Shown here: positions 1 to 25,273 of the stretch, piece by piece
How the letters are laid out: every line of letters starts with the position of its first letter
Numbering within the stretch: the first letter of the stretch is position 1
Virus record (IMG/VR): IMGVR_UViG_3300048592_001209
Location: 1 to 25,273 of that record
DNA from: a virus
Length of the DNA stretch: 25,273 bases
Reading direction: 5' to 3' (one strand)
Translations under genes and position numbers: made by a program
The notes under the pieces: model-generated
What the model was told of the DNA's origin: nothing
Seen by the model: the letters and a program-made list of their open reading frames with translations, nothing else
The model's database searches: none

Positions 1-1
1 C

Positions 2-1660
2 GGCAAGGTGGTCGTGGTCGACCCCCGACTGTCGCGTACTGCCGAGCAAGCCGACCAATGGGTGTCGATCCGCCCCGGCACCGATGCGCTGCTCCTCGCG
101 GCGATGGCCAACACGATGCTGGCCGAGGGGCTCGCCGACCCGGGTGATCACGTCGCTGAGCACCTCTCGGGGCTGGACGAGATCACCGCGGCGCTCGCCC
201 CGTTCACTGCTGAGTTCGCCGCCCCCGTCACCGGTGTCGACGCCGCGACGATCCGCTCGATGGCGCGAGAGCTGGCGGCTGCACCGTCGGCTGCGGTCTA
301 CGGACGCATCGGGACCACGACCACCGAGTTCGGCTCGACGACGTCGTGGCTGATCGACGTCGTCAACATCCTGAGCGGCAACCTCGACCGTCCGGGTGGC
401 TCGATGTTCCCCACGCCGGTGGCCGGGGGCGCGACGACGCGGGGCACGCCCGGTTCGGGGCGAGGGTTCACGGTCGGGCGGAGCCACTCGCGTGTGAGCG
501 GCCATCCCGAGGTGATGGGGGAGTACCCGGTCGGTGTGCTGTCCGAGGAGATCGAGACGCCAGGCGACGGCCAGATCCGTGCGCTGATCACGCTCGCGGG
601 CAACCCGGTGCTGTCGACGCCGAACAGTGAACGGCTCACCGGAGCGCTCGATCAGCTCGACTTCATGGTCAGCATCGACATGTACCTGAACGAGACGACA
701 CGACACGCCGATGTGATCCTGCCGCCGCCGTCGCAACTGCAGCGAGCCCACTACGACCTGCTGCTGTTGCAGTTCGCCGTTCGCAACGTCGCGAACTACT
801 CGCCACCGGTGCTCCCGCTCGACGAGGGTCAACCCGACGAGTGGGAGATCATCTCCAAGCTCACCGCCATCGCGCAGGGCTTCGGCGTCGACGTCGACCC
901 CGGCGTCGCCGACGACCTCGCGATCGATGCGCTCGTGCGCAGTGCCGTCAAGGACGACCATTCGCCGGTGGCCGGTCGGGATGCCGACGAGCTCCTCGCC
1001 GAGCTCCACGCCTCCGGTCGGCGCGGACCGGAGCGAATGCTCGATTTCATGTTGCGTACCGGACCGTTCGGTGACGGCTTCGGTGTCGACCCCGACGGCA
1101 CCTCGCTCGACGATCTGCTCGCACATCCCCACGGGCGTGACTTCGGTCCGCTCGTCCCCCGGTTGCCCGAGGTCCTGCGCACCCCGAGTGGTCGGATCGA
1201 GTTGGCTCCCGAGCCACTGGTGTCCGACCTCGATCGGCTGTACTCCGGTGCCGACGAGTTGGCCACACGCGGCCTCGTGCTCGTCGGTCGCCGCCACCTG
1301 CGCAGCAACAACTCGTGGATGCACAACGTCGAGGTGCTCGTGAAGGGAAAGCCGCGCTGCACGCTGCAGGTGCATCCCGACGACGCGGTGACGCTGGGCC
1401 TGGTCGACGGCACGGCTGCCAAGGTCACGTCGAGGGTCGGTTCGGTGCACGCGCCCGTCGAGGTGACCGACACGATCCGGCCCGGGGTGGTCAGCTTGCC
1501 GCACGGCTGGGGCCACGATCTCCCGGGTGTGCAACTGCGTGTTGCCGCCGAGCATGCCGGTGTGAACTCCAACACCCTGTCCGATGACACGGCATTCGAC
1601 CCGCTGTCGGGGACGTCGGTGCTCAACGGGATCCCGGTCACGGTCGCGCCGGCGAGCTGA
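2..1660 (+). CDS. Molybdopterin-dependent oxidoreductase, C-terminal part (5' truncated by window)
   Basis: The frame is open from the first bases of the window, so the true start lies upstream and about 553 residues are visible. The visible part covers the end of the catalytic MopB domain and the C-terminal cofactor-binding domain of the formate dehydrogenase/BisC-type molybdoenzyme family. Recognisable stretches are the cofactor-binding segment DVVNILSGNLDRPGGSMF (about residues 118-135), the segment with TRHADVILPPPSQLQR, and a MopB_CT domain from about residue 400 that contains RSNNSWMHNVE, VHPDDA and the ending LPHGWGH, EHAGVNSN. Family members transfer electrons to or from a substrate at a bis-MGD molybdenum centre; the iron-sulfur N-terminus and the substrate cannot be judged here. 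It is chromosomal and ends 80 bp before the first prophage gene. Confidence 0.85.
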   Translation, partial: GKVVVVDPRLSRTAEQADQWVSIRPGTDALLLAAMANTMLAEGLADPGDHVAEHLSGLDEITAALAPFTAEFAAPVTGVDAATIRSMARELAAAPSAAVYGRIGTTTTEFGSTTSWLIDVVNILSGNLDRPGGSMFPTPVAGGATTRGTPGSGRGFTVGRSHSRVSGHPEVMGEYPVGVLSEEIETPGDGQIRALITLAGNPVLSTPNSERLTGALDQLDFMVSIDMYLNETTRHADVILPPPSQLQRAHYDLLLLQFAVRNVANYSPPVLPLDEGQPDEWEIISKLTAIAQGFGVDVDPGVADDLAIDALVRSAVKDDHSPVAGRDADELLAELHASGRRGPERMLDFMLRTGPFGDGFGVDPDGTSLDDLLAHPHGRDFGPLVPRLPEVLRTPSGRIELAPEPLVSDLDRLYSGADELATRGLVLVGRRHLRSNNSWMHNVEVLVKGKPRCTLQVHPDDAVTLGLVDGTAAKVTSRVGSVHAPVEVTDTIRPGVVSLPHGWGHDLPGVQLRVAAEHAGVNSNTLSDDTAFDPLSGTSVLNGIPVTVAPAS

Positions 1661-1691
1661 CTTGACCTGCGGCGTCGGAATGTGTCGCTGT

Positions 1692-1710
1692 GGACAACCC
1701 CGGGTTGTTC
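1692..1710. terminator. Small dyad after the oxidoreductase gene
   Basis: The sequence has dyad symmetry (GGACAACCC, C, GGGTTGTTC), with one G-T mismatch near the outer end, 31 bp after the oxidoreductase stop. It could end that transcript or be a protein-binding site at the prophage boundary. No T-run follows, so a classical intrinsic terminator is not supported. Confidence 0.3.
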
Positions 1711-1740
1711 ACGTGCCATCCACACCACATGTTCCGAAAT

Positions 1741-1953
1741 TCACATGTTTGTCGTCTCGGCCTGCATGAGGGCATCGAGGTCCTCAGTGAGGAAGCGCCG
1801 ATGCGTGCCGCCGGCGAGCCGATAGGCCGGCAGCTTGCCGAGGCTGACCAGTTCGTTCAGCTTGGTAACCGAGACATCTGCGTAGGCGGCGGCTCGGCGA
1901 GTGGAGAGCCACCGTCCGACCTCTTTGGTATCGTTATGGTTCATATCGAGCAC
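1741..1953 (-). CDS. Small helix-turn-helix protein, excisionase/MerR type
   Basis: This 70-residue protein has one recognisable domain, an excisionase-family (MerR-like) winged helix: LSTRRAAAYADVSVTKLNEL followed by a wing-like YRLAGGTHRRF. Such proteins bind attachment-site DNA as recombination directionality factors or act as small regulators. The GTG at 1953 or the ATG at 1944 may be the start. It is divergent from the integrase, with start codons only about 21-30 bp apart, so both promoters must overlap the neighbouring coding sequence. Its position next to the integrase favours excisionase or integrase-control function; that is an inference. Confidence 0.75.
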   Translation of the reverse strand: MLDMNHNDTKEVGRWLSTRRAAAYADVSVTKLNELVSLGKLPAYRLAGGTHRRFLTEDLDALMQAETTNM

Positions 1954-1974
1954 AATTGCACGGTTGTGGTTGTC

Positions 1975-2805
1975 ATGTCAACTACCATCCTGGCCGATGG
2001 TGACCACATGAGCGGGAACCTTGCACGTGAATACGTCGCAGCGATGCGACGTCGGAACCTGGCAGCGGGCACGATCAAGCAGCGCGACTACGTCGTGCGA
2101 GCCTGGCTCGAGTTCGCCGGCGATCGATGGCGCAGCTGCGACCGGCGCCTGGTCGAGGAGTTCCTCGACCAACGGGTGGTGACGGCTGCGACGAGATACA
2201 CGCGCATCGTCCATCTGCACATGTTCTACCGATGGGCGATGCGCGAAGAGTTGTGCCCTGCTGATCCGACGGACCTGATCGAGCGACCTCGGTTGCCGCG
2301 ACGGCTGCCTCGGCCGGCTCGCCGGTCCGACGTCGAGTTCGCCCTCACGGTGCTCAGTGCCGAAACATCCGTCGTGGTCTCGCTGATGTACCACGCTGGC
2401 CTGCGCTGCTGTGAGGTCGTCCGATTGGACTGGCAGGACGTGGATTTCGAGCGCAAGCAGATGATCATCGTCGGCAAGGGCGGCTACCACCGCGTTGCAG
2501 GTATCAACGACCGGCTCAGTGGCGATCTGGCTGGTTCCTGGACCGGCGAGCGATGTGGCCCGGTCATCGGCATCGAGACCTCGGCGAAGGCCCTGTCTGC
2601 TCTGGTGGCCCGCCGGTTGCGATCGATCGGGGTGAACGCGACAGCTCACCAGCTGCGACATCTCCACGCCACGCGACTGCTCGAGGCCACTCGCGACATA
2701 CGGCTCGTGCAGCACGCGCTCGGCCACGCCGACATCAGCAGCACGCAGGGATATGCCGCCTTCAATCCCGCGTTCGCGATCGCTGGCCAGCAGGGCCTCG
2801 AGTAG
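1975..2805 (+). CDS. Tyrosine recombinase (prophage integrase)
   Basis: At about 276 residues it has the usual two domains of the phage integrase/XerD family: an N-terminal SAM-like core-binding domain (starting near REYVAAMRRRNLAAGTIKQR) and a C-terminal catalytic domain. The catalytic residues are visible: Arg in the AGLRCCEVVRLDW segment, Lys in VGKGGYHR, HQLRHLHAT (H-x-x-R), HALGHAD, and the nucleophilic Tyr in STQGYAA. It would carry out site-specific integration and excision. The ATG at 1975 is taken as the start; the ATG at 2008 is also possible, and upstream in-frame codons would run through the divergent HTH gene. There is no arm-binding AP2-type domain, so it may use a simple attachment site. 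Confidence 0.9.
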   Translation: MSTTILADGDHMSGNLAREYVAAMRRRNLAAGTIKQRDYVVRAWLEFAGDRWRSCDRRLVEEFLDQRVVTAATRYTRIVHLHMFYRWAMREELCPADPTDLIERPRLPRRLPRPARRSDVEFALTVLSAETSVVVSLMYHAGLRCCEVVRLDWQDVDFERKQMIIVGKGGYHRVAGINDRLSGDLAGSWTGERCGPVIGIETSAKALSALVARRLRSIGVNATAHQLRHLHATRLLEATRDIRLVQHALGHADISSTQGYAAFNPAFAIAGQQGLE

Positions 2806-2815
2806 GGTCGCAGCG

Positions 2816-2953
2816 ATGGGTGACGTTGCGAAGACGGTGGTCGCAATCCTCCTCGCTGCGGCGATCATCGCCGTGGCCTGGGCTGGCTGGCAGTCGGTGA
2901 ACGACTCGAACGACTTCAACGACCGCCAGCAAGACCAGTTCCAGCAGCCCTAG
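2816..2953 (+). CDS. Small single-pass membrane protein after integrase
   Basis: This 45-residue frame starts 10 bp after the integrase stop. It has one clear membrane segment (TVVAILLAAAIIAVAWAGW, residues 7-25) followed by a polar tail rich in Asn, Asp and Gln. It meets the leftward holin gene tail to tail, and the two stop codons overlap in a CTAG. No family is recognised. Its likely co-transcription with the integrase suggests expression in the lysogen, where small membrane proteins often act in superinfection exclusion or antagonise the holin. That role is speculation. Confidence 0.55.
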   Translation: MGDVAKTVVAILLAAAIIAVAWAGWQSVNDSNDFNDRQQDQFQQP

Positions 2954-3174
2954 CCGCGAGTGTGGCGCTCCCGGTGCTCCGGTGATTCGCCGATGACGGG
3001 TTGGACGGGGTCGCCGTTGCGTGCTGCGACGCCGTTGCCGACGAGGTAGCCGACGATGAGGCCCATCAGGCCGAGATAGCCGGACTCGGTGAAGGTGCCG
3101 AGGGCGAACACGATGGTGAGCAGCACCATCGCGAGCAGGATGCCGACGAGCTTGGGTGCGTTGGTGACGTTCAC
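2950..3174 (-). CDS. Putative holin, two membrane segments
   Basis: The start is the GTG at 3174, which overlaps the endolysin stop as GTGA, giving 74 residues. Two hydrophobic segments are visible, LVGILLAMVLLTIVFALGTF and YLGLMGLIVGYLVGN, joined by a short TESG turn and followed by a charged C-terminal tail. Size, topology and position directly downstream of the endolysin fit a class II holin, which would permeabilise the inner membrane to release the endolysin. Holins share little sequence, so the call rests on topology and context. This is the last gene of the leftward late operon. Confidence 0.7.
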   Translation of the reverse strand: MNVTNAPKLVGILLAMVLLTIVFALGTFTESGYLGLMGLIVGYLVGNGVAARNGDPVQPVIGESPEHRERHTRG

Positions 3175-3986
3175 GACCGCGACCGCCACACCGCGTCGAG
3201 TTCCTCGCACTGTTGGTAGTGCTCGAGGCCGCGAATCGGCACGGTCGGGCGCTCGAGCTCGGCGTCGGGGCCGGACAGGTGGCGCACGTTGCCGTCGGGC
3301 AACAGGCCGAACACCTTGCGGTGCCCGGCGTCCTGCAACGCCTTCATCGGTACGTACTTGGCGACGATGCCTTGCGACATGGTGTCATCCTCCTCGGGGT
3401 CGGGGTTGGTGTGCTGGTGGATGAGGTCGGCGAGACGGTCCCAGGGGAACGAAACGCCGACGTCGGTGTGATTGGTGCGGCCGAACGCTCGGCCGATGCG
3501 GTAGTGATCGGTGACGCCGACGCTGCCGCGCTGCAGCTCGACGACGCCGACGGGGAGCTCGAGCATCGGAATGCCGTAGCGGGTGGCTTGGTCGACGATG
3601 TAGGCGGCGAGCGTGTCGATCAGCGCCGCCGAGTACCCGTCGGACCAGCCGGCGAGATCCTGGCCGGCGCGGCCCGGCAGACACACGTGCAGGCCGTCGG
3701 TGTTCGCCCCGGGCGCCGAGAACGCGACACGGTCGTGCGGGACGCACGGGCGCACGACTCGGCCGACGTCGACGACGTCGTGATAGCTCGACCCGTAGCG
3801 GCTGCCGCTCGAGGTCGTGCGGTCACCGGGGCGGGTGATGTACGCGGCGAGATCCCGGGCGGCGTTCGGGCCCTCGACGGTCTGCTCGGAGGTGTGCACG
3901 ACGATCAGCTTCGGCGGCATCTGACGGTGCCCGCCGATGCGATCGCTGTGCACCGCGACCGGTGGGAGGTAGGTGCAGAGCGTCAT
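3171..3986 (-). CDS. Endolysin: N-acetylmuramoyl-L-alanine amidase
   Basis: The 271-residue protein has an N-terminal Amidase_2/PGRP-type domain (about residues 24-190). The zinc ligands are inferred to be His31 (KLIVVHTSE), His161 (TDHYRIGR) and Asp175 (NHTDVGVSFPW), the last matching the TDPG-FPW ending of the family. It should cleave the amide bond between muramic acid and L-Ala in the host cell wall at the end of the lytic cycle. A Pro/Glu/Asp-rich linker near residue 195 leads to a C-terminal region of about 70 residues (KYVPMKAL to the end) that is probably a wall-targeting domain. There is no signal peptide, consistent with holin-dependent release. Its start overlaps the previous stop by 4 bp. 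Confidence 0.85.
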   Translation of the reverse strand: MTLCTYLPPVAVHSDRIGGHRQMPPKLIVVHTSEQTVEGPNAARDLAAYITRPGDRTTSSGSRYGSSYHDVVDVGRVVRPCVPHDRVAFSAPGANTDGLHVCLPGRAGQDLAGWSDGYSAALIDTLAAYIVDQATRYGIPMLELPVGVVELQRGSVGVTDHYRIGRAFGRTNHTDVGVSFPWDRLADLIHQHTNPDPEEDDTMSQGIVAKYVPMKALQDAGHRKVFGLLPDGNVRHLSGPDAELERPTVPIRGLEHYQQCEELDAVWRSRS

Positions 3987-4450
3987 GCCGACGGCCCGAT
4001 GTCCAGAACCTGCACGAAGCTGTCGAAGCCGTTGCCGTGGAAGTCCACAGTGTTATTCGACGTGCGCCCCTGCAGCTTGACGGTGACGCTGCCGGCGGCC
4101 GGTGTGAACACCTTCGATGTTGCTTCGAGGCTGCAGTAGCCGTCGGCGGTGACCGAGGTGAGGCCGCCCCCGACGTTGTTCCCGTCGGCGACGATGAACA
4201 GGTACACCAGTCCGGCTGCGGTGCGCTGGCGGGCTGTGACGCTGGCGAGGGCGATATAGCGTCGGTTCGCTGCGGCGGTGAACGTGACGGTCAGGTCAGT
4301 CAGGTCAGTTCCGCCGGTGCCGACACCGCTTTGGATCGCCGACCGGATGGCTTGCGCCTTGTAGCCACGGTGGTTCAATTCGTCGACCACGGCGTTTCCG
4401 AACGTGGTCGGGTCGATGAGTGCGCCGGCGGTGACGGATGCGATGGGCAT
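3983..4450 (-). CDS. Putative tail fibre or distal tail structural protein
   Basis: The 155-residue protein has no cysteine cluster and no membrane segment. A short helical start (ALIDPTTFGNAVVDELNHRG) leads to a predicted beta-rich body rich in Thr, Val and Gly (LTDLTVTFTAAANRRYIALA, then TSKVFTPAAGSVTVKLQGRT). This pattern is typical of small actinophage minor tail or fibre-tip proteins that form jelly-roll-like receptor-binding domains. It sits between the large tail protein and the endolysin, the usual place for distal tail and host-recognition genes. Function is inferred mainly from position. Confidence 0.6.
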   Translation of the reverse strand: MPIASVTAGALIDPTTFGNAVVDELNHRGYKAQAIRSAIQSGVGTGGTDLTDLTVTFTAAANRRYIALASVTARQRTAAGLVYLFIVADGNNVGGGLTSVTADGYCSLEATSKVFTPAAGSVTVKLQGRTSNNTVDFHGNGFDSFVQVLDIGPSA

Positions 4451-4462
4451 GGTGTTCTCCTG

Positions 4463-5890
4463 TCAGTCGAGGGGGTTGTTGGGGAGTTGTGCGGCGGGCA
4501 GGTTCCACACGATCCGTGTCGCGATCCCGAAGCGGGTGGACCACGTGACGGCGCCGTTGCTGCGCGGTGTGACGCGGTGCGTCATCGACTCGACGAACCC
4601 GGTGATGAACGGGCCGCCGGTGCTGTAGCCGGGCGGGAGGGCGGTGCAGAACACGTACAGGTCGGCGGCGATCGTGGCGAGGTAGTTGAGGTCGCCTCGG
4701 TCGGAGGTGGCGACGTCGAGCTGCTTGACGCGCAACACGTTCAGTCCGCGCCGCTCGGAGGTGTACGCGGCGATGACGAGCACCTGAGCGTCGGAGGTGT
4801 TGAGGAAGTCGTTGCGCACGAGGGTGCGCAACCCGTGCCGGGCGATCGACGCCGGCTGCTGGTGGACCTGCTGTGTGCCGCCCTGGCGTGCGAAACGGGC
4901 GTCGTTGATGATGTGGGAGTCTTCGGACACGGCGGCGAAGCTGTCGGCGTCGTAGGGCACGTACTTCGAGATCCCGGTGTGGTTCTCGACCTGGCGGAAC
5001 CCGATGCCCGGATTGATCGGTGTCGACGAGACGAGCGAGAAGTCGATCAGCGGCCACACCGCCGCGGTTCGGTCGATAGCGGTGTACTCGAGGTTCTCGA
5101 CCAGGGCGTCACCCTTGCGTGACGACCGAAACCGAGAGTCGGACGAGTCGGCGACCTGGTAGCACTCGGCGAGCCGGTTGGCGGCCATGTCGGTCGAGAC
5201 GAGCGGATAGTTGTCGCCGGCGACGTTGTCGGCGTCGATCGTGAGACCGTACTTCCATCCGGCGGCGTCGAGGAGACGGGCGAAACGGTCCTTGGCGAAC
5301 TCGCCTCCACCGACGAGGCCGGGCAGTGCGTTGTCGTCGATCGAGGCCAGGTCTCGCAACGTCTCGAACCCGGTGACGTCGATGTACCGGTCGGAGCCGA
5401 CGCCGGCATAGGTCTCGCCCCACGAGTCGGTGATGACACAGAACTGCGGGATCCAGCCTTCGGCGCGGGTGTCGGTCGCTGAGCGGACACCGCAGCGGAT
5501 CAGGGTGCCCGGTGCGAAGTAGGCGGCCGAGCCGACCGGCGGCGCGACCGCGAACGGCGACCACCGGCCGTCGGTGTTGTCGAGCGTGATCGACGCCTGC
5601 CCGACCCTCGGCCGGCCGAGGTACTCATCGGCGCCGCGCGTCCACTCCAGACCGCGGACGAACTCGGTGAGGTCCTGCCATGCGTAGACGTTCCACTGCT
5701 GCTCACCCCACCGGGCGATGCCCCACAGACCGAGCACCTCGGCGGGCAGGAGCACCTCGACGACGAGGCGCCAGTCGCCGACACCGATCAGCACGCCACG
5801 ATCGGCCGCCGGTGGCTGCTGGAGCAGCTCGGCGACCGTCAACGCCGGCCAACGATCGACGCCCCACCGGGCGGTGCCCCAACGGCTCAC
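4463..5890 (-). CDS. Minor tail protein (distal tail / hub)
   Basis: The 475-residue protein is encoded directly downstream of the tape measure gene, with a 4-bp ATGA overlap, where siphophages carry the distal tail and hub proteins. The N-terminus repeats a Trp-rich unit (WGTARWGVDRW, then WGIARWGEQQW), followed by QASITLDNTDGRWSPFA, a segment seen in actinophage minor tail proteins. The rest is predicted mixed beta structure without enzyme motifs. It probably forms the baseplate-like tip that anchors the fibre. It is large for the single distal gene of such a small phage and may combine distal-tail and hub roles. Confidence 0.75.
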   Translation of the reverse strand: MSRWGTARWGVDRWPALTVAELLQQPPAADRGVLIGVGDWRLVVEVLLPAEVLGLWGIARWGEQQWNVYAWQDLTEFVRGLEWTRGADEYLGRPRVGQASITLDNTDGRWSPFAVAPPVGSAAYFAPGTLIRCGVRSATDTRAEGWIPQFCVITDSWGETYAGVGSDRYIDVTGFETLRDLASIDDNALPGLVGGGEFAKDRFARLLDAAGWKYGLTIDADNVAGDNYPLVSTDMAANRLAECYQVADSSDSRFRSSRKGDALVENLEYTAIDRTAAVWPLIDFSLVSSTPINPGIGFRQVENHTGISKYVPYDADSFAAVSEDSHIINDARFARQGGTQQVHQQPASIARHGLRTLVRNDFLNTSDAQVLVIAAYTSERRGLNVLRVKQLDVATSDRGDLNYLATIAADLYVFCTALPPGYSTGGPFITGFVESMTHRVTPRSNGAVTWSTRFGIATRIVWNLPAAQLPNNPLD

Positions 5891-7779
5891 AGCGGCCCCT
5901 GCGCACGTTGCCAGCGGCGTTGCGCGTCGACGACGTCGACCGGCCGCACACCGGCGGGGAAGTTCTGCGTCACGTAGGTGACCGACCCCGGCCCGCCGGC
6001 GGCGCCGCGCATGGCGGCGGCGGACTGGGCGGCGTTGAACACGGTCGCACCTTTGCGGCCGGCGGTGACGATCTCGGGCCCGTCCTCGCCGGCGACGAAC
6101 GTCTCGCCGGGGTCAGGTTGTCCGCCGCGGGCGAACTGGCGGAACCGGGCCGCCGCGACCACAGACGCTGTGGTGACGTTCGCTCCGATGCCGCGGAGCT
6201 TGCCGATCAACGAGTCCAGCGCAGCGTTCGCGCCGGAGGTGTTCGCAGTGACGGTCGTGTCGACGACGCCAGGGACGGCGAGCAGCTTGTCGATGTAGGG
6301 CTGGATGGCGGCGGCGTTGTTCGGGTACTGCTGCTGCATCGCTCGCAGCGCCTCGACCTGCAGGCGAGCGGAGTGGGCTGAGCCGTCGACGGCGCCCTGT
6401 TCGGCGGCGTACGCCTGTGCGGTGGCGAGCGCCTGTTCGGCGGTGGCGATCTCCTGGGAGCGCAGATCCCGGGACGCCTGCGCCTTCTCGGCGTCGGTCG
6501 ACGTGGCGTCGTTCATCACGGCGACGGTGTCGAGGTAGTTCTGCTCGAGGCGAGCGGCCGCGTCGGCGAGCTCGAGTTCGGCCTTCTCCAGCGAGTAGGT
6601 GTCGCCGGTGGCGTCGACCATCGACTTGGTGAGCTCCTCGATGCGCTCACGCGCGTCGGTGGCCTTCTCGGCGAGCTGCTCGGTCGCCTCGGCGTTCTTC
6701 AGGGTCGATTCGGCGGCCCACTCATCCCACTGCGAGTTCTCCTCCGTCGCCTTCGAGTAGTTGGCGCGAGTCTCGGTAGCGATCTCGATCGCGTTGTCCA
6801 GGTCGGAGATGGCGCGTTCGTAGCCGGTGGTGGTCTCACCAGTGCGCAGCGCCTCGTCGCGGGCGGCGACCATTGCGTCGCGCTGGTCGCGCAGCTTCGT
6901 GTTGACGGCGTCGAGCGCCGGCCCGCCGTCCTCGATCGCCGACACCCATTCGTCGTAGGCGACACCGGCGGCGATCAGATCCTTGGTGATGTCCTTCGTT
7001 CCCTCGAACAGCGGACCGATGCCACCGGCACGCCCGGTGATCGCCTCGGTTTCGGTGAGCATCTCGTTCACCGCCGACAAGCCATCCGCCGTTTCCTTCA
7101 CGGCCTCGCGGAACGATTCGACCTGCTCGTCGTTGAACGCCTTGGTGTCCGCAATGGACTGCATCGCCTTCGACACCACCCACATCGCTGCGGCCGTGCC
7201 GCCCAGCACCCCGAGCGTGCCGACGAGCTGCTTCGAGTTGATCTCGCCTTCGAGCGCACCTTCAGCCAACTGGCCCATCGACTCGGCGATCGCTCCGAGG
7301 TTGCCGATGCCGGGCAGCTCCGAGATCGACCCACCGATGCCACCGATCGCCACCGACGACGCCCTGCCGGTGCGTTCGGTCTCGCCCATCACCTTGTTCA
7401 GGTCGCTGAAACCGGCCCGGTCGGCCGACACCTTCACCTCGTCGATCCGCTTGAGCGCTGCGGCGAGCTCGTCGGCGTCCACCTCGATTTCCTGGGCTGT
7501 GAGACCCATCCGCTTCAGGTCACCGACCACAGCCTGCGGGTCGACGTCGACGTCGTCGAGCGCCAACTCGAGCGCATCCACCGCGCGACGGGTGGCGTCG
7601 ATCTCGGCGATCATGTCGTCGGCGGAGCGTTCGATCGCCCGGGCGAGGGTCTTGCCGGCCGATTCGGCTTCTTCGAGGGCGTCGTCGACGTCGCGGGCGG
7701 CTTTGGCTGCGTTCTCGAACTCGCGCACCGCGGCGCGTGTCTTGGCGTTCAGTTCGACGTCGACGGAACGGCGGGTCAT
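5887..7779 (-). CDS. Tail tape measure protein
   Basis: At 630 residues it is the longest phage gene product. It has a long N-terminal heptad-like coiled coil rich in Ala, Glu, Asp and Arg (from SVDVELNAKTRAAVREFENA onward), a central Gly/Ala-rich hydrophobic stretch (VGTLGVLGGTAAAMWVVSKA, about residues 185-205), more coiled coil, and a C-terminal part with ARGGQPDPGETFVAGEDGPE, a motif common at tape-measure C-termini. The protein sets tail length and enters the tail tube; at the usual 0.15 nm per residue it predicts a tail of roughly 95 nm. Start and stop overlap both neighbours by 4 bp. Confidence 0.88.
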   Translation of the reverse strand: MTRRSVDVELNAKTRAAVREFENAAKAARDVDDALEEAESAGKTLARAIERSADDMIAEIDATRRAVDALELALDDVDVDPQAVVGDLKRMGLTAQEIEVDADELAAALKRIDEVKVSADRAGFSDLNKVMGETERTGRASSVAIGGIGGSISELPGIGNLGAIAESMGQLAEGALEGEINSKQLVGTLGVLGGTAAAMWVVSKAMQSIADTKAFNDEQVESFREAVKETADGLSAVNEMLTETEAITGRAGGIGPLFEGTKDITKDLIAAGVAYDEWVSAIEDGGPALDAVNTKLRDQRDAMVAARDEALRTGETTTGYERAISDLDNAIEIATETRANYSKATEENSQWDEWAAESTLKNAEATEQLAEKATDARERIEELTKSMVDATGDTYSLEKAELELADAAARLEQNYLDTVAVMNDATSTDAEKAQASRDLRSQEIATAEQALATAQAYAAEQGAVDGSAHSARLQVEALRAMQQQYPNNAAAIQPYIDKLLAVPGVVDTTVTANTSGANAALDSLIGKLRGIGANVTTASVVAAARFRQFARGGQPDPGETFVAGEDGPEIVTAGRKGATVFNAAQSAAAMRGAAGGPGSVTYVTQNFPAGVRPVDVVDAQRRWQRAQGPL

Positions 7780-8261
7780 CGACCGAACCTGCGCAGCTTG
7801 GTGACGATGGCGTCGCCGATCGCTTCGGGGACGCGTTCGTCCATGAGGGCGAGTGCGTCGCTGATGGTGTCCTTGCCTGGTGAGGGCCGGTAGCGGCCGA
7901 CGGCGACGAACCGGCCGGCGGTGCCGACGGCTGCCCGACCGCGGGGTTTGCGGTTACCGCCACGGCGGGTCCGGGATCGTTTGGGGCGGATCACGCCGGA
8001 GCGTCGGCGGCCGTGTTCGGCGAGGATCCACAGTCCTTCGGGCCGCAGGTGCACCACGACGGGGTTGCCGAGGTCGTAGCCGGCGTTGAGGCCTGCGGCT
8101 TTGGACGGGATGCCGGAGAAGCGACGGTCGGCGCCGAGATCGCGGGCGGCGGTCTCCAGGGCGGCGGCTTTGCCGGCGGCGCCCATCGCGTGCTGTGTGA
8201 CGTCGTCGACGTCGACCAGGGCGACGAGCTCGCCGGCGAGGCGGGTGAGCTCGCGTGTCAT
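7776..8261 (-). CDS. Putative tail-completion protein (HK97 gp10-like)
   Basis: This 161-residue basic protein has an N-terminal helical segment (LTRLAGELVALVDVDDVTQH), a middle part with YDLGNPVVVHLRPEGLWILA followed by an Arg/Lys-rich stretch (RRRSGVIRPKRSRTRRGGNR), and a C-terminal helix. The layout resembles HK97 gp10-type tail-completion proteins and the equivalent small actinophage minor tail proteins. It lies between tube and tape measure, where siphophages normally encode the frameshifted tail assembly chaperone, yet it does not look like a chaperone. The 4-bp overlap with the tape measure suggests translational coupling. The family call is tentative. Confidence 0.5.
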   Translation of the reverse strand: MTRELTRLAGELVALVDVDDVTQHAMGAAGKAAALETAARDLGADRRFSGIPSKAAGLNAGYDLGNPVVVHLRPEGLWILAEHGRRRSGVIRPKRSRTRRGGNRKPRGRAAVGTAGRFVAVGRYRPSPGKDTISDALALMDERVPEAIGDAIVTKLRRFGR

Positions 8262-8265
8262 CGGA

Positions 8266-8679
8266 TCAGGGATCGGCAGTCAGCATCTGCAGCGAGTTCA
8301 CCGGGAACGTCTGCGTCATCTGGCGGGCGCCGTTGACTTCGGTGCCGATCTTGATCTCGGTGACGACGAGGTTCCCGACCCACAACGGGTTGTCTGCGCC
8401 GGTCGCGGCGGTGGAGTACTTCACGGAGAACGGGAGCTGCGCGTCGTCGGTGAGCATCGCGGTCCACAAGGCCCGGTGGATGGTGGCGGCGGCGAGCTCG
8501 TTCTTGCACGTGATCGTGCACGACGTCTTCATCGCGCCGGCTTCGTCGCGTTCCTCGGCGTCGCCGTACGTGGCGGGGATCGTCACCGTGTTCCGGGTGG
8601 GCATGAGGACGAACTCGGTGATCTCGAGGGAGTGGTCGGTGCCGTCGATCTCGACGACGGCTTCGAGCTGTGTGGTCAT
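8266..8679 (-). CDS. Major tail (tube) protein
   Basis: The 137-residue, beta-rich protein shows the pattern of phage tail tube proteins: a compact start (LEAVVEIDGTDHSLEITEFV), a central segment with ATYGDAEERDEAGAMKTSCT, and alternating beta strands to the end (VVTEIKIGTEVNGARQMTQT). It would polymerise as stacked hexameric rings around the tape measure. It lies downstream of the tail terminator gene, as expected. The length is near the lower end for tube proteins, in keeping with the small genome. Confidence 0.75.
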   Translation of the reverse strand: MTTQLEAVVEIDGTDHSLEITEFVLMPTRNTVTIPATYGDAEERDEAGAMKTSCTITCKNELAAATIHRALWTAMLTDDAQLPFSVKYSTAATGADNPLWVGNLVVTEIKIGTEVNGARQMTQTFPVNSLQMLTADP

Positions 8680-8693
8680 GGATGTGTTGCCTT

Positions 8694-9113
8694 TCAGGTG
8701 GTGATGTCGACGGGGAGGTCGACGGACAGCGATGCGATCTCGCCGACGTCGGGGTTGCCGAGCGACGTCGGTGCGGTGACGAGCTCACCGCGGACGTGCA
8801 GATCGGACCAGAACGCCGAGTCGTAGCCTTCGAGGCCGGCGGCGATGCCGGGCCACGACAGCCACCGGTCAAGGGTGCGTTGCGCCTGGTGGGCGTCTTC
8901 GCGTGCCACCTCGAGGGTGAGCGTGATCCGACAGGCTCGTTCCGATGCGTACTGGGCGTGGTAGACGATGGCGGTGGGGGCGCCGACGTGGACGGCGGGC
9001 AGGTTCGGGCCGGGGGCGACACGGTCGTAGACGGCGACACCGGCGAGAACGTCGATGGCGCCGAGCGCGACGGCGAGCTCGCGGCGGATCGCGACGAGGT
9101 CGAGGTCAGCCAA
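8694..9113 (-). CDS. Putative tail terminator protein
   Basis: The 139-residue protein has an N-terminal helix (LDLVAIRRELAVALGAI), a Pro/Gly-rich segment (VAPGPNLPAVHVGAP) and a central beta-helix-beta part with ERACRITLTLEVAREDAHQA, then a C-terminal strand. This arrangement is typical of tail terminator proteins of the lambda gpU / HK97 gp11 fold, which cap the tube at the head-proximal end. Position between the gp6-like connector and the tube gene supports this. The start overlaps the previous gene by 8 bp. Confidence 0.65.
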   Translation of the reverse strand: MADLDLVAIRRELAVALGAIDVLAGVAVYDRVAPGPNLPAVHVGAPTAIVYHAQYASERACRITLTLEVAREDAHQAQRTLDRWLSWPGIAAGLEGYDSAFWSDLHVRGELVTAPTSLGNPDVGEIASLSVDLPVDITT

Positions 9114-9423
9114 AGCGGATCAGCTCCCAACGGGCGAGCAGGGCGTGGATGTCGGGGTCGGACACAGAAACACGCAGCGGGCCCCAGTCGCCGACCGCTT
9201 CGACGCCGTTGGTGGAGTAGCGGCGCCGGTAGAGGCGGGCGGCGTACATGACGGCGGCCTGATTGACGCGGTCCTGGTCGACGTCGACGGCGTCGAGGTC
9301 GTAGAAGTCGCCGAGGGCGCCCACCGCGGCCGCGAACACGCGGTCGAGCAGCTCGGCGTCGACGACGCCGGCTCCGACGTCGAGCCAGGCTTCGACGTCG
9401 TCGGTGGTCGCGGTGACCGCCAC
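9106..9423 (-). CDS. Head-tail connector protein (gp6-like)
   Basis: This 105-residue, mainly helical protein resembles the HK97 gp6 / SPP1 gp15 connector family: a first helix (DDVEAWLDVGA), a second with LLDRVFAAAVGALGDFY, a third with RVNQAAVMYAARLYRRR, then a short YSTNGVEAVGDWG turn and a final helix (DIHALLARWE). Family members form a dodecameric ring under the portal that docks the tail. It sits after the capsid and before the tail terminator, as in HK97-type gene order. Confidence 0.7.
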   Translation of the reverse strand: MAVTATTDDVEAWLDVGAGVVDAELLDRVFAAAVGALGDFYDLDAVDVDQDRVNQAAVMYAARLYRRRYSTNGVEAVGDWGPLRVSVSDPDIHALLARWELIRFG

Positions 9424-9426
9424 CGC

Positions 9427-9759
9427 TCAGCCCTTGCGTCCTCTGCTGGGCCGACCGCGCCCGCCGGCGGGGTCGACACCGGCGGGCAGGGACCGGCGGC
9501 GCAGGATCTCGCGTCGCTGCTCGAGGCGGGCGATCTTGGCGTCGATGCGGGCGATGTTGGTGGCGTCCTGCTTCGCGCGGGTGACGGCCCGGTCCGTCCC
9601 CACCGCGGCCGCTGGCTCTGCGGCGTCGGTGGGGACGGGCACGGGTACGGGGGCGCCGTCCGCCTGGAGCAGCTGCTCGAGGTCGGCTTTGCGGGCGCCC
9701 GCTGGGTAGTCGATGCCGGCGGCGTCGAGCCGGTCCTTGACTTCGGCGACGGTCGCCAT
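9427..9759 (-). CDS. Small SAP/HeH-like domain protein of the head-tail module
   Basis: The ATG at 9759 overlaps the capsid stop as TGATG; a GTG one codon upstream is also possible. The 110-residue protein starts with a short helix-extension-helix unit (TVAEVKDRLDAAGIDYPAGA, then RKADLEQLL), typical of HeH/SAP-like domains found just after capsid genes in actinophages. A Pro/Val/Ala-rich linker follows (GAPVPVPVPTDAAEPAAA), then a helix ending in an Arg/Gly-rich tail. It may bind nucleic acid or decorate or complete the head; the exact role is unknown. Confidence 0.6.
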   Translation of the reverse strand: MATVAEVKDRLDAAGIDYPAGARKADLEQLLQADGAPVPVPVPTDAAEPAAAVGTDRAVTRAKQDATNIARIDAKIARLEQRREILRRRSLPAGVDPAGGRGRPSRGRKG

Positions 9760-11333
9760 CACACGACCTCGGGGACGATCATCCAGAGGCCGCGGGTGTC
9801 GGTGACGCCGTGGGCGCCGAACTGGTAGACGGCGACATCACGAGACAGCGTCGAGGGGACGTCCGCCGTGAGCGTGCCGACCGGGCCGAGGAAGGTGCGG
9901 TAGGCCTCGGAGTGGGCGACGACGGCGGTGTCGGTGTCGAGTTCGGGCTCGATCCGCCACGGCAGGGTGCGGTGCTCGCCGGCGTCGGTGTCGAGACGCA
10001 TCGTGCCCATGTGGTTGAACGCCGACAACGACGGGTAGATCGGGCGGCCGTCGGTGTCTTCGAGGTCGGCGAGGGTCTGCCACAGCGACGTCGACAGCAG
10101 GATGAACGACGGGAACTGCCGCAGCGTGCCGAACATGCCAGCGACGCAGGCGTTGACTGCCTGGTTGAACGTCGCGGTCATCTCGACCTGCTGCGGTGCC
10201 GGGGTGGCGGCGACGACGCCGTCGGCGACGGCTTCGTTGACCTCGAGCGCGAGGGCTTCGAGGTGCAGGCGGTTGACCTCGTTGAGGTACTCCGGCGACG
10301 AGCGCAGCACGGTCTGCAGCGACATGCCTTGGCCGCCGGCGAACGTGTCGAGCTCCCAGGTGACCGGGGTGATGACGACGGCCTGCGATGCGATCTCGGT
10401 GTTCTCGGTCGTCTGCTTGGCGGCGGTCGCCCGGGTCGTCACCTTCGGCTGCTTGACGGAGTCGCCTTCGTCCGGGAGCGGCCGAGACGAGAACATTTCG
10501 ACCGATGGCTGCACCTGGCGTTGCAGGTCGATGATCTCGCGGATCCAGGACTCGTGGACGAGACCGGTCTGCGCTGCGGTCGTCGTCGTGGCGAGGGCAC
10601 GCTGGTAGCGGGCGAGCTCGTCGCCGTCGATCTCGCCCTTCGCGGCGGCGAGAGCGAAGTGACCGAACGACCGGAACCGGCTGCCGGCGCGGGCGCCGCC
10701 GACGGCTGCGCCGGGACGAGGGGCCGAGCGTTGCCGGGAACGCTGCGACGTCGCCGTCGTGGTGTCGGCCGTCGTGTCGTCGGTCGTGGTGTCGTCGACG
10801 TCGTCGGTCGTGGTGTCGTCGACCTGGTCGACGTCGTCGGTGGTGTCGGTGGCGGTGATCATGGTTGCTCCTTCGGTGTTGGATCGGCGGCCGACGATGC
10901 GGGCGCCGGCGTGTTGGGGGTCGGTGGTGAACGCGAAGCGGCGCAGCTGCGCGCCGGATCGTTCGATCGAGGCGCCGGCGGCGACGGGGTGCGGGTCGTC
11001 GTCGAAGTCGATCGACACCGCCTCGTAGATGCCGGCGTCGACGTCGGCGAGGAAGTCACGGCCGGCGGACGACTGCGAGATGCGCACGTCGGCGTAGAGG
11101 CCGTCGTCGCGGTCGTCGACCTGGACGGCGCGGCCCACGATCTTGCCGTCGTGCTCGACTTCGCCGAGCAGACGCTCACCGGCGACGAGCCCGCCGCGCT
11201 TGAACGACTCGGAGTAGAAGTCGCGACCGTTGTCGGTGACCTCGGCGGGTGTGTTCCACGGAACGAGGCAGACGGTGAGGGTGTCACCGTTGACGGTCGG
11301 AGCGGTGGTGCGCAGGTGGCGGGTACGGATCAT
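9759..11333 (-). CDS. Prohead protease - major capsid fusion protein
   Basis: This 524-residue frame joins two phage head proteins. Residues 1-150 are an HK97-type prohead protease (U35): likely catalytic His in LLGEVEHDGKIVGRAV and Ser in IYEAVSIDFDD. Residues about 158-200 are a low-complexity Asp/Thr linker (TTDDVDDTTTDDTTADTTT), then an Arg/Pro-rich patch. Residues about 215-524 are an HK97-fold major capsid protein, with PEYLNEVNRLHLEALALEV and a C-terminal VYQFGAHGVTDTRGLWM. The start has a GGAGG 7 nt upstream and overlaps the portal stop as ATGA. A second ATG at codon 158 has its own AAGGAG, so a free capsid protein of 367 residues may also be made. Confidence 0.85.
   Translation of the reverse strand: MIRTRHLRTTAPTVNGDTLTVCLVPWNTPAEVTDNGRDFYSESFKRGGLVAGERLLGEVEHDGKIVGRAVQVDDRDDGLYADVRISQSSAGRDFLADVDAGIYEAVSIDFDDDPHPVAAGASIERSGAQLRRFAFTTDPQHAGARIVGRRSNTEGATMITATDTTDDVDQVDDTTTDDVDDTTTDDTTADTTTATSQRSRQRSAPRPGAAVGGARAGSRFRSFGHFALAAAKGEIDGDELARYQRALATTTTAAQTGLVHESWIREIIDLQRQVQPSVEMFSSRPLPDEGDSVKQPKVTTRATAAKQTTENTEIASQAVVITPVTWELDTFAGGQGMSLQTVLRSSPEYLNEVNRLHLEALALEVNEAVADGVVAATPAPQQVEMTATFNQAVNACVAGMFGTLRQFPSFILLSTSLWQTLADLEDTDGRPIYPSLSAFNHMGTMRLDTDAGEHRTLPWRIEPELDTDTAVVAHSEAYRTFLGPVGTLTADVPSTLSRDVAVYQFGAHGVTDTRGLWMIVPEVV
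10777..10823. repeat. Two 24-bp tandem repeats in the capsid linker
   Basis: Two adjacent copies (10777-10800 and 10801-10823) of a TCG/GTC-rich unit encode the Asp/Thr-rich linker between protease and capsid. The period is a multiple of three, so the repeat can change linker length without shifting the frame. Confidence 0.7.
10860..10873 (-). promoter_or_regulatory. Internal ribosome-binding site and ATG for free capsid protein
   Basis: On the minus strand AAGGAG (10873-10868) lies 5 nt before an in-frame ATG at 10862, exactly at the junction between the protease domain and the Asp/Thr linker. It is among the strongest Shine-Dalgarno matches in the phage operon. It would yield a 367-residue linker-capsid protein besides the full-length fusion. 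Confidence 0.65.
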
Positions 11334-12355
11334 GCGACGGCCTCCAGGCGTGGCATCGGGGCGACGACGTCGGGCATGCCGCCGGCGTCGGTCGGCGACA
11401 CGAGCCGGAACATGACGTCGGTGTCCATCGTGACTTCGACGCCGGCGAGCTCGGACCAGAAGTCCTCGAGGCGGGCGATCCAGGTCGGCACCAGCGAGAA
11501 CGACAACCAGCGGGCGATCTCGCCATGCACGTTCGAGTAGGTCATCGACCCGTTCGACTTGGCATTCGCGAGCGACGGTGGCGCGTTGACGAGACGGGCG
11601 ACCTCAGATGCGCACTGCTCGAGGATCCGCCCGATCGCTTCCATCTCGCCGTTGTTCGCCGGGACCTGCAGCTCCCAGCCGGCCGGGAGCACCGCGGGGC
11701 GGCGTTCCTTGCGGGCTTCGACCCAGTCCTCGGCGGCCTCGGCCGGTGAGTAGACGGTGTTGCCGGGCCCGGTGCGGCGCAGCACCGTGGACGGGTTGCC
11801 GCCACCGGCGAAGAACATCGACAGGTACGAGTAGGCGTAGCCGTACATCGTGAGCGGCTCGGACGCCATCGACAGCGGCGACCGGCCGATCGCACCGTAG
11901 CGCGGGTCGTCGTTGATCTTGAACCAATGGATCTGGTCCTTCGCGACGATCTCGCCGTCGTAGTACCAGAACGGCACGTTCAACGGGTCGTCCGGGTCGA
12001 AGCCCGGGCCAACACGGTTCGGGTCGAGCACGGTGATCGCGTCACGGCGCCGCGATGGCATCACGAACGCGTTGCCGGTCCACCACGCGGACTGGACCAG
12101 CTTGTGCACGGTGCTGTGGCGGGACTCGTCAGGGTTCGGACGGCGGATCACCTCCGGCGTCGTGCCGCGGCCGCCGGTCACCAGTGGCATCGCGGCGAGG
12201 ACGTCGGCGTGCAGGTTCGCGAGACCGACCGCCACCGGCAGCTCCCGGACGGGTATCGGGGCGCCGGCGACGCGTGCAGCGCCGAGTGCTACGATCACCT
12301 CGGTGACGAGGCTGACGTCGGAACGGGTGCGGCGCTGCCGGCGGCGGTCGAACAT
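11330..12355 (-). CDS. Portal protein (HK97 family)
   Basis: The 341-residue protein matches the HK97 phage portal family: the clip/stem region contains VHKLVQSAWWTGNAFVMPSR and WYYDGEIVAKDQIHWFKIND, followed by the conserved GAIGRSPLSMASEPLTMYGY and SMFFAGGGNPSTVLRR, and a C-terminal NAPPSLANAKSNGSMTYSNV. Portals form the dodecameric ring for DNA entry and the packaging motor. The protein is shorter than HK97 portal (about 420 residues), in line with a small capsid. It begins close to the divergent HTH gene, so a new promoter may start here. The stop overlaps the protease-capsid start. Confidence 0.88.
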   Translation of the reverse strand: MFDRRRQRRTRSDVSLVTEVIVALGAARVAGAPIPVRELPVAVGLANLHADVLAAMPLVTGGRGTTPEVIRRPNPDESRHSTVHKLVQSAWWTGNAFVMPSRRRDAITVLDPNRVGPGFDPDDPLNVPFWYYDGEIVAKDQIHWFKINDDPRYGAIGRSPLSMASEPLTMYGYAYSYLSMFFAGGGNPSTVLRRTGPGNTVYSPAEAAEDWVEARKERRPAVLPAGWELQVPANNGEMEAIGRILEQCASEVARLVNAPPSLANAKSNGSMTYSNVHGEIARWLSFSLVPTWIARLEDFWSELAGVEVTMDTDVMFRLVSPTDAGGMPDVVAPMPRLEAVA

Positions 12356-12373
12356 GCCCGACCAGTTGATCGA

Positions 12374-12400
12374 ACGGTCGTACGATCGTGTCGTGACCGT
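12374..12400. promoter_or_regulatory. Nested palindromes between portal and divergent HTH gene
   Basis: The 37-bp gap between the portal start (12355) and the HTH start (12393) holds ACGGTC (12374-12379) and its inverse GACCGT (12395-12400). Between and overlapping these are two perfect 8-bp palindromes, TCGTACGA (12378-12385) and ACGATCGT (12382-12389). Such packing in a divergent promoter gap suggests an operator, possibly bound by the HTH protein itself. Confidence 0.45.
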
Positions 12401-12587
12401 CCCTGATCACCACCGCGCGTCTCTGATGAGCGATGAGCAGGTCGCCGAGCTGCTCGGCGTGTCTCGCGGGACGGTGCGCCGATGGCGCTACGACGGGGAC
12501 CTTCCCTACGTGCGCCTCGGCCGAAACCTGGTGAGGATCTCCCGCGACGACGTCGACGAGCTCGTCGCCTCCCGGCGCGTCACGTGA
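12393..12587 (+). CDS. Small HTH protein inserted between portal and terminase (opposite strand)
   Basis: The GTG at 12393 gives 64 residues; an ATG at 12426 is also possible. The protein is a single helix-turn-helix of the excisionase/MerR type: MSDEQVAELLGVSRGTVRRW, then a wing-like LPYVRLGRNLVRISRDDVDE. It is the only rightward gene inside the leftward structural operon and overlaps the terminase 3' end by 8 bp, tail to tail. No CI-type repressor is visible elsewhere, so this or the HTH gene next to the integrase may be the lysogeny regulator or excisionase. Its exact job is unknown. Confidence 0.75.
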   Translation: MTVPDHHRASLMSDEQVAELLGVSRGTVRRWRYDGDLPYVRLGRNLVRISRDDVDELVASRRVT

Positions 12588-14127
12588 TGCGGTCGATGCG
12601 GGCGCCGGCGGGGAACAGGCGCCGGTAGTGGCCGAGCGCCCACGTGGCGGCCTGGATCGGGTCGAGGGGCACGTCGGCGGCGCGTTGATCGAACGCCCGG
12701 GCGCCGCCGAGGGGCCGCCACCGCGACCCTGCGGCCGCGGTGTTCAGGTCGGGCTGGTCCTGATGGGCGAAGCTGCGTTGCTCGAGCTCGTCGACGAGGG
12801 TGCCGCAGTGGCCGCCGACGTCGACGCCGGAGAGCTCGTCGACGGCGAGGCCGCGGCCGGCGGCGCGGTCGATGATGCCGCCGGCGCCGGCGGAACGGTC
12901 GGCGACGATCGCGACGGAGTGGCGGGCGGTGAGCTGCTCGAGGACGTCGACGACCCAGCCGGTGCCGGGACGTCGATCGACGACGACGCCGACGCGACCG
13001 TCGGGGAGGCCGCCGGCGACCGCGACGGAGGTGTGCGAGCGGGTCGGGTGGATGTGCACACCGGTGACGAACGGCGCCGTGATGGGCAGGTCGACGTCGG
13101 CGTCGCCGGCGGCTTCGGTCCACAGGTCCATGTCGATCGCCGAGGACTGGGCGATCGTCGGGCGCCGGCACAGCCACGCACGGTCGAAGTCGGCGTTGGT
13201 CATCGACGTCCGATAGGACCGGATCCGTTCCACGGTGATGGTGGTGCCGAGCGCCGGCATGCATTGCGCCCACACGGCGGGGTCGTCGCCGTCGGCGTCG
13301 TCGTCGGCTGACCACTCGAACAGGGCGATGCGGGCGTCGGGGTCGTTGATCGCGGCGAGGCCGACGTCCTGGTAGTGCAGCAGTAGGCCGTCGTCGCCTT
13401 CGCCGACGGTGGACACGATCGTCAACTGCGGATCGGCGCGGGTCGCCATCGTCGGCTGGATCGACGCGATCACGGAGGTGTCGGCGTAGACGAACGCTTC
13501 GTCGAGGACGCCGTCGTCGACGGTCTTGCCGTCGGCCATCGAGTCGTTCGACGGCACGATGAAGATCCTCGAGCCGAGCCCGGCGCCGGCGGTCCAGCGG
13601 ATGTGTGCGGAGCCGTTCGAGCGGCGTGGTTTGGTGCGAGGCCCGAAGTAGGGGTGGCGGGCGAGGTCACGGTCGTACCACTCGTCGATCAGTTTCTCGC
13701 GGGCCTTGTCGGCGTTCTGGGCGGCGTAGATCAGCTGACGCCACGGTGCGATCTCCGCCGAGCGGGCGAGCTTCGCGACGATGTAGGTCGTCTTGCCGTT
13801 CTGGCGCGGGATGATGATGACGATCAGGTCGTACCAGAGCAGCCCGGTCGCCGGGTCGAGCTCGTGGGCGACGTCGGCGATGAACCGCTGATGCGGCATG
13901 AAGTAGTCGCCACCGGTGAGCAGGAAGTGGTAGTCCTCGACGAGGCCGCCGACCGTCGGGCGTTCAAGGTTCCGTTCGGTCGTGAATCTTGGCGGACATC
14001 GCAGCGAAGAACTCGTCAACGGTGGTTGCGTCGATCTCAGCTCGGACGGGCGCCAGATCGCGGCGGATCGCTTGGAGCTGGCGGGCGGTGTTGATCTTGC
14101 CGTAGCGGTCGCCTTCGGCTTCGGCAC
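12580..14127 (-). CDS. Terminase large subunit
   Basis: The protein has the ATPase and nuclease arrangement of phage terminases. Walker A is IIPRQNGKTTYIVAK, Walker B is DDGVLDEAFVYA, and the coupling motif is TIVSTVGEG. The C-terminal RNase H-like nuclease domain has acidic residues in VTGVHIHPTR, VAIVADRSAGAGG and near the end. It cuts concatemeric DNA and drives it into the prohead through the portal. The GTG at 14127 has a GGGAG 7 nt upstream but overlaps the small terminase gene by 164 bp, and the first 50 residues look like low-complexity shadow coding. A TTG at 14019 is an alternative start without a good Shine-Dalgarno. Confidence 0.9.
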   Translation of the reverse strand: MPKPKATATARSTPPASSKRSAAIWRPSELRSTQPPLTSSSLRCPPRFTTERNLERPTVGGLVEDYHFLLTGGDYFMPHQRFIADVAHELDPATGLLWYDLIVIIIPRQNGKTTYIVAKLARSAEIAPWRQLIYAAQNADKAREKLIDEWYDRDLARHPYFGPRTKPRRSNGSAHIRWTAGAGLGSRIFIVPSNDSMADGKTVDDGVLDEAFVYADTSVIASIQPTMATRADPQLTIVSTVGEGDDGLLLHYQDVGLAAINDPDARIALFEWSADDDADGDDPAVWAQCMPALGTTITVERIRSYRTSMTNADFDRAWLCRRPTIAQSSAIDMDLWTEAAGDADVDLPITAPFVTGVHIHPTRSHTSVAVAGGLPDGRVGVVVDRRPGTGWVVDVLEQLTARHSVAIVADRSAGAGGIIDRAAGRGLAVDELSGVDVGGHCGTLVDELEQRSFAHQDQPDLNTAAAGSRWRPLGGARAFDQRAADVPLDPIQAATWALGHYRRLFPAGARIDRIT

Positions 14128-14386
14128 GGTCTATCTCCCGGGCGAGCAGCTGGTAGGTCGCCTCGAGCGCGGCGCAGGCGTCGGTGATGCGTCCGGCGAG
14201 GTCGACGAGGTCGGCGGCGGCGGCGAGCTCGACGGCACCGCGGCCGCCGGCGGCTGGTGGCAGCAGCGACAGTTGGTGTGTGCCGATGCGGACGGCGTCG
14301 AGGTGCACGACGCAGGTGCGTTGATGCGAGGCGAGGCCGCCGGCGTTGCCTGCCTTGCGGCCGCACTCGCAGACGTGTAACCGCAA
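13964..14386 (-). CDS. Putative terminase small subunit with zinc-finger-like N-terminus
   Basis: The proposed TTG start at 14386 has GAGGG 7 nt upstream and lies 10 bp after the HNH stop, giving 140 residues. The N-terminus has a C2HC-like finger (VCECGRKAGNAGGLASHQRTC). The C-terminal half is strongly helical with a predicted coiled coil (LVDLAGRITDACAALEATYQ, then IDRAEAEGDRYGKINTARQL). The position between HNH and large terminase, and the helical oligomerisation region, fit a DNA-recognising small terminase. No classical HTH is seen; the zinc finger may take over DNA binding. The family assignment rests on context. Confidence 0.6.
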   Translation of the reverse strand: MRLHVCECGRKAGNAGGLASHQRTCVVHLDAVRIGTHQLSLLPPAAGGRGAVELAAAADLVDLAGRITDACAALEATYQLLAREIDRAEAEGDRYGKINTARQLQAIRRDLAPVRAEIDATTVDEFFAAMSAKIHDRTEP

Positions 14387-14396
14387 ACCGGGACCC

Positions 14397-14717
14397 TCAC
14401 CGTTCCGGGGGAGAGAGAGACGCCGAATGCGGGGTCCACTGTGGGCCGCCCCCTCCAAAAACTGTGTGACGCCGCCGAGCCCGCGCCCGGCGGGTCCGAT
14501 CCGCGGCCCCGCGCCTCGAGTTGCACCGGGTGCACGAGGCGACCAGGTTGTCCAGGGTCGTCGGGCCACCCTCGCAACGTGGGATCGGCCAGTGATCCGA
14601 CGTCGACGCCCGACCACCGCACCACCTGCAGATGTACCGGTCGCGTTCGAGGACCTGGAGACGCAGCCGGCGGTGCAGGCTCCCGTACCCGCGGCGGGCC
14701 GCGGACAGCTTGCTCAC
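14397..14717 (-). CDS. HNH endonuclease (packaging-associated)
   Basis: The GTG at 14717 overlaps the previous stop as GTGA and gives 106 residues. The HNH motif is clear: LQVLERDRYICRWCGG, then STSDHWPIPRCEGG with the catalytic His, LDNLVASCTRCNSRRG with the Asn and the second Cys pair. HNH proteins next to terminases are known partners of the packaging machine in HK97-like phages, where they help the terminase cut cos ends. The gene order HNH, small terminase, large terminase supports that role here rather than a free-standing homing endonuclease. Confidence 0.88.
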   Translation of the reverse strand: MSKLSAARRGYGSLHRRLRLQVLERDRYICRWCGGRASTSDHWPIPRCEGGPTTLDNLVASCTRCNSRRGAADRTRRARARRRHTVFGGGGPQWTPHSASLSPPER

Positions 14718-14908
14718 AGCGCCGCCCGGACCGCAGCGTCTTTCGCCTCGAGCAGCTTGCGCAACGCCACCGTCAGCTCGGCACCGTCGAGGCCGCCCGC
14801 GGCGAGGGCGTGAGCGAGCTCGCAGAACGGGCGGGACACAGCGGCCAGGTGCTCGGGCAGGTGCTCGTGTTCGAAGTAGCGCAGGATAGCAGCAGTCGAC
14901 GGGTGCAT
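14714..14908 (-). CDS. 64-residue helical-hairpin protein, candidate Acb2/Tad1-type signal sponge
   Basis: The ATG at 14908 follows a GGGG a few nt upstream. The protein is nearly all helix: PSTAAILRYFEHEHLPEHLA, VSRPFCELAHALA, then ELTVALRKLLEAKDAAVRAA. The phrase HLP-x5-VS-x-PF-x2-LA followed by a final LRKLLEAKDAAVRA helix recurs in small actinophage proteins and resembles, by memory, the Acb2/Tad1 hairpin domain. Those proteins sequester cyclic nucleotides or gcADPR and so block CBASS or Thoeris defence. This is a family guess without a search. The gene is coupled to the HNH gene by a 4-bp overlap. Without the homology it would be a plain hypothetical early protein. Confidence 0.6.
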   Translation of the reverse strand: MHPSTAAILRYFEHEHLPEHLAAVSRPFCELAHALAAGGLDGAELTVALRKLLEAKDAAVRAAL

Positions 14909-14997
14909 GTCCCCGATCGTACGTTCCCGATGCCACACCAGAGGCGAATGGGCGGCTGTGTGGGCCCGTAGCGGCTCGCACACCCCGTTCTGTGGTG

Positions 14998-15231
14998 TCA
15001 GGGTGCGGGCGGGGTCGTGTTCGCGTCGGAGACGTCCACGGGGGGGCCGGTGATCCGCCAACGCAGCTCGGCCGGCAGGGGCAGCTGTTCGGGTTGGCGG
15101 CGCCGGAACCGGTACGACGCGAGATACATCGCCCACGCCCGCCGGCACGACCGGCACCGGCACGGATCACGACGCAGCCGGTACCGGCGCGTCGTGCCAT
15201 GCGGCGGATCCGGCAACGGCGGACGTGGCAT
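14998..15231 (-). CDS. Small basic Cys-rich phage protein
   Basis: The ATG at 15231 overlaps the previous stop (TGATG), giving 77 residues. A short C-x-C-x2-C cluster lies in LRRDPCRCRSCRRAWAMYL, surrounded by many Arg residues, followed by YRFRRRQPEQ and a Pro-rich tail. The cluster could bind a metal ion and the basic face nucleic acid. No known family is recognised. A gap of 89 bp follows before the Acb2-like gene, the longest gap in the early region, and may hold a regulatory signal. Confidence 0.6.
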   Translation of the reverse strand: MPRPPLPDPPHGTTRRYRLRRDPCRCRSCRRAWAMYLASYRFRRRQPEQLPLPAELRWRITGPPVDVSDANTTPPAP

Positions 15232-15401
15232 CAGCAGTACCGCGTGAGAACCATCTCGACAGTGACGTGGGTGCGCCAGTCCTCGAGGCGGATCCGGTGG
15301 TCGTCGACCTGGTGGTTGGATGCGGCGATCGCCGCGGAGCGGATGTCACCGGCGTCGACACGACCGCAGAGCGTGCACCGGTAGCGGGCCTGGCGGGTCA
15401 T
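15231..15401 (-). CDS. Small zinc-ribbon-like phage protein
   Basis: The start at 15401 overlaps the initiator stop as ATGA, giving 56 residues; in-frame codons upstream are unlikely starts. One Cys pair lies near the N-terminus (QARYRCTLCGRVDAG) with histidines in NHQVDDHRIR and a hydrophobic end (VTVEMVLTRYC). A Cys-x2-Cys plus His residues suggests a small metal-binding domain. No function is recognised. Tight coupling to the replication initiator suggests an early role. Confidence 0.55.
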   Translation of the reverse strand: MTRQARYRCTLCGRVDAGDIRSAAIAASNHQVDDHRIRLEDWRTHVTVEMVLTRYC

Positions 15402-15892
15402 GCCGCACATCCGCTGCATGGACGAACGTGACGATCATCGAGGTACTCCCATCCGGTGTCGTCGCACAGCTCGCACACCGAACGCTGAGGTATAGATCCC
15501 GTCCTATGTGGTATTGCGCGCACCGGTGCGCGGGTAGGCGCGCACCGGTGCGCGGGTTGTGGGTCACCGGTGCGCGGGTACTCGTCCTCCAACCTGCTCA
15601 CCGGTGCGCGGGTTGTGGATATCGCAGCAGCGATCGGGAATCGGGCGCGTAGCGGTGACGGTGGATTGCTCATCACCTCGATGAGGCCGGCTTCGCCGAG
15701 CTCGTGGATGGCACGGCGGATCGACTGCTCCGACATGCCGGTAGCGACCGACAGCCATCCTCCGCCGATCGCGATGGCGGTGCGCGAGCCGGCGGCTTCG
15801 GCGAGCAGCATGAGCACCAGCCGAGTCGAGGCACGCAGGTCGACACCGTGCTCGAGTTCGGCGCGTGCGTATTTGCTGGCTTGCCAGCTCAT
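15398..15892 (-). CDS. Winged-helix replication-initiator candidate carrying an internal origin
   Basis: The ATG at 15892 overlaps the preceding gene as ATGA, giving 164 residues. Residues about 1-85 form a winged HTH (MSWQASKYARAELEHG, LSVATGMSEQSIRRAIHELG, then EAGLIEVM), as in phage and plasmid initiators. Residues about 85-140 are low complexity and are encoded by four iteron-like DNA repeats. The end has a treble-clef-like zinc motif (VCELCDDTGW ... RPCSGC). DNA binding, then a spacer containing the origin, then a partner-recruiting C-terminus is the layout of lambda O. No helicase or primase gene is present, so the host replisome would be recruited. The initiator role is an inference. 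Confidence 0.65.
   Translation of the reverse strand: MSWQASKYARAELEHGVDLRASTRLVLMLLAEAAGSRTAIAIGGGWLSVATGMSEQSIRRAIHELGEAGLIEVMSNPPSPLRARFPIAAAISTTRAPVSRLEDEYPRTGDPQPAHRCAPTRAPVRAIPHRTGSIPQRSVCELCDDTGWEYLDDRHVRPCSGCAA
15521..15613. repeat. Iteron-like array: four copies of CACCGGTGCGCGGGT
   Basis: Identical 15-bp copies start at 15521, 15543, 15565 and 15599, with spacings of 22, 22 and 34 bp. The core CACCGGTG is itself a palindrome. A 22-bp period is about two helical turns, so bound proteins would line up on one face of the DNA. Directly after the last copy, TGTGGATAT (15614-15622) differs by one base from a DnaA box in reverse orientation. The array lies inside the initiator gene and is probably its replication origin. 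Confidence 0.7.
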
Positions 15893-16128
15893 CGGGCGAC
15901 CTCGCGTCGTGTGTCGCCGAACTGGTAGCGGTATTCGATGACGGCGAGCTCGGCGCCGGCGTGGAGGTCGAGGCGGGTGCGGCGGGCGTCGATGCGGCCT
16001 CGTGCGTAGGCCCATCGGACGGTGGCGTCGAGGCTTTCGCGTTGCAGGCGGACGAGTCGCCGGTCGATGCGCCAGCCGACGCATTTGACGATCGCCCACA
16101 CGGCTGCGGCGATGGCGATGGTGTTCAT
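15889..16128 (-). CDS. Small protein with N-terminal hydrophobic segment
   Basis: The ATG at 16128 overlaps the zinc-finger gene's stop as ATGA, giving 79 residues. It begins with a hydrophobic stretch (NTIAIAAAVWAIVKCVGW) that could be a membrane anchor, followed by a long Arg-rich helical region (RIDRRLVRLQRESLDATVRW, YARGRIDARRTRLDLHAGAE). No family is recognised. It lies immediately upstream of, and is coupled to, the initiator gene. It could anchor a phage complex at the membrane, but nothing in the sequence proves this. Confidence 0.55.
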   Translation of the reverse strand: MNTIAIAAAVWAIVKCVGWRIDRRLVRLQRESLDATVRWAYARGRIDARRTRLDLHAGAELAVIEYRYQFGDTRREVAR

Positions 16129-16595
16129 GCGGCGATGGGTGAGCGTTCGATCTGGGCGATGTCTCGTGCGTGTTCGACGCGGCAGTGGCGGGCGAGCCGG
16201 GAGATCGAGGGTGTCCGGAACAGGCACTCGGTGCACTCGTACACCTCGGCGCCGGCCGGCGCCGGGTGGGCTACTTCTGCGGTGGTTTCCGGTTTTTCGT
16301 CCACGGATGAGGGCGTGACATTGCTTGTAATAATTTTGCGCGGTTTGTCACAGTGCTTGACGTGCATGGCACGGCCGGCGTTGCTGGCGCAGACCTTGCC
16401 GCACGCCGGGCACGGCTCGACGGCAGGCGTGGAGACGACGTCGAGCTTGACGGCCGCCGGCTCGTCGACGACGACGGTGGTGAGGTCGATGGCGGCCTGG
16501 ACGAGTTCGAGTGATCGCATGATCCGTTCGAGTTCGCTGCGCAGCTCGGCGGCGGCGGCGTCGAGGTGCCGGCGGGTGGTGTCAGTAGTGGTCAT
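16125..16595 (-). CDS. Protein with two C2H2/C2HC-type zinc fingers
   Basis: The 156-residue protein starts with a helix (RRHLDAAAAELRSELERIMR), then has two zinc-finger-like motifs: CPACGKVCASNAGRAMHVKHC (C2HC, about residues 62-82) and YECTECLFRTPSISRLARHC followed by RVEH (C2H2, about residues 119-142). They are joined by an Ala/Pro/Glu/Thr-rich linker. Both fingers keep the C-x2-C and terminal H-x3/4-H/C spacing of DNA-binding fingers. A short AT-rich patch (around 16321-16335) in the linker-coding part is unlike its surroundings. It is probably a phage early DNA-binding protein of unknown target. Confidence 0.7.
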   Translation of the reverse strand: MTTTDTTRRHLDAAAAELRSELERIMRSLELVQAAIDLTTVVVDEPAAVKLDVVSTPAVEPCPACGKVCASNAGRAMHVKHCDKPRKIITSNVTPSSVDEKPETTAEVAHPAPAGAEVYECTECLFRTPSISRLARHCRVEHARDIAQIERSPIAA

Positions 16596-16770
16596 GGCGG
16601 GCTCGTTCCTGGAGTTGGCGGCGGAGTTGTTGGCGGGCGGCGTAGTAGCCGGCCGGGAGCGGCGGCGGCTTGCAGGTCTCGTGTCGGATGGTCCAGCGGC
16701 CGGCGACGAACTTGCCGCACACGTCGCACAGGTTCCCGACCACGCGGGTGTCGGCGAACGGGTCAGTCAT
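16582..16770 (-). CDS. Small zinc-knuckle protein
   Basis: The ATG at 16770 overlaps the upstream gene by 8 bp, giving 62 residues. A C-x2-C-x11-H-x2-C motif is visible in NLCDVCGKFVAGRWTIRHETC, followed by a basic helical tail (YYAARQQLRRQLQERARHDH). It looks like a single metal-binding finger with an RNA- or DNA-binding tail. No known family is recognised. It overlaps the following two-finger gene by 14 bp. Confidence 0.6.
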   Translation of the reverse strand: MTDPFADTRVVGNLCDVCGKFVAGRWTIRHETCKPPPLPAGYYAARQQLRRQLQERARHDHY

Positions 16771-16945
16771 GGCGGTCGCGCATCGCTCGTTCGAGGGTGG
16801 CGATCGCCACCTGGTCACCGGGTGCGTTGCGGGCGGCGTCGCGGAGGCGTGCGCGGTACCGGTTGACGTGCCACGGCCCGCCGGTGATCCAGCCGAGCAG
16901 CCACGACGAGGCGAGCATGACGCCCAGGGCGATCGCTTCGCTCAT
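16763..16945 (-). CDS. Small putative membrane protein
   Basis: The ATG at 16945 overlaps the upstream stop by 4 bp (ATGA), giving 60 residues. The N-terminal half is a membrane-like segment (EAIALGVMLASSWLLGWITG), followed by a basic helix (NRYRARLRDAARNAPGDQVA). One membrane pass with a cytoplasmic tail is likely. No family is recognised. It is the second small early protein with an N-terminal hydrophobic helix in this operon. Confidence 0.55.
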   Translation of the reverse strand: MSEAIALGVMLASSWLLGWITGGPWHVNRYRARLRDAARNAPGDQVAIATLERAMRDRHD

Positions 16946-17190
16946 CGGTCCGTGCCGGGGTTGCCGAACGCTCTCGGTGTGCTGATCGTGACGTCGTCGG
17001 GATGTGGCGGCTCGGCGAGGACCTCGCAGAGATGCCGGAACATCTGGGAGTGGACCTCGAGCAGGGTGAGCTCCACCGGCGTCGACCAGAACCGGTGTTG
17101 GGAGTCGAGCACCACACACGCGCCACGCAGACGGCCGTCGCGTCGGGCGTCGTCGTAGGTGTCGTACGCGAGGACCGGCCGCTGCATCAT
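16942..17190 (-). CDS. Hypothetical early phage protein
   Basis: Two adjacent ATGs (17190, 17187) can start this 82-residue protein; the first overlaps the preceding stop by 4 bp. It begins with a helix-like DTYDDARRDGRLRG, then a short strand (GACVVLDSQHRFWSTPVE) and a helix with LLEVHSQMFRHLCEVL. No motif or family is recognised. It is embedded in a translationally coupled operon, which supports it as real. Confidence 0.55.
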   Translation of the reverse strand: MMQRPVLAYDTYDDARRDGRLRGACVVLDSQHRFWSTPVELTLLEVHSQMFRHLCEVLAEPPHPDDVTISTPRAFGNPGTDR

Positions 17191-17663
17191 GCGGCGCTCC
17201 GCATGCGCGGCGGCCCCCACGCCCCGTTGACGGCAGCCAGGCGGCCGCTGCCGTCGGGACACGACCAGCGGCCGAAGTGGGTTGGGTGGCAGTACTGGGA
17301 TACGAACGGCCGGCCCGGCCCGCGCGCGTGGCGTGGATCGATCGAGACGGGTTCACCGCAGTGATCGCACACCATGCCGGTCGGCGCAACCAGCTCGGTG
17401 GTCACGCCGGCACCTTGCAACAGACGTTCACGGACGGCGTCAGCCGTCCGGGCCCTCAGGTTCAAGTGTGCGGCGCCCGGGCCGAGCAGCTCGACGAACG
17501 CTTCGATCTGATCCGAGATCTCGTCGACCAGGTCGACAACCGTGGCGCCAGCTCCGATTCGAGACACCTCGAGCAGCTCGCTCGACAGCTCCAAATCCTC
17601 GATCTCGCTGGCCATCACGCGAGAGCTCCGCAGATATCCCCACCTGCGGTTGGGGAAATCCAC
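17187..17663 (-). CDS. First early gene: helical protein with C-terminal zinc-binding motif
   Basis: It starts at a GTG (17663) with GAGG 9 nt upstream, or at the ATG near 17615. The N-terminal half is helical and acidic (EIEDLELSSELLEV, then VVDLVDEISDQIEAFVELLG). The C-terminal half has several Cys/His residues (VCDHCGEPVSIDPRHARG, SQYCHPTHFGRWSCPDGSG), compatible with a metal-binding fold. No family is recognised. It is the first gene of the leftward operon, and the region upstream of it must hold the main early promoter. Confidence 0.6.
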   Translation of the reverse strand: MDFPNRRWGYLRSSRVMASEIEDLELSSELLEVSRIGAGATVVDLVDEISDQIEAFVELLGPGAAHLNLRARTADAVRERLLQGAGVTTELVAPTGMVCDHCGEPVSIDPRHARGPGRPFVSQYCHPTHFGRWSCPDGSGRLAAVNGAWGPPRMRSAA

Positions 17664-17666
17664 ATG

Positions 17667-17672
17667 GTTATA
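17667..17672 (-). promoter_or_regulatory. Possible -10 box of the leftward early operon
   Basis: On the minus strand TATAAC lies just upstream of the first early gene in a locally AT-rich stretch. It is only 3 nt from the GTG at 17663, so if used it favours the downstream ATG near 17615 as the real start. No convincing -35 was found. Confidence 0.25.
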
Positions 17673-17857
17673 CCTCTATCTCCCCACAGGGTGAGGTTTC
17701 TAGAGTGCACGCCAGTGCCGACTGTGGTGCGATGCACGGATTAGAAGGCGGGTGCCGGCCTCTCTGCGAGGTCGTGGACGGTGTCTGCTTGGGGAGCTCC
17801 CTCGACCTGTGCGTCGCACCCGGTCGGCGAATCACCGAAGCGTGTCGACGAATGGTG

Positions 17858-17884
17858 TTGACACGGGTGACAAGGATGTAGTTT
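17858..17884 (+). promoter_or_regulatory. Possible nrdJ promoter
   Basis: TTGACA (17858-17863) is followed after 15 bp by TAGTTT (17879-17884), then by the ribosome-binding site GGAGG (17904-17908) 7 nt before the nrdJ ATG. The spacing is short. The rest of 17673-17857 shows no gene and no convincing cobalamin riboswitch; it should also contain the right prophage end. Confidence 0.35.
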
Positions 17885-17915
17885 GGATCGCCTCTCGACC
17901 CCCGGAGGTTCGCCC

Positions 17916-20900
17916 ATGTCAATCGCACTCGACCGCACCGCTGACGGCACGATCGGACTCGGGCGCCTGTTCACGTCAGCCGGCGTCGACCCGTACGCCG
18001 AGGTCGTGTGGGAGCGACGCGATGCACGTCTCACGAACTGGCTCGACGGGTCGGTGGCGTTCGAACAGCTCGGCGTCGAGTTCCCGAGCACATGGTCGCT
18101 CAACGCGACGAACATCGTCACGCAGAAGTACTTCCGCGGCACGCTCGGCACGCCTGAACGTGAGTGGTCGCTCAAGCAGGTCGTCGACCGCATCGTCGAC
18201 ACGATCACCGACTGGGGCGTCGCCGACGGCTACTTCGACGGCGACGAGGCCGAGGCGTTCCGCGCCGAACTGAAGTACATCATGATCACCCAGCGAGCGG
18301 CGTTCAACAGTCCGGTGTGGTTCAACATCGGCGTGCAGGGGGTGCCGCAGCAGGCGAGCGCATGTTTCATCCTGGCCGTCGACGACGAGATGCCGTCGAT
18401 TCTCAACTGGTACCGCGAGGAGGGCCTGATCTTCAAGGGAGGATCCGGTGCCGGGGTGAACCTGTCGCGGATCCGATCGTCCTTGGAGCCGCTCGACGGC
18501 GGCGGTACCGCATCGGGTCCGGTCAGCTTCATGCGCGGCGCCGATGCGTCGGCGGGCACGATCAAGTCGGGTGGCAAGACCCGTCGAGCGGCCAAGATGG
18601 TCATTCTCGACGCCGCCCATCCCGACATCGAGCAGTTCGTGTGGACCAAGGCGATCGAGGAGCGCAAGGCGCGTGTGCTCGCTGAGGCCGGCTTCGACAT
18701 GGGACTCGACGGTGCCGATTCGTTCTCGGTCCAGTACCAGAACGCCAACAACTCGGTCCGGGTCACCGACGAGTTCATGCAGGCCGTCGTCGACGATGCG
18801 GATTGGGACCTCACGGCGGTGACCACCGGCGAGGTGCTGCGCACGGTGAAGGCCCGTCAGCTGTGGCGCGAGATCGCCGAGGCGGCGTGGGAGTGCGCCG
18901 ATCCTGGCCTGCAGTTCGACACCACGATCAACCGCTGGCACACCGCCCCCAACCACGGCCGGATCACCGCCAGCAACCCGTGTTTCACCGCCGACTCACT
19001 CGTTCACACCGACAAGGGATTGATCCGGTTCGACGAGCTCTTCGCCCGCGCCAATGTCGGCGAAGAGTTCCAGGTGTGGACTCACGACGTCACCAACGTC
19101 GATGCTCCGGCACAGCTTGTGCACCTGACGACTCCAGATGCATTCATGATCACCGGCAGGAACCCGGTCCAGCGTCTCCGATTCAGCAACGGGATGGAAC
19201 TGCGCTGTACCCCGTCGCACCGGATCTTCACACTCAATCGCGGCTACGTCGAGGCTGACGAGCTGACCGCCGACGATCGCGTCCGCTCGCTCGACCTCCC
19301 GACGCCCCCGACCAATGCAGACTGGGCCGTGCCCATCCGGACCGACTGGGAACACTATCGGGAGAAGGGTGATCGGGATCGTCCATTGCTGCTCCCCGAT
19401 GTCTGGAACGACACCTTTGCCCACTACGTCGGATGGCTGGTCGGTGATGGATCGACGTCGGGCACGTCGACGGTGACGATCTATGGCTCCGCGGACGACC
19501 GCACGGAGATCCTCTCGGCACACCACGAGTTGCTCGAAGGCATCAACGCCGGTCGGCCGATCAAGTTGAGTGAGCAGGCAAACGGCACCGTGCAGTTGCG
19601 GCTCACCCGGCGCCCGCTGAAGCGCTTCTTCGAGGCGTTGGGCGTCGGGTCGGTCACCGGTGAGCACAAGACGGTCCCTTGGGCGATCGAACAGGCGCCG
19701 CCGGAGATCGTCGCCGCGTTCCTTCGCGGGCTCTTCGACGCCGACGGGTGTGCCGTGTACAACCCCGAGAAAGGTTCCTACGTCGGTCTCGGCTCGATCT
19801 CCGTCGAACTGCTTCGCGGCGTGCAACGGCTTCTGTCAACATTCGGCATCTCGTCGAAGATGTACAACGTTCGGCGCCCGGGTGCAACGAGCTTCAGCTA
19901 CGAGCGCAAGGATGGCTCGGTGGCGGACTACGTGTCCAAGGCGTCGTTCGACCTGCGGATCACCGGCGCGAGTATGCACACCTTCGCTTCGGCCATCGGA
20001 TTCTCGCTCTCACGCAAGGCCGAAGTCCTCCGAGACGCCGTCATCGGTCACGAGACCTATGATGTCGACACGTCGATCCGGCTCGTCGACCGTCTCGACG
20101 AAGGCATCGAACTCACCTACAACCTGTCCGAACCGCGCAACCACTCGTACGTTGTCAACGGTGTCGTGGTGCGCAACTGCAGCGAGTATTTCCACGTCGA
20201 CAACAGCGCGTGCAATCTCGCGTCGATCAACCTGCTGAAGTATCTGCAAGACGATGGTGGCTTCGACGTCGGAGCGTTCACCCACACCGTCGACACCGTC
20301 TTCACCGCCCAGGAGATCCTGGTCGGACGAGCCGACTACCCGACCGAGAAGATCGGCGACACGACCCGTGCGTTGCGCCAGCTCGGCCTCGGCTACGCGA
20401 ACCTCGGTGCGCTGCTGATGGCACTCGGCCTGCCCTACGACTCCGACGACGGTCGAGCATGGGCGGCGGCGATCACGTCGCTGATGACCGGCTCCGCCTA
20501 CGCTGCCAGCGCTCGCACCGCAGCAGCCGTCGGCCCCTTCGACGGGTTCGCCGACGAGTCCGATGCCATGCTTCGCGTCCTCGAGATGCACCAGCAGGCC
20601 AACGATCGCCTGGCCGAGAACCCGGCGCTGCCCGACGACCTGGTCGGCGCGGCTGCCGACGCGTGGGGGCGCGCGATCAGCGACGCCCACCGCCACGGCG
20701 TCCGCAACAGCCAAGCGACCGTCCTGGCGCCCACGGGGACCATCGGGCTCGCCATGGACTGCGACACGACGGGCATCGAGCCGGACCTCGCGCTGGTCAA
20801 GACGAAGAAGCTCGTCGGTGGCGGCACGATGTCGATCGTCAACCAGACCATCCCCCGAGCGCTGCGCCGCCTCGGCTACACCCCCGAGCAGGTCGACGAC

Positions 20901-21929
20901 ATCGTGGCCTACATCGACGAGCACATGTCCGTGCTCGGCGCACCGCACCTGGCGCCCGAGCACCTGCCGGTGTTCGCCTGCTCGATGGGCGACAACACCA
21001 TCCACTACGAGGGCCACATCCGCATGATGGGTGCTGTCCAGCCGTTCCTGAGCGGCGGCATCTCGAAGACTGCGAACATGCCCGAGGACGTCACCGTCGA
21101 AGACGTCGAGGGGCTGCACATGCTGGCCTGGGAACTCGGGTTGAAGTCGGTGGCGATCTATCGCGACAACTGCAAGCTCGGCCAGCCGCTGTCGTCGACG
21201 AAGGGTCGAGCGAGCGATGCTGCCGCCGAGCTCGCGGCGCCTGCTGCGGTCGAGGCCGGCGTGCAGCAGGTGATCGAACGCATCATCCACCAGCCGGTTC
21301 GTCAGAAGATGCCGCGGACCCGACGTGGCCGTACGTTCGAGTTCCGGGTGGCGGACTGCAAGGGCTTCGCCACGATCGGCGAGTACGACAACGGCCAGCC
21401 GGGTGAGATCTTCCTGACGGTGTCGAAGCAGGGATCCACCATGGCCGGGGTGATGGATGCCTTCGCGAAGTCCGTGTCGTACGGCTTGCAGTACGGGGTG
21501 CCCCTGCGGGCGTTCGTCGAGGCGTTCACGAACATGCGTTTCGAGCCCGCCGGCATGACCGACGATCCCGACATCCGGTTTGCATCGTCGATCATGGACT
21601 ACCTGTTCCGACGCCTTGCGATCGAGTACATGACCTACGACGAGCGCGCCGAACTCGCCATCTTCTCGGTCGACGAACGACTCCAGCCGACCTTGCCGGG
21701 CGTCGAGGAGGCCGTGACCGAAACCAGCCAGGGCTCCGACATGGCGCCCGATCCGAAGTCGTCCGACTCCGGTCATCTGGCGTCTGCGCCAGCGGCGGAC
21801 GAGACGCTGGCACGCGACCGGGTCCGGCCGAACGATGCGCCGATGTGCATGCAGTGCGGTGTCACGATGACGCGATCGGGGAGCTGCTATGTCTGTACGT
21901 CGTGCGGGAGCACCAGCGGCTGCAGCTGA
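17916..21929 (+). CDS. nrdJ: B12-dependent (class II) ribonucleoside-diphosphate reductase, intein-containing precursor
   Basis: The ATG at 17916 has GGAGG 7 nt upstream and gives a 1337-residue precursor, or about 938 residues after splicing. The enzyme reduces ribonucleotides to deoxyribonucleotides using adenosylcobalamin to make a thiyl radical. Recognisable parts are AAFNSPVWFNIGVQG and SGAGVNLSRIRSSLEPLDGG in the N-terminal region, the active-site NPCSE split by the intein, SACNLASINLLKY after it, NSQATVLAPTGTIGLAMDCD, and a C-terminal zinc motif (MCMQCGVTMTRSG, VCTSCGSTSGCS) typical of NrdJ. It is a chromosomal gene directly right of the prophage. The only anomaly is the intein. Confidence 0.95.
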   Translation: MSIALDRTADGTIGLGRLFTSAGVDPYAEVVWERRDARLTNWLDGSVAFEQLGVEFPSTWSLNATNIVTQKYFRGTLGTPEREWSLKQVVDRIVDTITDWGVADGYFDGDEAEAFRAELKYIMITQRAAFNSPVWFNIGVQGVPQQASACFILAVDDEMPSILNWYREEGLIFKGGSGAGVNLSRIRSSLEPLDGGGTASGPVSFMRGADASAGTIKSGGKTRRAAKMVILDAAHPDIEQFVWTKAIEERKARVLAEAGFDMGLDGADSFSVQYQNANNSVRVTDEFMQAVVDDADWDLTAVTTGEVLRTVKARQLWREIAEAAWECADPGLQFDTTINRWHTAPNHGRITASNPCFTADSLVHTDKGLIRFDELFARANVGEEFQVWTHDVTNVDAPAQLVHLTTPDAFMITGRNPVQRLRFSNGMELRCTPSHRIFTLNRGYVEADELTADDRVRSLDLPTPPTNADWAVPIRTDWEHYREKGDRDRPLLLPDVWNDTFAHYVGWLVGDGSTSGTSTVTIYGSADDRTEILSAHHELLEGINAGRPIKLSEQANGTVQLRLTRRPLKRFFEALGVGSVTGEHKTVPWAIEQAPPEIVAAFLRGLFDADGCAVYNPEKGSYVGLGSISVELLRGVQRLLSTFGISSKMYNVRRPGATSFSYERKDGSVADYVSKASFDLRITGASMHTFASAIGFSLSRKAEVLRDAVIGHETYDVDTSIRLVDRLDEGIELTYNLSEPRNHSYVVNGVVVRNCSEYFHVDNSACNLASINLLKYLQDDGGFDVGAFTHTVDTVFTAQEILVGRADYPTEKIGDTTRALRQLGLGYANLGALLMALGLPYDSDDGRAWAAAITSLMTGSAYAASARTAAAVGPFDGFADESDAMLRVLEMHQQANDRLAENPALPDDLVGAAADAWGRAISDAHRHGVRNSQATVLAPTGTIGLAMDCDTTGIEPDLALVKTKKLVGGGTMSIVNQTIPRALRRLGYTPEQVDDIVAYIDEHMSVLGAPHLAPEHLPVFACSMGDNTIHYEGHIRMMGAVQPFLSGGISKTANMPEDVTVEDVEGLHMLAWELGLKSVAIYRDNCKLGQPLSSTKGRASDAAAELAAPAAVEAGVQQVIERIIHQPVRQKMPRTRRGRTFEFRVADCKGFATIGEYDNGQPGEIFLTVSKQGSTMAGVMDAFAKSVSYGLQYGVPLRAFVEAFTNMRFEPAGMTDDPDIRFASSIMDYLFRRLAIEYMTYDERAELAIFSVDERLQPTLPGVEEAVTETSQGSDMAPDPKSSDSGHLASAPAADETLARDRVRPNDAPMCMQCGVTMTRSGSCYVCTSCGSTSGCS
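18981..20177 (+). mobile_element. NrdJ intein with LAGLIDADG homing endonuclease
   Basis: The 399-residue intein occupies precursor residues 356-754. It starts with Cys1 (CFTADSLVHTDKGLIRFDEL, block A), has block B with MELRCTPSHRIF, two LAGLIDADG endonuclease motifs (HYVGWLVGDGSTS near 19424-19450 and AFLRGLFDADG near 19719-19748, both with their acidic residue), block F (EPRNHSYVVNG) and ends VVVRN before Cys+1. Splicing should excise it and join SNP to CSEYF. The penultimate residue is Arg instead of the usual His. The endonuclease looks intact, so homing may still be possible. Confidence 0.93.
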
Positions 21930-21962
21930 GATCGTCGACACGTCGCCAGCTACCGTCGGCGC

Positions 21963-22757
21963 ATGGCCGATGGCGAACGTGAACTGATCCGCTACCACGT
22001 CGAGGGCAAGGTCGGCGTGATCACGATCGACCGTCCCGACAAGCGCAACGCGATGACCTACGCCATGCTTGGCGACTTCATCGCAACCGTCGGGCGCGCC
22101 GACGACGACCCCGACACCGTCGTACTGGTGATCACCGGGGTTCCGGGAGCGTTCTGCGCCGGGACCGACCTGGCCGACCTGGCGACCGTGCCCGGCGAAA
22201 CGCGCGGGTTGCGCGGCTCCGCCGAGGAGAAGCACGCGTGGTGGCCGATCGCACAGGCCCGCAAGCCGACGATCGGGGCAATCGACGGACCGGCGGTCGG
22301 GATGGGCGCCGAGTTCTCGTCGCAGTGTGACATCCGACTGGCCAGCACCCAGGCCCGCTTCGCGTGGAATTTCGTGCATCGCGGACTCGTGCCCGACACC
22401 GGAGCTGGCACGTGGCTGCTCCCACGCATCATTGGATTGCAGCCCGCGCTCAAGCTGCTCTACACCGGCGAGATGATCGACGCCGATACGGCGCTCGCGC
22501 TCGGCTACGTGGTCGAGGTGATGCCGAGCGATGCGCTGCTCCCCGCCGCGATGGAGCTGGCGAACACGATCGCCACTGGGTCGCCCCACAGCCTCGGCCT
22601 GATCAAGGAACTCGTGTACGAGGGGCTGACTGCACCGGTCGGCGAGCACATGGGGCGCCACACGACCGCGCTCGCCGCGTGCTTCAAGAGCGACGATCAT
22701 CGTGAAGGCGTGGCGTCGTTCCTCGAACGCCGACCCGCCGAGTTCACCGGCCGCTGA
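21963..22757 (+). CDS. Enoyl-CoA hydratase/isomerase family protein
   Basis: This 264-residue protein is a full-length crotonase. The oxyanion-hole segments are visible (PGAFCAGTDL and DGPAVGMGAEFSSQCDIRLA). The Glu of GAEFS matches the first catalytic Glu of enoyl-CoA hydratase, but the position of the second (QPE in the mammalian enzyme) is Asn (FAWNFVHRG). The reaction may therefore be isomerisation or another crotonase chemistry on an acyl-CoA. It begins 33 bp after nrdJ and may be co-transcribed. A second, different crotonase lies convergently beyond the repeat. Confidence 0.88.
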   Translation: MADGERELIRYHVEGKVGVITIDRPDKRNAMTYAMLGDFIATVGRADDDPDTVVLVITGVPGAFCAGTDLADLATVPGETRGLRGSAEEKHAWWPIAQARKPTIGAIDGPAVGMGAEFSSQCDIRLASTQARFAWNFVHRGLVPDTGAGTWLLPRIIGLQPALKLLYTGEMIDADTALALGYVVEVMPSDALLPAAMELANTIATGSPHSLGLIKELVYEGLTAPVGEHMGRHTTALAACFKSDDHREGVASFLERRPAEFTGR

Positions 22758-22770
22758 CGGCCCGGCACCG

Positions 22771-22890
22771 AAGCGATGAGTGAAACCGCCGTATGCGGTC
22801 AGTTCGCTCATCGCCGGGGGTGGCACGCGGGAAGCGATGAGTGAAACCGCCGTATGCGGTCAGTTCGCTCATCGCCGGGGGTGGCACGCG
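22771..22890. repeat. Tandem pair of 59-bp hairpin repeats
   Basis: Two copies (22771-22829 and 22832-22890, period 61 bp) are identical over 59 bp. Each can fold into a hairpin: GCGATGAGTGAA pairs with TTCGCTCATCGC (one G-U), a 3-nt CAG bulge, then ACCGC with GCGGT around the loop CGTAT, about 17 bp in all. They fill the gap between two convergent genes, so they may act as a bidirectional terminator or a REP-type element. There is no T-run. Confidence 0.85.
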
Positions 22891-22909
22891 ACGCGGCGCG
22901 GGCCGGTGG

Positions 22910-23746
22910 TCAGAAGTTGGGGCGACGTTTCTCGATGAGGGCCGCGACGCCCTCGCGGTACTCAGCGGTGCCCATCGCGCCGTCGAGAAGTCGGAGCGAG
23001 TCGGCGACGGAGGCCGCGGGGTCGTGGCGGAGCAGGTCGTCGGTGATCTGGCGCTTGGTGGTGGTGACAGCGTCGGGGCCGGTGGTGGTTGCGATGAGTT
23101 GGCCGTAGCGGACAGCTGCGTCGAGCGCGGCGGCACCGTCGGGTTCGACGCCGTTCCACAGGCCCCAGTCGGCGGTCTCCGCTCCGGTGACCACGCGCCC
23201 CGACAGCAGCAGATCGTTCGCCCGTGCGACGCCGATCAGTCGCGGGAGCATCCAACTGGCGCCGTACTCGGCTGGCAGTCCGAGCTTCGGCGCCGCGGTG
23301 GTGAGCTTGGCGTCGGCGGCGACGAATCGAAGGTCGCAGAACAGCACGAGCGACAGCCCGACGCCAGCGCAGGCGCCGTTGACGGCGGCGATGATCGGCA
23401 ACCGGTAACCGAGCTGCCAGGCCATGTCGGCGTCGAGGCGAGCATCGATGTCGGCACCACTACCAGGCCTGGCGGGCTCGGCGGGAAGCCCACTGTCGTA
23501 GCCGCCTCGGTCGCCGTGGTCGGTCAGCGCCTTGGAGTCGCCGCCGACGCAGAACGCCGGGGGAGCACCGGTCACCACGACCGCTCGTACGTCGTCGCGG
23601 CATTCGAGGTCGGCCATGATCTGGCGATACTCGGCGTGCATCGTGCCCGTCCAGGCGTTGTGGCGGTGCGGTCGGTGGAGCCACACCGTGGCGACCCGAT
23701 CGGCGACCTTCCAGCGGATGGCCGTCAGCTCGCCACTCGATTCCAC
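22910..23746 (-). CDS. Enoyl-CoA hydratase/isomerase family protein (second)
   Basis: The GTG at 23746, with a GGGG 6 nt upstream and just after the CysQ-like stop, gives 278 residues; a GTG at 23758 is also possible. The crotonase fold is clear from VRAVVVTGAPPAFCVGGDSK and VNGACAGVGLSLVLFCDLRF. At the two catalytic Glu positions there appear to be Ser (VGLSLV) and Ala, so it is unlikely to be a classical hydratase. The LGLPAEYGASWMLPRLIG segment marks a common actinobacterial subgroup of unknown substrate. It follows the phosphatase gene by 2 bp and is probably in one operon with it. Confidence 0.85.
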   Translation of the reverse strand: MESSGELTAIRWKVADRVATVWLHRPHRHNAWTGTMHAEYRQIMADLECRDDVRAVVVTGAPPAFCVGGDSKALTDHGDRGGYDSGLPAEPARPGSGADIDARLDADMAWQLGYRLPIIAAVNGACAGVGLSLVLFCDLRFVAADAKLTTAAPKLGLPAEYGASWMLPRLIGVARANDLLLSGRVVTGAETADWGLWNGVEPDGAAALDAAVRYGQLIATTTGPDAVTTTKRQITDDLLRHDPAASVADSLRLLDGAMGTAEYREGVAALIEKRRPNF

Positions 23747-23748
23747 GG

Positions 23749-24501
23749 TCAGCCCCACATCGCTTTCAGGACGGGCTCGGCCAGCTCCGGTCGGCACACG
23801 ATGAAGTCCGGCAGCCACGGGTCGCGATCGTTGTAGACGATCGGCGAGCCATCGAGCCGACTGACGTGGAATCCCGATGCGAGTGCCACGCCTGCCGGCG
23901 CGGCAGAGTCCCACTGGTACATGCCGCCGTCGTGCACGTAGATGTCGGTCTCGCCCATCACGACCGACATCGCCTTCGCCCCGGCGGAGCCGAGTCGGAC
24001 GGCGTCGCAGTCGAGTCCCTCCACGACGAGCACGGCCGCGTACGGCGCGCGGGTGCGTGACGTGACGAGGATCGGCCGCTCGCGTTCGAACGGCGGCATC
24101 GGAGTGGGATCGTCGGTCGTGAAGGTCCGACCGACGGCCGGCAGGCTCACCGCTGCGGCGCCGAAGCGGTCACCGGTCCACAGAGCGATGTGCACGGCCC
24201 AGTCGATGCGACCGGGCTCGCCGAACTCGCGCGTGCCGTCGAGCGGGTCGACGATCCACACCCGATCGGCGCCGAAGCGGCGAGGGTCCTCGCGACCCTC
24301 TTCGGACAGTACGGCATCGTCGGGGCGGTGTGTCGCAAACTCCTGAGCCAGGAATCGTTGGGCGACGGCGTCGCCGGCATCCTTCACGTCCCAGGTGGAG
24401 GCGCCCGCCGCGAACATCTTCTCGCGCAGCTCCAACAGGAGATGACCGGCCTGCGTCGCCAACCGCGTGGCGAGCTGACCGTCGGTCTCCGTGGAAGGCA
24501 T
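23749..24501 (-). CDS. cysQ: Inositol monophosphatase-family phosphatase, CysQ-like (3'(2'),5'-bisphosphate nucleotidase)
   Basis: The 250-residue protein shows the metal-binding signatures of the family: Glu in DAVLSEEGRED, RVWIVDPLDGTREFGEPGRI with the two Asp, and MYQWDSAAPAGVALASG near the C-terminus. CysQ removes the 3'-phosphate from PAP, a by-product of sulfate assimilation and sulfonation; members of this family may also act on inositol phosphates, so substrate is not certain. The start is 12 bp from a large palindrome that fills the upstream gap, and no good Shine-Dalgarno is visible before the ATG. Confidence 0.82.
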   Translation of the reverse strand: MPSTETDGQLATRLATQAGHLLLELREKMFAAGASTWDVKDAGDAVAQRFLAQEFATHRPDDAVLSEEGREDPRRFGADRVWIVDPLDGTREFGEPGRIDWAVHIALWTGDRFGAAAVSLPAVGRTFTTDDPTPMPPFERERPILVTSRTRAPYAAVLVVEGLDCDAVRLGSAGAKAMSVVMGETDIYVHDGGMYQWDSAAPAGVALASGFHVSRLDGSPIVYNDRDPWLPDFIVCRPELAEPVLKAMWG

Positions 24502-24512
24502 CGAGCCAGTCT

Positions 24513-24601
24513 GCCAGCTCGATTACATCAGGGGTCAGACCCGCGATGTAATCGACGTACGATTACATCGCGGGTCTGACCCCTGATGTAATCGAGCTGG
24601 C
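24513..24601. repeat. 89-bp nested palindrome, REPIN-like
   Basis: Two perfect 42-bp arms (24513-24554 and 24560-24601) flank a 5-bp loop ACGTA. Each arm is itself an inverted repeat: GATTACATC and GATGTAATC flank GGGTCAGACCC. Four GATTACATC-type units in alternating orientation result. The element fills nearly all of the gap between ettA and cysQ. The form, two mirrored REP-like units, is that of a REPIN. Confidence 0.9.
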
Positions 24602-24605
24602 GTGA

Positions 24606-25273
24606 TCAGGCGAGCTTCTTGTACTTGATGCGATGGGGTTGGTCGGCGCCGGCGCCGAGTTCCTTCTTGCGACGCTCCTCGTACTCGGAGAAGTTGCCCT
24701 CGAACCAGCGCACCTGGCTGTCGCCCTCGAAGGCCAGCACGTGGGTGGCGACCCGGTCGAGGAACCAGCGGTCGTGCGAGATGATCACCGCGCAGCCGGG
24801 GAAGGACTCGAGGCCCGCTTCGAGTGCCCGCAGGGTGTCCATGTCGAGGTCGTTGGTCGGCTCGTCGAGCAGCAGCACGTTGCCGCCGGACTTCAACAGC
24901 TTGGCGAGGTGCACCCGGTTGCGTTCGCCACCAGAGAGGTCACCGACGCGCTTGCCGTGGTCGGTGCCCTTGAAGTTGAAGCTCGAGACGTAGGCGCGAC
25001 CGTGGATCTCGCGTCCACCGACGTCGAGCACCTCCGCGCCGCCGGTGATCTCCTCGTACACGGTCGCGTCCGGGTCGAGATCGTCGCGGTCCTGGTCGAC
25101 GTAGGAGAGGTCGACGGTGTCGCCGATCTTGATCGAGCCGGAGTCCGGCTCCTCGCGGCCGGCGAGCATCTTGAACAGCGTCGACTTGCCGGCGCCGTTC
25201 GGGCCGATGATGCCGACGATGCCGGCAGGTGGCAGCGTGAACGACAGGTCCTCGATCAGGAGTCGATCGCCGA
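24606..25273 (-). CDS. ettA: Energy-dependent translational throttle protein EttA, C-terminal part (5' truncated by window)
   Basis: The frame is open to the window edge, so only the second ABC domain (about 222 residues) is seen. Walker A is [17 protein letters not shown], the signature is [17 protein letters not shown], Walker B is [17 protein letters not shown], and the switch His is in [20 protein letters not shown]. The ending [13 protein letters not shown] is characteristic of EttA. This ABC-F protein binds the ribosomal E site and gates entry into elongation according to ATP level. It is a chromosomal housekeeping gene; its stop lies 5 bp from the palindrome. Confidence 0.95.

Follow-up and report, generated by a model that had tools for sequence, protein, structure and literature searches.

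In phage HK97, the prohead protease gp4 and the capsid protein gp5 are encoded by adjacent separate genes, each with its own stop and start, and belong to the same protease and delta-capsid families as the proteins considered here. In the lambda C/Nu3 system, a second assembly protein, which lacks the protease, is translated from an in-frame start within the protease gene; this internal product is the scaffold alone, as opposed to the capsid protein proposed below for a prophage gene. The Gifsy-2 system employs a ClpP-type protease, which is not homologous to the U35 type.

Fusion of the protease to the capsid protein is itself already known, with examples in PHROG 2263, Microbacterium cluster EE, Arthrobacter cluster AN, RRH1, PAJU2, and Gifsy-2. 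Fused protease-capsid genes have been reported in the Arthrobacter clusters AM, AU, and AN as well as in RRH1 (PMC5513430), and a gene of small-genome actinophages has been described as a protease-scaffold-capsid fusion (PMC7302621). The record of Pseudomonas phage PAJU2 annotates ORF003 as 'prohead protease fused capsid protein', and for Gifsy-2 the title of Effantin et al. 2010, as cited in PMC8814770, indicates a tripartite capsid gene, whose protease is of the ClpP type. No description of an internal start in these fusion genes was found in the open-access literature, which is weak evidence of novelty. An annotation such as 'major capsid and protease fusion', taken as one protein, would imply a protease on each capsid subunit; if most fusions have a working second start, this one-protein annotation is wrong for many phage records.

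In this article, a fusion gene is analysed in a window consisting of 25,273 nt of the virus record IMGVR_UViG_3300048592_001209. The gene and most of its relatives in two compared families keep a start at the domain junction, which probably allows free and protease-tagged capsid protein to come from one message.

The Fused Gene and Its Domains

An earlier sequence-only reading of this DNA had proposed that a protease and a capsid protein are fused in one frame, and sequence comparison confirmed this: in the frame from 11333 to 9759, a prohead protease is followed by a capsid protein, both of the HK97 type (Table 1). Its 524 codons are free of stops, HMMs of the protease half and of the capsid half both match it, and the PHROG head-protein family phrog_2263 (551 positions) covers both halves. 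The protease half matched NCBIfam TIGR01543 over residues 59-152 with 20.5 bits, below the cut-off of 59, and no Pfam match was obtained for the protease domain of the fusion; H61 and S107, which we take to be the catalytic His and Ser of the HK97 prohead protease (U35), are invariant over 22 aligned fusions. The capsid half matched NCBIfam TIGR01554 over residues 163-438 with 52.1 bits, above the cut-off of 27.5, and Pfam Phage_capsid, aligned to residues 258-437, fell slightly below its cut-off. A sequence search of solved structures gave no relative except remote capsids, and these for the PAJU2 type only.

Residues 158-198 form a linker in which 13 Asp and 16 Thr account for most of the 41 positions. 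The earlier suggestion that this linker replaces the HK97 delta domain may hold: the position fits, though the stretch is encoded by a 24-bp tandem repeat.

Table 1. Features of the fusion gene and its neighbourhood in the window
Feature	Position	Strand	Evidence
Major tail protein	8266..8679	-	phrog_4574, E=3e-7
Head-tail connector	9106..9423	-	phrog_5938, E=3.9e-20
Fused protease-capsid gene, 524 aa	9759..11333	-	Open frame; phrog_2263 residues 19-520, E=1e-46
HK97-type major capsid core, about residues 221-524	9762..10673	-	TIGR01554 163-438; Pfam Phage_capsid 258-437
Asp/Thr-rich linker coding stretch of ~24-bp tandem repeat	10746..10848	-	
In-frame ATG (M158), proposed start of free 367-aa capsid protein	10860..10862	-	Same-junction start in relatives
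HK97-type prohead protease domain, residues 1-157 with His61 and Ser107	10863..11333	-	TIGR01543 sub-threshold; invariant His/Ser columns
Internal Shine-Dalgarno AAGGAG	10868..10873	-	Read directly
Portal protein	11330..12355	-	Pfam Phage_portal, 80.7 bits; stop overlaps first ATG of fusion (ATGA)
Terminase large subunit	12580..14127	-	phrog_9, E=2.7e-45

The Prophage and Its Surroundings

The portal and terminase genes lie upstream of the fusion and the connector, terminator, and major tail genes downstream, so that the order terminase, portal, fusion, connector, terminator, major tail equals that of the Curtobacterium phage Barebow and of cluster EE. Directly downstream of the fusion, a small gene (9427-9762, minus strand) encodes an N-terminal HeH/LEM-like motif (helix-extension-helix), whose Pfam HeH match of 23.9 bits is below the cut-off of 28.9. 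Upstream of the terminase genes is an HNH endonuclease gene (14397-15200, minus strand), a usual neighbour of the packaging module, and residues 179-237 of its product resemble the HNH of IscB. In Barebow, a gene annotated as a cyclic nucleotide sequestering protein (L003:3104-3373) stands between portal and fusion.

At the left end, an Xer-like tyrosine integrase gene (1690-2805, plus strand) is accompanied on the opposite strand by a small excisionase-like gene (1741-1953, minus strand). The prophage would span only about 15-16 kb, placing it in the small-siphovirus class, yet it would be temperate. A search of the window for prophage attachment repeats gave only an unconvincing 14-bp match. 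The flanking host gene for NrdJ, the B12-dependent ribonucleotide reductase (17883-21929, plus strand), is 83% identical to that of an Ilumatobacteraceae MAG; its product carries an inserted segment at about residues 368-764 which, with matches to intein-bearing proteins and the LAGLIDADG-like motif GLFDADG, is considered an intein.

The Internal Start and Its Conservation

The junction of the window gene reads AAGGAG, CAACC, and ATG, a 5-nt spacing that leaves 367 residues, exactly as the sequence-only reading had described it. The pattern AAGGAGN5ATG occurs once in the window against 0.06 expected, and 28% of synonymous shuffles of this gene alone yield an equally strong Shine-Dalgarno (SD) sequence at M158, which is not beyond chance. 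Since the window's own SD is thus not significant given the peptide, the case rests on relatives.

When the fusion or the portal served as a single query sequence, scans of viral and genome contigs gave no relatives, and a scan with the terminase gave one weak match. Relatives were reached through the window's host-like NrdJ gene and its match in the Ilumatobacteraceae MAG, followed by a search of the class Acidimicrobiia; a phrog_2263 search of the phylum returned mostly split or partial genes. The nearest fused relatives of the window gene are only 20-29% identical to it. An in-frame junction ATG with an SD-like sequence was present in each of the eight fusions examined initially, among them Barebow, five EE phages, and PAJU2. 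In Acidimicrobiia, to which the genome nearest to the window's flank belongs, three fusions carry the junction start, namely AGGGAGGATCCCACAATG (L039), AAGGAGCACCGCCCATG (L043), and CAGGAGATGCAGCAATG (L046, which ends at the contig end). An SD and ATG at the junction also occur in Salmonella phage SP-016, Rhizobium phage RHph_X2_26, and Escherichia phage JLK-2012, and among remote fusions in RRH1 (GAAGGAACCCCAGCC-ATG at M274, 388 residues remaining) and Maggie (AGGAAAGAGGCAGTA-ATG at M160, 368 residues remaining).

Two profile-alignment scans of viral contigs produced 161 fused frames, equal to 91 clusters at 80% identity, of which 41 are of the actinobacterial type and 50 of the PAJU2 type; the junction position in each was set by a protease-domain anchor. 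Conservation of the internal SD among relatives had been named earlier as a check, and a junction start codon with an SD duplex of -4 kcal/mol or stronger was present in 82 of the 91 clusters (ATG 71, GTG 8, TTG 3), a count that takes the best start per junction and thereby flatters the case. A clear SD is absent from the junction in the other 9. The SD core occurs in codon phases 0, 1, and 2, and this, together with the alternation of ATG, GTG, and TTG, indicates that a DNA signal rather than a peptide is conserved. The junction GTG and TTG codons of the PAJU2 type show, as a class, no SD enrichment. Five fusion clusters (L134, L137, L143, L146, and L151), partly from one metagenome, have a junction ATG with a weak or absent SD, and their hosts may initiate translation without SD.

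An unselected comparison, in which every junction ATG was set against every other ATG of the same genes, gave an SD of -5 kcal/mol or stronger at 24/39 junction versus 42/238 other ATGs in the actinobacterial type (Fisher p 4e-8) and at 42/55 versus 124/629 in the PAJU2 type (Fisher p 2e-17), p-values that overstate the number of independent observations because the clusters share ancestry. With a threshold of -7, an ATG with SD was found at 41 of the 91 junctions and in 31 of 729 equal-sized windows elsewhere in the genes, and protein-preserving synonymous shuffles led to an expectation of 26.4 +- 2.9 junctions, with a maximum of 34.

Split Relatives and Alternative Explanations

The PAJU2 type also includes relatives in which the two proteins have separate genes. 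The capsid gene of these split forms opens with M..xAEQI (SOVA965, L190, L195, L199, and others), and the codon at which it starts is the one that encodes the internal Met in fusions. In L195, L198, and L199, a single stop codon just upstream of the capsid start parts protease and capsid within one frame; the junction of L195, whose sister L191 is a fusion, reads AAAAGGACA-TAG-ATC-ATG. When mapped onto a tree built from 60 capsid sequences, the split state requires 6 changes, and supported branches force at least 5 of them. Since this start must supply the capsid protein in the split forms, the simplest reading is that it also works in the fused sisters, which have the same site. The idea of an internal start for free capsid protein, advanced in the sequence-only reading together with the condition that homologous fusions lacking a conserved start would refute it, is therefore supported both by the conservation of this start in fusions and by its identity to the capsid start of split relatives, although an intact internal start is by itself no proof of use.

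An alternative explanation is that translation gives the full-length fusion alone, so that each capsid copy starts out with a protease, which later removes itself by cleavage, and that the internal start is left over from a formerly separate capsid gene. This would agree with the general knowledge that HK97-type proteases self-process, with the equally good SD of the upstream start (-9.3 kcal/mol), and with the recent origin that the fusion could have in some lineages. A relic would be expected to decay, yet fusions that are 20-30% identical keep the start despite divergent linkers, start codons, and SD phase, and synonymous shuffles do not reproduce the group-wide SD strength; this explanation is accordingly considered unlikely.

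It is highly improbable that the Met and the purine-rich codons before it (R-E-D, K-E-G) are kept for the protein, as a cleavage site or helix start, with the SD arising by accident. The peptides do favour an SD, and shuffles alone produce one of -5 kcal/mol or stronger before an ATG in 52 of the 91 genes, but the observed 68/91 lies above all 60 shuffles, the largest of which reached 62. Moreover, the upstream peptides vary widely (EGAT, REDP, KGNNT, RKESR, PEGSA), and junctions without ATG often carry GTG or TTG with an SD. That an error of assembly or sequencing joined a protease gene and a capsid gene that are separate in the real prophage is barely credible: the window is a single virus record without a close relative for comparison, but independent fusions exist in cultured phages (Barebow, cluster EE, Maggie, RRH1, PAJU2) and in an Acidimicrobiia genome (L039), and the actinobacterial fusions have the window's gene order.

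Proposed Mechanism

Dual initiation in the fusion genes is thus strongly supported by comparative evidence, and the preferred reading, to which a probability of roughly 0.8 is assigned, is that one frame would give two products, the fusion and free capsid protein, which co-assemble and are later cleaved. Ribosomes starting at 11333, where the start overlaps the portal stop, would make the protease-linker-capsid fusion, and those starting at the internal ATG (10862) would produce just the capsid protein. Fusion and free capsid protein would co-assemble through their identical capsid parts, and the procapsid would bear the protease on the fused subunits only. After assembly, the protease would cleave within the stretch that precedes the capsid core, thereby freeing itself and trimming fused and free subunits to one mature form. 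Of this reading, the sequences show the frame, the domains, the conserved internal start, and, in the PAJU2 type, the equivalence of this start to that of the split capsid gene; we infer that both proteins are made, that they assemble together and are cleaved, and their stoichiometry.

According to the sequence-only reading, translation initiation sets the ratio of fusion to free capsid. This would follow if both starts work, while the ratio itself is unreadable from the sequence: the SD strengths of the upstream and internal starts of the window gene are similar (-9.3 versus -8.0 kcal/mol), and the medians of first and internal starts are close in both fusion groups. If most fusions carry a working second start, the way in which they set protease copy number can be approached by direct experiment in very small phages that can be cultured, for example those of cluster EE.

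In a broader form, for which the chances seem slightly better than even, dual initiation would be a general, selected rule of protease-capsid fusion genes: fusion would persist because the internal start maintains the supply of free capsid protein, the fused fraction would put protease into every procapsid without separate recruitment, and the ClpP-type fusions such as Gifsy-2 would have reached this design independently. In Gifsy-2, GAGGAGTTTGAGCAT-ATG follows the protease domain at M221, and in its relative, Pseudomonas phage CF79a, AGGAGTTCGCCCAC-ATG is found at M300 of the open frame. A junction start combined with an unrelated protease is a lead, coming from two related sequences that each contain other SD-like ATGs.

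Comparison with Known Systems

The window gene has the feature that marks nested dual-start genes of the lambda C/Nu3 kind, a conserved in-frame SD start at the domain junction. Among fusion systems, the small-genome actinophages (Microbacterium EE, Arthrobacter AN, Rhodococcus RRH1, and Curtobacterium Barebow) resemble it in having both domains in one frame, and they share its gene order and internal junction start. However, their fusions are only 20-25% identical to that of the window and have a short helical-looking segment where the window gene has the D/T tandem-repeat linker, and the window, unlike these systems, contains a temperate prophage adjoining Ilumatobacteraceae-like genes. PAJU2 ORF003 and its relatives likewise combine a U35-type protease with an HK97-type capsid and an SD-ATG at the capsid start. 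They differ from the window in the longer scaffold-like segment between this start and the capsid core and in the portal gene, which lies downstream of the fusion instead of upstream, and the PAJU2 family includes split forms as well as fusions.

Follow-up and report, generated by a model that had tools for sequence, protein, structure and literature searches.

Phages lambda, SPP1, TP901-1 and Tuc2009 have already established that a replication origin can be located inside the gene of the protein that acts on it. In phage lambda, ori-lambda lies in the middle of the initiator gene O; four iterons are followed there by an AT-rich tract, and the DNA-binding part is encoded upstream (PMC7466680). 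The Bacillus phage SPP1 has its oriL in gene 38, with direct repeats and an AT-rich unwinding element (PMC6316719), while the replisome organizers of the lactococcal phages TP901-1 (ORF13) and Tuc2009 (Rep2009) bind direct repeats within their own genes (PMC8965321). The latter paper, as it presents Weigel and Seitz (2006), describes some P335 phages that have an initiator without a loader. An intragenic origin has also been suggested earlier for mycobacteriophage RepA. As far as the literature that we found shows, mapped origins are scarce among actinobacterial phages.

The window analyzed here, a 25,273-bp stretch of viral DNA, contains a comparable locus. A gene on the minus strand (15398-15892) encodes a predicted replication initiator of 164 aa; the linker-coding part of this gene includes a segment, 15486-15622, which we predict, with a probability of roughly 0.88, to serve a small temperate phage as its replication origin. 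This prediction is supported by the array of repeats, the homology of the winged helix, a neighboring AT-rich tract and a layout that is conserved in relatives, all of which were observed. Lambda O with ori-lambda and the lambdoid Stx phages share with this locus the mid-gene position of the putative origin, four iterons, the AT-rich tract and the upstream DNA-binding part. No close sequence similarity was found between the proteins, only weak PHROG matches to O-like families. Unlike lambda, the window combines a 164-aa protein that ends in a cysteine tail with a DnaA-like site, and it has no adjoining P-type loader gene; the helicase-loader gene that accompanies the initiator in the lambda O family was not found among the ORFs scanned. 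SPP1 gp38/oriL also has direct repeats and an AT-rich element inside the gene of an origin-binding protein, but this phage has a second origin, its own loader gp39 and its own helicase gp40. TP901-1 and Tuc2009 come from a different host phylum, and they are likened to the window by layout, not by sequence comparison. As far as our searches show, the new aspect is the host group.

The phage is present as a prophage of about 15.9 kb. The two flanks align to adjoining segments (3127-3688 and 3671-4318) of locus L006 from an Ilumatobacteraceae genome; since the flanks are contiguous in L006, this locus represents the empty site and the prophage extends from about 1736 to 17672. The left and right ends carry imperfect att cores, GAAATTCACATGTTT and GAAATCCACATGGTT respectively. 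The flank with the ribonucleotide reductase gene shares 83% identity with the same genome, and the host is a member of the actinobacterial Ilumatobacteraceae. The host ribonucleotide reductase gene on the right side of the prophage is interrupted in frame by an intein-like insert (18981-20177, about 398-399 aa), which begins with CFTADSLVH and ends with VVVRN ahead of CSEYFHV.

The prophage encodes an integrase, an endolysin, a major tail protein, a tail terminator, a connector, a capsid-protease fusion, a portal, a terminase and an HNH protein. TerL (E up to 8e-29) and the connector (E up to 5e-11) match those of 14-18-kb actinophages, and the HNH protein is also similar. Judged by these three proteins together with size, gene order and the capsid-protease fusion, the prophage belongs to the 14-18-kb group of actinobacteriophages. 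PHROG scans recognized no helicase, loader, primase or polymerase among the prophage ORFs scanned; this agrees with the first-pass annotation, which had reported the lack of a helicase gene. A GC-skew switch was not found at 15.5 kb, nor is one expected in an integrated prophage. Two other genes were observed on the minus strand of this region. The first (14714-14908), between the initiator and HNH genes, encodes a small conserved protein (phrog_1761, E 4e-25); the second (16125-16595) encodes a protein of the early operon in which two zinc motifs resemble the C2H2 type (CPACGKVCASNAGRAMHVKHC and CTECLFRTPSISRLARHCRVEH), and has no PHROG match.

The 164-aa protein is composed of an N-terminal winged helix (aa 1-75), a low-complexity linker that is encoded by the repeat-containing DNA, and a C-terminal tail with four cysteines (CELCDDTGW...VRPCSGC). 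Its direct homology is weak without an intermediate profile. The top Pfam match was HTH_36 (E 0.0012), which is generic and below the cut-off; the Pfam scan listed generic HTH and RP-C domains and no phage O family. Direct PHROG matches were to replication initiation families with E 0.002-0.03. The whole protein found no match in a tblastn search against phages, and residues 1-77 gave a best E of about 0.4, which is not significant alone. Several of the proteins matched at this level or above (E of at least about 0.4) carry the annotation of a replisome organizer, a primosomal protein or a replication initiation protein; 15-kb Arthrobacter phages account for two of the matches.

A second-round search starting from Arthrobacter phage Whytu gp17 resulted in a family at E ≤1e-3. 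The profile of this family, built with the window protein excluded, found the window ORF among 2039 ORFs at E 7e-9; after addition of two relatives that had been found via the window protein the value was 3e-10. The initiator-family HMM picks the window ORF alone, and the runner-up unrelated ORF in these scans scored 6-10 bits. PHROG assigns Whytu gp17 (E 6e-22) and Gordonia phage Soos gp71 (E 1e-18) to the family "replication initiation protein". On this profile evidence the 164-aa protein is remotely homologous to phage proteins annotated as replication initiators, and the earlier view that the repeats lie in the gene of a winged-helix initiator is upheld. A C-terminal cysteine tail that, judged by eye, is of a like type (CNDCDEFGW...VRC) is present in Soos gp71 as well. 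A common C-terminal tail with Rhodococcus phage Whack gp38 was also considered, but the HMM did not support it (E 0.4). A single-sequence structure model was poor, with a pLDDT of 42 that is too low for a fold search. The 164-aa protein alone gave only weak matches in 221 Ilumatobacteraceae genomes, nearly all of them in the linker. Peptide-pattern scans for the initiator, terminase, capsid and portal in viral contigs, and for the initiator in genome contigs, gave zero or one distant match.

The array consists of four identical copies of CACCGGTGCGCGGGT on the plus strand, at 15521-15535, 15543-15557, 15565-15579 and 15599-15613, with starts 22, 22 and 34 bp apart. No fifth site with up to one mismatch occurs elsewhere in the 25,273-bp record, and no other 15-mer of the window reaches three copies within 200 bp. 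On the coding strand, where the unit reads ACCCGCGCACCGGTG, the copies are translated in frames 0, 1, 2 and 0: the copy at 15599-15613, which comes first, gives TRAPV, the one at 15565-15579 YPRTGD, the one at 15543-15557 QPAHRC and the one closest to the AT-rich tract (15521-15535) TRAPV again. Both the spacing and the use of all three codon frames are exactly as the first-pass annotation had described them. The unit has a palindromic core, CACCGGTG, and the last two copies on the coding strand fall in 16-bp perfect palindromes at 15539-15554 and 15517-15532 respectively. In a chance control, clusters of a 12-mer in three copies were absent from all of 200 order-2 Markov sequences. The initiator gene was also reshuffled 5000 times with synonymous codons; a 10-mer occurred three times in 3 of these sequences, and a 9-mer or 10-mer occurred four times in none. 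The four-copy array exceeds chance and codon constraint by far.

Five bp past the array, directly 3' of it, starts an AT-rich tract (15486-15515) that had previously been overlooked. This candidate DNA unwinding element has 43% GC compared with 68% GC in the window; it is the gene-wide minimum and is among the lowest 0.5% of prophage 30-mers. The array is flanked on the opposite side by a DnaA-box-like site, ATATCCACA, at 15614-15622 on the minus strand. The site has one mismatch to the E. coli-type consensus TTWTNCACA and is one of four such sites (≤1 mismatch) in 25 kb. It has two mismatches from TTGTCCACA, the form of the DnaA box beside dnaA in the nearest host relative. Because of these two mismatches, the site that had been called a near-perfect DnaA box is present but its quality was overstated, and it is no more than suggestive of a role in the origin. 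Perfect DnaA boxes are found within the same linker in the cluster FE Arthrobacter phages Whytu, Piku, Yavru and BlueFeather.

We compared this layout with that in 21 non-redundant relatives, from which the window was excluded. An array, defined as three or more exact 9-mers within 150 bp, is present past the winged-helix domain in 14 of the 21 relatives; among 153 control tiles taken from the same phage loci, 4 have one (Fisher p 2e-12). The relatives are related or HMM-retrieved genes of unequal security: VSN-002 and LASTA were found via the window protein, and some of the Acidimicrobiia matches are partial. Arrays of 3-6 repeats occur in the Pseudomonas phages U2, U7 and SC_8, Sphingopyxis phage VSN-002, the Arthrobacter phages BlueFeather, Galaxy and KHumphrey, Gordonia phage Soos, Bifidobacterium phage Bbif-1, Curtobacterium phage Root and four Acidimicrobiia loci (L077, L079, L080 and L090). 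The repeats are specific to each phage and unrelated in sequence, and they are mostly spaced by 17-25 bp. The order is common: winged helix, iteron array, AT-rich tract and C-terminal part. In the window the AT-rich minimum of the gene immediately follows the array on its 3' side, as it does in most relatives, the exceptions being Galaxy, KHumphrey and SC_8. This recurrence, together with the initiator homology, bears out the lambda-O-like layout proposed in the first-pass annotation. Relatives that keep the protein and lack the repeats, which it had named as evidence against an origin, exist alongside the 14 that carry an array; no exact array was found in the remaining seven (Whytu, LASTA, Jessica, L078, L082, L083 and L088), several of which are weaker or partial matches, and in Whytu the array position is occupied by a degenerate repeat and two DnaA boxes. 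These comparisons suggest that origins of this kind often keep their position in the linker of a winged-helix initiator, although the repeats themselves change in sequence.

Could the repeats serve another purpose? The protein might be a transcriptional regulator that controls the early operon, with the repeats as its operators. Winged helices are common among regulators, the best solved-structure matches of the protein are CRP-type regulators and the repeat core CACCGGTG is palindromic. However, the array is in the middle of the gene and not at a promoter, and the adjacent AT-rich tract fits an origin. Furthermore, replication initiator is the name given to the homologues, some of which adjoin helicase and loader genes: the Pseudomonas U2 and U7 relatives are next to a DnaC-like loader and a DnaB-like helicase, or a primase/helicase. 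Among the profile matches in Acidimicrobiia genomes an array was present in 4 of 9 non-CRP-type proteins but in 0 of 8 CRP-type decoys. It is therefore improbable that the repeats are operators; since an initiator may also autoregulate, operators and an origin are not fully exclusive.

It is even less probable that the repeats are neutral duplications with no function in the DNA. The GC-rich linker is of low complexity and the codon-position bias is weak there, as this explanation would predict, but all 15 bp agree between copies that are read in three frames, while the DNA between them is dissimilar, and unrelated repeats with similar spacing occupy the same place in the relatives far more often than in the controls. 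Least probable of all is that a site for partition, packaging or immunity stoperators lies by chance within the initiator gene. Arrays of direct repeats are indeed found at actinophage parS sites (PMC7157519). No parA/parB-like gene was recognized among the ORFs scanned, and a single array next to an AT-rich tract is the pattern common to the initiator genes of distantly related phages.

If 15486-15622 is the origin, induction and excision would allow the leftward early operon to make the 164-aa protein, whose winged helix would bind and form a nucleoprotein complex with the four iterons. The AT-rich tract beside the array would then melt, and the host helicase and replisome would be loaded. 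Because no helicase or loader was recognized in the phage, loading may occur via the C-terminal cysteine tail and/or host DnaA. With the sites in a disordered linker, selection on the DNA could keep the repeats and any of the three reading frames would be tolerated. A more far-reaching possibility, which we regard as tentative and rather unlikely, is a minimal replicon without helicase or loader in which the protein uses its cysteine tail and/or host DnaA to bring in the actinobacterial helicase machinery directly, at an intragenic origin of about 140 bp. The prophage stands out by having no recognized helicase or loader beside its predicted intragenic origin, and tiny phages of this kind offer a minimal system for studying how a phage initiator loads the host helicase. 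A conserved origin place with a changing repeat also yields a simple rule by which origins, and pairs of initiator and site, can be predicted.

Similar phages are known from Arthrobacter and Curtobacterium. BlueFeather (gp21), Whytu (gp17), Root (gp22) and Berka (gp25, "RepA-like") have genomes of 15-16 kb and, like the window prophage, a capsid-protease fusion and a DNA-binding initiator gene at the same place; sequence identity is low. BlueFeather, Root and Berka carry arrays within this gene, as the window prophage does, whereas the Whytu-type phages have DnaA boxes instead of an exact array. The initiator of Berka is of another type (E 0.11 with the initiator HMM). Its gene carries its own array of TTGCGATGCAC with a period of 15 (L096, 14003-14060), followed by an AT-rich minimum; the intragenic layout is thus common to two unrelated initiator types. 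The winged-helix initiator is not universal in 14-18-kb actinophages, as Berka illustrates, and several others, e.g. Atraxa and MooKitty, have no initiator match. In these two phages nearly 800 bp upstream of the HNH region are devoid of annotated genes (Atraxa, L106 13592-14376; MooKitty, L108 14515-15286), and these gaps are possible sites of a different kind of origin.

Follow-up and report, generated by a model that had tools for sequence, protein, structure and literature searches.

Locus and architecture of the palindrome

The 25,273-nucleotide stretch of DNA analysed here (the window) is a virus record in which integrase, capsid-like, portal and terminase genes, at 1690–2805 and 9759–14127, are flanked by host-type genes, as determined from Pfam matches. 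On this arrangement the record is read as a provirus with host flanks, and the palindrome under study would lie within the host flank. Among the genomes examined, the closest relative by cysQ is an Ilumatobacteraceae MAG (G001), whose cysQ and ettA are 89% and 96% identical to those of the window. The features of the locus are collected in Table 1.

Table 1. Features of the ettA–cysQ region, in window coordinates
Feature	Position	Strand	Basis or remark
cysQ-like gene, inositol monophosphatase family	23749–24501	-	NCBIfam best model CysQ, below cut-off
cysQ -10-like box CAGACT, adjoining the palindrome (one base common to both)	24508–24513	-	position kept in relatives
Whole doublet, perfect palindrome, 42-bp arms, 5-nt loop	24513–24601	.	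inverted-repeat search
8-bp outer extension GCCAGCTC, mirror GAGCTGGC at 24594–24601	24513–24520	.	absent from sister doublet L003
Unit 1, GATTACATC-AG-GGGTCAGACCC-GC-GATGTAATC, stem-bulge-stem hairpin	24521–24553	+	sequence; ssDNA fold
Conserved core GGGTCAGACCC	24532–24542	+	sequence
Unit 2, inverted copy of unit 1	24561–24593	-	sequence; ssDNA fold
Second core GGGTCAGACCC, inverted	24572–24582	-	sequence
ettA 3' part (ABC-F)	24606–25271	-	EttA models are the best matches

The ettA stop codon occupies 24606–24608, with the palindrome 4 nt downstream, and 12 bases separate the arm edge from the cysQ ATG, which begins at 24501; the placement given in the original prediction, between the two genes and 12 bp from the cysQ start, is exact in both respects. 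The same holds for the coordinates of the perfect palindrome itself, whose 42-nt arms (24513–24554 and 24560–24601) are 100% complementary around the loop ACGTA. The runner-up among the perfect inverted repeats of the window (loop under 20) has arms of 16 bp. Further palindromes had been proposed to be nested inside each arm, and both arms indeed contain them: each 33-nt unit folds alone, with GATTACATC pairing with GATGTAATC around GGGTCAGACCC and the stem interrupted by a 2-nt mismatch in which AG faces GC. Together with the preceding G, the core gives GGGGTCAG (unit 1, 24531–24538), which matches the published TIR consensus GGGGWSAS (PMC3733652). The strand bearing ettA and cysQ is predicted to fold into one long stem at -97.5 kcal/mol, compared with -38.9 ± 3.7 kcal/mol for shuffled sequences. 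The 8-bp outer extension is peculiar to the arms of the window. On the cysQ side its AGCTGGC is native sequence, G001 reading AGCTGGCAGAATGG at the same place, so that insertion may have occurred into the palindrome GCCAGCTGGC, or else the flank may have been copied.

Two enoyl-CoA hydratase-like genes flank a separate repeat at 22770–22890 of the window, which consists of two identical 60-nt copies with a spacing of 61, each containing a hairpin GCGATGAG...CTCATCGC. With 3 mismatches allowed, no match to a 29-base piece of this repeat was found in 221 family genomes.

A dispersed family of hairpins with a fixed core

Scanning genome contigs for the unit, specified at 20 bases, matched six stretches, only one of which (L003, in G001) contains both halves; the other five look like chance or coding matches and were rejected as family copies. 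The corresponding pattern scan of viral contigs gave 0 matches, and an Rfam search of the window gave none. L003 is a doublet that reads GATTACACC-AG-core-GC-GATGTAATT, followed by a spacer unlike that of the window and then the mirror copy. Its arms are nearly the same as those of the window, with a single paired difference at the outer ends (GATTACACC/GGTGTAATC), and the sequence beyond the arms is unlike that of the window.

The core itself is far more widespread than this stem type. G001 contains 57 exact GGGTCAGACCC cores, as compared with 0 for the reversed control and 5.3 predicted from base composition alone. Inspection of all 57 revealed that most form the centre of a longer hairpin, the stems of which differ but fall into a few recurring types. 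The stem type of the window is rare: with 3 mismatches allowed, 221 family genomes yielded a single site (two units), again in G001. The highest count found, 188 exact cores, belongs to another member of the order (G336; L216). Many cores of G056 are found no more than 30 bases from a contig start, as if the hairpins break assemblies.

The variable stems nevertheless pair within each copy. Over the first 10 stem positions, 420 pairs were counted in G001 against 271 ± 15 between copies, a value reached by 0 of 1000 permutations. Likewise, pairing within copies exceeded that between copies in G042 (181 vs 125), G023 (194 vs 173) and G025 (114 vs 100), and more weakly in G084 (104 vs 93, reached by 14 of 1000 permutations). 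At stem positions 17–30 the excess is absent from all five genomes; what is conserved is thus the hairpin. Insertion into pre-existing palindromes was rejected as a general rule, as none of the five genomes has excess flank pairing at positions 17–30.

Inverted pairs, i.e. doublets, are present in several genomes. Arm lengths are 42 bp in the window, 32 in L003 and 37 in G095 (L189), and mirror-perfect arms of 27–28 bp were found in 10 of 11 doublets of G025 and G084, the exception being L186; imperfect arms occur in G042 (L137), G023 (L151) and G056 (L150). Mirror-identical arms being usual among doublets, arm identity alone does not date the copy in the window, and the earlier argument that perfect arms imply recent formation is weakened. 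One doublet (L177 and L186) occupies the same site in G025 and G084. It apparently lies inside a conserved gene, to judge from the close alignment of both flanks up to its edges.

In G001, 58 of 114 core sides lie at most 20 nt from a stop codon ending an open frame of at least 100 codons, compared with 5.3% for random positions; the figure is inflated, some stems containing or completing TGA themselves. Since stems can supply the stop codon in this way, adjoining a stop codon is treated as no more than a possible targeting rule.

Association with a Y1 transposase

No REP-type Y1 transposase was found within the 25-kb window, and copy numbers and transposase genes were counted in the genomes of relatives. 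A PF01797 (Y1_Tnp) gene was present in 20 genomes of a family set of 150. At least 10 cores were found in 8 of these 20 carriers, compared with 1 of the 130 non-carriers (Fisher 2e-7, independence being overstated for related genomes); upon restriction to genomes of at least 2.4 Mb the proportions were 8/20 and 1/50 (1e-4, with independence overstated in the same way). The sole high-copy non-carrier, G001, retains a transposase relic, recovered by protein search as two frames and a stop, on the flanks of which no core was found.

Similarly, an order-wide set, consisting of all 16 newly sampled genomes with at least 10 cores and 20 low-copy genomes of 3.2–4.9 Mb chosen by size, displayed PF01797 in 12/16 high-copy and 2/20 low-copy genomes (p 1e-4, again with independence overstated by relatedness). 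The gene was found in all 12 genomes of this set with at least 16 cores and in none of the four with 10–12. One of the low-copy carriers (G340) has 23 PF01797 matches, the best scores of which resemble ordinary IS200.

The exact core lies on both sides of the transposase gene in nine genomes (G023, G042, G249, G392, G336, G416, G391, G351 and G279). Near-variant cores border the gene in G137, G126, G115 (GGGTCAGGCCC) and G084, and in the last of these the doublets beside the gene resemble the stems of the dispersed doublets. Among the transposase loci listed for G252, G267, G294, G360, G367, G056 and G025, none has an exact core on both sides. Other transposase genes (L196, L193–L195, L211 and L229) are bordered by the variant cores GTGTCAGACAC, GGGTCAGGCCC and GTGCCAGGCAC, which suggests parallel families with their own enzymes.

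Alignment of six of the transposase proteins showed H60 and H62 (HUH) as well as Y119 to be kept in 6/6. In NCBIfam they match REP-associated tyrosine transposase best, at scores under the cut-off of that model. Evidence for a helix-turn-helix at the C-terminus is weak, with matches to Bac_DnaA_C (E 0.022 and 0.0072) or HTH_17 (0.0073) in 3/6 proteins, all below cut-off. A search with the G023 transposase matched no solved chain by sequence at E 0.1.

The ettA–cysQ gap in relatives

The usual Shine-Dalgarno had been reported missing at cysQ, and none is present in the window. For comparison, 31 cysQ sequences were collected, of which one was dropped for want of a start and 30 were assigned a start codon. 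A Shine-Dalgarno was found in 0/30, and a -10-like box is located 12–17 bases before the start in 23/30. Relatives without the element thus also lack a Shine-Dalgarno and share the -10-like box, which contradicts the proposal that the element replaced a native leader. On this comparison the missing Shine-Dalgarno is ancestral, and the position of the box suggests leaderless transcription. As the CAGACT box adjoins the palindrome, the sequence upstream of the cysQ -10 is now all palindrome; the doublet may alter the upstream region of the cysQ promoter, and possibly its strength. As RNA, it may place a strong stem after ettA. The doublet is probably near-neutral at this site.

An exact core upstream of cysQ was found in 1/30 relatives with a cysQ locus (G001) and was absent from the other 29. 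The G001 core follows directly after the ettA stop and carries the stem ATCGCGATTG, unlike that of the window. Many of the 29 core-less loci had no ettA identified beside cysQ, and in L116 the gap is a stretch of N; L111 retains 10 bases of the core (GGTCTGACCC) immediately past its ettA stop. Conservation at this place, which the original prediction had named as evidence against its own reading, is therefore confined to the nearest relative, in the form of a different-stemmed member, and the exact core is not seen here in the remaining relatives.

Comparing 60 loci of other genomes with 51 loci of G001 gave matches for seven, against a rough chance expectation of 0.8 that assumes a guessed 3400 gaps; the excess is suggestive only. 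Among the seven, the alignment of L152 (G023)/L052 (G001) covers both flanks of the core, and in a few others a single flank aligns. The core of this pair lies directly 3' of the same stop codon in both genomes, with different, internally paired stems and with the centre base inverted. Occupation of the same gap with different stems may point to a hotspot or to coincidence, to gradual change of the stems or to their replacement in place. The last possibility was considered from the different stems at the ettA–cysQ gap (window against G001) and at L152/L052: the family would rewrite itself in place, a site keeping its GGGTCAGACCC centre while its stems are swapped for those current in each genome, e.g. 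via new copies targeting the core of old copies. We regard this as an unlikely, speculative scenario.

Origin of the palindrome

The palindrome is very probably a non-autonomous mobile REPIN-like doublet, mobilised in trans by a REP-associated/TIRYT-type Y1 HUH transposase that is bordered by the same hairpins. The family is present in relatives, where stems vary yet pair, doublets are mirror-symmetric, copy number follows the transposase and several transposase genes are bracketed. The biochemistry of E. coli TnpA-REP and of the IS200/IS605 enzymes is known, and comprises binding of a single-strand hairpin, cutting and rejoining. By analogy, the two inverted GGGTCAGACCC-core hairpins would move, or would once have moved, as a single long hairpin, which the Y1 HUH enzyme, encoded by a gene bordered by the same hairpins, would bind in single-stranded form, cut and rejoin. 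The copy in the window would have arrived by such transposition, and its host would have, or have had, such an enzyme.

That copy number follows the transposase gene, that no U-tract terminator was called at the palindrome and that the exact core is missing upstream of cysQ in 29/30 relatives, some with ettA and cysQ adjacent, together render improbable the explanation that the palindrome is immobile and conserved for a function in ettA, ending transcription or stabilising the 3' end of the mRNA. This is the alternative that survives best, as the RNA fold is very stable, the palindrome begins 4 nt past the ettA stop, the G001 core hairpin likewise follows right after the ettA stop, and many G001 copies adjoin stop codons (the 58/114 core sides, inflated by TGA in stems). 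A MITE of an ordinary DDE transposase, with terminal inverted repeats and target-site duplication, is very improbable: the window does have AGCT on each side of CGATTACATC...GATGTAATCG, but the sister doublet L003 lacks such a flanking repeat, the gene between core copies encodes a Y1 transposase and not a DDE enzyme, and the stems covary, unlike conserved terminal repeats. Least probable of all is that the palindrome is an artefact of assembly or fold-back, or stems from an isolated inverted duplication, as could be imagined from the perfect arms and from the outermost 8 bp mirroring native flank in the manner of snap-back copying, given that both sides continue as in G001 in gene order and sequence (ettA 96%, cysQ 89%) and that nearly the same doublet occurs elsewhere (L003) with a different spacer.

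Relation to known REP and TIR elements

The mobile doublet favoured here resembles the REPINs of Bertels and Rainey (2011, PMC3116915) in having two palindromic units that are inverted about a spacer and fold together into one long hairpin, in the paired changes between its ends and, in relatives, in its dispersal and its association with a REP-type transposase. It differs from them in lacking a GTAG foot, and the copies fetched from G023 and G042 are mostly singles rather than doublets. GTAG or GTGG at the unit foot is absent from both units of the window, and by eye neither is a regular feature among the relatives' copies listed. The stem-bulge-stem hairpin is shared with E. coli REP/BIME and TnpA-REP, where the likeness in single-strand Y1 recognition is by analogy only and the GTAG guide is absent from the present family.

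Di Nocera et al. (2013, PMC3733652) distinguish GTAG-footed REPs with RAYTs from TIRYTs bordered by terminal repeats, some of which share GGGGWSAS. Most TIRYTs belong to TnpA-Y1 subclass 2.1 and have a helix-turn-helix at the C-terminus (PMC6006769). The likeness to TIR/TIRYT extends to the relatives' proteins, which are Y1 transposases carrying the HUH and Tyr motifs and hints of a helix-turn-helix at the C-terminus, to a transposase gene bordered in relatives by repeats whose core GGGGTCAG fits GGGGWSAS, and to self-complementary repeats found elsewhere in the genome as singles, dimers and groups. Unlike the elements described there, the present repeats form complete hairpins in which the centre is fixed and the stems change; they reach 188 exact cores in a single genome and occur in Ilumatobacteraceae and their order. 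The TIRYT helix-turn-helix is of the Bac_DnaA_C, HTH_23 or HTH_28 type; the helix-turn-helix matches of the relatives' proteins are weak and below cut-off. Given that GGGGTCAG fits GGGGWSAS, that the GTAG foot is absent and that the helix-turn-helix matches are weak, the palindrome is assigned to the TIR/TIRYT (GGGGWSAS) branch as a REPIN-like doublet, without commitment to a subclass. The original prediction of a REPIN with a RAYT elsewhere in the genome stands as regards the REPIN-like doublet, the dispersed family and, in relatives, a Y1 REP-type transposase; it is amended in that the GTAG foot is absent and the anatomy fits TIR/TIRYT instead of the classical GTAG REP.

REP counts are given for Acidimicrobium in PMC12306157, and no prior description of this hairpin family was found in the open-access literature. 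The palindrome is a new example within a known kind of element, not a new kind. With it, REP/RAYT-type elements of the little-studied TIRYT branch now reach an environmental actinobacterial group, for which copy numbers, cognate transposase genes and both occupied and empty sites are in hand. The fixed centre with its changing paired stems constitutes a natural series on Y1 transposase recognition without a GTAG guide.
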